A stretch of DNA of 64,000 bases from Apostichopus japonicus (taxonomy: Eukaryota; Echinodermata; Holothuroidea; Aspidochirotida; Stichopodidae), in contig NC_092581.1 in assembly GCF_037975245.1 (NCBI RefSeq), forward strand, positions 8,027,501-8,091,500. The letters are read 5' to 3'. Position numbers and translations under genes: made by a program. Below, piece after piece: positions 1 to 64,000 of the stretch; the first letter of the stretch is position 1; every line of letters begins with the position of its first letter. Below the pieces are notes generated by a model. The model had not been told where the DNA came from. It worked only from the letters and a program-made list of their open reading frames with translations, and did not search any database.

Positions 1-183
1 CCTTAAATAATTTGGTGTTTAGTCAGACAGTGGGGTACATTCGTCTGTGATGTTCATTTGTAGTTCAGTGGGGATGAGGATTGGATGATCTACTACCTGT
101 CTATTCATTGACCTGTTGACAGACATCTTATTTTATTTTATTTTCAAGACTTTGCAATGTCATTATATTTATTTGTCTCACAG

Positions 184-3100
184 ACATGTTGAAGCCGAGC
201 GAGAGAAGCAAGATGTCAAGTCAGCATCAATTAGAGTGTGTAACCGTGACGAGGAATCCAAGACTATGCATGTAAGTATCCTTCTTGATAGCTCCCTCAG
301 ACTACCTGGCTTTATACAAGATATACTTCAAGGATATCAGTGCTGGTCACAAATTGTAGTTTCTATTTCCAAAAGTATTCAAAAGTGCTCCCCTGTAGAT
401 CCTTATAATAAATATTTAGAGTTGTTAAACTAGACAATTAAATATTACAGTGAGGGGAAGGAACCTTTAGTGTGGCACTAAAGTATCTTTGGAAATAAGA
501 TCACAGGTGACCATTATTTGATATTCTAGCATATATATACTGTAGTGTTCGACCGATAATCGGTTAGACAATCGGCATCGGGCCGATTATCAGACAATCG
601 GTAAATAATCGGCATCGGCAAAATCCATTGCGCTACCGATTATTTGGAACCGATTATTACGTTCCACATAAAGGATTGTATTTTTCCGCGCTTTTGATAC
701 ACAACAACCAAAACAGGAGAAAAATTTTTATCTTTCGATTCAATGCTATTAATAGCCGGGGAAGGTGCGCTAATCTACCGTGTAACGGTACCGCAAGTCC
801 CTCACGCGAGTTTGTACAAATGCTGTTCGATGCACTATCCAGTTATGGCAGTTAACATTATGCAGTATACCCGCGTAACAACATACAGTATACCCGTGAT
901 AAGCTTAGGGGACGACGTATAGTTTTTTGCTTCGATTGTTACATCTAACAAAACCACCTGTCATCATGTTAAACGATTGATAAGAAAGATTAATTATCTA
1001 TACTAAATAAAAACACCAAATCAATATACTTTTGAACCACTTTGGGCTTTGGCCATTTCACCGTAGGTGAAAACTGAAAAGTGAAGACAATAACATTAGG
1101 CTTTGTTCATTGTGAGATCTACGTACATTAGGCTAGTCTGGCTGAAGAACGGTTGAGCTTCAGAACTGTTAAGTTTGAAAATGCGCCCAAGATTTTACAA
1201 ATGACATAAAATGATGAAATCAAGGCTCCAAATACTACTAAAAATCCCTAAACACGTTTGGCGACAGTCCTCAGTATTTCTACAGCATTACATTATTTTA
1301 TGATTAGGCAAACATTCTTACGCATATTTTTGCGAAAAACCCGAAGCAACTTTTTCCAATGCCGCATGTACCATATGTGCTAAGTTGCTAACAGTAACCA
1401 AACTCCTTACCGCAACCGACTAAAAGCAAGTCTGATTTCCAGTGACACGCCGCGACAAAGTCAATGGGACTTTAGTGTGCGAATTCTCCCACATGTAGTT
1501 AAGTCAATGGAGAGGCGCCATTGACTTACTGTGTGAGATCGTTTGAAACAACGTTCCTTCGATCGGAAATGTTACCGCGCAGATGGAATCATTGAAAACT
1601 TGAAGCAAACGTTCGGGATTGTTTAATTTTTGATAATAAAATAAAATTGTTAGCAAACTGCTTATCCACTAAAAAGCCTGTGTAAGAATATGTTTTAAGT
1701 AATGTGGCGTTACATTTCGATCCTGCTAGGATCGAAACGTCAGGCCAACTTACTCTTACTAGTCATAGGCCTACACATTATATTTCATATCAAATTATAT
1801 TTCAATATCAGCTAACGAAATAACGAATATTTTATTTACGTGCGATAAACTTTTTACTTTAGTTACGTTGGAGTTGCAACACTGATAATGGTTCTAATAG
1901 CAGTTGTAAAAGCTGTCCCTAACTTTTTCGTTTTTCATTTCGGAGCCAATGGCTACTATTTTCCCCCTTCTGTAGTCTGTACAATACTGTGTTGTGGCGG
2001 GATTGCAATATTGCGACTCCTCGTTATAATCGTACATCGCCCTATCTATGTATAACAGTGTTCTTCACTTGCTCCATTAATCTTTACTGTGAAAAGTTAA
2101 GTCGTTCATTTACATCTTTGATTGTATTGGCCTAGAAGTTGGTAATCATGCATAACACTAAATCATACATTAGGCCAGTTCCACGAAAATTTTGAAATAA
2201 TCGGTAATCGGTAATCGGCAATCGGCCGATTGTCACAGGAATTAATCGGTAATCGGTAAAACCGATTGTCATACAATCGGTCGAACACTAATATACTGTT
2301 GACCTGCATTGCTGGTACTTTCAGCTTTTTCTACACACCACCTAATGAGACATTCTCTCAGTTGTTCTGAATTTGTTTCTTATTGAAGTCACTTTCCATT
2401 TTCAATATCAAAAGTTATTCCTGACCTGTGCTGCTCTCTGTCATACAGTCATAAATATGTCTATTAAAAGCTTCTTTGTATTCAAAGTAATGAATCTGTG
2501 GAAACATCTGGTTTGCTAGTTATAATAAATGGATACTCTTGTAGGACTCCCTCCCACCTAGTCAATAACTCTGCTTGGCCTGGCTCTGTTGGTTGTCTGG
2601 GTGAGGAGTACAATATACAGTTGCTTTTTGTTTATTCTTAATCTTTGATATGATGATACGTAAGCCCCCTTGAGAGATAATGCAGAGATTGTCAGTTGAA
2701 AGAGACACTCTACTTTATCCTGTGAGGTTTGGAGACTAGCAATTAAATAATAAAGACAAAAACAGGTACATAAACTATATATTCTCAACTAAGTAGCACT
2801 TAGTCTAGTCTTTGAAATCTCAATGAATGTTAGCTTTCTGACTGGGGACTGTAAATCATTGACTTGCCCTCATGTGATTGCAGTCTGAAGGAGGAAGAGT
2901 CTTATGTAATGATGACAATGGTAGTCGCATGTTTCTTAAAATACTGTCTATAAGTATAATAGAATAATATGACCTATTGTACTCCTTGCTTGATGAGTAT
3001 TATAGGGGGCATCATTGCACTCAAAAGAAGAACCAAAGCTGGACATAAACTGTATTGTTTTACTCTCCAATCCCTGCCTCTATTCCCCCTGTTGAGAGGT

Positions 3101-6100
3101 TAGAGCAGAGAACAATTTCTCCCATAGATTGTAGAAGATGAATCTTTGGATGGATTGGTTTTGGTATTTCTTTATATTTTGTTGTTGTTGTCTTACTTTC
3201 AGAATAAAACATTCCAAGTGGAGTACAATCAGACTTCCAAGGATGTGCTAGCATTGGCCATGCAAAACTTCAGCTTGCCGCAAGACCAAGTTGAAGGCTA
3301 CCAGCTATGGGTGCAATCCGGTAAAGAGGAGGACCTTTATCCTCTGATTGGTGAGTCTGGGAGTAAGATAACATCAAGAGGAGAGAATAATGTGGTATTC
3401 ACCTGACTTATGTCCCTTTCATACCCCCCAACCAACCCCACCCCACCCCCACCAATAGCTTATAAAGTGGGGCAATAGGTGCTCAGTTGGTTTCTTAAAC
3501 CTTGACGGAGCAAGGAGGGATGGGTATGTAAGTTAAGTTGCAATTTAGCTTAGAAAATCAAGTCAGATACTCATATCAGCCTGTATATCTCAGTGTTTAC
3601 ATACTCTGTGCATGCACCATTGCATGTTGTCATATAACAATCAATCATCTCAGGCTTCCATTGCTGCTACTACAGAGGATTTAATAAGTGGATTGTTGTT
3701 ATCTTGTTTCCATCAGGACATGAGTACCCTCACTCCATCAAGATGAACCACACACGGGATGCTGCCCTCCATCGTGAAGATATGTACTTTCCAGGTGACA
3801 TTGAACAGCTCTCCTCGACAGAGAATGAACTCAGAGGCTATCAGTGCCAGTTTATACTGAGGAGGAAAGGCCAATCCAGTACCGGTATCAGCCTAGGTAC
3901 TTAAACGTTTGCTCTTTCTAAGGATTTTATGGAAAGACATTAAATCTGGAGTGGGACTGAACCTCTTTGACGTCAGTGATAGAGATTGCATCTTTGCTCT
4001 GTTTACTAAAGAAAAATATTCAGATACTTTTCACTTTATAATAAGGGAGCCATTTGTGATAGTAGAAAAGGATCTATGGTTGGTTATGATTGACGCAATT
4101 AAACATCTCTAAAGATTATTGTAACAAAAGTTCAATTACTGAGAAATTCCTAAGTTGAGTTTGGCCATGACTCCCTTTCAACTTTGACAAAATTGGTACA
4201 AGTACAAGATTTCTTCTTAAGGAAGAACTAAGATTTGAGATAATTAGACTAGGGAGGTAGGGCTTGGATCTTGCTACCTTCGATGATCTGAAAAGTATTT
4301 ATCTACCATAAATTAAAAGAAATCTCTAAAAGACATGAAACAATCACATGAATAAAACTGTCATAAGCTTCATTAGCACATGTTTTGCTATGTTTTAATG
4401 ATAATTTTATTCTTTTTTGTTCTCATATAGACACAGCAGGAATTCAGCGGAGGTTGAGGAAGAATAAAAAATCTCCTTTCAAGTTAAACTTCAGGAGAAG
4501 CCTTTCAGGCAAAGTGTCATCATCCAGTCCTTCAGAATCGCAGTAAGTATTATCAATAAATGTGAACATTTACTGCTTCATGACGTGTTAGAGGTGGTCT
4601 TTGACTAGGTGATGCAATCACTGGTGATCCATCACCATAAGGGTTATCACCATGGATACATAAAGGTATACAAGTTGAGGGTATGTTAACCATTAATTGC
4701 AACTGTACAATTGCAATAATAATAATAACATCAGTCAATAGTTGCAATGTCATGAAATGAAACATATCAAGTTAATATCAAGAGAAATTTAATTTTATAC
4801 TATGACAAAGAATTAAAACATATATGTATTTCATTATCTCTTTCAGGCTGTTTGGGAAATCTCTTAGTGTCATTTGTCCTGAGAGTGAACCTCCCCAACC
4901 GATCCTAGATTTGCTGGCTAACATTTACAACAATGGTCCTTTCACACATGGCATATTCCGAAAGTCAGCAAATGCCCGAGTTACGAGGGAGCTTAAAGCC
5001 CAACTGAATGCCGGTGAACAGTGCGACCTGACAGATATTCATGTTTCTGCTGCAGCATCTATGCTCATGGTATGTCTATCTGTATGTTTGCATTGATCGC
5101 TAAGTAACACTTCAACACTTCACTTCAACACTTCTGGTTGTTTCATCGCCATAAGTTATTCATTCCTAGTTAAAGCACTGACCAGATAGCACTAGTGCTC
5201 TTCTAAAGTTTGTCAAGCTGCCAGTTGTCGTAAGGAGTCTAAGGACCAATGAGTGTTTTGGAGATTGTTTTTATCCTGGCAGTATCATCACAAGCAATGC
5301 TTTGTAACCTGTTCCAGAGCATTTTGCAGAGTGAATTTAAGCTTCAAGAAGAAATTAACAGCAGATTGGTCATCATGACTAACCTAGAAACTACTTTCTC
5401 TAGTAACCTGAAATTCAATAAAAGTAAACTTATATCTAAAACCATTCGGAGTTGATGCTTAGCCCAGTTCTAGTTTTGGATAGCAAATGGTGTGAATGAG
5501 CTATTGTTCATACAAATTTGTCATCATAAACCTACGGGAAGGGCAAAAAGCAAAGTGGCCGTAGATTCTTCAGATTTGTGCAAAACCTTTATCTTGTAAA
5601 AACAGAAAACTAAACTTGAGATGTGTTTGGGAACCCTTTTCTAATTTTCTTTCTTGGTGACCTTTCATAACAGGACTTCCTCCGGAATCTCCCAGACTGT
5701 ATTTTCACAGGTCAACTGTACAATCAATGGGTTCTGGTCAATCAGCTCACAGACCCAAGTGAGAAAATTAACAAGGTCAAAAGGTGAGTACAGTGATTTT
5801 ACTTCAATTATTCATCGGTCTATATTTTCCTTTTGTTCCTGTTATTTGGGTAACCCTATGGCCAGAAGTGGCTTTGTAGTCGATAACTTTCATGAGAAAT
5901 AAAAGAAGATGTTCGGATACCTGTAGTTAGTATTTTGGTCAAATTAAGTCACAATTAGGTTTAATTTCTTTCAGGATTTAAACAATCAAAACTAGAGCAT
6001 TTTGCAAGACTGAAAGGCTGCTTGCACCTTACAGTAGGTTCAGGGACGTGCCTCCCTTTTGACCCAGTTCCCCTAAAAGCCCACTGCTATTGTGTTGTGA

Positions 6101-9100
6101 AACTCCCTCTTGCCCATAGTGTGACTGAAGATGTTTTTAAGGTTGCTTCAAACAAACTGTTTCTTATGCTTCAGAGTGTCATCCACTGTTGCCCTCTTTT
6201 CATATCCTCTTCCATCACATCAAAGATAAGGGACATATTTCTAACGTCCGTGGTTTTTTCACAACCCAACTAGAGAACCAAGCCATGCTGCAGTGTAGCC
6301 AAGACAATCTTAGCTATGTTCTATTACTGCATGTTGCAAAGCTTTAGACTCTGCTTGAATTTGTCACTAAGAAGATACTTTTCTCTTTGTTTTTGTTCAG
6401 CATTCTCAGCCAGCTACCAGAGGCCAATGTCAATCTTCTGCGGTACATCTTTTGTATCTTCCATCACATTACTCTCAACTCAGGTGAAAACGACATGAAC
6501 CATACTAACCTGGCCATCTGTACCTCTCCAAGTATGATATGGCCACCCCTCTCAGCTGGTGCTCTTGCTCAGGTAAGCACACAGCAAAACCCTTGCAAAG
6601 GATGCCGGTATGGAAGTTGTACTTGGGACCCATAGGCTCTTAAACAAAATTTAGTTTTGTATAAAGGACAAGAATGTAAATGTTTGGTTGTCTGTGAACC
6701 CGCCTCACCTTGCCTTTCATTCCTGTTCTTCCTCTCAGGTGTCTAAGTCCACTACTGTTTATGATATTGTAACAATTCAGGAGGAACTATTCCCTAGATT
6801 GCTTAGAATTGCTTTGTATTGATAGGTTTTTAAGCAGATAAGCTTTTCTTGTTAAAGAGTACATGACTACAACAATTGACCTTTGCATTTCCCTTGCATT
6901 TCGGCAGGCACAGTCCACCAAAGAAAGCCCCCAGTTGTTGCAATTCCTTATCAAACACTGTTTGGAGATATTTGGGGCCGAGATGGAGAGTCTGTTTGGG
7001 CCTGCACCAGTCAGGAAAGAGACTGTCTGCGCATTGGATTCTGGTGGTGATTCAGACGGAGCCTTCAGTAGGAGAAACGGATCATCTATGGACAGTATCG
7101 AACAAGAATTTGGTGACGACTTTGAGCCAAATAACAATGCCCACCTGAAAAAGTGGGGCGGTTACGGGACCCCTCAACCTCTTGTTTCACCATCGTCATT
7201 AAGCCGTGACTCTGGTATTACATCGAGCGACAACCAGATCTACCCGGACTCGGACAATACAGACACCACCGACTCTGGTGTCAACTCTCAGGAAAAGCTG
7301 AATACAATTCTCAATAGTTCTGCAAATCGGCGGAGGTTTAACCAAAACGAGGGTTATTTAACTTCTGAGGATGTAATGTTAGCTCCTACTAGGAGAGCAA
7401 GGACTGGGTCAGACCCGTCAATAGTATCTCCTGAAGTTGGGAGAAGGTTACTGATGTCTGGTCAAACTGGTGGCAGTGGCGAAAATATTAGCCCAGAGAC
7501 TTTGAAATTTATTGAAGATGTTAGTAAGGAAAGCAAATCAACACTTCTTTTGCCAGCGCAATCTCCTAGAGTACTGCAGGAGGATCTCACTCCTCCTTCT
7601 GGGTATCATCCCTCCAGTCGTTTTCGTACGAGTGCCCTCTCTCCATCCTCAACCTCAAAGTCTTCCAGTTTAGAACAAATGCCACAGGGCTCTTTGACTG
7701 CAACAGATTCCAAAGCTAGTCATGTTTACAGTCGGAGAGTGTCGGCTCCAAATATGCCATCTGCTGCAGAACAGTCCTTTCCCAATCGCCTGTCGACTAC
7801 CAGACAAAGTGCTTCATCGGTTTCCTCATCATCTTCGGGACGTCTCAGTGATGGCCAATCTTCAGGTTCAACTGAAAAATTGTATCACGGTCAGTCACAT
7901 ATGCTGCGAACAGATGGAGCTCAAAAAGCAAGCGATGTCGTATACTATCTTCCCGCCAGTGAACATTCATCCAAACATACTTCTAATAAAACGTTATCTC
8001 CGAGGGGTTCCAAGGCTTCTAGGTCATCTAGTTTCATGAAAGCTCTTACTCCTGAGAGCAGACAAGTTTCTCATGCCCGTGCTGCCAAGCCGCACAGGCC
8101 GTATCAAACTAGTCAAGGGAGGCACAGTGACATCCCTGAGGCTACTCCCCCTTCTGAATTCTTTCCCAAGGACGCCATGAGATATTCTTTACCTAGTCAG
8201 GATATTGACAAGAACATGAAAACAATTGAGGAATATTCTGAGAACCAGGAATCTCAAAGAACTGCTGAAAATGGCATTAATCCTCGAATGGAGGCCACTC
8301 TTCCAAACAGCGCACCTCCTCCCCCATATAGAGCGGCAGTGAATAGAAGGCCTCAGTTTAAGCAATCCCATTCTATGGATGCCGATCATATGGTACAGGA
8401 GAAGAGCAATAGCCTATCTGTGGATGAACCTAAGCGGTTATCTGCACCAGAAAGGGTGATGCCTGTTGAGAGACAGAGGTCAAAGGTCAAAGATCGTAGA
8501 CAGGTAGTAGGCATCTTTATTCATGATTCTGAGTCTAGTGATGATGAGATCAGTGACTTAGAGAATCTCAGACTTCAGAGATCTTTGAGTGGGTCAGTTA
8601 CGGGTCATTCAAAGCCCCGTCAGGTCAGGAGGTCATCCAGTGACAGTAAAGCGTCGGCCCGTCGTGTTTCCTCTACCTCCGGAGATAAATCTAAGCAGTA
8701 CATGCAAACAAGTCAACTGTTTTATGGCCAGGATGCTGTTTTCCAGGATCAATCCACTGATAGGAGTACCCCAACCAGCTCTACTTCTGGCTCAGATAGA
8801 ACAGTGACCTCATCAGAAGTCAACAACAGGCAAAGGCATGGAAGGCGGAGTCCAGAAAAGACTCTCAACCAATCAAATCAATCAACTGTTTCATCACCTC
8901 GTAGGACCCACCCCACTTCTCATGACCACTCTCATCAGCCAGGTTACCCCAGGGATTCAAGATGTGGTGCCAAGGAGCGAGTGAGTCCAGCCAATGGACT
9001 GCGAAGGTCACTAGATAGAGATACTCTGAATGAAAAAGTCAAAGCACATTGGCAAAGTTCAAGGAAGGGGGATAGTTTTGATTCTGGTACGGCTGCTGAT

Positions 9101-9142
9101 GAATATGCAAATATGGATTTTGATGATGAGTCCTATGTTTAG
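184..9142 (+). CDS. ARHGAP20: ARHGAP20-like Rho GTPase-activating protein, 5' end outside window
   Basis: Eight exons seen: 184-271, 3203-3350, 3717-3896, 4431-4542, 4847-5069, 5674-5783, 6401-6572 and 6908-9142. All have AG/GT borders and the frame is continuous through every junction, giving about 1,089 residues. Exons 1-3 look like the Ras-associating (RA) region. Exons 5-7 form the RhoGAP domain: it opens LFGKSLSVIC, has the arginine finger in GPFTHGIFRKSAN and the later NLAICTSPSMIWPP helix. The 2.2-kb last exon encodes a long Ser-rich, low-complexity tail ending in an acidic DFDDESYV. Family knowledge: such proteins speed GTP hydrolysis by Rho-type GTPases, and ARHGAP20 acts downstream of Rap1. 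The usual N-terminal PH domain is not in view and should lie to the left. Orthology to ARHGAP20 rather than a close paralogue is inferred from domain order and RhoGAP wording. Confidence 0.88.
543..2290. mobile_element. hAT-like non-autonomous DNA transposon in the ARHGAP20-like intron
   Basis: Terminal inverted repeats start TAGTGTTCGACCGAT at both ends. The flanks carry an identical 8-bp direct repeat, ATATACTG, at 535-542 and 2291-2298, which is the expected target-site duplication of a hAT element. Both ends are built from short AATCGG/CCGATT repeats reading in opposite directions, so each end can fold on itself. The 1.75-kb body has no convincing transposase; the only open stretch (628-855) is short and includes terminal repeat. 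It lies wholly in the intron between the first two visible exons. Confidence 0.85.
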
Positions 9143-10854
9143 TTCAGACATCACTAATATGATGTCATACATACAGGCAAACAGCTGTAAAGTAACATTG
9201 TTGTCAGTCATATTTAAGGTTGATCACAGAGAGTTTGAAAGGGTTGGCTGCATTTTTCCACCAATGTTATTGGTGAAGCTTATTTCTTCTGTTTTGTTTC
9301 TCAGAAATCCTTAAAGATCAGAGAGTTAAAATTCAGTGTCTTGTTCCACATATTTACAGAAATATATCTGCACATGAAATCTTTCTTGTTTTTGAATATC
9401 ACCAAGTACAAGAAATGTTAGAATTTATTGACCTCAGTGGATAAAAAAAACCTTCATAGCTCTTAAATTTAGCCATAAATCTTGCCAGTAACTGTAAAAA
9501 GGACAGCACATTATTCAGTTTGGAATATAATCAGGGTTCTGTTCTTCTAGAAATATGTGTCTTGTGACCAGACAGGTATACAGCATTTAAGTCAGATAAT
9601 GTCTGAGAAGTTAGCATACCATGAGCAGAGTAACTTTTTCTTAACCTTCCTTTGTTTAGAAGGTCTCACTTTAGGAAGGGAAGACGTTAATGATGTCGAA
9701 CCTGTTTCCCATAACAACATTCTTTGATTTATCTTGATTCTACTGAAAATCATTCAGCTTTTGGGAATTTCATTTGGAAGTTGAACAAAGTTCCAGTACT
9801 TTTATTTCTTCTGGCCTTGTACAACTTCAATCCAGTGAGATCCTTTTAGCCATAGGAATGTTGGGGTTAATTGACTTCATATTTGTTCACTCTTTTCTTA
9901 TTTTTAATTTTATCAAAGTTAAGAGAGACAGGTTGCATTACTTTTTCTGATTTAAAGATGAACACATTCCTCCGAAAATATTTGACCATAATAGTCTCTT
10001 TTTTGGATTATTACTTTTCTCTGCCTCATTCAAACAAAAGATTGTCAATATTTTTTCATTCACAAAAAATATTAAGTAGTGGGTTCTTGTTGAATAACAA
10101 ATGTGTTCAGGAGGTTTGAAATAGAGAAGTTATAAAATTGGCAAGGAAAGGGTGGATTCATTTCTGGTTTTAGCATTTAACACATTTTATCTACCTCATT
10201 GTAATATTTACCAATATTTTATAAGATTTGCAAAATACCTTACATTGCATTAATATGTATAAATACAATATAACACTACATGTCAAAATGCTGTAAGATA
10301 TGTGTGTCTAATGAATTTTACTTTATTCATAATTCATGCTGTTTGTCAATATGCATATCTTGAATTGTTTTTATGTTATATGCTACAGTTTCACATGGTG
10401 CTATCAACTTGCTGTAATTGATAACACATATATCTCAAATTGTTCTTGTATTGGGTACATTGAGAATCTTTGCAGTGGGTAGCAAAAAATAATAATTTGC
10501 TTTTTAACATTCAGTGAACAGACCAATTCTTTGTATTTTTTTTAGCTCATTACATACCATAGTGTATAGAACTTGCCATGATATAATTTTACACTTTTAC
10601 TGAGGTTGTTTCAAATGTAGAATATATATATACTTTTGTCTTGCAGATTTCAGAGTTACATTATAGTAAAAGACAACTAAGTTTATACTCTGCTTTGAAA
10701 GGAGAAGTTGTGCAAGGAACATTTATTCCAAACAAACATTGCATTTGTACTTTCATAAGCTCATCGATAAACAGACCAAACTATGAATATTCATTATATA
10801 ATTATAAAAAAATTTAAAAAAAACAGTTGTCAATCTGCAAGACTGATAAATTTA

Positions 10855-11178
10855 GAATGTTATATCATTATGTGCATAGACTCAGCTGTTGAATGTTATA
10901 TCATTATGTGCATAGACTCAGCTGTTGAATGTTATATCATTATGTGCATAGACTCAGCTGTTGAATGTTATATCATTATGTGCATAGACTCAGCTGTTGA
11001 ATGTTATATCATTATGTGCATAGACTCAGCTGTTGAATGTTATATCATTATGTGCATAGACTCAGCTGTTGAATGTTATATCATTATGTGCATAGACTCA
11101 GCTGTTGAATGTTATATCATTATGTGCATAGACTCAGCTGTTGAATGTTATATCATTAATGTGCATAGACTCAGCTGC
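10855..11178 (+). repeat. 36-bp minisatellite, nine copies
   Basis: Units begin GAATGTTATATCATTATG and end with a CAGCTGTT-type tail, repeated head to tail with almost no divergence; the last copy has an extra A and a T-to-C change. Because 36 is a multiple of three, the array is open in frame as a 12-residue repeat. That is best read as a by-product, since it lies beyond the stop codon of the upstream gene and has no splice context. Confidence 0.95.
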
Positions 11179-12092
11179 TGATAAGATCAAGGTTTAATAG
11201 ATTGATGCGATCAATGCTTTGCACTCATACGGGTGGGGGTGGGGTAAATATTGGATGTAATATGAATATTAAAGACCCATAACAATACAGCTCATTAGTA
11301 AATCAAATATTTCTGCTTTTGAGTGATGACAAACATGAAGAAGAAGTTATATCATTTTGAACAATTCCATTATTCTTTTTGCATGTAACTAATTTAAATG
11401 CAAAGAAAATATCAGGGTGTCAAAATTTTCCAAATGGAATGACATAATTGATTATTAGGTAATAAGCATCCATTCGATGATGAATGTCTAGCTTAATTGC
11501 AGTCTTTGTTCGAGTAAGACTTGGTAGGAGTTGATAAACTTGTTGATGAAATGTAAAGTGCTGCTTTAAAGAGTATAAGATGCAGTGTTTTAGCTGCAAA
11601 TGACATTACTGCTATATCAAGTTAGGACCTAGACAACATTTGACTGCAATCCTTGTGTCTATTTATTTATTCCACCAAGGGAGTTTACACTATTTCAAGT
11701 TCTCCTCTGGTTCCATTGCAGTGCTTTCTGTAGTTACTGCCAATCTCTTTGACTTGTAATGTAATAACAGTGTGAGCTTCTTAATTAGCCAGCTGACTGG
11801 AACTATGATGTGTCAAGTATTGGGTAGTACATCAGTTGTTAATGGGTTTTTAAGGTTATAAGAGAATTCAAAAATTCTGTAGAAAAGTTGTTCTTTTGAA
11901 CATTTTCATATTAAGAACTTAAAATTATAAGAAGAGCTTCTTGTCTGTCATTGTTGTAGATGGCAGGAAATGTGAACAACAGGTATTTTAGATGCTGGCT
12001 CTTGAAACAATACAGAGGTTATCAATATTCCAAGGAATTCAAACGTCCAAGGTGTTTTTTCCATTCATTGGAAGGAGGTTCTTCTTTATTTG

Positions 12093-12312
12093 AGGGGTGG
12101 GGTGGGGTGTGGATGCAGAGAGAGATGGGTCCAGTCTGTAGTGGGGTGGGTTGTGGAGGTAGAGAGATGGGTCCAGTATATAGTGGGGGTGGGATGTGGA
12201 GGCAGGGAGAGATGGGTCCAGTCTGTAGTGGGGTGGGGTGTGGAGGCAGGGAGAGATGGGTCCAGTCTGTAGTGGGGTGGGGTGTGGAGGCAGTGAGAGA
12301 TGGGTCCAGTCT
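12093..12312 (+). repeat. G-rich minisatellite, about 45-bp unit, five copies
   Basis: Repeats of a GAGAGATGGGTCCAGTCTGTAG-like unit followed by GGGGTGGG-type runs. Units vary by small indels. Several G-runs per unit give quadruplex potential on the plus strand. Confidence 0.85.
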
Positions 12313-12851
12313 TTACATACAGGATAATTGGATGGAATCAGTGACAGGGGTTCATTGGCATTACTAAGTTTCTTTGATGTATGATAGCTCACTTTCCTCT
12401 CTGCATATGCACAAACTTAGATATTTGAGAGTGTTTTGCTACTATATGTCGACCACTGATCTGTGTTTTCTTTTGTAATCAGGACAAGTGGTCTGTTGTA
12501 ACATTTATTGTATAATAATGCACACTCTTCATCTTTACGATCGAACAGATGTTTACAACCTTGTGTAGATAGATTATATTGTGTCAGTCTGTTCTGTTTT
12601 TCTTCATTTTTTATCTTTTTTTTTTATCTTGTCTATTATGTTTTGGATTGTAAATACACCTGTTTACCACTATAAGAAAGTCAAGAACCACATATTTTTC
12701 TTGTGGAAGGTTGATATTGTCTTTTCTTAACACATATTATTACCACTGTTGCATATTTAACTGTACAGTTGAGCAATAACTCTGGACAGATATTGTATAT
12801 TCACATATATTCTCATTGTTATATAGCAGTATTTATCTCATAAACAGTCTG

Positions 12852-12857
12852 AATAAA
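12852..12857 (+). terminator. Polyadenylation signal AATAAA
   Basis: Canonical hexamer in AT-rich sequence about 3.7 kb after the ARHGAP20-like stop codon, followed by T-rich sequence. No coding signal follows until NudC. Confidence 0.4.
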
Positions 12858-12870
12858 GAAGACAAACAAT

Positions 12871-13465
12871 ATTTATCATTATTTTCTTTTATTATTCTTG
12901 TTTCCTTGGACCATTTTATTACCTGCCAAGGGGGAGGGGGTACACAGTAACATCCCTGCTCCCCCCCCCCCACACACACCCCCTTGTCCAAATGCTTCTT
13001 GTACTATGCTCAAACAATATAAACTTGCAATCGCCCAATCATTCTTTAAATCTGTGTTGTAATGAGTTTGACCTTGATAATGATTTAAGTATGTACCCGA
13101 TTATCCTAATGTAACAAAAAGTATAATTTTTCTGTATAAAGCTCTTTTGAAGAGAGAGCAGAACAGATGCAGTCATGTTGAGGCAAACCTTTGGTCAAAC
13201 TTTCCTTTAGATAAGATGAATTAACCAAATCTGCTGCAAATATTCTCATGTTTGAACTCACTGTATGGTATTACTGCCATTAGGGAAAAACATAACTAAA
13301 CAGAATCTAAATTTATCAAAGCAATGAAACAATTCTGAAAACTTGAAAGTAGGAGACATAAACCCAACCATGATCATTAGCTTATATAGAAATGAGATAT
13401 ATTGAAGAACAGCGCCCCCTAAACAGCTAGGATAAATCTCACTGCATTTGAAAGATATCCTAGCT
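12871..13465. other. Intergenic, no gene seen
   Basis: AT-rich DNA with a poly-C/CA tract near 12960-12980. No splice-bounded exon or repeat boundary was recognised. Confidence 0.5.
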
Positions 13466-13469
13466 TTAA

Positions 13470-13857
13470 AGGCATTGAAGACTCCCCAAACCGAGTGCGG
13501 CCCTTTGAAAAAGAAAAACTTTCCGTTGCTTGCAAGTGAAGTTTTTATCTTGTCACTACAAAATGCAGACAGTAATGAAACCTGATACCTTGTTATCTTT
13601 TATCTAGACCTGACATGTCCATCGCTGCTTTGTATACTTGTGTTGTGGGTATTGACCGTAGCTGCATGTTTTGACTGTACACTAGTGTCTAATTACCGAC
13701 GGTAGCAAGCTGTGTGTGTATTTTCTCAGATCGATGGTGGTGTCTAACACTTCTGACGTCTGATGCCGGTAATCTGACCTAGTTTCGAATGAGGTATTCG
13801 AAACTAGGTCAGATTACCGGCATCAGACGTTTCTTTGTGCGCGAGTCTTCACTTCCT
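13470..13857. mobile_element. TTAA-flanked MITE with a perfect internal palindrome
   Basis: TTAA at 13466-13469 and 13858-13861 brackets 388 bp whose ends are inverted copies: AGGCATTGAAGACTCCCC on the left and, reading in from the right, AGGAAGTGAAGACTCGCG. A TTAA target suggests a piggyBac- or Kolobok-type non-autonomous element. A diverged partial copy of the left 225 bp lies at 46671-46895, which confirms that this is a dispersed repeat. No coding capacity. Confidence 0.75.
13756..13830. repeat. Perfect 35-bp inverted repeat with 5-nt loop
   Basis: Arms at 13756-13790 and 13796-13830 are exact reverse complements, separated by GAGGT. It sits inside the TTAA-flanked element and is absent from the partial copy at 46.7 kb, so it belongs to the unshared half of the element. 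Confidence 0.95.
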
Positions 13858-13861
13858 TTAA

Positions 13862-16800
13862 TCATTGTGTCTGGGAGCTGTCATCTTGTGAATCTGTGAT
13901 GTTATAATGCCACCGTATACGATTTGAAACAGTCATGTCGAGAGCTTCAATACTTATTTTGTCAATGTCCATCTTCATTACAGAAAATGAAGTTGAGAAA
14001 TATAGAAATGCCCAATTCTAAGCATACTTTATGAGCCTTGCATTTAATTCCTATGTACCATTTTCGAGATAACACGGGTGATGTCATAGTAGCAAACAGA
14101 CAAATTTCTTTATGATTTTCTTTTATTGTTTTAAATTTACATCCAATTTCCTACTCAAAATCGGAATATATCTCAATATAAACACATCTCAGTCATTGGT
14201 ATATTGTTAACCTCACATCAACTTTGGTCAAATTTGGAACTCGAGCCAATCTATGATTAAAGCGATACAGAGAAAGATGAAGAAAAACAAAGATTTTGCT
14301 GCCAGCATGCAAATATGACATCACACTTGTTTGCTTGAAGTTCACATCTGATACAGTCTATGACAATTTCCGATATCTCTAAAACGCTATGCAGGAATTG
14401 AACGCAAATTCCACCAGGATGCGTAGAATTTGCTCCTCTGTCATCAGTCAAAAATAAGTTTTCATATAAACTATCCTTTTAATGCTTATGTGTGAAGGAA
14501 CATTAAAGTTGTGATATCTCCCAAACCGGATAACATTTTTCTTAGCTCTTTTGTGAGTGCTAACTTATCTAATTGAATTTCCTTTCATCACATCCCCTCG
14601 CTATCAACGCCGAGAACGCGCACAAAATATTTGATTTGTAGGAATCAAGCATTGGCTTAACTAAAAGCTAGGATCATTAGACTGTAGGCAGGATCGTATG
14701 TATCCAACAAATAGCCCAGACAAGAATGAAAAGGGCCTATGTATTATTGGGAACGGTAAAGAACATGTGCCTACATAAAAACAACTATCCTTTCTACAGA
14801 GTCACGATTTGTGTAATTTAATTTGCGTAAGTATGGGTGGGGGAGGGGAGGGGCGGGTGTGTAGTAACAATGTGATTACTGCGAGAAAAAAAATTACGCA
14901 GATTTCCAACATGAGTTTTGCAATTATTAAGTACTATTTAGCCAAGGAATGCACAAAGAGAATATGGTAGAATCATTTCATTCACACTATTGTGGTAAAA
15001 GATGCACAAAAATGTTCTTTTGAACATTAGCCATTACCATATAGCAAAATATAATATCATAACTGATAATAACTGGCTATATTAATCAAACTTTGAGCAG
15101 GCCTCACAGTACACAACAAGCATGCTTGCCACCGTAAAAGAAATGCGTCGCACCATTTCAATTCCCGTACATAGAAATTGGCACACCGTCAAATGATAAA
15201 GTTTATGTTGCACATTACTGATAATCTGTCGAATTGTTTACTCTTTTAATGAAAGTTTCTATAATAAGTTGCAATTATGCTAAACACCAAATGCTTTGAA
15301 CATCATTTTTTAAACCTAATTGAGCTTTGTGAAAAATGTTGTAAACTCAAGGAAAAGGCGAAATATCCATAACATAATACATATTAGAGGTTGTCTTGTG
15401 GACGTTTTGAGAAGAAAAAAAATAGCCTAGTTCTAATCTGAGAATATCAAATGGTGGAGATAAAAATCGTAAATCTGTGGAACGAGTCGGAGAAACTTGG
15501 AAATAAACTTTGCAAAATTTCCAGAAATAAGTGCGAAACCATAGAGGAAAATTTGAAATAAAATAGCCGACAGTTTGAGGTAAACACTGTTGAAAACCAT
15601 TTTTTTTTAAAGAAATCTATAGAAAAAGAAGAAGAAACAAAAGTTGCAGAAACGAAATTTTGAGACCAAAACTATCACACGTCGGAACTCTCGTGAAAAT
15701 TGCAAAATGTCAAAAGGATCAGTAGCGTAACTCCTATAGGCTCGGACCGTGCTGAGCCGGGGGCCCCGACCAAAAGGGGCCCCGCTATACATGATGCACA
15801 GAAAAAGGGAACCTCTTTGGATAGGGAGCTGGGCCCGTTTTTGCTGGGAATGAAAAACTCATGCAAGACTGAACAAGACAATAGGCCTATACATATTTTC
15901 ACGTGATACGGAATACGGACATCATGATCATGGGCTCATTGGGTATTAATGTATATATCGAGCTAGTTGTGTTATTTATTATTATTATTGTAATGAAAGC
16001 AAAAGTATATAATTTAAAAACCAATTCCAGCCAATATTGTACTGAGTACAACATCGGGACATAAGATTTTTGAAAAATTCTAAAACGATAACCCAACACC
16101 CCACAAATTTGAAACTGCGTTCATTTGGAAAGAAAAAAGGCAGGGCTTTATATAAATAAAATAATAAAAAGGTAAGAATAAAGATGCCTTCGGTGTATTT
16201 GGTAAGTAAGAAAGCACATGAAATTAGGCCTAGATGTAGACATAGTTGCAGCCGAAATTATGCCTATGCTTAGGTTTGATTACTGTATTTGTACAGTAGT
16301 CTCCATTATACTCCATACAGTAGGATGCTACTGTCCAACTTTATAATATTGTATTTACTATTTCAGTACCGTATGTTGTTTCTCACTCATACAACTTGTA
16401 AGATGTATCCAGAAGCCGAATTCCTCAATCCTCATTCCATGGTATAAAGTTACAAAGAATTTTCATAGCTATCACGGTTGATAGTATTGTTCTGTCATCT
16501 CTCTTGATGTATTTTTGCATTAAAACATATTTGTCAGCTGGAAACAATGTGTACATGCTAAATGGCCAATGTTCTATACCAAGACCCGCTGCGTTGATCC
16601 TGCATAAATCCTTGCACCTTGGACACATGGGCGTTCGCAGAGAGGGCAGGGGGGCACTTGCCCCCGGGAAAATTGAAACTTAAAAATAAAGTTAAACATT
16701 TGACATTTCCATGATTTCACGCAACCAACAGTTCTCTAGTTATCTTCATTGCATACGGACCCATAATGCATTACTGAAATTAGTGAAAGTCAAAATCCTA

Positions 16801-17563
16801 AAGCATGAGATCTCAAAATAACCGATGTGTAAATGCAACTTGAAACGCACGGGAAGTCTCTTTTCCGAGGATCTATGGGTATTTTTTGGCAAAAACAAAT
16901 CGCCCAGCTCATATCAAAGTGGGCTAGCTTGTGAATCGGATTTAAGGGAAAGTTCCCATACAAAAACATATTGTTTTCCGTATTGCGCATTTCATTTCCT
17001 CCGCACGAAAGAGATTTGCGGAAAGGTACATCTTGATTGTTGTTAATGCTTGTTTCTTTCATTTGCGCGTAATGAATAAGAAAAGCGTATCGCTGGCGTG
17101 TGTTATATAGTGTCCTGTAAATTCCCGATGTCCTTTCCGCTTAACGAAAGACTGTTTCGACCCCCACCCACATCCTCCACCACCACCGGTAAACCGGAAT
17201 TCTTCACCCCTCATGCCAACCTGAATTTCGATTCGTGATCGAATATCTCTTTCCCACAATAGCTTTGTAATACTTCCGAAGAGCCCCGTGAACTATGATA
17301 TACTCTCGCAAGTTCTAAAAAACGACTTATATCAAGTTTACAGGAGGCATTGCAAATTAACAACTTGGAAAGTACCTTTCAGTTTCGCGGAACTAGTCCC
17401 GCAAATAGTGTTGAGTCTGTGTAGGTCCTATGCACTATAGCATATCCATAACATACCACGAGACGCAAGGTCATGGTAGGAACAACATTAAGCTGATTCT
17501 TCAAAGTGACATATCGAAGCTCCAATATTAAATTTGCTAATTCTTTAAAGAACCGTGATCGAA
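13862..17563. other. Intergenic upstream of NudC
   Basis: Mostly AT-rich without a convincing exon. Two spots look like transposon debris: 15720-15785 starts CAGTAGCGTAACTCC and contains a GGGGCCCC hairpin, and 16626-16665 has a GGGCGTTCGCAGAG start followed by G/C runs. No matching second end was found for either. The last few hundred bases should hold the NudC promoter, but no TATA box or clear initiator stands out. Confidence 0.45.
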
Positions 17564-20500
17564 ATGTCTTCTGAAGAAGAAAAGTACGATGGAGTTCTCT
17601 TGGCAATGGCACAGCAGCATGAAGGGGGAGTACAGCAGGTGAGCATTTCGGGTTTGTCTTGGCAAAAGACTAACGCTAACATTAACAAGTACTAGTAGTA
17701 CTAGGCCAAGGCCTAACAAACAGTAACAGTTTGAAAGGCTACTGATGTGAGGGCCTAGCGTTAGGCTAATATGGCGTAAGGTAGCCTAATAAGTAGGCCC
17801 TATGGGAATTTAAGTGGACGAACAAGAATAACAATTTATAACTATAATCGTGGTTGCAAATACCTTGGGAAATCTTTGATCATGTATAGTAAAGGCTTCA
17901 TGATTGATGCACCTTCGTAATTGACGCACCTTCAAACATTACTAGCAATGATACAGCAGGCAACCTGAACTTCTTGCAGTCAAGCAGAGTTACATATTTG
18001 ATGAGTTTTCATCCATTTCAGGTTTATGCTTTCTCTAATTTTGATGTTATGAGCATTTGGAAATTTTACTCCCCAAAATTAACCAAAATTAACTCAATAT
18101 AATACCACTATGCTCTGCGACCTGACCTGTCAGATCTTAGAGGCTCAGAGCATAGCAAACAGTATCCAAAGTCAAATGATTTATACTTAGGCCTACACTA
18201 CAGTTAGCTTAACGACGAACGTTTCAGTTTAGGGGTATGAAAGAAAAAATTGGCCTTTATTTGGCACGATTGCACTTTGTATTTTAGCCTATACGCAAAG
18301 CAAGTTAGCATAATATGGTGATTGCCATTTGGCCAATAGCCTAGGTCCAGTGACCACAACTGCGAAGCCAGCATCAAAGTGGAAAGTACGCGATTGCTGG
18401 GTAATCTGCAGTTAAGCAGGTAGTTCAATTTGGAAAGTAGTTCACTGCACGTTATTGGAAGAAAAGTAACCTAGCCTAAGCCACAAAGCTGATATATTGA
18501 AAATTACAAGTACATTAATATTCAGAAGTGGATATGATAGTGCAGCTGGTTCACAAAAATTAAATAAACCACTTGCATGACAATACTATTCATAGTAATA
18601 CTACTGCATAAATTAAAGGGAAAACAATATAATGTAAGGATTTCATATGAAAATCTTTATAAGCTGCAAGAAAGACAATGATACAAACTTGAAACAGTAC
18701 CAAAATTGTAAGCCTGTTCCACATTAAACATATCAACTGTAAATATAATGGATATCAACACTAAGTAATAATATAGAAAAGGTCATGTCCAGATAACTCA
18801 GGTTTTTTGTTGCTTCTTTTATCTGAAGGCAATGTAATAAGTGGATTTAAAATTGAATAGGACACTTGAGTGAGGTAATGACCTGGTGATTACCTGGCAA
18901 ACACATTTGGATCTTGCTTATAGATGTAAAAATAAAATTTAGGAATTTGATCTAATAATGATGATTTGTGCTACCATTTGTGATATGCTTATTGATAGTT
19001 GCTACACCAAACATTACTGCTTAATTTCTGTTCTATTTAAGGAACTAAAAATCGAAAAAAGGAAGTACCTCATGCAATCAAAAAGAAAACAATGTGTCGT
19101 TAGCTTTGCAAAGTTTGCTTCTCCTTATTAATTGTTCATGCCCAAACAGCATGTGTGTTTGGAAAAACTGGTGAAAGGTGTGTCTCGAGAAGCAAGTATG
19201 TAGTCTTCTTGTGAGCATAAGAATAGCTTCCTTTTCAAGAACTGAAACAAGTAACTGTTAAGTGAAATTTTCAAAAGTTATTTATCAGCCAAATAAATAT
19301 CTGGTGTTATGTGACAGTGTTGTTCTATCATTAAGTTGATGTAAAGTTTGTTACTAGTGTTGCTGTTAAAGTAACCATCAAGGATATCTATTGTTCTTTT
19401 CACAGCTTATTGACACATTCTTTTCATTCCTGAGGAGGAAAACTGATTTTTATCAAGGTGCATTGAAGGGGCAAGCAGAACAGGTACTTATTGGTTTGTA
19501 TTTAAGTAAATGTGTTGAGTACATCTTAGTTACTGTCGGAAGTATCTTGATTATTATGAGTTTATACCAGTGATCTAGTACAGAAAGTATCAAGCAGGAT
19601 AGGTACTTATTGGCTGGTAAAGTTAATGATGTGTTGAAAAGATTGGCTGGTGGCCCAAAGAAGTTACCTTACAAAATAGTAAATAATTTTCCAAACATGT
19701 TGTCAAAGTATGAGAACGCTAATTTTGCGTTTGACAGAGAAACAATTTTTTAATCGTTAAGGATAGATATTTCAGATGTGACTTGAACAGTACAGAACGT
19801 GACGTCAGCTATGCTAATGTAGATTGCGACATAACCCACCCTCCGCACAGTACCTATACGGTAATCACAACAGAAACCGCGTTTGTATACAGATAAATTT
19901 CTTCCTAAATTTCCGGTGAAATTTCTTAGAAATTAGATATGTTTTCAAAAACTCCTTAAGCCGCCATGTCCTAGATCGGTGGTTCCGGGGTCTTTGTGTA
20001 ACAAAAGGTAAATTTTAACAGCAGACTCTTCGTTGTATAGGCTATACATCGCGCTATCCAGCTCCAGCGCGAAGAATGTTCGCGTGTATAGGCTACTCTA
20101 ACGTTTACAATCGGACAGTTCTGCGAAGCCTAAGCTTCTCGGTGATATATTCTGCTCTGACATTGATTCCGCCAAGTTTTATCTTTCGGTGTAACGATTG
20201 CTTTTCAAGTTTCCTTTTACTGTTAATTTGATCTGTGAGTTTTATTTCAGCGATTTCGAAGAACAGTTTATGAACTGTGGTTTGAGTGTGAGTGTACTAT
20301 GTGCAACGCTATACAAGTACACCAACTGGGCATCGTAGGATATACGTTTGCGAGTATGTACGTTATATATATTGGGAATTACATGTGCTTACACGTGAGA
20401 GTGTATTTGTTGTGGAAATGGGAGTGCTATCTTCAAGTCGCCTGTTTTGCCTATCTGCAAGCACTACGTCAATCACCATATTGAAGCATTCGAACAAACG

Positions 20501-23500
20501 GTACTTTTGGTACTGAAAAATTGAAGCTGATGAATTTGAAAACCAGATTTCTACAAGAAAAAAATGTCGAATGGGGACAATTTTACATGGTTAGAAAGAG
20601 AAAAATAATAACTACAAGAACAATGTATCAAAATCTTCCACCAGACAATTCCTTTGAGTACATTTTAGTTACTGGTGGAAATAGCTTGATTATTATGAGT
20701 TATACCAGTGATCTAGTACAGAAACTAGCTTTCTATGCTATCTTGAACTTTAGTTGATTATAAATTTCTATTCTTATTCTATTCATATTGTATTGGGACA
20801 CATATGGTTTATTGAAGGTCAAATAATCAGCATTAAGTGTGCAGAGGTCACAGATGCAAATTGAGCAAAACATATGTAATAGCTGATTAGATAAGTTCAT
20901 ATCAACAGTTGTATAGGAGGAGAACAGATCTAACATGATCGTATCAGGTAGATCAGAAGTGTACTAGGTGATCAGAGTAGGAGCTCATATGAGTTTTATT
21001 TTTTTTAATGCTCTTGTAAGTAACAGGCTAAGTCTTCTGAAAGCCTGCTGAAACAAGAATGATTGTGATGAAAGGTAGTCAGTATTGGCCCCAAAATATA
21101 GAACGCTATAATTGATAGAAGTTTTCAAAACATGTTTTCTTGGAGGTCTTTACTCTCCTAATTGTTCTCAGACATTTTTAAGGAACACACAAGATGACTG
21201 AATGTCTAAGTGAGGACAATTACCTCGAAGATTGTTATAAGAACTGAAGAACAGTTCAAGAACTTTGACCAAAGGTGACCATATTTGAATATCTAGCATA
21301 CTTGGGGCCAATACAGCATACCTTTAAGTATTTCAGTCAGCACAAATAAACACAAATTACTATTAATGTGGGATTTATGAACGTTTTCATTTTCTAGCTG
21401 GTGATGGATAGTTTTAGGAAACATCAAAAAGAAGCTTTGGTTGAAAGGAACAAAAAGGAAGCAGAAGCAGCTGCTGCCAAGAAAGCCAAAGAAGAAAAGA
21501 AGGCCAAGGAAGCTGCCAAGAAAGCTGCCGAGGAGGACGAACCAAAGATAAAAGAACTGACAGACGATGAAGCAGAGAGACTTCAGAATGAGATAGATCA
21601 GGTAGGTATCACTGTTGCCATGGTAACAGTTGTTGTCATGGACATTGCAATACTTTGGACTAGAGAAAGAATAAAAGAGACAACAGAATGTCGATAAGTA
21701 GTGGAGGAGAAGCTGATGGAAGGCACTGTTAGGAAGGATCTTCATGCATAGATAATCAGAACCTAAGATAGTATGAGAGGTAAATAAGGTAGCTTGCTCT
21801 GTGTGGTATTGGATCTAGTTTTGGGTGGGGGGGCAGGGAATGTCACAGGGCTGAAAATACAAGACAAACATTGCAGATGAGGCATTGAAAATGGTCTCAT
21901 GTTAATCCACATTTTTCCAAATTGACAATATCAAAAACTTTGTGAAATACAATTCCCAGATGAGTTCTGAACTTGGCGAAGAGACGCAGTGTAGCTCTAG
22001 ACAAATTGCTCAGATAATGAAACAATCTTTAAAGGTTTTAAACAAAGACTGCCATATAAATCTGAGTTATTGCAGATGCCTATTAATGCTTTAGATATCC
22101 AGTAATCATTACCACTTCCATGCATCCCTAAATCATTGGTGTCAAACATGAATATTTAGTTAGATTTACACTTTGTTAAATAAATTGACTGAGCAGTATT
22201 ACTTCTCTTTTACTATTAAATGTTTTCTCTTCAACCTGTAGAAGAAAGATGATAAGACAGAAGGCACAGCAGCAGCACCTGCAGCCGCAACACCAGAAAC
22301 AAAGAAACCCAAAGAGGTAAGTCTAAAGTAGAGATAAATTGTTGAAATAACAAAGATAGATAACATGGTTAAATGTAATAAAAGAGACAGAGATTATCCA
22401 TGCTTTTAACTGTTATGCACAGTGTTACTATTGCATGTTCTCATGTAAACTGTGGCAAAGAATCAGGTAACCCATGTTCCATTTTCTGATTCTATTTGAT
22501 TTGAAAAAAGCATTTTCTACTCCATTCCTTCTTCTTCTTAAAGTGGTCAATTCTGATTATCATCTTAGTTTTATCATTTGTTCTCTCCAGTCTGGAAGTG
22601 ATTCAGAAGATGAGGATGAGAAAGGCAAGATGAAACCAAATACGGGAAACGGTGGTGATTTACCAAACTACAGATGGACGCAGACACTCAGTGATCTGGA
22701 GGTAATGACCATGCTGTAAAGGACACTGACAATCCATCATGCTATGTCACAAGTACACCTCTGTGTTGTATAAATATAGAAATTCAAAAGGATACATTCA
22801 GCAAGCCTCTCTATCTCCTTCCAACTTTAAAATGGTTGACAAACATATCCTAATGTGTGGGATATATTTAAAACAACTTCACTGATCAACAGTGCATCTG
22901 GTTTGAAAAGTTTCAATTTCCCAAGTCACTTCAATTGTTTTTTGTGACAAGTGTCGTTTTTTATCTTTAAATGTTGGGATGTTTGGTATACCGGTACATA
23001 GCGGTAACATCAGACAGTTACAACAGCATTGATGTATTTAAACATGGTCAGACGTTATTGTCAACTACTTACTTGGTCAGTCTAGGATTATTGCTCTTAC
23101 CATCTTGTACTGATGATTGCTTCAGAAAGACTTGAAAATGTTGGCTTTTCTGTTTATTTTGTTCAGATTCATATTCCATTCAGTGTAGACTATCCTTTGA
23201 AAGGCAAACATCTCAATGTAGATGTACACAAGAAGAAACTGACCGTTGGCCTGAAGGGAGCAGAGCCGGTCATTGATGGCCAACTCTACAATGATATCAA
23301 AGTGGAAGAAACTTCTTGGATCATACAAGATAAAAAAGTGGTTGTCATCTTTTTAGAGAAGGTGAGTATCTTTTTCTTGATGGGGGATGTGGAGATATAT
23401 ACTGGAAGGGCTGTTGTGATCAGGAACAACAGTGAGCTAGAAAAGAGACTAAGGGATGGTCAGTAATGATGGGTAGGTGAAGTGAGGAGACTGCAGTATA

Positions 23501-25377
23501 CATGGACTATTGAGACCAGGGTATGGTCAGTAATGATGGGTATGATGAAGTAATGAACACTGCAGTACACATGGACCATTGAGACTAGGGGATGGTCAGT
23601 AATGAGGGGTAGGGTGAAGTGATGAAGACTGCAGTATACATGGACTATTGAGACATTTATTTCGGTATTTAGTGTTACATGAGCCATGGTTTGTTTTCTT
23701 CACCTATGAGTTCCTAAAAATGAAATGTTGATTGTCTTTGTTCTCATTAATAAAGATCAATGCTATGGAGTGGTGGAGCCGTGTCATAACCTCAGATCCT
23801 GAAATTAACACAAAGAAAGTCAATCCTGAAAATTCAAAGGTAAGGTCATTGGTCTTTTAGTTCAAATCAATATGTTCTGCCCTTTGAAGAAATGCAGCTG
23901 GGGAAGTCGCAAGCATGTATAGGATAATATGAAAAGGCATTTCACTATCACTTATACTCACATTTTGTACATCAGGTGTTTGTTTACTCTGATAGCATTT
24001 ATTAGGACCAAATGGGTCTATGCACCTCTAATGGTACTTGTTTGCACATATACTGCCACTGTGATTCATGTAGCTGTAGTTTTCACTAAATTATGTAGAA
24101 AATAATTTCAAGTTTTGTGCAGTCTCAGACTACCACTTACGATAGAAAATTCATATTTGTAAGATAGGACAACTGTTTTGTGACCCTTCTAGGCATTTGA
24201 AGACTGTTATTGTACTGGTATATTACAAATATCTCTAACTTGTCAAACTCAACCTAGGTTAACTAACTGTGAGCCGTTATTCTAAAATGATTAAAAAATG
24301 TGTAAAGAATCCTCATAAAAATAGAATAGTTATGCAAAATATGTTTAGAAATATTGAGGATACTCCTTAAGCTATTTTTATCCATAAACTTTAAGGTTGT
24401 CAAACACCATACAAGGTATCTGGCTGTAGGGTGCAATGTAAGAGGAAAAGGTACACTGTACATCTTGAATCAATGACATGTAGCTACCAGTAGTATAGGG
24501 CAATAAGGCAGACAAATGGGGGAAACAGTGTGAATTAACCCCAAAATAATTGTTCTTTGACCTGAATACTTCGTTTTCTACACCCAAAATCTTTCCTTGA
24601 TAGAAACCTGGGGTATTCTTGGTACTTGTTTGTAGATATCATAAAGCATGGTTTTGTCTTTAGTTGTCAGATTTAGATGGAGAGACCAGGAGCATGGTTG
24701 AGAAGATGATGTTTGACCAGAGACAGAAGTCCATGGGACTACCAACCTCAGAAGATCAGAAGAAACAAGATATGTTGAAAAAGTTAGTATATTATCTCAC
24801 ACCCTGTCACATCCCAGCCCACCAATACTGTTAAAATAGATCCTTGTTTCCATTGTAGGGCTGATATTGCAAGCATCAGCAGTTCTATGATGTCATTATT
24901 AAGTTTGCTCTATTATTTTCTTGTCAAATGAAATAAGTTTCTTAATGGTCTGCAGAAGTTGTTCATAACGATTGTCTGTTATATTTAATAGCGTTGTTGT
25001 GTTTTAGACCTCTTTTCAGTTTGGTTTTTGTTGGACCATTCTGAGTAATAATTTAGTGATATCTCCACCTCCTATTTGCAATAAATGGTTAGTTTTGTGT
25101 TAGTCTGATATTCTTGTACTGTAGTGTTGTCTATAACCCAATCTATAAATCTGATTGTTACTGGATTTAACTCTACTAACATATTTAATTGCTAATGAAT
25201 GTCATACTCAACACTTGGACCATAGCAATGGAAGTCAGTGAAATTCAATTGACCAACTGTAATGTTTTTCATGCTTTGAAGAATAAGTGTCACAATAGAT
25301 ATCTTTTGACATTTTCTTTCTCCAGGTTCATGGATCAGCACCCAGAGATGGATTTCTCCAAGGTTAAATTCAGTTGA
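17564..25377 (+). CDS. NUDC: Nuclear migration protein NudC, complete, nine exons
   Basis: Exons: 17564-17638, 19406-19483, 21398-21601, 22242-22316, 22591-22701, 23167-23361, 23756-23839, 24664-24782 and 25326-25377. The frame is continuous and gives 330 aa, one residue short of human NudC. Order seen: N-terminal motif [15 protein letters not shown], helix [15 protein letters not shown], a Lys/Ala/Glu-rich coiled coil, the [18 protein letters not shown] motif, an acidic linker, and the CS (p23-like) domain from [14 protein letters not shown] to [16 protein letters not shown]. It ends [12 protein letters not shown]. Family knowledge: NudC is a dynein-associated Hsp90 co-chaperone needed for nuclear migration, mitosis and cytokinesis. 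The start is the only ATG that gives the family N-terminus. Confidence 0.96.
19473..20726 (+). repeat. Interrupted tandem duplication around the NudC exon 2 donor
   Basis: The sequence CAAGCAGAACAGGTACTTA (exon 2 end plus splice donor) recurs just downstream as CAAGCAGGATAGGTACTTA near 19592. The following intron segment at about 19515-19590 recurs at about 20656-20727. Together these are two copies of a roughly 120-bp unit, the second split by about 1 kb of unrelated DNA (about 19635-20655). The duplicated donor retains GT but lacks an acceptor, so it is probably inert. Confidence 0.65.
23455..23651 (+). repeat. Three tandem copies of a 67-bp unit in NudC intron 6
   Basis: Each copy contains GGTCAGTAATGATGGGTA or a close variant and ends in CATGGACTATTGAGAC. 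It lies between exons 6 and 7 with no coding consequence. Confidence 0.85.
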
Positions 25378-28069
25378 TGAAGAGCATCTGAAATATGCTG
25401 TCTGCCTCTTAATAGATAGATGATCTAATTGATGCAGATAAGTTCCATGGAGTCTCATAATCTTCCTAATGAGATCTGATTCTCTGTATGACATAATCAT
25501 AAATTCCAGGAAAAAGAAATTCTCAACAATTTTAGGAAGGGACAGGAATGAGGTTTAGGGGTGGGAGTAGGGATATAAGCAATTAAAGAAATAGGTACTT
25601 CTGTTTCGCATCTTTGTACAAGTTCATAATGTAACTCACAACAATGCTCCACCAAGTATAGGTATGCTCACTACTGTGTAACTGCCATTATCAATGTTGG
25701 ATTTATATCACAATTGTCCTTAATGATTGTGAGTAAAATTATCGAGTGTTCTACTTTATTTGCTATCTCTGTGCTGGTCTGCATGACATTACAAAGATAA
25801 GGTCTACTAAATCCACTAAATTTTGTAATATCAAAGTGTGCCGGCCAGTATGACATTAGAGCAAAGGAAATGTCAAAAGCTGGAACAATCCATAAGATTA
25901 AATCCATAGCCATATTCAGATCCTTCAACAGTGCCCTGTAATGTTTACTAGCTCAGGTTTTAAAGATCTTTCAGCCAGCTAGATAGAGGAGGAAATAACA
26001 TCCTGACTTGACAAATGTCTCTCTCAGACCAAAAGTATAAAGTCAAGAAGTTGCACACGGTCAGTGTGTATAATTGTATCACTAAGTTTACACAGCTTAC
26101 CCACTGGTGTTAAAATTTAATCTCTGTGTGTTATGTAAGACTGAATCATGATGTTTACAATTTAAAGCAGTCTCTGGGTACTACGTTGCACCAACATGTG
26201 TTGGCTTCCAGGAATCCCACCAAGAGCCCTCAGGAAGCCTAATGTACAAAGCACTCATCCAAAGCTGGTACAGGGGGTATACAGGGGGTTTAAGAAACAC
26301 TGCATCAGAGGTGTGTCAATAAATGTGCAAAAAAAAAAAAGAACTTTTGACTCCTTTCAGGTTTGTCTACAAACTGTATTTATTAAGTAAGTGGCAAGTA
26401 CCTTAATAACATAATAAGATAGACAGTTGAGGAGATTGACCAAGGTTCCTCCCCAGCCCTTATCAAAGGGTAATAAATAGTACTTATTGATCCCACTCAG
26501 TTATGCTTCATTGGTGTCCAAAGAGTAAATCAGACATTTCAAACCCCAATCTTCTATCAAAGTAAACTATGATACCCAGCTTTTAATATGAAGTTATGCA
26601 TGTTTTCGACTCTTTTTGTTTATTGCTCTATTCCGCTCTTCCTGCCAGCAGGGTTATGTAGTATGCAAGGATCTATCAACCACACTCATCATAATTATAC
26701 TTCATATTTAGAATTACAAATCAGTTTAATCAACTTGTTACTGCTTGGCCATCCCTGTAGAATAATTAAGAACTACTTTAAAACACATCTAAGGCACTGT
26801 ATCATCCAGAAATAATAACCACACAAATTTTGTAATAGACTTTCAGTTGCAGTTTCAAAGCTGCCAATGAGTTAGTGTATATCATCATTATTTACTGTGC
26901 ATTTATGTCTGTTTACTATATGGTGTGAATTAATCTGCAGTAAGCTTCTTACTTTACAATCCTTAGTTGATTCATTACTGTAGATTCCTTGAATTGGACC
27001 CTCTTAGTCTGATAGTTACATTGGTCAATATTACTTTGGTCAATATTATAATAACTATAACATAGTTTGTATCTACTGCAGTTTTATTAAATGTCAACCA
27101 AACAATAGACAAATACAGAGCTCTTAAGTGGTCGGCTGCCACTGAACTTGATCTTTTAGGAAATTTAGTCATTTGATGAGCCAGTGAACCAAACAATTTT
27201 ACATCAATGTGTAATACTGGTTTGTTTTGTTTCTAATATCTTTTGGTACATAGTCTTTGTTATAATCGTTGCTCTGACACTTATTCCAGTAAACAAAGAG
27301 AAAAAATTGTCTTATTCTACTTATTTTTTTCATTTTTACCTTTTTTGTGTAAGTAACAATAAACTTTTGATTACTGATACAGTACAAAAACATGTTCATC
27401 TTATATTTAATGCTGTCTTATAGCTTTCTTGGTAGCTAATAGCTACATATTTATAGTTGACTGTTGTATGTTCAAGAATACATTTGTATTGAAAGAAACA
27501 AATACTTCAGCATAATTGATATAAATTACTAACCTTGCACTGATCGGCCTTGCATCTGCAGGTACTATGACCAATAATCTCATCCAACCATCATAATAGT
27601 TAGCAGACAATTACATGTAATGATAAAGGTATTTATGACTCCAAAAACTTGACAATGGAATTTGAAACATACCTTTTAATCAACCTCATAATCTCTGTTG
27701 TGGTAATAAACCATGAACATTTACAACAGCAACTTGTTATCAAGCCACTTCCCAAGGGTGTTCTGATCACCAAAAGTGATAACCCCTTCCTCTTCACAAC
27801 TTGTCATCAATACTCAGTGATATTCAATTAAGCCCAACTCTGAAAAATATCTCATCTAATATCAAGTTCATGTCTCAAACTGGATGATAATGAGAAAGTT
27901 CCATTTAATTTCAAATTGGGCTCTTATTTGTAAAATGCTGTTCATCTCTAGTCAGTTCTTGCTCTTGCATCGTAAAAGTGATTGGTCTCATTACTCTCAT
28001 GTTGCTCTTAGGACCAGCCTCGGTTTGTCTCTCCCATCTAGTTGTACCCCTGGTCCATCCTTTTGCCTC
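25378..28069. other. Intergenic region between convergent NudC and ORC3
   Basis: AT-rich sequence holding the 3' UTRs of both genes. AATAAA occurs at several places on the plus strand, for example near 26311 and 26471; I cannot say which is used by NudC. No further exon or repeat was supported. Confidence 0.5.
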
Positions 28070-31000
28070 TTAGCACCCTCCCCAGGTCAATCTCTGCACA
28101 TGGTCTGTCTTCTGCTTGGTCGGTTTAATAAAGCCCAAGAACTGGAGCTCTGATACAGCTCTAATAAATCTTGCACTGAGCATCCAAGGTTAAGGTCATT
28201 TACACCATCATTCTAGGCTCATCCTACTCTCAGAATATTATGTATGCAAATATGTACATGCTGTCATAAACAGCCATTTGGAAAGTGAGACTGTCTAATA
28301 GGAATAAACAGAGTAAAATAACAATAGGAGAGCTATTTTCAAGTGAACTGCTTCCATTTGAAGTAGCCATATTACTGGTAACTACAAACCATGACTTAAA
28401 AATGTTTGTAACACTGTTGATTAAAGTATGGCAATCTTCAGAATTCCATGGTGGTATTAGTGTACACTCTAGCACTATTCTATGCACATATACAACAATT
28501 TAGTAATACGGTAATGAACATATATTTGTACCATGGGAGATGTTGGATACAAAACCAGCTGCTTTATAAAGTTTCTCTGTACCCTATGTTCATATAGCCT
28601 ATGTTCAAACACCCTATGTTCATATACCCTTCATATAGCCTATGTTCCCAGGCGCGTATCCAGGATTTTCTAACCCGGGGGGCGCGAATTACCATCTAAG
28701 CGGAGCGCCACCATCGGTTGGCGCGGAGCGTACAAGAAAATTTCTGGTTTTGATACCCCCCAGATCACCGGAAATGGCACTTCTCGGGCTTGAAAATGAC
28801 CAACCAGATGTACACTTTTGCCTGAGAACCAAGTATTTCCCAAAAGTTTTTTTCCATCCATAACCTTTTTGAAGATTGTAACCAGTCACTCATCATGTTC
28901 GACCTCATTGCATGTCCTATGGATCATTGCTTTTGTAGGTGATTCTACGTCACGGCCCACAATATCTGACAGCCCCACTTTTCAAGGTTTTAAGCCCAAT
29001 ATTTCATGGGCTTAATTCACTTCAAAACATACCCATAATGTTGCACAAAATTCAATCTATGGACAACCAATATAGAAAAAATGTTGGTCAGGAAATTTTC
29101 GAAAATTCCGACACAGTTAATTTATTGGTGTAGAAATATTGCAACCTCTTATAATGGCTATTATAAAACTTGGTTTCGGAAATGAAAAATAGCAGATATT
29201 TCCGATATCAGGTATATCGAAACCGAAGACTACACACATAGGCTTAGGTCCCGTAGAAGGCGGGGGCCGCAGCCCCCCCCCGCCGCAACCAATTTTTTTC
29301 CCATTTTTTTCGGGCACCTACTGAAAGAAAAATAAATAGCAATGAAAAGCTTAAAAATGATCTCCTTGGTAATTAAAATAAAGTTGTAAGCTTGGCCGAC
29401 ATTACTACTGTAAAAGAGAGTTTTGACATAAATGGATCTGTATGCTTTTTCTCCATCTACATAAGACATTTGGTTGTTTACATTAGCATCCGGCGGTATA
29501 CTGTGCAACTTTCACGGACCGTGCGGTACACGATGCCATGCAATGTAATGACCGATGCTTGCTTATATGATATTGGCATCGATGTGTTGAACGCGCGCTA
29601 TGCGCGCGAAAAATTTCGGCTCTTTTTCGGGCAAGTCGTTACAGCCCCAAATCCAATTGGGCTCCTACGCCTTGAATACACACATAGACAGTTTTTTGAG
29701 GCTGTTCATCGTGGAACATGCATTTCAATGCTCACTGACACTGGCGGATCCAGGGCCTTTGTTTGGGAGGGGCCAAAGTGGCATTAGAGTGATATGGGGA
29801 GGGGTCAAAGGGGAGGGGGTGCCCCCCTCCCCTATGGAAAATTTTCTATTTCTGAATGCCCTCAGATGTAATTTGGTGCGACAAAAGTGTACAATGGTGA
29901 TGTTAATTTACTTCTAAAAAAAATGTTTCCCAGGTGTAATTTTCTAAAATATTTATAAAACAAAGTTGAGATCATCTTTCTCAAGCAATTTGATTTCTCA
30001 TAGGTTATAAATTTCTTACAACCAGCCTGTAACTGCAAAATGGTGTTAAACTGTAAATCCTCATGCTCATACATTTACATAGCTCCCAACTCTTGAGAAG
30101 GCAAATGCTGGTCCATGCCACGAATCGCCGTCCTGGGGGAGGGGTATAAGGGGAGGGGGTGTCCCCCTCCCCTTTTGAATTTTTTCGGAATCATGGTGAT
30201 GCCTACATGTAAAATGGTGGCACTTAGAAAGGCTTTTGTCACCCAAAATTTTCTGAGAAATATGCATTTTTTTGTGTGTAACATCAATAAATTGAATAGT
30301 AGGTGATAATTCATTCTTTCCCGTGGCATGAAAATGTTCGCTGCTCGCCCCAATGAAAGAAATATAGGCTAATTTGAGGTTCAAATGATGCTGTAAAGGA
30401 GGTTTTATACTCTATTATGCTAAATGCTAAAGAAATGATGGTTGCTAAGTCAAGATATGATGCAATTTTTTTGATGTATACTTGACAATTACAATGCGGT
30501 TTTTCGGACGCTTGTGCGGGTCAGCGGGTTTGGGTGTTAGAATGCGGGTCTAATTCCCGCGAATTGCGGGTCAGTTGGGAGCTCTGCATTTAATTTTAAA
30601 CCAGAAAACGAAAAGGTTTACACTAGTCTACCACTGCTATTCCTCTCGATTGTTTTTAATTTCCAATCATATGATTTAGCGGATGTTCGGAAACACTTTT
30701 TGGCTCACCTTTGGGGGGGGGCCATGGCCCCCCTTGGCCCCCCTTGGATCCGCCAGTGCTCACTGATATGATGTTATATCTGCTCTTTGCTTTACAAATT
30801 CGAACAGGCGTGTAGCGAGTAATTGCCAAGGGAGGGGCGAAGCCTGTAGGCAAACTATCTAAGCGAAGCGCCACCATGAGTTGGCGCGAAGCGTACAAGA
30901 ACAATTTTGGCCGAAAATGCCTCCCAGGTCGCTGGAAATGACACTTCCCAGGCCTTGTAAGTTGCATCTAAGCATTGTCTATTTTGAAATTACTAGCGAT

Positions 31001-34000
31001 GTCTTAAAGAAAATTTGCTCGGGGGGGGGGGGAGGGGGCGGTCGCCCCCTTTCCGAAATGCGTCATGTTCCCCGACGACTCGGTCGAGTTCAAGACCAGC
31101 CACAGTTGGTTCCATATAGCACAATTGTACTACAATTTGTACAATTGTTTAAGGCGTTCATACAGACACACGCATCATGATAGACCATATATAGTATTTA
31201 TATAGATACATTAGTGAGAGAGGAAAAATGGAAACGTCAAAAATGGAATTGTCGGTGTAAGGGGTAGGGTGAGGCGCACACCCCTCCGTAATCCTTGATC
31301 TGTCACTGGCTACCCTGTGTATATAATAGGGATCAGCGCTTTAACTATGACTGTTCCTCTTTCTCTTCCCGAGGTCTTGGCTCTCTTCTACTCCCTCCTT
31401 TTCTCCTTCTTCTCTCTTTTTTCTTTTTCTTTTCCCTTCCTTTCTCTCCTCCTTTTCTTTTTCCCCCCTCCTTTTCCCTTTTTTTCTTCTCTTTTTTTTT
31501 CTCTCCTCTTTTCCTTACCCGGGGGGCGCGCGCCCCCAACGCCCCCCCCTGGATACGCACCTGGTTCCTACATCCTTCTCTGTTCATATACTCTTCATAC
31601 ACCCTATGTTCATAAACCCTTCATATAGCCTATGTTAATATAACCTATGTTCATATATCCTATGTTCATATACCATATTATCATATAGCCTAAGTTCATA
31701 TACCCTTTGTTCATATATCCTTCTCTGTTCATATACCATATGTTCATATATCCTTCATATCATTGCAATAAACCTCAAAACTTCAACAATAGTTTCCTTC
31801 ATATATTCTTTCTGTTACAAATACAATAGGTATAATTGTTATGATCAAGGATACTGTAATTCAGGGTCGATATCAGTTTCTTTATTTGTCTTTTCTTTGC
31901 CTTTTCCTCCTTTTCCTTTCTTTTGTTTTTCTTCCTCCTCATGTGGAAGTTGTCCTGTAACCACGGTAACAAATGCCTAACAAAAGGAGTGAGCATAAGA
32001 ATTACAAAATCATTATTCTTATAGTAGAAAGGAATAAGCAATTAATCAGTTTTTGTATAAAGATTTTTCACAATAAATTAAGACCAGCCATCAATGGTTG
32101 TCTCAAATATATCTGGAGATGTAATCACTGACAAATTAAACTTTACCATTCAAAAAGCTTTTTGCCCAAAATATCTTAGCATTACATGATCCCTAAAGCA
32201 TAAAGCATACAGATTTCATGGCTTTTCCATTATCAAATCATCACTTTAAGTGGAAGTTTCTTTTCATCAGGGATTGAATTTGGATGTCTTGGGCTGTAAT
32301 TCGAATATTTATATTTAAATTTGTTTTGCAATCAATTAATTTGATAAGTAAATGTGAATGCTAATGGAATGTTAGCTCAGTGGTTAACGCCTATGCCTTT
32401 CAATCATAAGGTCCCGAGTTCGAGTCACTCCAAGATTAATGTATGTCGTCCAGTTACAGAGTTGTTGACAATTCATAATCATGGACGTTAAATATGAATC
32501 TAAGAGACTGACTTCGGTCAGCTTGTGGCTTTGCTAAGCCAATGATGGCTTCTTCACGAGTTACTGCTTGCAGGAGGATCTACATACAATACATACATAC
32601 ATACATACATTTATATAGAGTATTAAGTACATCTCATAAAGCAGTTATAAGTCTGAAGAACCTCACCTGAAGCCAGTCATAGAGGTTAATGAGTCTTCCG
32701 TACTCGAGATGTAATTTATAGACAATACAAATATCAGGCAGAGAGCCAGTCACACTGTCTGCTTCTATCTTACAAGCTTCATTCTGTGGAATGGAATCCA
32801 AGATGTTAGGAGCTTGTAAATATATTGTAGTCAATAATCACCATAGGTGCTTCTTGATATTAATTATCTTAAGCAAGACATTCAACGTTATTCCAATTTA
32901 TTTAAAGCCTAGGCTTGGTACAAATCCCCTCCTCAAAAATACAGAATATATAAACAATTTGGCTAATTTTCTAATATGACACTGATTCTGCCAGGAATCA
33001 ATCACTTCAGTTCAGAATCTATTCAGAATCACAGTGTATGTACTTAAATGAGGGGCAGCCATCACCATCCATCCTTGCTAGACAACTGCACACAGCTGTA
33101 CTACAACAAACAGTCATTGACAGAGTCAATTACATCCAGATCATTTGGAGAGGTCTTGAAGGCCACCAGATTGCTCTAGGTGTGGTTCAGGCAACTGAGA
33201 GCAGTGGCAATTTTCTTAAAACTTTTGAATTCAAAACTGCTAGAATATCATAGATTATTTAAGTTACTGTTGGGTCGTCTTCCACTAACCTGTAAATAAA
33301 CGTACGGATTGGTCAATGCAGTCTGGATGGCAGCTCTTGGGGATGCGTGAAGATGTTGACGAACCTCGTACACATTGTCAAAGTAAAACACCTCATGCAG
33401 TGTCAAGGAATGAGGTATAATCAGTATCTTTCTGAGAATGGAAAAAGTGAGAAAATATATGAGAAATTTAATGCTGTTAAATGTAAATCACATGAAAATA
33501 AAGGTGTTATTGAAAATTAACATACTAATCTGATTACATTAACTTAGATTATATCACTAGTTATGCATTCTTGTTATACTAAAACTTCTCACTCTTTAAA
33601 CACGGCTATTCACCTGAAAACTTTCTGGAGGTATTCAATGACATCTTGTCTCACCACTTCATACTGAGTCAGTTCTTTCTTTTTCTTGGCATCAACCATC
33701 AGTTTCTGTTGCAGGGAGTGCAGAGTGACTTTACCAGTGGTTGCAGTATTGCTAGGATGTTGTTCTTCTGTAGATTCCTCTTTACCATTGACTGCTTGTG
33801 TTTTTGCAGGCAAATGAGCTGACTCTAATTGAGGTATTGATAAAAGATTTCTTTCAATATAATCAACACCAGAGAAACAATACAAAAAATGTATGGTAAT
33901 GAATGATGACAACATGGGATAGGGGTGAGAGGGGATGGATGGGGGGGTGGTGGATTTTATGCCAGTTGGTGTTTACCTTTAAAAGGAGTTATAGAGATGG

Positions 34001-37000
34001 GGAAAAGAACCAAAAGCATGGTTGACTTTGACAAGAAAACCACAAAAATAAAAGCATATTGATAAGTAATTAAATATAATGATCAACAACTGTACAGAAA
34101 TTTTAGTAATGAAAGTGAGCTGAGTAGATTGTTGAAATCATTTCATATGCGTAGTATCAGCTATAGCATGTTACAATTACCAATATGTATTTCATTGCAA
34201 TGCCAACCCTCTTCTGTTTCAAAGTAACTTAATATTAAAACTCATTCAATCTTAGAAAAGGAAAGCTAAAACTTAGGAAAATGCTCAGTCTGCAATATTT
34301 CATAACAATAAATTATATAAGCCATAGATTGTAATTCACTTTTTGATTAATTAAGAAAGATATGTATGCTATATATGGGACTTTGACATATCAACTGCCA
34401 CCTACATACCTCCCCATCTACCCCCCCCCCCACCCTTTTCTTGAGCAACTCACAAACTTCAGGAAATCAATGCCCCAAGAAAAGATTGCTCTGCAAGGAC
34501 CAAAACCAAATGCTTACCAGCAAGACCTTCGATGGTTTGTTTATATTCCACCAATTCTGAGCAGACCTCCTCCAATATACCTTCTTCCTTGTCCAGAATC
34601 CTGATGCACGCCTCTAAATGACAGATTAATTCTTCCCGAGCAAATAGCCTGCAATCGAAACAAATAAAACATATCTATGTTTGATGGACACAGCCAGCTT
34701 GAGAACTTTGCAAAGAGTGAAGGACTTTTGGTGAACTTTATTTTCATTCGATACATGTTTTAATGAAAGACATTGCAAATAACAAAGTTGTACTCAACCC
34801 CATTATTCAATTGTGAAAGACATAAGTACTTACAAGAAACTTGATATATAATCAAATATGACAAAGAAGGTGAAATGAAATCCTTATATTTGTAAGGCTA
34901 CTGTGGAGGAAATATGAGAGGAAGAAAATAGAAGCAGAGGGGAATAGGAAGTGAAAGGGTAGAGAGGAAGGGTATAGAAAGGAAGGGAATAGGAGTGTAG
35001 GGACTGGGAGGTTAAGGAAATACATGGGGGATACATGAGGGAATAGGGAGTGGTGAATTAGAAAGTTGTAATTTCACATGTCAACAATGGTTAAAGAGTG
35101 AATAAGCTTTTGATACCTGACAAGACTGATGGCTTGTTTGTACCCCTCTTGTTCTACAATGTTCCCTTCTAGAGTCATAGCATACAACTCTCTTAGTTTC
35201 TTCCCCAGTGGACTCTGTGGAAGCTCATTTGTGATTTGATGCAGACATAGCAGCACAGGGTAGAAGTTACTGTGGTACTCATGAATAACCTCAAGAAGGT
35301 CCTGGATAACACCCTGGAATCAATCAAATTATTCAATCAATCAATCAAATAGTCAGACATCTGATGGGGCATATGAATGATCATAGCACTGATATTACTG
35401 CAAGAAACCTGACTACATGATTCAAGCACTGAAGGGCAACATCACCACACAATGAAATGAGCTGATGGGGCATATGAATGATAATAACATTGACACTACT
35501 GTAAGAAAACTGACTACATGATTCATGCACTGAAGGGCAACATCACCACACAATGAAATGAGCTGATGGGGCATATGAATGATAATAACATTGACACTAC
35601 TGTAAGAAAACTGACTACATGATTCATGCACTGAAGGGCAACTTCACCACACAATGAAATGAGCTGATGGGGCATATGAATGATAATAACATTGACACTA
35701 CTGTAAGAAAACTGACTACATGATTCATGCACTGAAGGGCAACATCACCACACAATGAAATGAGCTGATGGGGCATATGAATGATAATAACATTGACACT
35801 ACTGTAAGAAAACTGACTACATGATTCATGCACTGAAGGGCAACATCACCACACAATGAAATGAGCTGATGGGGCATATGAATGATAATAACATTGACAC
35901 TACTGTAAGAAAACTGACTACATGATTCATGCACTGAAGGGCAACATCACCACACAATGAAATGAGCTGATGGGGCATATGAATGATAATAACATTGACA
36001 CTACTGTAAGAAAACTGACTACATGATTCATGCACTGAAGGGCAACATCACCACACAATGAAATGAGCTGATGGGGCATATGAATGATAATAACATTGAC
36101 ACTACTGTAAGAAAACTGACTACATGATTCATGCACTGAAGGGCAACATCACCACACAATGAAATGAGCTGATGGGGCATATGAATGATAATAACATTGA
36201 CACTACTGCAAGAAAACTGACTACATGATTCATGCACTGAAGGGCAACATCACCACACAATGAAATATGACAGCTGATGGTGCATATGAATGATAATAAC
36301 ATTGACATTACTGCAAGAAGACTGACTACATGATTCATGCACTGAAGGGCAACATCACCACACAATGAAATATGACAGCTGATGGTGCATATGAATGATA
36401 ATAACATTGACACTACTGCAAGAAGACTGACTACATGATTCATGCACTGAAGGGCAACATCACCACACAATGAAATATGAAGGTAGTTATTCCACAACTT
36501 TGCATGTAGACCTAATTATAGACTGAATTTAGAATGTACTAAATACTTCAAGTCTCAATTTCTTTTTTTTCCATTTTAAGAGCGGGAAGGGGACCCCAGA
36601 TCAAGTTTGTGCAACGTATAAGGCAGCTTCCATTACTGGAACATATTATATAACCAACATTGATCACTGTTTTCAATTTTCTCCTGATTCCGGAACCTTG
36701 TTACAGAACAGATACCCATCAATTCTAAAACGTCATGTGATATTTAAATGCCTTTAATACCTTTGTGTGTTTGTCATCCAATAAGAGGGCCCGCTGTTCC
36801 TTTGGTGCCTGATTTTCAACATATCTGTTCAAAATGGAGACATCAGAAACTCCTTTAAAAAGTGCATCAAAAGTGCATACCCATAATTGTTACTTGATAA
36901 AGTCTATGCAGCATTTGACTGTAGACCTCTGTAACATATTTTTAAGTTTCAAAAGACCAGAAACCTGAAGTTACAAGTAATTGAAAATTATTTTAGAGTG

Positions 37001-40000
37001 AACACATGTATAGCAGTATGGAAGATATGATCATAAATTTATCATAAACTCTTTATGATCATACAATGCTGTATACACTGACAAATACAGTTAAGCTCCA
37101 CATTCTGAAAATCACCAGTTGCATATCAATTGTTCAATTTAATTCCATTTCCAATATTTTGCCTTCACATTGTAAGCTTTCAAATATATATGTAACAAAA
37201 CAACCTACATCAAAAAAACAAAAAAAATTGAGATATTTTAACATCTTAACTTTAATATAGGATGACTTTACAAAAACAAGAGAATTCACTTTGATATGTT
37301 TCAATCTATTAAATATCATTTCAATACCAGTGTTAAATTTGCAGAAATAACCAGGGAGATTCAAACAATCAAATTACTTATCTAGCACACAGAGAAAACA
37401 GAATATCTGGGTCAGCATCTCACAAGCAACAGAAACATCAAGAGCATCAACAACATAACATATGCGGATTACACATAAATGTATACAAAGCATTATATAT
37501 TTCTCATCAACCTTAGATATACACTTGTTTATATGAAGCTATTAGAAAGGCTACTAAAACATATTAAAGCAATCGTTTAACATATAACAATTAGGCTTGG
37601 ACCAGGGAGCTGACATCACCATCAAATATGCTCTGAGGGAACAAATAATTAATTGTGAGTAGCTTTTTAATAGTCTTGATATAGACTGATGACCCACTCC
37701 CAAAACTTTGCTAGTTTGTTGGACTATGAGATATGCACACATCAAGTACTGTACATATGATGGACATAAACTTATAAACCAACCTTCTGAATGACTTAAG
37801 TTGTCTGCATAGTTCTAGTTGATCATGTGACATTGCCTTCACACAGTCTGCAGCCTCTTCAAAGTTACAGCACAAGAAACTCAATGGTTGATTGAAGAAG
37901 TGCTCAATCATGCTAAACTAAAACCAAACAAAACAATCAATTAGTTATACAAATGTAATCAATTACATTTATAATAATGAGTGTATTGTTGTATCCCACA
38001 CATCCCTTCTTCTACTGCCTATCCTTTGTCTTTAATTAATTTTGCTAATGAAGGTCTGACATTTTTGTGTAGAATTAGTTTTATCATTTCATTCTTGTTG
38101 TCAGCTACCATTATACCATTGCATTACCAGCATTGATATTACTGGCAATAAAGCCTATTTGAATAGTAAAGCATCTTATTACGGATAAATACAAAGTTTT
38201 GCTATAAGGTTTGAAGTTACATTTTATCCATATCAATAGCAGTATAACAGCGTTTACAACCTTGTAGTATTACTGCTTGAACCTTCTTATAGTAAATAAG
38301 TCTAAACTTTTAAATGACAATTAATTTCTACATTGGGAGAAGAAGAAGATACTGGACTAAAGTTTGACATAGAGGAAACAAACTTCAACAAGAAAGCTTT
38401 ACTTGTATATATTTGAAAAAAAAAGAATGAAGTTTCTTACTTTTATGCCTTTCACAAAATTGGTGAATGAAAAGTCATGGTAAAGAAAGAGATCCAGTAA
38501 TAGCAGGAAAACTTTGGCCCCAAGCTTGAAGGGATACTTAGGCGTAAGGAAAATCTGCGGGAAAAAAATAAATAATGTACACCAAAACAAGGATTTATTA
38601 CAATTACAAAACTAAGGACGGATTTCCATTGCTGAACCACTGATATAAATCTAAATTTCTAATGGAAAGGGCTATTCAGAAAGACGGTACAAATATACTT
38701 GTTATGTTTGAAAACAACCTCCTCCCTCCCTCATCCAGAGCTGCCAATCTTAAAAGACAAGATTTAAACCAGCAGTTTCACAGAAGAGTAAGCATGCCTC
38801 TGTATTGGTACATTACATTTATAAATTCTGGCATGGTTAGACTAACACAGTTATTCAAATCAAGACAATCAGATAAGTATGACTTTAAGGGGGACTCTAA
38901 AGGTCAAATAAGGTCAGGTTGCAATAAGTCTGATGTTGCAGCCATTTCTTTGCAAGGGAGATGGTACTGGTTAAGGTCATTGGAATCGCATATTTTCCGA
39001 GAGCAAACCATACACCTGTACATTTGTTATGATCTGCCGTACAAAATACGGAAAACACGTACTACTTCCCATCTCTGCTTACCCCTCCCAACTACAAAAT
39101 TCTAATTAACATTTGCACATGGTTTAAGGAGATGTGTTAAAATCAACACAAATGGAAGAAATGGTTTTACCTTCGAAATAAGCTGATTGAGGGAAATGGA
39201 GGAATGTGGTGCCTGGAACTTTTCAATGCTCAACAAGGATGAAATGGACTGAGGTAAGATTCTATGAATGGCTGTCACAGCTGTTGCTATGCCAAACACA
39301 AAGGTCAAAGGTAACCGAGATAAGTACTGGCTGTGCGGAGAAAAATAATTGGAAAATGTTAAGAGACTGATGGGAGAATGCAGAGAATATGATGAAACCT
39401 CACAAAAGGGTTTACCTGAAAGTAACATATATTTATGATTCCTCAAAAACAAGAAATTTCTATGAAACACACCAAAAAACCTTCTCAGAGTTATTGTTGT
39501 AACCACAGGTTAAACAAGGGGCAACTATCAGCATGACCATTGGGAATAGAAATTAGACAAGTAGTTCTTGATTTGTCAAGAGCTTTTAAACACTCAGGGG
39601 AGGGAATAGGTGGAGCAGCTACTGCAGCTGAAACAATGAATTTTCATTATTTCGTTCAGAGAAAACCTGTTTGTCTTTTGTTTGTAAGCTAAGAAATATA
39701 AACAATAACATTTATTCCTGTTGACCTATTCATGCCAATATGTAAGCCCCCTGCCACTGAATAATTGTTTCGTATAGAATATTAATAAAACCTGGACTGT
39801 AGAAGTAATATATCGGCTCAACATCAACTATGCAGGTCCACAGTATCTACAACCTTCTTTTTCCAATTGGTTTTACAAACTAAACTAAAAGTCGGTTTTG
39901 AAGCTAGTCCTCACTTTCCTATTATCAGATCTACACTGTGTGCATCACAATATAGTACCCACCTTGCAATCTTAATGAAATCCTGAAGGATGTGAGGAAC

Positions 40001-43000
40001 GAACCCTTCAATGTCTTCAAAGATAATAATAAGGCTAGGGGATCCTAAGGCAGCACTCTCTTCATCTGATTGCTTGTCTTTAGTACGAGCTACTGGCTTC
40101 AGGATGTAAAGGACAAGTGAAGGAAAACATTGATAAACTACAGGATAATTACACAGATATACATATCATATTGTATTCAACATAAATACAGTTAGGCGAA
40201 TATTAATTGTGATTGGATAGGGTGCATGGTAATTTATTATCATTTCAATGCTTGTCAAAACTTTAATAGTTAGGCGAGTATTAATTGTGATTGGATAGGG
40301 TGCATGGTAATTTATTATCGTTTCAATGCTCGTCAAAACTTTAATACAGTTAGGCAAGTATTAATTGTGATTGGATAGGGTGCATGGTAATTTATTATTA
40401 TTTCAATGCTCGTCAATATTATCTCCTATTACACATAAAACAATAACAGAGCTATTTACAAAGACACCATTCCAATGGAGGTTATGTTACCTTGAAGGTA
40501 TCTTCATACCAGGAAGAGAGTACTTGAAAAGTACAAGGAATCTTCTTAACATCAACAGTAGTCTCACCACCTTCCTCCTCCTCAGAAGACTAGTGAGTGA
40601 AATCAAAAGGTTTCAAGATATTAGATTACTGGAACTATTAAATTGTCCCCTGAATGTTCTTCTGTAACCAACCTAAAAACACAGGTGGCTATAGCATTGC
40701 TCACATACTAAATAAACAATTGGTATGGTGGGATGGACTAGGTTGGCCAACCAACAGGCTAATTTGTTTTATACAGAAGTAGATCTAGACAATATTGATG
40801 CAGCTGCTATGAAGTACACTTTCTTGCTCAAACATATCCTTCCTGCAATGGCAAGTGTGTCCTAAAATTGTATATGATAATTAGGATAAGCTTCCTGTTA
40901 AATGTGTTATAAACATATAATTTAAAATTCTGACCTAAACAAGAGTTTTTCAAAATATTAATCATTCATAAAATATCAAGTTACTTTAAAAATACATTAA
41001 AATACAATATGTTGACATTACAAAACAATATGGTGTGAACACTCAGTTCTACACATCTACGTATTACAGTCCTCTTTTCTGACCAAATCCCTGATAGAAT
41101 TACCATAGCATCTTCTTCTCCAATGAACTGACCAACCACAGATGACATGAGGGATTTGAGTGAGGAAGACTGTTTGCCAGTCAGTCTGATCACATGTGGG
41201 GAGATGTCCATCTTGAACATTGATACAAGAGACTTAAATATGGAGGAATGATCTGGAACATTAACACCTGTAAAGGAAGAAGGTTCTGAAATCAAGTCAA
41301 GTACATCTAAGAAATTATTACATAGACTTCAAACAGTCTACACTTATGACAGTGCTGTTACTGAAACAGGGCAAAGTTCACCCATCAATAACTTGTTAAT
41401 ATCTCAGTCAATGGCAAGAAATTGAAAATTGGATTTATTTCCTACAAATCTTTAACCAAACTAGATCTTTGAGATGACGTGAATTATGACAAAATGTATT
41501 ATGGCACTTATAATATACTGACAGATGGAATGCAAAATTAAGATAATATTTGAAAACAAGAAAAACTGATGAAACCACTTTAGTCTTGTTTTAATGGAGG
41601 ATAGTGCATCTGAAACAAAGAAATTATTCAATTGCAGAGGGGTGGAGGGGGGGGGGGTGAGAAGGTGTACATACAGAGGTATATTTTGGTAAATAACCAA
41701 ATATCAAAATTACAGTCACTCATGGTACAGCAGCACCACTTTGAGGAAAACTTTAATAAACTTCAAATATCAGAAATTAGTTATTTCAAGAAACAAACAA
41801 TTAGCACTTATGTCATTGTTTAAAGGTGATATATACTGCACCTGTCACTAGTGCAGCTGTTGGTAACTCCAATCTCCCTCCTGTATGGCTGGTACCATCA
41901 TCACTGATTCTGCTGCTGTGACAGTTCTTCATAAACTTCATCAAGTCATCAAGCAGTTTTCTATTGGTGTCATACTTTAGGCTCTATAATACAAACAGGA
42001 AGAATCAATTCTTATAATATATAACAAAGACTGGGTAACTTTTGTAGCAGTGTGATGAACTAATACAGGTCTTCATATACTTTGCTGTCTTTAATGACCA
42101 AACTATTCCCTTGGTAAACAGAAGCACTGCATCTATAGGGTTAATGTCCCCCTACACCCACCTCCTATTCTCCAAACCAAACCCTTTACCACATTCCATA
42201 TAAGACAAATTGATCTCAGGGCATCAATCATACCAACCTCTATATCTTCCTCCATTTCTTCCCAGAGATCAGTATAAGTTTCATTTCTAAGCTGAGAACA
42301 CTTCTGGTGTTCCTTGGGATGTTTCTGAAAATAATCTCCTGAAAAATGATAAAGAAAACAAAATCCTCTGTTTGTGAAAATGTTTGAAACAGTGATCTTT
42401 TCCTATTGTATTGCTCAATTGTGGGGGACAAAATTCCTTCCTTCTTTCGTGTGACTCACTTTTGTGACAAGTTCCTTAGGCTATATATGATGATTTCTAT
42501 TTGTGAGGAGATGGCAATACATTCAAACATGATGTTTATTTCTAGTTCATACACACATACTGTTTAGGTACTTCTGTACTACATACAGTATGGTAAGGAT
42601 GGAAATTAAAGGAACATTGACATCTGAACCACTTGTTCTTCACAGGATCTAAACGACAATACTCTGCCAAGTAGATCATGATCACATGGACAAAACTAAA
42701 TAAAATATTACAAACCTAGCAGATAAAAGTCCCAACCACAGAAAGAATTCATAAACTGAAAATGACAGATTGAAAATCATGTTCATACTGTAAGTGATAT
42801 TAAAATCAATATCAGCTTCTTATAATTTAATGATAAAAAGATTGATAACATCAAATCTTTTCATTTTTAGAAGAGAGCAAACCACAAGAGTTTACCTGAA
42901 TTTAGGATACATTTTCTTTTCTTACTGGTTGGTTTGAAGACAAATACACCCTAGAAGAGAGAGCAAGAGAGAGACAAAACAAAAATAAACTTCAAATATG

Positions 43001-43358
43001 TACAAAAGAAAACCATATATTGATAAAAAACATTATAATAATAAATTGTAAATATTCAGAGCTCTTTTGACATTCAACAACCTACTTTGCCTAAGCTAGT
43101 TGCCGAACCTCCTTCCCTTGTTAAACTGGGTCTAAGAATGTACAACTTAGAAATTAGAATCTAACCAAAATCCTATCAATTTCGCAGAAACAGTACCTCG
43201 AGATAAACCTTCACTTATAAGTAATAACATGTGATTTTGTACCGCGGTTTAGTTTAAAATAAGGATACTTGCATCTGAAAAAGCCGCAGATTTTGCCTAC
43301 ATAACACAGAATTTACCTTTGATACAGACGTTGTAAGAGTGTCATCCTCTGGATCCAT
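28070..43358 (-). CDS. ORC3: Origin recognition complex subunit 3, complete, 18 exons
   Basis: Exons in transcript order: 43317-43358, 42896-42950, 42238-42338, 41842-41983, 41104-41267, 40491-40589, 39963-40096, 39171-39330, 38441-38554, 37784-37917, 36761-36824, 35117-35313, 34518-34648, 33614-33824, 33290-33431, 32667-32783, 31855-31976 and 28070-28175. Phases match at every junction, giving 744 aa (human 711). ORC3 landmarks: [106 protein letters not shown] and the C-terminal [19 protein letters not shown]. Family knowledge: with ORC1, 2, 4, 5 and 6 it marks replication origins and helps load MCM; ORC3 has an AAA+-like core without ATPase function plus winged-helix parts. Oddities: a Glu- then Lys/Gly-rich linker in exon 17, a weak donor (ACA|GTATCC) there, and a 3.7-kb last intron filled with nested transposons. 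Confidence 0.95.
28560..28648 (+). repeat. Degenerate CCTATGTTCATATA minisatellite, left part
   Basis: Short repeats of CCTATGTTCATATA-type units inside the last ORC3 intron. The same array resumes at 31564 after the transposon nest, showing that the nest inserted into it. Confidence 0.8.
28694..28800 (+). repeat. GCGGAGCG subterminal module, copy 1
   Basis: Starts ATCTAAGCGGAGCGCC, with GCGGAGCG repeated directly on both sides of a GCGCCACC/GGTTGGCGC hairpin, followed by a conserved TACAAGAAAA and a CCGGAAATGGCACTTCT-like segment. It lies 45 bp inside the left end of the 28649-31563 element and reads inward. Confidence 0.85.
29739..30758. mobile_element. hAT-like element with exact 8-bp target duplication, nested
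   Basis: Ends are CACTGGCGGATCCAGGG and, from the right, CACTGGCGGATCCAAGGG. Flanking CTCACTGA at 29731-29738 and 30759-30766 is an exact 8-bp duplication. It is inserted in the outer 28649-31563 element and itself contains the 30078-30586 element. GC-rich GGGGAGGGGGTG hairpin sequence follows the left end. No coding capacity. Confidence 0.88.
30078..30586. mobile_element. Third-level hAT-like element, ends CAxAGCTCCCAACT
   Basis: Left end CATAGCTCCCAACTC and inward-reading right end CAGAGCTCCCAACTG match except for one early base and the last. Flanks share an exact 6-bp CATTTA at 30072-30077 and 30587-30592; beyond six bases they differ, so the duplication is either 6 bp or a decayed 8 bp. 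It is the youngest visible layer of this nest. Confidence 0.7.
30857..30985 (+). repeat. GCGGAGCG subterminal module, copy 2 (GCGAAGCG variant)
   Basis: Same layout as the other copies, but both direct repeats read GCGAAGCG. It continues into AATGCCTCCCAGGTCGC, CACTTCCCAGGCCTTG and GTTGCATCTAAGCATT, the longest downstream match in the set. A CAGGCGTGTAGCGAG sequence 52 bp upstream (30805) resembles an element end, but its partner was not found. Confidence 0.85.
31355..31515 (+). repeat. Polypyrimidine tract
   Basis: About 160 bp of almost pure C/T near the right end of the 28649-31563 element. It generates long low-complexity open frames on both strands that have no sign of being genes. Confidence 0.9.
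31564..31760 (+). repeat. Degenerate CCTATGTTCATATA minisatellite, right part
   Basis: Continuation of the array at 28560-28648; units of roughly 15-17 bp with frequent point changes. Confidence 0.8.
32366..32612 (+). mobile_element. tRNA-derived SINE in an ORC3 intron
   Basis: The head resembles a tRNA: A-box TAGCTCAGTGGTTAACGC, an anticodon-like loop CTTTCAA (TTC, Glu-like) and B-box GAGTTCGAGTCACTCC. A roughly 110-bp unrelated body follows and the copy ends in a (CATA)n tail near 32582-32612. Stem mismatches and the attached body argue against a working tRNA. It is antisense to ORC3, between exons 16 and 17. Confidence 0.75.
35361..36478 (+). repeat. 101-bp satellite array in an ORC3 intron, about 11 copies
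   Basis: Units start CTGATGGGGCATATGAATGA and run 101 bp head to tail; central copies are nearly identical, while the first copy and the last two differ (the last ones are about 106 bp with an extra ATGACAG-type insert). It lies between ORC3 exons 11 and 12. The period is not a multiple of three and no conserved protein results. Confidence 0.95.
40191..40417 (+). repeat. 79-bp unit repeated three times in an ORC3 intron
   Basis: Copies start at 40191, 40269 and 40349 with GTTAGGCGAATATTAATTGT or close variants, and contain GATTGGATAGGGTGCATGG. Located between exons 6 and 7. Confidence 0.9.
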
Positions 43359-43788
43359 TTGTGTTTCTTTCTGTGCTTCTGAAATAATTATCTTCGAAAA
43401 ATTTGAGTCGCCACTAAATTTGTTGGTGGTGGCATACTCCTATTAGAGTCTATATCAATCCGACCGGATGTTCTCCTATTTCGGGAAAAGTGCCAAATGC
43501 CTTAGCAGAACATCTTTTTTAATATGTTATCAATCAGATTTTTTTGTGGCTCGTGTGTTGAATAGCATGAATAAAAGGATATGTGGTGCAAAAATTGAGG
43601 CAAATTTAACCCCTCTAACCCTTCCAGGAGCAGCGAACGAAAATTGTTTACTACTGAGTGAAGAGGTTTGTTTACAAGTGACGAAAACTTTAGGCTATCT
43701 GATAGCAAAAAATCTTCTCGGATCCTGATACGGAAAATTTATGGTGCCATGAAAGGTCAACTTGTCAGCTATCCAGTGATGGGGTAGT
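43359..43788. promoter_or_regulatory. Region 5' of the ORC3 start codon, probable promoter
   Basis: About 430 bp between the ORC3 ATG and the first transposon boundary. No TATA box is evident. Assignment is by position only; a non-coding first exon could also lie here. Confidence 0.35.
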
Positions 43789-44310
43789 CAGGGGCGGATC
43801 CAGGGGGGGGGGGGGCCCGGGGGGCCCGGGCCCCCCCTTTTTGAAAATCCTGATTTTTTTTTTTACCGCGTTTGAGGGAAAGGGCCCCATGCGTGATCAG
43901 TGGTGTAGCTACGGGGGGCCTGGGGGACCGAGGCCCCCCATGAAATAGGCTGGCCCCCCACTGGGAATTGGGTAAAAAAATGTTGTAAAAAAATATAAAA
44001 ATAAGTGCGATTCACTTATATTTTTTGTTCAATAATTTGGGAAATAGAGTTACACAATTATCGTCCGCATCTGGCAGAATAAGAAAATACAATATCTGTA
44101 GTAATCATGAGAATGGTCACACAGCATGGCATGGCAATGGTCGATGCAACGATATACCACGAACCTTGTTGTGCTGCGCGATATCGATATCTGCTGAAAA
44201 TATGTTCAGCGTTTCCACCTAGCGCAACAATCTATCAAAAGATTGGCTCCGTTTGTACAGAGCCGAGGTATCAGGTTTTCATATATTGCCTCGAGTCAAA
44301 TGAATATATG

Positions 44311-45037
44311 CAGGCGCGGATCCAGGGGGGTCCAGGGGGTCCGGACCCCCCTGCTCTTGGCCAAAATAAAGAGAAAAGAAAAAAAGAGAGAGAAAAAATA
44401 ATTAAATTAAACGCCAATTTTAAACATGTAGGACGGCAGAAAAGCGGTTATCCTCACAAGTCATCCAGGTGTGTCTTTTCCGTCAAATGAACTATAGTGT
44501 GCACGCGTGCTACACGTGCCAAAAATGCCTAACGATCTCAATTTTCAGACCGAACAGTTTCAAAATTGAGATGGTGTTCGAATTTTTTTGGGCGGTGAGG
44601 TTACACTCGGGTTACAGAGCGGTAGGTTGTTAGGATGCGCTAACGAATTTTTCATGAGCAAACCCCTCACCCTTCCAGAATCCTGGATCCGGCCCTGCAT
44701 CAAACAGTGGTGACGGAACGGGAGGGGATTGGGGGCTAAAGGCATTATGATATTTGTATCATCTCAACTCATCTGATATGTAATACCATATTTCATAGAT
44801 TGTTTTTTCTCATCAATTGAGAAATTGCAGACATGAGATCCATATTTTCAGGCTAGGTACATGCTGCTCAGAATACTCGGGAAGTGCCGTTTCCGGCCAT
44901 CTGGGGTGTTTGTAAAGCCAAAAATGTTCTTGTATGCTCCGCGCCAACCGATGATGGCGCTCCGCTTAGATAGTCTTACGTTCAGGCGCGGCTGGACCAG
45001 TCAGACCCCCCTGTCACAAATCTTGCATCCGCCCCTG
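44311..45037. mobile_element. Third-level hAT5-like element with 5-bp target duplication
   Basis: Left end CAGGCGCGGATCCAGG and inward-reading right end CAGGGGCGGATGCAAG (13 of 16). Flanks are exact ATATG at 44306-44310 and 45038-45042. An extra right-type end (GGATCCGGCCCTG, ending 44697) lies inside and has no matching flank, so part of the interior is probably a fragment of yet another copy. Confidence 0.65.
44870..44973 (-). repeat. GCGGAGCG subterminal module, copy 3
   Basis: Minus-strand copy: CTAAGCGGAGCGCCATCATC followed by GGTTGGCGCGGAGC, then the CCGGAAACGGCACTTCC-like segment. Its start is about 65 bp inside the right end of the 44311-45037 element and reads inward. Confidence 0.85.
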
Positions 45038-45342
45038 ATATGTCATTGAATATTCCACAAAACAACTTCTTTATGCCCACGAAACTGTCGAAACATGATT
45101 TTCACTACTGGTAGAGATATAAAACATTGGGAATTCTGAAATTCCTGCAAACATGCGGCTGTACCTGTTCAATACTCACTACTGCATCGCCTTAAAAAAT
45201 GATGAGTGGAAATAGTTTCTCCAGGACCGTATCGTATCGTGGGTATCGAGTGCGTCTGATATACGAACGTACGTAGTACTTACGTCTATGATGATATGCA
45301 CTGTACTGTACTGATAAAAACATAGGTGAATTTCACTCCATG

Positions 45343-45504
45343 GGAGTGATCACTGAGCACATTCCAGTATAAAAGTGAATTTCCAATCCATTGGAGTAAA
45401 TCTTAACTCCTAATAGAGTTATATTCACTCATATTAGGAGTGAGGGTTTACTCCAATAGAGTTAAATTTCACTCTTAATTTGAAGTGCGCCGAGTGATCA
45501 CTCC
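45343..45504. repeat. Imperfect palindromic (foldback) repeat rich in ACTCC
   Basis: Arms begin GGAGTGATCACT at both ends (reading inward) and remain similar for about 75 bp, sharing ATTGGAGTAAA and ACTCCTAATA blocks. Looks like a small foldback MITE; flanking duplication not resolved because the surrounding sequence is also rich in ACTCC. Confidence 0.6.
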
Positions 45505-45957
45505 AATGGAATGATATCCACTCATTTGTTTTAAGAGTGTTGATAGATTTATGAAGAAGAAATTTACATACCAATACATGTTATCGGTAATCGATTGGCA
45601 CAAAAACCCAGATTCTGATGACAGCTGCCTCAAGAAATCCAATAAATGGCCTAATTAGCACCGAGCCACCAATGTGGACCATTACCGAAACATCGATGCG
45701 TGTTAGTCTTCCATCCCCTTCCTCTAATGCTATTTAAGTCCACATGTGGGCATATCCTGCAAACCTACCGGTAGCATACAGGGGTTTGAGTTGGGAGAAA
45801 GGCCTTGACAGCTTGAAACGACAAATGATGTCAACTTCCCTTAAATTAAAAGTCTGGCTGAGTTGGCAAGGCCAGTCAGCATGAAAGAGAAAAAACTTTT
45901 TTGCATTTCTGTCATCAAAGTTGCACATCTTTTTGGTTGCTATTTTGCCTCACAGGT

Positions 45958-46044
45958 GCCATCTCCTGCGATCTGGGGGTGCTGAAATCTCAATTTTTTC
46001 TCTGTACGCTCCGCGCCAACCAAGGTGGCGCTCCGCTTAGATAG
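45958..46044 (-). repeat. GCGGAGCG subterminal module, copy 4
   Basis: Minus-strand copy with both direct repeats intact (GCGGAGCG twice) and hairpin GCGCCACC..GGTTGGCGC with a changed loop. It starts about 80 bp inside the right end of the 43898-46123 element, reading inward. Confidence 0.85.
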
Positions 46045-46670
46045 TACCCTCCGCCCCCCCCCCCACAAGAACGAACAGCCCCCCATGGCCCCCCACTCAA
46101 AAAATCTTAGCTACGCCACTGTGCGTGTAATTTTTTGTAAAATAAATTTGCAAAAAGAGTACACTATCATTCTGATAAAGTGAAGGTGAGAGGGGCACTC
46201 TGACTGCATCAATAGTCTCCATCTGGAAGGGGGCATCCAAGATGAAATGGCCTGGAGTAGCCTGGTAAAAAGTAGTTTGCATCACCACCTACTCCCCAAA
46301 GACGTAAATCCAACTCATTGCTTAAAATTGCAAATATATGCCCGGCAAACCATGAATACATGATTTATTGGAAATAAATTTTACTCCAAACTTTCACGAA
46401 AAGTAGCACCAGATTGCACCGAGGACCTCCATATTTTGTGAAATTTTCCAAAGGGGAGGGGGCACCCACTCCCCTTAGACCCCTCCCCCAGGACTACGAT
46501 TAGGCATTTTCCATCTGGGCCCCCCCTTCGGCGAAATCCTGGATCCGCCACTGGTAGTGTTAGCTAGTGAGAACTTCTATGTAGACTTAGAGTCCACATT
46601 ACTTTTGTGATTTAGTGTGTAATTCAATGGGGCTTGTAACGTACGCTACCGAGTGTAGGGGCCACAGACG

Positions 46671-46895
46671 TAAAGGCATTGAAGACTCGCCCCAAACCGC
46701 GTGCCGTGCTCTGAAAAAGTTCACTTTCCGTTGCTTGCAAGTGAAGTTTTCTTCTTGTCGCTACAAAATGCAGACAGTAATGAAACGTGATACCTTGTTA
46801 TATTTTATCTAGACCTGAGATGTCCATCGCTGCTATGTACACTGTGTTGTGGGTATTGACCGTAGCTAGGCCTATATATTAACTGTACACTAGAG
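46671..46895. mobile_element. Partial diverged copy of the 13.5-kb TTAA element
   Basis: Matches 13468-13690 along about 225 bp, including AAAGGCATTGAAGACTC, TTTCCGTTGCTTGCAAGTGA and TGTGTTGTGGGTATTGACCG. It ends before the part that carries the palindrome in the first copy. Confidence 0.8.
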
Positions 46896-47000
46896 TTAAA
46901 GGATGGTTCAGTTGTCATACATGTTTATGTCATAGGCGTACGGGACCATTTCAGTTTGGGGGGGGCAGAACTTTTTGTGCCCGAAAGTTCCCGTGACACT

Positions 47001-47118
47001 ATCTAAGCGGAGCGCCACCATCGGTTGGCGCGTAGCGTACAAGAAAATTTTTGGCAAACAATGCCTCTCAGATTGCCGGAAACGGCACTTCTGAGGCCTT
47101 GCAAGTTGCATCTAAGCA
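47001..47118 (+). repeat. GCGGAGCG subterminal module, copy 5
   Basis: ATCTAAGCGGAGCGCC start, hairpin GCGCCACC/GGTTGGCGC, second direct repeat altered to GCGTAGCG, then GCCTCTCAGATTGCCGGAAA and GTTGCATCTAAGCATT. The downstream half matches copy 2 closely although the host elements have different ends. Confidence 0.85.
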
Positions 47119-47500
47119 TTCTTTATTTTATAATCTCACGTTTTAGAAATTTACACTTCCCCAAAAATTTGGTAAATTAGAAAAAGAAAAAATGGTAACA
47201 TCACTTTGAAGGGGAAAAATGGGACAGTATATTTTTTAAGCTCCTATTTAGTTACCTTATTTATTATTTAAACACAGTACTCAGCTACCTCAAGAAAAAC
47301 ATATACATTGTTCAACGACACGTAGGCGGGATAATGTCGCTGTGTCGGGTGAGACTGCAGTTTGTCTCACCAAAAAAGTATAAAATATAACAAAGAATAT
47401 GATAAACCTGTACTTCTAGGCTTGTAGGCACCCCCCCCTCCCCACCATCCATGAAAAAGAAAATGTTTCTTATATACACTCATGTTGGGGATGTCCAGGT

Positions 47501-48145
47501 CAAGGGCGGCGGAAGCACTTTTAATCTGGGGGGGTCAACGACATCAAAGGGCACTTTGCAGAAATTCGATTGGACCGATGCAACCTTATAATTAGTACCC
47601 TTTATAACTCTTATATTGTATTATCTTTTTTGTGTATACACATCACTCCATCAACCGCCCCCCCCCCCCCTAAAGGAAAATATGCATACTAGCACTGCAA
47701 TATCCAATGCGCAAATTGGGAAACAAGGAACAAGTTTTCTTTTGCGACAAAATGAGGTGAAATCATGCTAGTTGCTAATGTAGGAATCTTCCGAATTAGA
47801 GTTTTTTTCTTGTTAATATCTTAACAATTTTTTTCCATTCGAAATAGCTTTGAGTTTGACCCACAGAAATTCATTAAAAGTCACGGGCTTAGCCAGGATT
47901 TGCAAAGTTGTATGCACGACTATCTGAGCGGAGCGCCACCATCAGTTGGCGCGGAGCGTACTAGAAAATTGTTGGTTTTACAACCCCCTCATATGGCCGG
48001 AAACGGCCCTCCCCGAGTGTTCATTCTGGTTCCCTGGCCTCTTGCTAACTTGAGGCACCTCAAATTATGCAAAAAAAGGCACATTTTTAACCTGAGGAAA
48101 AGAGGGGGCACGTGCCCCCTGTGCCCCCCGGTTCCGCCGCCCTTG
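47501..48145. mobile_element. Nested hAT-like element, ends CAAGGGCGGCGGAA
   Basis: Left end CAAGGGCGGCGGAAGC and inward-reading right end CAAGGGCGGCGGAACC. Exact 8-bp duplication GTCCAGGT at 47493-47500 and 48146-48153. Inserted inside the 46931-48542 element. A CACGGGCTTAGCCAGGATTT sequence at 47882 looks like the end of a further fragment inside it. Confidence 0.88.
47922..48020 (+). repeat. GCGGAGCG subterminal module, copy 6
   Basis: ATCTGAGCGGAGCGCC start, hairpin GCGCCACC/AGTTGGCGC, second GCGGAGCG intact, then CATATGGCCGGAAACGGCCC. It lies about 40 bp downstream of the end-like sequence at 47882 and reads away from it. Confidence 0.85.
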
Positions 48146-48343
48146 GTCCAGGTATACAATTGACTAGTTAGAAAAAAAAATGATTGTGCAAAAAGCGTGG
48201 TAGCCGAGATGAACTGCGCTTACGGTGGTGTTACACGGAAATATTCGGGCTTCATGATGCTAAATAAAGAAAATCATGGAATTGTCGGGCAAAAATTTGA
48301 AAAAGATTCGGGCAAGCTACTGCATATTTATATATATATATAT

Positions 48344-48489
48344 ATTTCCAGAGGACAAGAAATTCGGGCAAAAGTCCTGAAAAATTCGGGCAGCCTAAGA
48401 GGAGAAAAAAATGTATATATATTTTTTTCTCCTTTTAGGCTGCCCGAATTTTTCAGGACTTTTGCCCGAATTTCTTGTCCTCTGGAAAT
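48344..48489. repeat. Long inverted repeat, about 66-bp arms
   Basis: Left arm (48344-48410) and right arm (48423-48489) are near-perfect reverse complements containing AATTCGGGCAAAAGTCCTGA and AGCCTAAGAGGAGAAAAAAA; a TA-rich loop separates them. It would form a stable hairpin in RNA or single-stranded DNA. It is near the right end of the 46931-48542 element. Confidence 0.9.
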
Positions 48490-48550
48490 TTGGGGGGGGG
48501 GCAGTCTGCCCCCCTGCCCCCCCCCCGCCTCGTACGCCTATGGTTTATGT

Positions 48551-49106
48551 TATATGAAAGAGGACAATAAAAGAAACACAATGGTGAAAAAACTGTTCAA
48601 ATATCCTTTTTTCGGTTAAAGAGATATTCAAGTGTAAAGTTTTATCAGATTGTGTAGAAACTGCTGAAATCTGACTAGCTGTGATGTCACATCCTCACAT
48701 TCCTGAAAAGTCTTTGTTTTTTTTTCTAAATATTTTGTGAGATTTCATGACTTTCAACCAAAAGATATGTCAGGAGATCTCATATTTGTCAAAGGAAGTA
48801 TTTGAGATTAAACATCTGAAGAATTTTTGATTATATTATTTTCAAATGTGTTAAAAAATGTAAATAATTTAAAGAAATATATGGAAGTGATTGTTTGTTT
48901 ACTTCTGAATGTATCTGGTTGCCATCTTTGTTAATAGATTGGTATCCAGCTTTGTAACATATAGTTTAGTTTAAAGTTAAGTAGAAAACGATATTCATCA
49001 CTGTTGTTTCATGATGCAAGGCATCAAATGTGGGCCAATAACACCTCTGACCCACATTGTCCTATCAACCTAACCCTCAACATCAAAAGGAAATATTCTA
49101 GTATTT
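48551..49106. other. Spacer without gene
   Basis: AT-rich sequence between the transposon nest and the 0.3-kb tandem repeat; no exon or repeat boundary recognised. Confidence 0.45.
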
Positions 49107-49921
49107 GTCTCATCTTTCTCTACATATCGTGTGGCTTAATGGATTTTATCTGTATGTTTGTTAGCCAAAAATGGCTAAACACCAATTTTTAGATTTTTTT
49201 ACCTTTGACCTTGACATTCTGACCTCTGCGGTGGACCTGTTACGTCATCAATCACGCAGGCACAGGGTTACATGGTCTGGCAGCTTCCCACCAAGTTTGA
49301 AAGTGCTAGGACTCACGGTGTGGGAGTAGTTTGCGACACACCTTTTCGAACAATGTATGACAAATTGGCCTTTGACTTAAATTGAACTTTTTTTCTCGAC
49401 CCTAAATACCAAAATCTAAAAATTCGTCTCATCATTCTCTACATATCGTGTGGCATGATTCCTGTTTCATACATGTTGACAAGTAGATAATAGCTAAATT
49501 CATTGTTTTTTGACCTCTGATCTTCGACCTATCACGTCATCCATCACGCAGGCTCGTGTTTAAATGGTCAGGCACCTTCTCGCCAAGTTTGATCGTGATC
49601 GGACCGTTGCGGTCTAGGAGGATTTCGCGACACATTTTCCCACACACTTTACGCCAAGTTGACCTTTGGCCTCAATTGACATTTGACCCGACCCTAGCTA
49701 CCTAAGTCCGTCCTATTCTAAAATTGTCTCATCACTCTCTACATATCGTGTGATTTAATGCCTTTCTTTTCTACGTGTTGACAAGGAGTCAATGGCTACA
49801 TACCAATTTTAGGTTTCTTGATCTTTGATCTATGACCTATGACGTTATCCATCACGCAGGCACGTGTTTACATGGTCAGGCACCTTCCCGTTTGCGACAC
49901 ACCTTTTCGCTCAATTTAGTA
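49107..49921 (+). repeat. Tandem repeat of about 300-320 bp, three copies
   Basis: Units begin at 49107, 49426 and 49726 with GTCTCAT..TCTCTACATATCGTGTG, followed by a TGACCT-rich stretch, ATCACGCAGGCAC, CATGGTCAGGCACCTTC and a GCGACACACCTTTTCG end. Copies are clearly diverged and the third is shorter. No open frame is shared by the three. Confidence 0.85.
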
Positions 49922-49924
49922 AGT

Positions 49925-50800
49925 AAAACTTGTAAGCCAATGGTTGGTTTTTGCAGAGCTTTCGAGCAAACCTAGTCTTCTTCAGTTCATGATCACCGAA
50001 AGTGACAAGGAGTAGCATGAACATTTTTTTTATGAAGAAGTGTGTTGGAATGTGAGTGAAATTTATGCGACTTACTGATATCTGCTGCATTAGCAGAAGT
50101 TTTGGAGAATCGGATCATTTTAAATCTGTGTCGGATTATTTTAATCCAATCCCGTCGTAATTTTCAAAGGAATTGTTTTGGTTTATCTGATATTTAATCC
50201 GAATGGTGCGCCGTGGTTTTCAGGTTTAGTTCCCAGAAATTTTCTTTTCCCTTTCTAGATTTATCTGTCCAAGAATCGTTTTAGTCAATGGCAATAACAC
50301 GTAAATTCTCAATCGAATGATTTGGAAGATTGAAGTGATTTGCAACAGGTTGGTTGGGTCTGTTTTGTGTTGATCGCCGATCTATGTTGAGTCATTCGTA
50401 TTCTAAGCGTGTTTTTCGACTCTGTAAGTTGCAAATATTGCAGTAGATGAGGTAAATTACATTTTTAGATAGGCAGTTTATTTTCTGCCGGAATCGGAAC
50501 GTGCGTGTAGTTTGGTTGCTCTGATAGACCCGGGTAGCATCCACAAGTAAACACGTCTTGCAACTTTGTGTACTGGGCGATGATCCTGTATTTTCTGTTT
50601 TGTTTTACCCTAATAGGGTGTCATCCTGAGGAGATGCCCGAACTAAAATGTCCTAACATGGCTCTTGTAAATGAAATGACAGGTGGTTCTGGGAACACTG
50701 ATTTCAGACGTTCGGTGCCTTGAAGTATGAGAAAATTCTTCTGAATGACATTTGCCAGTGGTGGGAGACCAGGGTGGAATTCAGTTACCAATCATGATAC
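49925..50800 (-). pseudogene. Decayed GIY-YIG endonuclease fragment of a Penelope-like retroelement
   Basis: Minus-strand translation in shifting frames gives recognisable pieces in order: LPPLANVIQKNFLILQ, LKSVFPEPPVISFTRA, then KNVIYLIYCNICNLQ (the GIY-YIG-type core), RMTQHRSAI, PVANHFNLPNHSIENLRVIA, and near the end HELKKTRFARKLCKNQPL. Several frameshifts and stops separate these, so it is dead. Such C-terminal endonuclease regions occur in Penelope-like elements and related marine-animal retroelements. The reverse transcriptase part is not visible in the window. Assignment to the exact clade is an inference. Confidence 0.6.
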
Positions 50801-50920
50801 CCATTGGAACTGGTTAAATGAGTTTTGAACGTCAATGTTTCGGTACTGTGTTTGCTTTTGGCCTTTTTGATGGCATTTTCAATAATACCCCGAAAATACT
50901 GTCTGTTGAGAAGGTGTTGT

Positions 50921-51239
50921 ATATAGCTCCCAAAAAGTGTGGGGGGGGGGAGGGCACAACAGCAGAGGGGCACTTTCTCATACAACACAACCACCACTCG
51001 TTATGCTATAAACCGATACACACAAGCCATATTACTTAAATATATGATGTGTTAGTATGCTATCAACACTATGGTGGTGCACATGACTCTATTTGAAATT
51101 TACAAGGGCTTAAGATATCCAAAAGACAGTTCTTCATCAAAGGGGCATATTTATTTGCCTGTAGGGCACATTTGCTATTTTGGAAAAAAACGTGGGGCAC
51201 GTGCCCCCAGTGCCCCCCCCCCCGGCTCCTACCCCACTG
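50921..51239. mobile_element. MITE family copy A (related to 61662-61865)
   Basis: Shares with the 61.7-kb copy CAGAGGGGCACTTTCTCAT, CCACCACTCGTTATGCTATA, ATGATGTGTTAGTATGC and a GGCACGTGCCC..GGCTCC end, but carries about 100 extra bp in the middle. The left end (about AGCTCCCAAAAAGTGTGGGG) is less certain and no target duplication was found. Confidence 0.6.
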
Positions 51240-51715
51240 GATGGATGGATGGATGGATGGATGCGTACGTACAGGTCTGGTGATCATACAGACTTGCGTA
51301 CGTACAGGTTTGTGGATCATACAGTACGTGCGTACGTACGTACAGGTTTGTGGATCATACAGTGCGTGCGTCCATATAGGTCTGTGGATCATACAGTACA
51401 TACGTACATATAGGTCTGGTGATCATACAGTACGTGCGTACGTACAGGTTTGTGGATCATACAGTACATACGTACATATAGGTCTGTGGATCATACAGTA
51501 CATACGTACATGTAGGTCTGTGGATCATACAGTACGTGCGTACGTACAGGTATGTGGATCATACAGTACGTGCGTTCATATAGGTCTTTGGATCATACAG
51601 TACATACGTACATATAGGTTTGTGGATCATACAGTACATACGCACATATAGGTCTGTGGATCATACAGTACGTGCGTACGTACAGGTTTGTGGATCATAC
51701 AGTACGTGCGCATAC
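51240..51715 (+). repeat. GATG microsatellite followed by a 40-bp minisatellite
   Basis: A (GATG)n run to about 51262 is followed by roughly a dozen units containing GTGGATCATACAGTACGTGC and GTACGTACAGGTCTG, with alternation between GTACGTGC and ACATACGTAC variants. All long frames here are repeat artefacts. Confidence 0.9.
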
Positions 51716-54700
51716 GTACGACACAGCAACGACTTTTCCGATCTGAATGACGACTTTATTTTAGGACCGTGGAGCTAATCGGCTCTCTTCAAGTTTTCAG
51801 AGCTTATTCTTATGTCATTTTCTGTTCCTTTCTTCTTTCCAGCGATAGTCCGCCTATAGGTTGAAAACATTAAATCTCAATGTTTCCTCATGGCAAATAA
51901 AGCATCCAAGTTTTCGACCAACCATTTAACTTTGCCTGTTAAGCAATTAAACGAACGTCAGTTCTATTTGGACCTCAAACACAGACAAGGAGGCAATCTT
52001 TGCTTATAAAATTTGATGAAAGTCTTATCGCTCTATATATTGTGTGATCAGCTTCGAGCCTTGCGTCAAGAGGCACAATATACTTCAACAAGGAGAAGTA
52101 TATGATCACGTGTCAACATAGGTGCCTTAATTTATGGTGACCGTTACTATGATGTTGAAGGGTTATCCTTAATCCAAATATACTACATTTTCGTACATTA
52201 TTATAAAGTTTTAAGAGTATTTTTGAGGACTCAATTCAACCTATTCGTAATCAACGGATTTTCATTGTTTCATTCAGTGACAAGGTTTGGTCTTTCGTAA
52301 TAACTCTATATGGTCTTGCTGACGTGTTTTCTGGGCAATATTGATGACCTTAATTAAATTGGCTCACCAATAACTGTTGTAACAGGAGTTGTCAGCTGTT
52401 ATAGTTAAAAGCGCAACAGGTCAAATACCTGTTTTGGATACGAATGAGAGGGTGCTAAGATTGATCAATGGTTAAAGGTTACGTCTGAACCACTCGTTAA
52501 TTATATTGAACCCTTCTTATCTTCATTTTACCTCAAAAAACAATCGTTCTTTAACAACCATCGTCTGAACATCCTGTAGTTTGATAAAAAAGAAAGAAGA
52601 AATGAATCATTTCATTCCTCCAATGAACTACAAGAACACAAGAACAGTCTGAACAAGGCATTTTCGGAAGTGAATTACGATAACGTTTACTCGAATAAAG
52701 CTGTCATAGAGTTCGTTATACAGGTACTTATCGAATGTATAGCACCTGTCATCGACTATATCTATATTATATAATAACAATTAATGTAACACACTCAATA
52801 TATGTTTTACAACGTTATATGAGTATATTCTATGAGGGTGTGGTTTCGACCTGCAGATCAGATGGAAAAAATATTCCGGCATAGTATTCAGCAATCAACT
52901 TCAGCCATCAGCCTATCCCTTTAACTTAGAACTTGCACACGGATATATTTATTACATGGGAATAATATTGACCAGTTTATAGGACCTTTCCTCTGTGTCG
53001 GAGTTATACTCTCCTCAGTGTAACATCGACAGATGCCACCTCGACAAGGAACCCGGTGGACACGCGTCAAAAATATTTCATCCCAACCTCCCCGTACCAA
53101 ATAGGCTACCAAATTTGTATCTTCTTCCCGGTAAATTTCCCTATAATATAATGCCCCCATTCCCGTTCAAAGGCAAGAAATGCTGACCGTCGATAGTATA
53201 GCTTAAACCGCATTACGGAGTCTTATACCTATCCTATCAGGCTATCACCATGGACCGTCGTATAGCCTATATACGGTAAATACTTCCATCTTATCTTTCT
53301 ATTTGGATATGTTAGCAAAGACACAACTAAAGAACTTCCTGAATAGATTCAATGTGACACAAATCGGTCAAATTAGTGACAATATTCCGTGTCTAATCTT
53401 GTTAAATTGCTGTCGGGATTCGGATTGTAACGCCAATCTTTCCTTTTTACTTAATTCATCGTTACCATTTCTTAAACATTTTCTAAAGATCCTATTAACA
53501 TAAAAGCAATTGTCAGTACTTTGTTGAGGAACAGCTCTTCGAAAGACACCGTAGCAATATTGTTGCACAATGTTGGAATTTAATTTGCACCTTATTGGAA
53601 GACTGAACTGTTCTTGTTAGTTTTATCTTAGCTTATTCGTGTCCTACATTCATCCTGACTTATTGCTAACAGCCAGGTAGCGCGCGTTTCTGAAGGTATA
53701 TAGCATATTTAGGCGTTCCTGTATACTATTTCATGACCTCGTAGAAGGTCTTAACCTCAGTTCTCTCACGTGCACAATTAATCATGTTGTTATGATATTT
53801 TCGTAGATCCTCGCGAATTCCTTCGCCATGAGGCTTCCCAGTGTTTTCTTGCCTTGATAAGATACCATAGGTTCGATTTTTAATTCGACAGTTAACTCCT
53901 TTGATAAATATCACATTTGAATCTCACCAATGCAATGTTTGAGGAAGTTAAACTTAGTTGTGTGTTCAATGCAAACAAGCTGGCCAGGAGCTCGAGCGTA
54001 ATGATTGGGGATATTTAGGGAAAGGCTACAACAGTATAAGAACCTTATAATGACAATCGACGATAGATACAGGGTGTATGGTTGCGGCTTAATTTTCACC
54101 CTCGGTCTTGAAAGGCTCATTATAGGCCTATACCAGCGGAGTGAAGAGCCAGGCAGCATTTCTTGTCAGTCGTGGAAGCAATTTAAGTTTCCTACGTCAA
54201 AAGGAAGAAGAAAGTTGAAGATCAGACAGAATCATGGTTTTATCCAAGTAAGAATCGAATGTGATGTGACTAAAAATCGAAGTATTTTCTTTGTTGAAAA
54301 TAAAATAAAATCGTTGATGAATTGAATCACAAATACTAAAAGCGAATAGTTATGAAGTTATGTTAAAACAAATTTTCTCTGAGGATTGACATCGCCGTGA
54401 TGCATTTACCAATGCTTATGTATTACGCGTGACTATATATTATGGATTATAAGCATGCAGAGGATGTTTGAGATTTGATCGGTCAAGGCACGGTTTACGC
54501 GGATAATTCTGTTAAATTGTCTCTTTTACTGAGAACTATATAATACAACTCACGGCCTTTGATGTTAATTCATTCTTTGCCAATCCTCAACTTACCTGTA
54601 TAAAGCGCACGTTTCAACAGCCAACAAAAACGTATGCTGCTTCTTGATAAGTATATATGGACATGGCATTTCATATTTCACGATATTGGACAGTTACGAA

Positions 54701-55764
54701 CGGATGGATTTGTGTTTAACCCAAGAATTCCCTTATTTCATGATATAGTCTGAGGTTCGAATAACCGTAAGCCGATCACATGTGTAGCTTTGGATAGCCG
54801 TAGTGTACGCTTCGTACTGCATTGAAATAACCGTACATTGAATTTGACAACCACAGTTTGCAAACGTAACTAAAGATCACAGTTGAAGATTATGCTAAGT
54901 TAATATCATCTGCGTTGACTGTTAGTAGTTGCTAAGCACAGATCAAATTTGTTATTCGAAAGTCAAATATCAAAAGTTTATATAAATATTGCGATAAACA
55001 ACACTATCTCCATGTACTACACATGAGCTGTTTCAGTTACAGAACTCAAGCAGGTACATGATTGAAGAATGTGATTTATGAAGAACGAGAGACGGAAACA
55101 GGTGGTAAATATAACTGACGATAGCATAGCCTTAGTTGAATATTGTTTATTTTAACCATTTTTACCGACGTGGGCAGTTTCTGACAGAGACTGACCTTTG
55201 TCTTCTAACGCTGTTTTATAGACTTTCGTGCAACGTAAAGGTTTTGTCCTGTAACCAGTGAGGAGAAGGTGTTTATACATGGAGGCTGTAATCTTACTCC
55301 AGCTGTCACTGATATTGGATCCTTTCTGGAGTTAAATCTTAACTTATCTGTGATTATCGCTCATTGTCTTCACATTCGGAACGTTCGGAAATGGCTATAA
55401 AGCTACTCCATGTCTCGTCGCTTCGGCTATACTTAAATGCTTTCCGATGTTGATGTATAGTCACTCAGCAGCAATGCTGACAAATTTGCAACGATTGGAA
55501 TTGTGAATAGTTTATAATACCACTTTTCGGAAAATTCTGCAGACTAAATATTACAGAGGTAACAAAGATAACTGACTACGCCACGACTACTAATTAATTC
55601 GATATAACGAAAATTATATACATGTAACGTATTTTTAAGGTGTCGTCAACAACCATTTGAAGGAATTTTTACAGATAACAAACTTCGGACATGAACAGCT
55701 CAGGAAGCTGTTACTCTGAACAGACCATAGTAGGATTGTTGTTGCTTGAAATCCTTGAGCTAAA
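51716..55764. other. Four kilobases without a recognised gene
   Basis: AT-rich, largely single-copy-looking sequence. The short open frames have no recognisable domain or splice context. The last several hundred bases may hold the promoter and 5' UTR of the GT92 gene; no core promoter element was recognised. Confidence 0.5.
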
Positions 55765-57285
55765 ATGACGAAATTTCGTGTTCAAGTATTTACCTTACTG
55801 GGTGTTATAATGTTGATTTACATGACTTTGAATATTCACAACGTACGGATCTCCATGGAAACCAAGTTCACCGGTGGTGATAAACATACAAACATCGAGA
55901 AAACTATTCGTCAATTGGCTAGTTCTACAGAAGACGAAGTAGATTTTGTTTTAAGATATCTTCAAAATGATACCACCCGTCCAAATCCCTTTCAAGACAT
56001 TGCATCATTAAAACGGATTGGACAATTTTTCAAATCAAACGTTGAAAACTCTACCTCCAGCATATCATCTGATTCGGTAAAGATCAAAACCGAGAACATC
56101 ACATCCGTGAGAGGGTTAGGACACGAAGAGGATTGTTACTTTCACGATCGATTAGAAAAAGATGGCTTACCAATTATCCATTCCATGTTTATTGATCACG
56201 TGGAAAATAGAGTTGTCATGATTGGTGTAAAACGCGAAGAGGTCACAGAAGTGTGGGAAAGCGAAATTTTCATCTGTGATTTCAATCAAAATATACTCAA
56301 TGATAAGAATGCTACTGGGAAAACCTTGCAAAGTCATGTTAGACACCGCTCGAGTGACGATATTAATATTCAGTTACTGACGATGTCTGATCCAATAATA
56401 AACGATTTTCAAAAAGTGGGTCAAACCCATCAGGGAGTTTTGGTTATAACATGTCCTGTACCTTATCCTCTTCAAAATGAAACTTCTTTAAAGATAAATA
56501 TTTTAAAACAATCGGATCCTGATGTAGCTTATTCGGGACTAGAAATTTGTGGAAATAATAAACCGGGTAAATATAAGCTAGCGATGTGTACAATGATGAA
56601 ACATATGGATCGATTTGTACCAGATTGGTTAGAGTACCACAAAAATCTCGGAGTGGAACATATTTATATTTATGACAATGCTAAGAATTCAGTGCTTGCC
56701 AAATGGGTACAAAAATACCTTCTTGGTGGCTTTTTAACAATCATCCCATGGTCTCACAAAGTATCCAAAGATAAAACGTATCTAGAAACACAGATCGCTA
56801 CTGAAAACGATTGCATTTGGAGACACAAACATGACGTTGAATGGATGATTAAAATAGATGTTGATGAATTTCTACAGCCAATGGATCCTAATCGCCATCT
56901 TCTACCAAATTATTTGAATGAATCGTTCTCTTCTCTTGGATCGCTTAAATTGCAAAATTGGTTTTTCTGTCCACCACCAAGAAACTCATCCGATTATCGC
57001 GTGGATACTCTGAAAGCAAAAACAATATTCGAAAGGAACACGTATAGATCATACGAACCGACAGAACTGAATAGGGGCAGGGATAAAACAATCGTTCGCC
57101 CTGTCAATGTTCATTATTTCAAAATTCATGTTGTTAAATGGGGTGCCCCATCTGTGACGTTATCACCAATTAGTGAAATACGCATGGTGCATTATCGAGG
57201 GGACAACCCTCTCCATAGGGGCTTCTGTCCCAAACGACTCGTCAAAGACACGAGCATGCTGGATTTATGGAGGACATTTAATTAA
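55765..57285 (+). CDS. Glycosyltransferase family 92 (DUF23) type II membrane protein
   Basis: One uninterrupted 506-residue frame. A short cytoplasmic N-terminus (MTKFRVQ) is followed by a hydrophobic anchor at about residues 8-22, typical of Golgi type II glycosyltransferases. A stem region with several N-glycosylation sequons follows. The GT92 domain runs from about residue 269: KYKLAMCTMMKHMDRFVPDW, then LGVEHIYIYDN, the DxD-containing KIDVDEF near residue 365 (expected metal/nucleotide-sugar site), and FFCPPP. The C-terminal part has the conserved HYRG. Family knowledge: GT92 includes C. elegans GALT-1, a beta-1,4-galactosyltransferase acting on core fucose; the substrate here cannot be told. 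AATAAA near 57709 is a plausible end. It may be a natural single-exon gene or the last exon of a longer one; an upstream in-frame coding exon is not evident. Confidence 0.9.
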   Translation: MTKFRVQVFTLLGVIMLIYMTLNIHNVRISMETKFTGGDKHTNIEKTIRQLASSTEDEVDFVLRYLQNDTTRPNPFQDIASLKRIGQFFKSNVENSTSSISSDSVKIKTENITSVRGLGHEEDCYFHDRLEKDGLPIIHSMFIDHVENRVVMIGVKREEVTEVWESEIFICDFNQNILNDKNATGKTLQSHVRHRSSDDINIQLLTMSDPIINDFQKVGQTHQGVLVITCPVPYPLQNETSLKINILKQSDPDVAYSGLEICGNNKPGKYKLAMCTMMKHMDRFVPDWLEYHKNLGVEHIYIYDNAKNSVLAKWVQKYLLGGFLTIIPWSHKVSKDKTYLETQIATENDCIWRHKHDVEWMIKIDVDEFLQPMDPNRHLLPNYLNESFSSLGSLKLQNWFFCPPPRNSSDYRVDTLKAKTIFERNTYRSYEPTELNRGRDKTIVRPVNVHYFKIHVVKWGAPSVTLSPISEIRMVHYRGDNPLHRGFCPKRLVKDTSMLDLWRTFN

Positions 57286-60240
57286 ACAACACTGATGTCA
57301 ATTGTGTGATTTCATGTTTTAGGTTTGTTTTCATTCTACCTATAAATGGATTACTGCAGTGCGTCGCAAACACTGTTTGATATATCATACATACTATATC
57401 ATGCCCACTATAAGGTCAAGTTCACATTTCCTGTTTCACGGGTTTATGATTATGTATTTGTATTGTCTTCATTACATAACGACAAGTTTAGGAGAGCTAT
57501 ATGTGTTACATTTCGCTAGTTCATATATTGTACTAGTCACCTTCTGTTTGCTTCACTTTAAAGTCGCTTTGTAAAGGTCATCGGTATCGCCCAAAATATG
57601 CTAGAAAGTCGATAATTGTGACCTGTGCTGGAATCACAGCTGGCATACTACCAACACTCTATAACTATATATATACTGATGCAGTTACTTGCGATAATTA
57701 GTCTTCAATAAATAATGGTGACCTTTTAGTTATTTGATGGATAATTTAACGGTTTATTTAGTGTTGTTATCTCTCTTTGAAGCTGTTTTCTGAGCTTGGT
57801 TGGCATTTACCGTCGATCCAGGCTATAACCAAGGCATTTGGTATTTACACTACTGCAGGGTAACCCTTCAATCAAGAGGTTCATGTCGTTAAAATCTATT
57901 GAACAATCCTCTCAAGCTAGGAATGGTTTAGAAGCTATCGACTATATATATACGGTGATTCTTAATGGACAAACGAGATGTATTACTTTGTTAGTATATC
58001 CACGACATCTCGACAATTTGATAGGCAAGGTTTTTATTCAAATGTCATGTTAGTGTTTAAAATACAAGTCACCAAATAACGGGTTTTTGATGTGTTATAA
58101 AGTCAACAAATGCAGTTAGTTTGGCATATTGTCAAGTGAAGGTTACCCTAGCTACATGGGGTGACACATCAATTGGACTATCTGACTATTTTCGTCAAGA
58201 TATTTTGTCAGTGTACCTTGAAAACTAGACAAATGATATGTTTTTAACGTGTTGTCAAGTGAAATTTAAAACAGCAACCCGACAATATGAATATTTGTGT
58301 GTCAAGGTGTCACTTTATTGTAACTTATGAACTCAACAAATATCATATTTTTAAAGTGTTGAAAAGGTTCGTGGAATGCAGTAAATCGACAGTTTGGCAA
58401 ATTTCGTTATACGAGCAATGGTGAAACTAAAATTTGGAGTCCCAGGAGCCATACTTTCTGGGAAAACTGGCTCCTGCCTAACGGGCTTTTTGGTACTACC
58501 TTTGTTCAGTCCATTAAGATCTTCAACACGAAAAGCCAACTGAAAAGCCTATCACGTATGAGAGCCTATTCATGAGCTACAACTTTTTTCTTCTCTGTTT
58601 TATCTTTAAAATAAGAATCGCTATTTGGCGAGCGTAACTACAGTGCTACCTTGCCAAAATCATTATTCAGTTGTCATTATAGGCTTAGTCTGTGTAATTG
58701 TCTATAGTATAGCTAGTACAATAAGAAACATCAATTTTTCTAACTTGCGCTATAGGCATATATATTGTGCCTCGTAATGCACACTGGAACATGTTATTTC
58801 TGTGCAATACGAAATTTATATCCAATTGAATGTGATAAACAACTTAAACAATGTCACAAAATCATCGAAATGCTGGCTGCACATTTGCTGTCCCAAACAA
58901 TTCCCAGAAGAGCTTTAGCAAGGACTGATGCCGCTGCTTTGGTTACTACCTACGTCTTCATTGCAAAATACTCAGTATACTTCAAAATCCACTATTGACC
59001 CATATAGCTCAGCTATAGGATAGGATTATACTAGTGATCTTTGCGCATTGAAAACCTACGGTTGAAAAGGCATCTGTCCCCTATATAGCCTATGTGCAAC
59101 CTATGTATCGATGAGAATCTTAATTGTTTGTAAAAAATTACGGTATCGAAGCACGACAAAAGTGTTTCAAAACTCCTCAGATTGTGTACATTGTATGAAA
59201 AATTTCCTACAATCTCGACTTTTTTTACATTAAAATGAGCAGGGCAACACGTACCAGCGACGGGATCGGTATTCTAATTACAGTTATGTAAGAGTACACC
59301 GGGGATTTCTTAATTTTGTTGTAGCTATGGAGACATGTCAGTTCGAATAAATGACGTAGGTCAGATATCTCTGACTAGTTCCGAGCTCCTCAACTTGTTT
59401 GCAAAACACCTGCCAACCGGTAGCTAAAAGTTGGTTTTGCTTTACGGCTGTATTTATAATAAAAAAGTACACGAGGAACGATGGAGCAGGGGGGTCAAAG
59501 TGGGTGCTTTAGCCCCCACTTTTTGACATGTCTAAAAAATTGAAATTGAAAAAATCCAAGCGATAGCAAAATTAATCTACACAATCTAATAATGGCTGTC
59601 TATAATCATTCAAGTTTGAACAGGCCCCAATTTACTCAAGCGTGCCCCATTGTATAAAAGAAGTGATGTGACGCTGGGGTCGTTGAAGCCGATGTCGCCA
59701 TGTCCCCCCCCCCCCCACCTCCAGGATGTAGGTCTCTTAAAAAGTTGGATACAACTGGTTAATCTGATTATCACAGATTCTTCTTACGTCCTGGAGGCTG
59801 GAAGAAGTAACTACACAATGATGCACTTCATTAGCTAAGTTAAATCATGGTCTCTATAGAACGTTCAATGCGTCACAGCGCAATAAGCTGCTTACCGACG
59901 CTTTAATACCACCAATAACTCATACAAAGATATACGGAATGATATATTACTCAACCTTTATCTATGTGATATAATTTGGCTATTAGAGGGCGCTCTCGTG
60001 AATAAAATGTCCAGCAACCAATGAACAAGCCTTCGATAAATGATTACTCATCAACAGTTGCGGTGTGGGAGTGTTTAATTTCCCCTAGTATCATTTACCG
60101 GTATTATATTAAAATGTGAGTCCTCCGGGTATATTCTACATCAGCATCATAGAAACGCACCCCCCCCCCTTCCCCTCCCTTAAGTTAGTTCTTTCTACCA
60201 TTGGGCAAGGGATTGGGAAGAGATTGGTGGCGCTGCACTA
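57286..60240. other. Region downstream of the GT92 gene, no further gene seen
   Basis: The first 430 bp are probably 3' UTR. The remainder is AT-rich with no supported exon. 59480-59735 has G-rich then C-rich borders (GGAGCAGGGGGGTC and CCCCCACCTCC) resembling worn MITE ends, but no flanking duplication could be confirmed. Confidence 0.45.
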
Positions 60241-60289
60241 GTGGCGACACAACTCGCACTTGCTCTCCTAATTGTGTGCCACTTTCAAG

Positions 60290-60536
60290 CCTTTTGTGGA
60301 TTACATTTCGTATGTTGTATTTTCAAAATGGATCTAAAGGTTTGGTTGCTTAGACTAAGTCTCTTATTTGTAACAGTTTGTCTTTGTTTCGGAGAAAGTA
60401 ATGATTTTCTACCTTATTTAGTTATTAATTGTAAATATGAATATAGTTATATATATAAATGTGTATTTCTTATAATGTGCGAGTATCGAAATTTCCGATT
60501 TTATGGAGCAATAAAGTTTAACTTACTTACTTGAGC
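60290..60536 (+). mobile_element. Possible retroposon 3' tail
   Basis: An AT-rich 3'-UTR-like stretch ends GCAATAAAGTTTAACTTACTTACTT, that is, AATAAA followed by a (CTTA)n tail, a form common for LINE/SINE 3' ends. No reverse transcriptase precedes it. A short open frame (60241-60534) with a hydrophobic start overlaps, but its 3' half is this tail. Confidence 0.35.
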
Positions 60537-61069
60537 ACATTCCCACGCTTCGTACCCATTAGGGGGGGGGGGAGGGGGGGGGGGTTGTAATGTAGTAAAG
60601 ATGTAAAGTAGTTTACCACCACCTTTCTGTAATTTACTCTCTTCTGGTATTAACTTTATATACCGTATTGGGCGATAACGGACAGTTTTGAAGATTAGAA
60701 TATAATACGAGCATCATAACACACGTCTATTGTCTGCTCTCTGCCTCTTGTTCATTCTTTTTCGTACCCTTACCTAACACCGAAATGATATCACAGGGGG
60801 TTGGCAACAACTTTCATCTCTTCTTCAAACTTCTCCATCTTCATAATAGGACTTAAACTGTCCATTTTGTCATAGGACACTCCAGGACATAACAACATTT
60901 GAACCGGATTAAACTATTCAGGAGAAATTCGGGGGTTAACGGGGGTAAACAAACAATTTGGGGGTGCCCACAAATTTGGAAGTGTAACAACGCATCTGTA
61001 TTAGACACACCATGCACCATTAGGACCATGATTTGAAATAATGAAAATTGGCGGTATACCTAATCAGGC
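60537..61069. other. Spacer without gene
   Basis: Contains a poly-G tract near 60562-60584 and otherwise unremarkable AT-rich DNA. Confidence 0.45.
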
Positions 61070-62190
61070 CAAGTCGCATACTGGACGTATATATGGTAGG
61101 CCATACGGGAAATAATTGCTGATTTAATGTCCAAACGAATTATAATTATTACCTGTATTATAATTCTATTTAATACCGGCATTAATTCTCAGCCAATCAC
61201 CATGCAGCTTCATATGCCAGTATTAAATATAATTAATACGGGCATTAAATAGAATTAATACGGGCATTAAATAGGATTAATAGGGGTATATTAAATAGAC
61301 CATGTTTGTTTAGTTGGCACTGCAACTTTAGTTGCGCTACGTGTAATATGCAATGTTATTGATAAGTTTCCAGCTATTGTGCCGGGCGTGAAACATCCCC
61401 CGTTAGTTCATCCAGAGACACTGATGCGAAATTGTACTCGTCTTCATTCAGGAGTCTTCCAAGCTTTGCATAGCGTAATGCTCTTCGAAGATTAACAAAC
61501 CGGTTCAAAGCATTGCGAACTGGTAAAACATCGCATTGTGTGGGATTGGGAGTCAACATTTGTCAATAACCTACAAGTATCGTTCGCTTCTCGACGAAAT
61601 TCACGCAGATATTATACTTTGTCTTCAATGCGTGCCATTGCGTTGTACTTTGCTTTCTACACAGGAGGAGGAAGCTTCGAAAATGTGGGGGCACAACATC
61701 AGAGGGGCACTATCTCATTCCACAACCACCACTCGTTATGCTATAAACCGATACACACCGGTCATATGATGTGTTAGTATGCTTGCCAGTAGGGCACATT
61801 TGCTATTTTAGAAAAAATGGGGGAGGGGGCACGTGTGCCCAGAGGCCTCCGGCTCCCACCCCCTGTTCCTACAGCAGAAATAACTGCGCTGCTTTCACGC
61901 TGCAGCAAGAGGGATTAGCACTAGCTCAGAGCATGATAACAGCTTCAAAATTCGCTAATGTGATTGGTCTATTTAATGCCGGTATTAATTCTATTCAATG
62001 CCCGTATTAATTCTATATAATGCCCGTATTAATTCTATTAATGTCCGTATTAATTCTATTTAATACGAAGCTACATGGTGATTGGCTGAGAATTAATGCC
62101 GGTGTTAAATAGAATTAATACCGGTAATAATTTTAATTCGTATGAACATTATATCAGCAATTATTTCCCGTATGGCCTACCATAGACGTA
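61070..62190. mobile_element. Element with long terminal inverted repeats made of ATTAATxCxxGxATTAAT units
   Basis: About 220 bp at 61075-61300 is repeated in inverse orientation at 61970-62185: both ends share GGTAGGCCATACGGGAAATA, a CTCAGCCAATCACCATG block and several tandem TAATACGGGCATTAAATAGA units. Exact outer borders and target duplication were not resolved. The interior has a minus-strand open stretch (61374-61559, 61 codons) without a recognisable domain, and a nested MITE. Confidence 0.75.
61662..61865. mobile_element. 204-bp MITE inserted in the long-inverted-repeat element
   Basis: Ends CAGGAGGAGGAAGC and, from the right, CAGGGGGTGGGAGC. Flanks TTTCTACA (61654-61661) and TTCCTACA (61866-61873) match at 7 of 8, fitting a hAT-like 8-bp duplication. 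Shares most of its sequence with 50921-51239. Confidence 0.75.
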
Positions 62191-62245
62191 TGCATCTAAA
62201 CCGCGCTTGGAATGATTTACCTACATCCTGTGCATTGGAAGCCCT

Positions 62246-62342
62246 ATACCCTACAAGCGTAGGTAACCAAGAATAGAATTACACAGCTCTAATCTATTTG
62301 GCGTTCCATAAAAGAAACCATGGTCAAGGACTCGCTTTTAGT
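62246..62342 (-). repeat. 97-bp second copy of a LINE coding segment
   Basis: Nearly identical to 63817-63913 in the same orientation, containing CCATGGTTTCTTTTATGGAA and AGAGCTGTGTAATTCTATTC on the minus strand. It directly follows (minus strand) the (ACT)n tail of the LINE. Confidence 0.9.
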
Positions 62343-62365
62343 AGTAGTAGTAAGTTGAGTCTCGT

Positions 62366-63913
62366 CTATCCGACATGCTCAGTGATTAACCTCCGCCACG
62401 TATCACGATCTTGCGCAAGGTTTATTGCTTCTTCGAAATTGTTAATATTAATGTCCTTGAATTGCGACTTTATTTTTCCAAGCAATGTAGTCACGGGCCT
62501 TCCAACTGGTTTAACAGTATGTCTCAGTGCTTCTCTTAAAGCAACCTTTGCTGGAGCGTCCTCTTGGAGTCTTGCTACATGACCGAAAATCTCAATCTTC
62601 TATGTGCGACTACCGATGACCAAGGTGTTTGGTTGGTTTCGTTGTAAAGCTCATCATTTGATAACTAATTATTATTGGTCCATCTAATGTTGAGAATATT
62701 TCGAAGTAGTCTCCTTTGAAAAGTGTCAATTTTGCGATCAAGATCCTTCGTTGTGCCCCACAGTTCGCAATTGTACAAAAAAATACTCTTTAATAAAGTC
62801 TCAAAAATCCTAAGCTTAATGTTCCGGCTTATGTTTTTGCTTTTAAAAATGCTTGACAGTGTGTTGAAAGCACCGTTGGTTATACCAATTCTTCTGTTAA
62901 TGTCTTCTTCGGTTCCCAGCAAGCTTCCAACATATTTACACTTCTTCCAACTGTCATTTCCTTTTCTTGTGATTGTAAATTTCTCAGTTTTTGTGCAATT
63001 GATTTTCAGATTTCTTACTGCCAGTTTGTCAGAGACTCGTTTTTCGATGTCCCGCAGTATATGTTGACCAGTTGATGCCCAAGAGATATCATCAGCGTAT
63101 ATTGTTGGTTTACTGTGAAAAAAGAATTAGTGGTGGTAGTGCTGTAATCATGATCAACTAACTGCGATGGCAGGATAACTGCATCGATATCATTATCATC
63201 TGGTTTCAAAGAGTTGGCTAGATAAGTTATAAAAAATAGTGCACTTGCACTATCTCCTTGTGGTGAACCAATGTTAGTATTAAAAGGAAGTCCTAGTTTG
63301 CCCTCTAATTGGACGGTGTAGGAGACGTTATCGATTAGTAGTGATATCAGGTGAAGTTCGTCGTTGTCAAGAACCTGTTCTAGGTCAGTTAGCAAGGATC
63401 CTCTTTGAATTGTGTCGAACGCCTTGCTCATATCTAGCATCAATAGATTTATAGTGTAACCTATGGATGTTATAGCTTTTTCTGCTAGCACTTTAAAAGC
63501 GAAGACAAGTTCAACTGTGCAACGTCCTGAAGTGTAGGCAGTTTGGGTAATGGGGAGGATATGCTCATCAATTGACGGACGAATCCTCCTGGCCACACAA
63601 ACCGCAAGAATTTTCCTCAGTGTTGATAATAAAATGACTGGTCTTAAGTTTTCTGGTGGACCTTTAGTCTTTCCCGGTTTTTGGATAGGAGTTAGGATTC
63701 CTTGTTTAATTTCAATTGGGAAATCTCCTGATTCGGCTATACTATTTAAGATATTTGCTATGTGTTTGTGTGTGCATGGGGCATATTTGAGATGTTCGGC
63801 TGTGACCTTGTCAAGCCCTATACCATACAAGCGTAGGCAACCAAGAATAGAATTACACAGCTCTAATCTATTTGGCGTTCCATAAAAGAAACCATGGTCA
63901 AGGACTCGCTTTT
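62366..63913 (-). pseudogene. Non-LTR retrotransposon (LINE) reverse transcriptase, frameshifted
   Basis: The frame 63830-63015 shows reverse transcriptase blocks in order: GILTPIQKPGK, LRPVILLSTLRKI, QTAYTSGRCTVELVF, LDMSKAFDTIQRG and GSPQGDSASALFF. The catalytic YADDISWAS lies near 63095 but in another frame, so at least one frameshift occurs around 63110. Downstream pieces follow: KYVGSLLGTEEDINRRIG, IFLYNCELWGT and FQRRLLRNILNIRW (62665-62922), then a C-terminal block ending at a stop at 62366-62368. A short (ACT)n-type tail follows. The frame appears to continue towards the window edge, so the 5' part (endonuclease) is outside or decayed. The element is defective; clade not determined. 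Confidence 0.85.
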
Positions 63914-64000
63914 GGATATCGATAATACATCTTGTACTATTGTCGTCACACCTGCAGGAATTTGGCTATGTTTCTAGGGAACCGTTTTGCCGAGAAAACT

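Follow-up and report, generated by a model that had tools for sequence, protein, structure and literature searches.

The module copies of the window and their host elements

The window, the whole 64,000-nucleotide stretch of Apostichopus japonicus DNA analysed here (contig NC_092581.1, forward-strand positions 8,027,501 to 8,091,500), holds six copies of a conserved module which sit in nested elements. These are listed below with our own numbers for element families (F) and for loci (L); the inner limits of all six copies are approximate.

28649..31563, plus strand: composite F1 element, ends CAGGCGCGTATCCAGG and CAGGTGCGTATCCAGG, exact 5-bp duplication GTTCC
28691..28790, plus strand: module copy 1, 42 bp inside the F1 end
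29739..30758, no strand given: nested hAT-type element, end CACTGGCGGATCCAGG, 8-bp duplication CTCACTGA, splitting the F1 element
30854..30952, plus strand: module copy 2, inside F1 by a fossil end at 30805 (CAGGCGTGTAGCG)
43789..46553, minus strand: outer element with L057-type (5-bp) ends and duplication GTAGT, F10 and F14 being nested within it
43898..46121, minus strand: F10 element, CAGTGGYGTAGCTA ends, imperfect 8-bp duplication TGCGTGAT/TGCGTGTA (6 of 8)
44311..45037, minus strand: F14 element, exact 5-bp duplication CATAT/ATATG, interior by the module resembling F3
44878..44974, minus strand: module copy 3, a profile match
45949..46045, minus strand: module copy 4, a profile match
46931..48542, plus strand: F6 element, CATAGGCGTACG ends, exact 8-bp duplication GTTTATGT, interior about 90% like F15
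46998..47094, plus strand: module copy 5, 67 bp inside the F6 end
47501..48145, plus strand: F18 element within F6, CAAGGGCGGCGGAAG ends, 8-bp duplication GTCCAGGT, with the module internal
47882..48015, plus strand: fragment of an F5-type end, holding module copy 6, whose ACTATC is at 47919

A profile of the six copies, run with nhmmer, matched the window at 46993, 28687, 30850 and 47915 on the plus strand and at 44979 and 46047 on the minus strand, all with E ≤ 1.7e-29, values which prove alignment only as the six copies are self-matches. One other match, weak and partial, was found at 16892 (E 0.0005), and the same profile found no module inside the nested element at 29739..30758. These matches, together with the abundance of the module core genome-wide (below), confirm that all six copies named in an earlier, sequence-only reading of this DNA are real. 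That reading had set every copy near an element end; the copies at 30854 and 47919, however, are away from the active ends of their hosts and each lie by a fossil end inside a larger element, and neither a duplication nor a partner end for the first of these fossil ends was found in the related copy L003. Its 5-bp duplications, GTTCC and ATATG, are both exact, as is its 8-bp duplication GTTTATGT, but the “TGCGTG” that it had also counted as 8-bp represents 6 of 8 positions of TGCGTGAT/TGCGTGTA and is imperfect.

Pfam searches with five frames of the window gave no transposase. An open frame at 55759-57285 matches glycosyltransferase family 92 (GT92, E 1.9e-23), a minus-strand open frame at 63015-63965 matches a reverse transcriptase (RVT_1, E 4.5e-10) and a 766-aa stop-to-stop frame at 6842-9142 has no Pfam match at E ≤ 0.01. 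Repeats of other kinds are also present: at 35260-36480 a 101-105 bp unit forms a tandem array of about 11 copies, with 89-98% identity to the reference copy; at 40190-40425 one of 78-80 bp is present in three tandem copies, with 87-96% identity to its reference; and there is an imperfect inverted repeat at 45316-45531 with two 100-base arms (75% complementary), a 16-base spacer and a sequence rich in ACTCC/GGAGT.

Extent, conservation and placement of the module

A 34-nt core pattern (30 fixed bases) had 17,218 matches with up to 2 mismatches in the 671.6-Mb genome, compared to 0 for the reversed-core control pattern. For closer comparison 56 loci were picked from the first 100 zero-mismatch core places listed, all on contig 1, so that intact cores are over-represented; together with the window these loci yielded 90 module matches at E ≤ 0.001. 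Addition of the transposase loci L057-L098 brought this to 104 matches at E ≤ 1e-6, of which 94 were compared and 10, being partial, were dropped. The 94 modules fell into 20 upstream groups, with 90 of them in groups that have a CA-type end; no such end was recognisable in three groups (four modules, in L027, L022, L029 and L025 at 583). The first similarity search scored 40 of 1,750 candidates and is not a census, and as the sample began from module-positive places, exchanges in which the module was lost would go unseen.

Among 18 representatives (153 pairs), mean pairwise identity was 0.75 in the module, 0.34 in the 110 bp outside it and 0.33 in the 148 bp inside it, so that the flanks are close to the 0.29 background of shuffled modules (28 pairs from 8 representatives). 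All 55 pairs among the 11 families whose ends are clear can be aligned at the module, and in 54 of them the alignment starts within 10 bp of ACTATC, F15/F2 being the sole pair without a shared outer start there. Inward, similarity stops at 80-115 bp in 44 of the 55 pairs, typically at about 93 bp; it runs longer in F1/F2, F15/F6, F14/F3, F14/F4, F16/F1 and F16/F2, reaches 116 bp in F4/F6 and F15/F4, and is shorter in F15/F7, F16/F9 and F16/F7. The common block thus has sharp limits, starts at ACTATC and is about 95-105 bp long; the single shared block described earlier stands, with its length corrected from about 110 bp.

Within the block, conservation is highest at GCGCCACCAT..GTTGGCGCG, an imperfect inverted repeat, with a second conserved block near AGAT..CCGGAAA; the quasi-palindrome GCGCCACCATNNGTTGGCGC is the module's most conserved part. 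In the F12 module (L048, 541-913) the inverted repeat is a perfect 14-bp one, TACGCTACGCGCCA / TGGCGCGTAGCGTA, compared to the imperfect form of other families, and is possibly an older form. At two places (L002 at 2427 and L018 at 855) a second, partial module follows immediately after the first and has the look of a tandem duplication.

It is very improbable that the module acts as a structured RNA or single-stranded DNA element through its predicted hairpins, one of which has a GAAA loop. One variable helix does covary above shuffles (0.308 compared to 0.156, 0 of 500), as the best of 396 scanned, and 1 of 4 folded sequences reached a z of -3.5; RNAalifold, however, gave 12 pairs with two-sided change in 0, the mean fold z over 22 sequences was -1.1 for the module strand and -1.7 for the other strand, Rfam gave 0 matches at gathering scores across window positions 28000-49000, and the F16 copy, judged by eye, is without the variable helix.

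ACTATC lies 37-94 bp (median 54) inside the CA-type end over 18 end types, a set which includes the fossil ends F1c, F5 and F13, and also F8 and F11, for which a partner end was not found. The module is within a few hundred bp of an end, with the exception of F18, which has spread with its module deep inside, 412-437 bp from one of its ends and about 210-230 bp from the opposite end; the F5 copies within F18, and 14 F1c copies, adjoin fossil ends inside larger elements. For one end type, CAGGCGCG, to which this count is confined, ACTATCTAAGCG follows 20-50 bp on and reads inward at 2,759 places genome-wide, compared to 9 with the end facing outward. As far as this check was run, distance and orientation are not the random ones that would have told against the module belonging to these ends.

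No module was found at the tip of any of 12 opposite ends, each examined over its first 260 bases. F2 has a second module about 170-260 bp in from its opposite end, and a weak match (9.1 bits) at the opposite end of F7 was discounted as the inner edge of that element's own module, since F7 measures 388 bp in all. The terminal module is confined to one end, which in elements with a transposase frame is the one on the 3' side of that frame, a one-sidedness that the earlier reading had not anticipated.

Hosts of the module differ in duplication length. Exact 8-bp duplications, which with short CA inverted ends are of hAT kind, were seen in 20 cases over eight module-bearing families (F6, four; F4, five; F2, two; F3, two plus a full element; F9, one; F7, two events; F5b, two; F16, one), the F4 case in L048 being weak evidence because it sits in a tandem repeat. 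Inexact ones matched at 7 of 8 bases in L017, L044 and L050 and at 6 of 8 in L015 and the F10 element of the window; in several copies the right end was absent from the stretch fetched. Six two-ended copies of F1 gave exact 5-bp duplications CTCTA, CTATA and GTTCC, an exact 6-bp CATTAG, a 4 of 5 match (L018) and no match (L041). F14 has the 5-bp duplication CATAT, F12 has ATTAA (three copies from one event, nested in F4; 4 of 5 in L010), and standalone F5 has ACAAA from one event (exact in L011, 4 of 5 in L020). One inward-reading module near CA-type ends, in hosts with differing ends and duplication lengths, is hence what these comparisons support, as was first proposed from the window.

Carrier transposases and mosaic elements

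Transposase loci were taken from 150 scored PF05699 matches, keeping those that were multi-copy or had long frames. An F3 element of 5,521 bp (contig C17, 7007863-7013383; L063) has the duplication AGGCTGTA on both sides and an uninterrupted 796-aa stop-to-stop frame matching, above cut-off, DUF4371 (5.1e-19) and the C-terminal hAT dimerisation domain expected of a transposase of this superfamily (Dimer_Tnp_hAT, 4e-08). With bounded ends and such a frame this element is probably autonomous. The module, found about 740 bp past the stop codon and oriented toward the gene, starts at base 48 of the end; no solved structure was found for its protein by sequence at E ≤ 0.01. The F16 element of L062/L072 is also bounded (2,148 bp, duplication GTGGAAGC) and has a partial frame only.

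Once the F3 case was seen the other transposase loci were extended downstream, and a 3'-side module behind a CA-type end, reading toward the gene, was found in 8 of 20 transposase neighbourhoods from four families: F3 (L063, L066, L078), F15 (L070), F16 (L072, L080) and F5b (L081, L082). In 6 of the 8, module and frame were assigned to one element by nearness and not by both ends, and 3' sides were searched more fully than 5' sides; no module was found in about 3 kb of upstream sequence from two F5b copies and from one F16 copy. Neighbouring elements contribute extra modules (two in L065, two more in L080, and one in L081, outside the F5b end and pointing away from the gene), L074 gave a weak match of 10 bits, and in L089 the frame has an F2-type module immediately on its 5' side, pointing away from it.

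Other hAT elements are mobile here and no module was found in them, namely L057 and L092 (5-bp) and L059, L061 and L064 (8-bp). L057 (804-aa frame, duplication ACTAT) and L092 (AATTA) join a hAT transposase to 5-bp duplications, as hAT5 elements do, and the stretches fetched for both gave no module; for the module-bearing F1, F14 and F12, 5-bp duplications were seen and no transposase of their own was found. L090, whose protein is 36% identical to that of F3, has an apparent 3' end without the module.

Transposases of carrier families are about 25-39% identical over aligned stretches (about 25-26% for F3 and F5b). In a tree of 14 rows, some partial, with long branches flagged among L091, L094 and L095 and with several “no module” rows that are elements whose ends are not known, F5b (8-bp, with module) groups with the 5-bp transposases (96/97), and the carriers as one clade were rejected (p-AU 5.4e-06). 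A single capture of the module followed by vertical descent was dropped on account of this rejection. The possibility that all hosts are one family with mis-called ends, which would have undone the earlier reading, we count as refuted and give next to no probability: the ends do have a CANNGGCG...G-run look in common, but inverted ends and exact duplications match family by family, the F3 element is bounded with its transposase frame inside, and the transposases are diverged.

Three pairs of families share a body behind different ends. The first 37 bp of F1 match the 3' terminus of L092, the 5-bp hAT without a detected module, at 32 of 37 positions without gaps, and from position 36 the F1 interior is 86% identical over 585 bp to F2, an 8-bp family whose own ends resemble those of F4 and F9. 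F6 and F15 have bodies in common from the module inward (90%, about 700 bp) and not in the 47-64 bp outside it, and F14 and F3 are 86% identical over the 165 bp that run inward from the module, with differing ends and 5- compared to 8-bp duplications. The module side of F1 scores as a 3'-type end of the 5-bp lineage (27, compared to 8-13 for 5' ends) and its other side as L057 5' type (26, compared to 11-15.5 for 3' ends); the other side of F14 is clearly 5'-type (23.5, compared to at most 14) and its module side marginally 3'-type (16 compared to 14). These mosaics fit the earlier suggestion that the module was swapped between families, and since the outer 37 bp of F1 match a 5-bp hAT and its interior the 8-bp F2, comparison of these sequences indicates that sharing across duplication lengths is at least partly the result of end replacement.

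Such exchange may also be all that there is, with the module a functionless passenger from one successful family carried about by nested insertion, abortive gap repair and end replacement. Nested or captured ends are common (F7 in F1/F3, F12 in F4, F1c in F1, F5 in F18), the families without a detected module are mobile too and F18 has its module internally, all of which is consistent with a passenger; random tracts, however, would not be expected to share an outer edge in 54 of 55 pairs or a 37-94 bp spacing over 18 end types, and wherever a bounding module was seen, in 8 of 20 neighbourhoods, it is on the 3' side, although there the 5' side was searched less. We regard the passenger explanation as unlikely but not negligibly so. 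In this connection, F3 and F5b modules are 93% identical over 105 bp, and copies within these families are 89-93% identical, a range that the value between families does not exceed, so that recency can mimic constraint.

A proposed one-sided subterminal signal and its possible readers

The explanation we favour, to which we give an even chance, is that the module is a one-sided subterminal signal for hAT transposition which is kept while the outer ends are exchanged. One-sided recognition has a precedent in the hAT element Hermes (PMC10368747). On the transposase 3' side the signal would begin 37-94 bp from the element end and read inward, and the outermost 40-60 bp, carrying the terminal repeat and hence the transposase type and duplication length, would be swapped while the module is kept as a unit. 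The mosaics display one body behind different ends, with duplication length altered in 2 of the 3 cases, a pattern suggestive of outer ends being traded between transposons around a common signal. An end may be replaced through nested insertion, gap repair or template switching, the G-run of look-alike ends offering microhomology. Copies in which the module stays 40-90 bp away from a 3'-type end would then amplify, perhaps because the module helps end recognition or assembly of the transposition complex, and its reader may be a host protein or the diverged but related zinc fingers of several transposases.

The second kind of reader, with the module as a dedicated subterminal site bound by the N-terminal zinc finger of the carriers' own transposases, is in our view decidedly unlikely. 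Tol2 has a subterminal transposase-binding site, and here the best-conserved part of the module is the quasi-palindrome; a distant relationship (23-38%) links the N-terminal regions of F3, L057 and others, and the full-length alignment of F3 to F5b reaches residue 106, which is within that region. One-sided subterminal recognition in a hAT element is known for Hermes (PMC10368747). Against such a site, the F5b N-terminal region is closer to the L057/L092 lineage, in which no module was found (32% to an L057 fragment, E 1e-8), than to F3 in spite of its near-identical module, the F3 N-terminal fragment alone has no F5b match at E ≤ 1, and the F3 relative L090 appears to end without the module. 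As the F5b N-terminus is nearer to L057 than to F3, there is no sign in these alignments of an F3-type DNA-binding domain travelling with the module, though a distant common zinc finger could be involved.

The first kind of reader, a host protein for which the module would be a family-independent “pass”, predicts that hAT elements of diverged transposase lineages and differing duplication lengths mobilise better with the module on a 3'-type end, and we consider it fairly unlikely. If it is true, the module would be repeatedly kept or acquired during end exchange and one body could switch between transposase systems.

The nearest known systems resemble this one in part. The Hermes left-end subterminal repeats (PMC10368747) are likewise non-coding, just inside the ends, recognised at one end and with a quasi-palindromic core, but they are short motifs repeated for one transposase, compared to a single block of about 100 bp found across families whose transposases have diverged. 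The hAT5 group has 5-bp duplications (Kapitonov and Jurka 2007, as cited in PMC12730594); L057 and L092 combine hAT-type proteins with such duplications, and F1 and F14 have ends of that type, but in the 5-bp elements here the module was found only in non-autonomous chimeras and not in the framed L057 and L092. We note that hAT5 elements and subterminal repeats are already known and that individual families may already stand in repeat databases.

Chimeric and nested MITEs are assembled from pieces of several families. The elements described here combine pieces of several families in the same way, but three of the joints fall on the outer edge of one conserved block, and at two of these three the duplication length changes as well. 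No description of a subterminal block of about 100 bp across hAT families, or of such end exchange, was found in the open-access literature searched, mostly as titles and abstracts, and four core strings were found in none of the open-access papers searched.

Non-autonomous elements are usually thought to be tied by their ends to one transposase. Here the bodies retain one block and change their ends, and thereby their duplication length, and CAGGCGCG ends with the module by themselves account for the 2,759 inward-reading places in the genome. Classification of such elements by ends alone and by interiors alone gives conflicting answers, and the module makes it possible to ask directly which requirements hAT transposition has besides the terminal repeat, and whether a host factor reads a sequence common to these elements.
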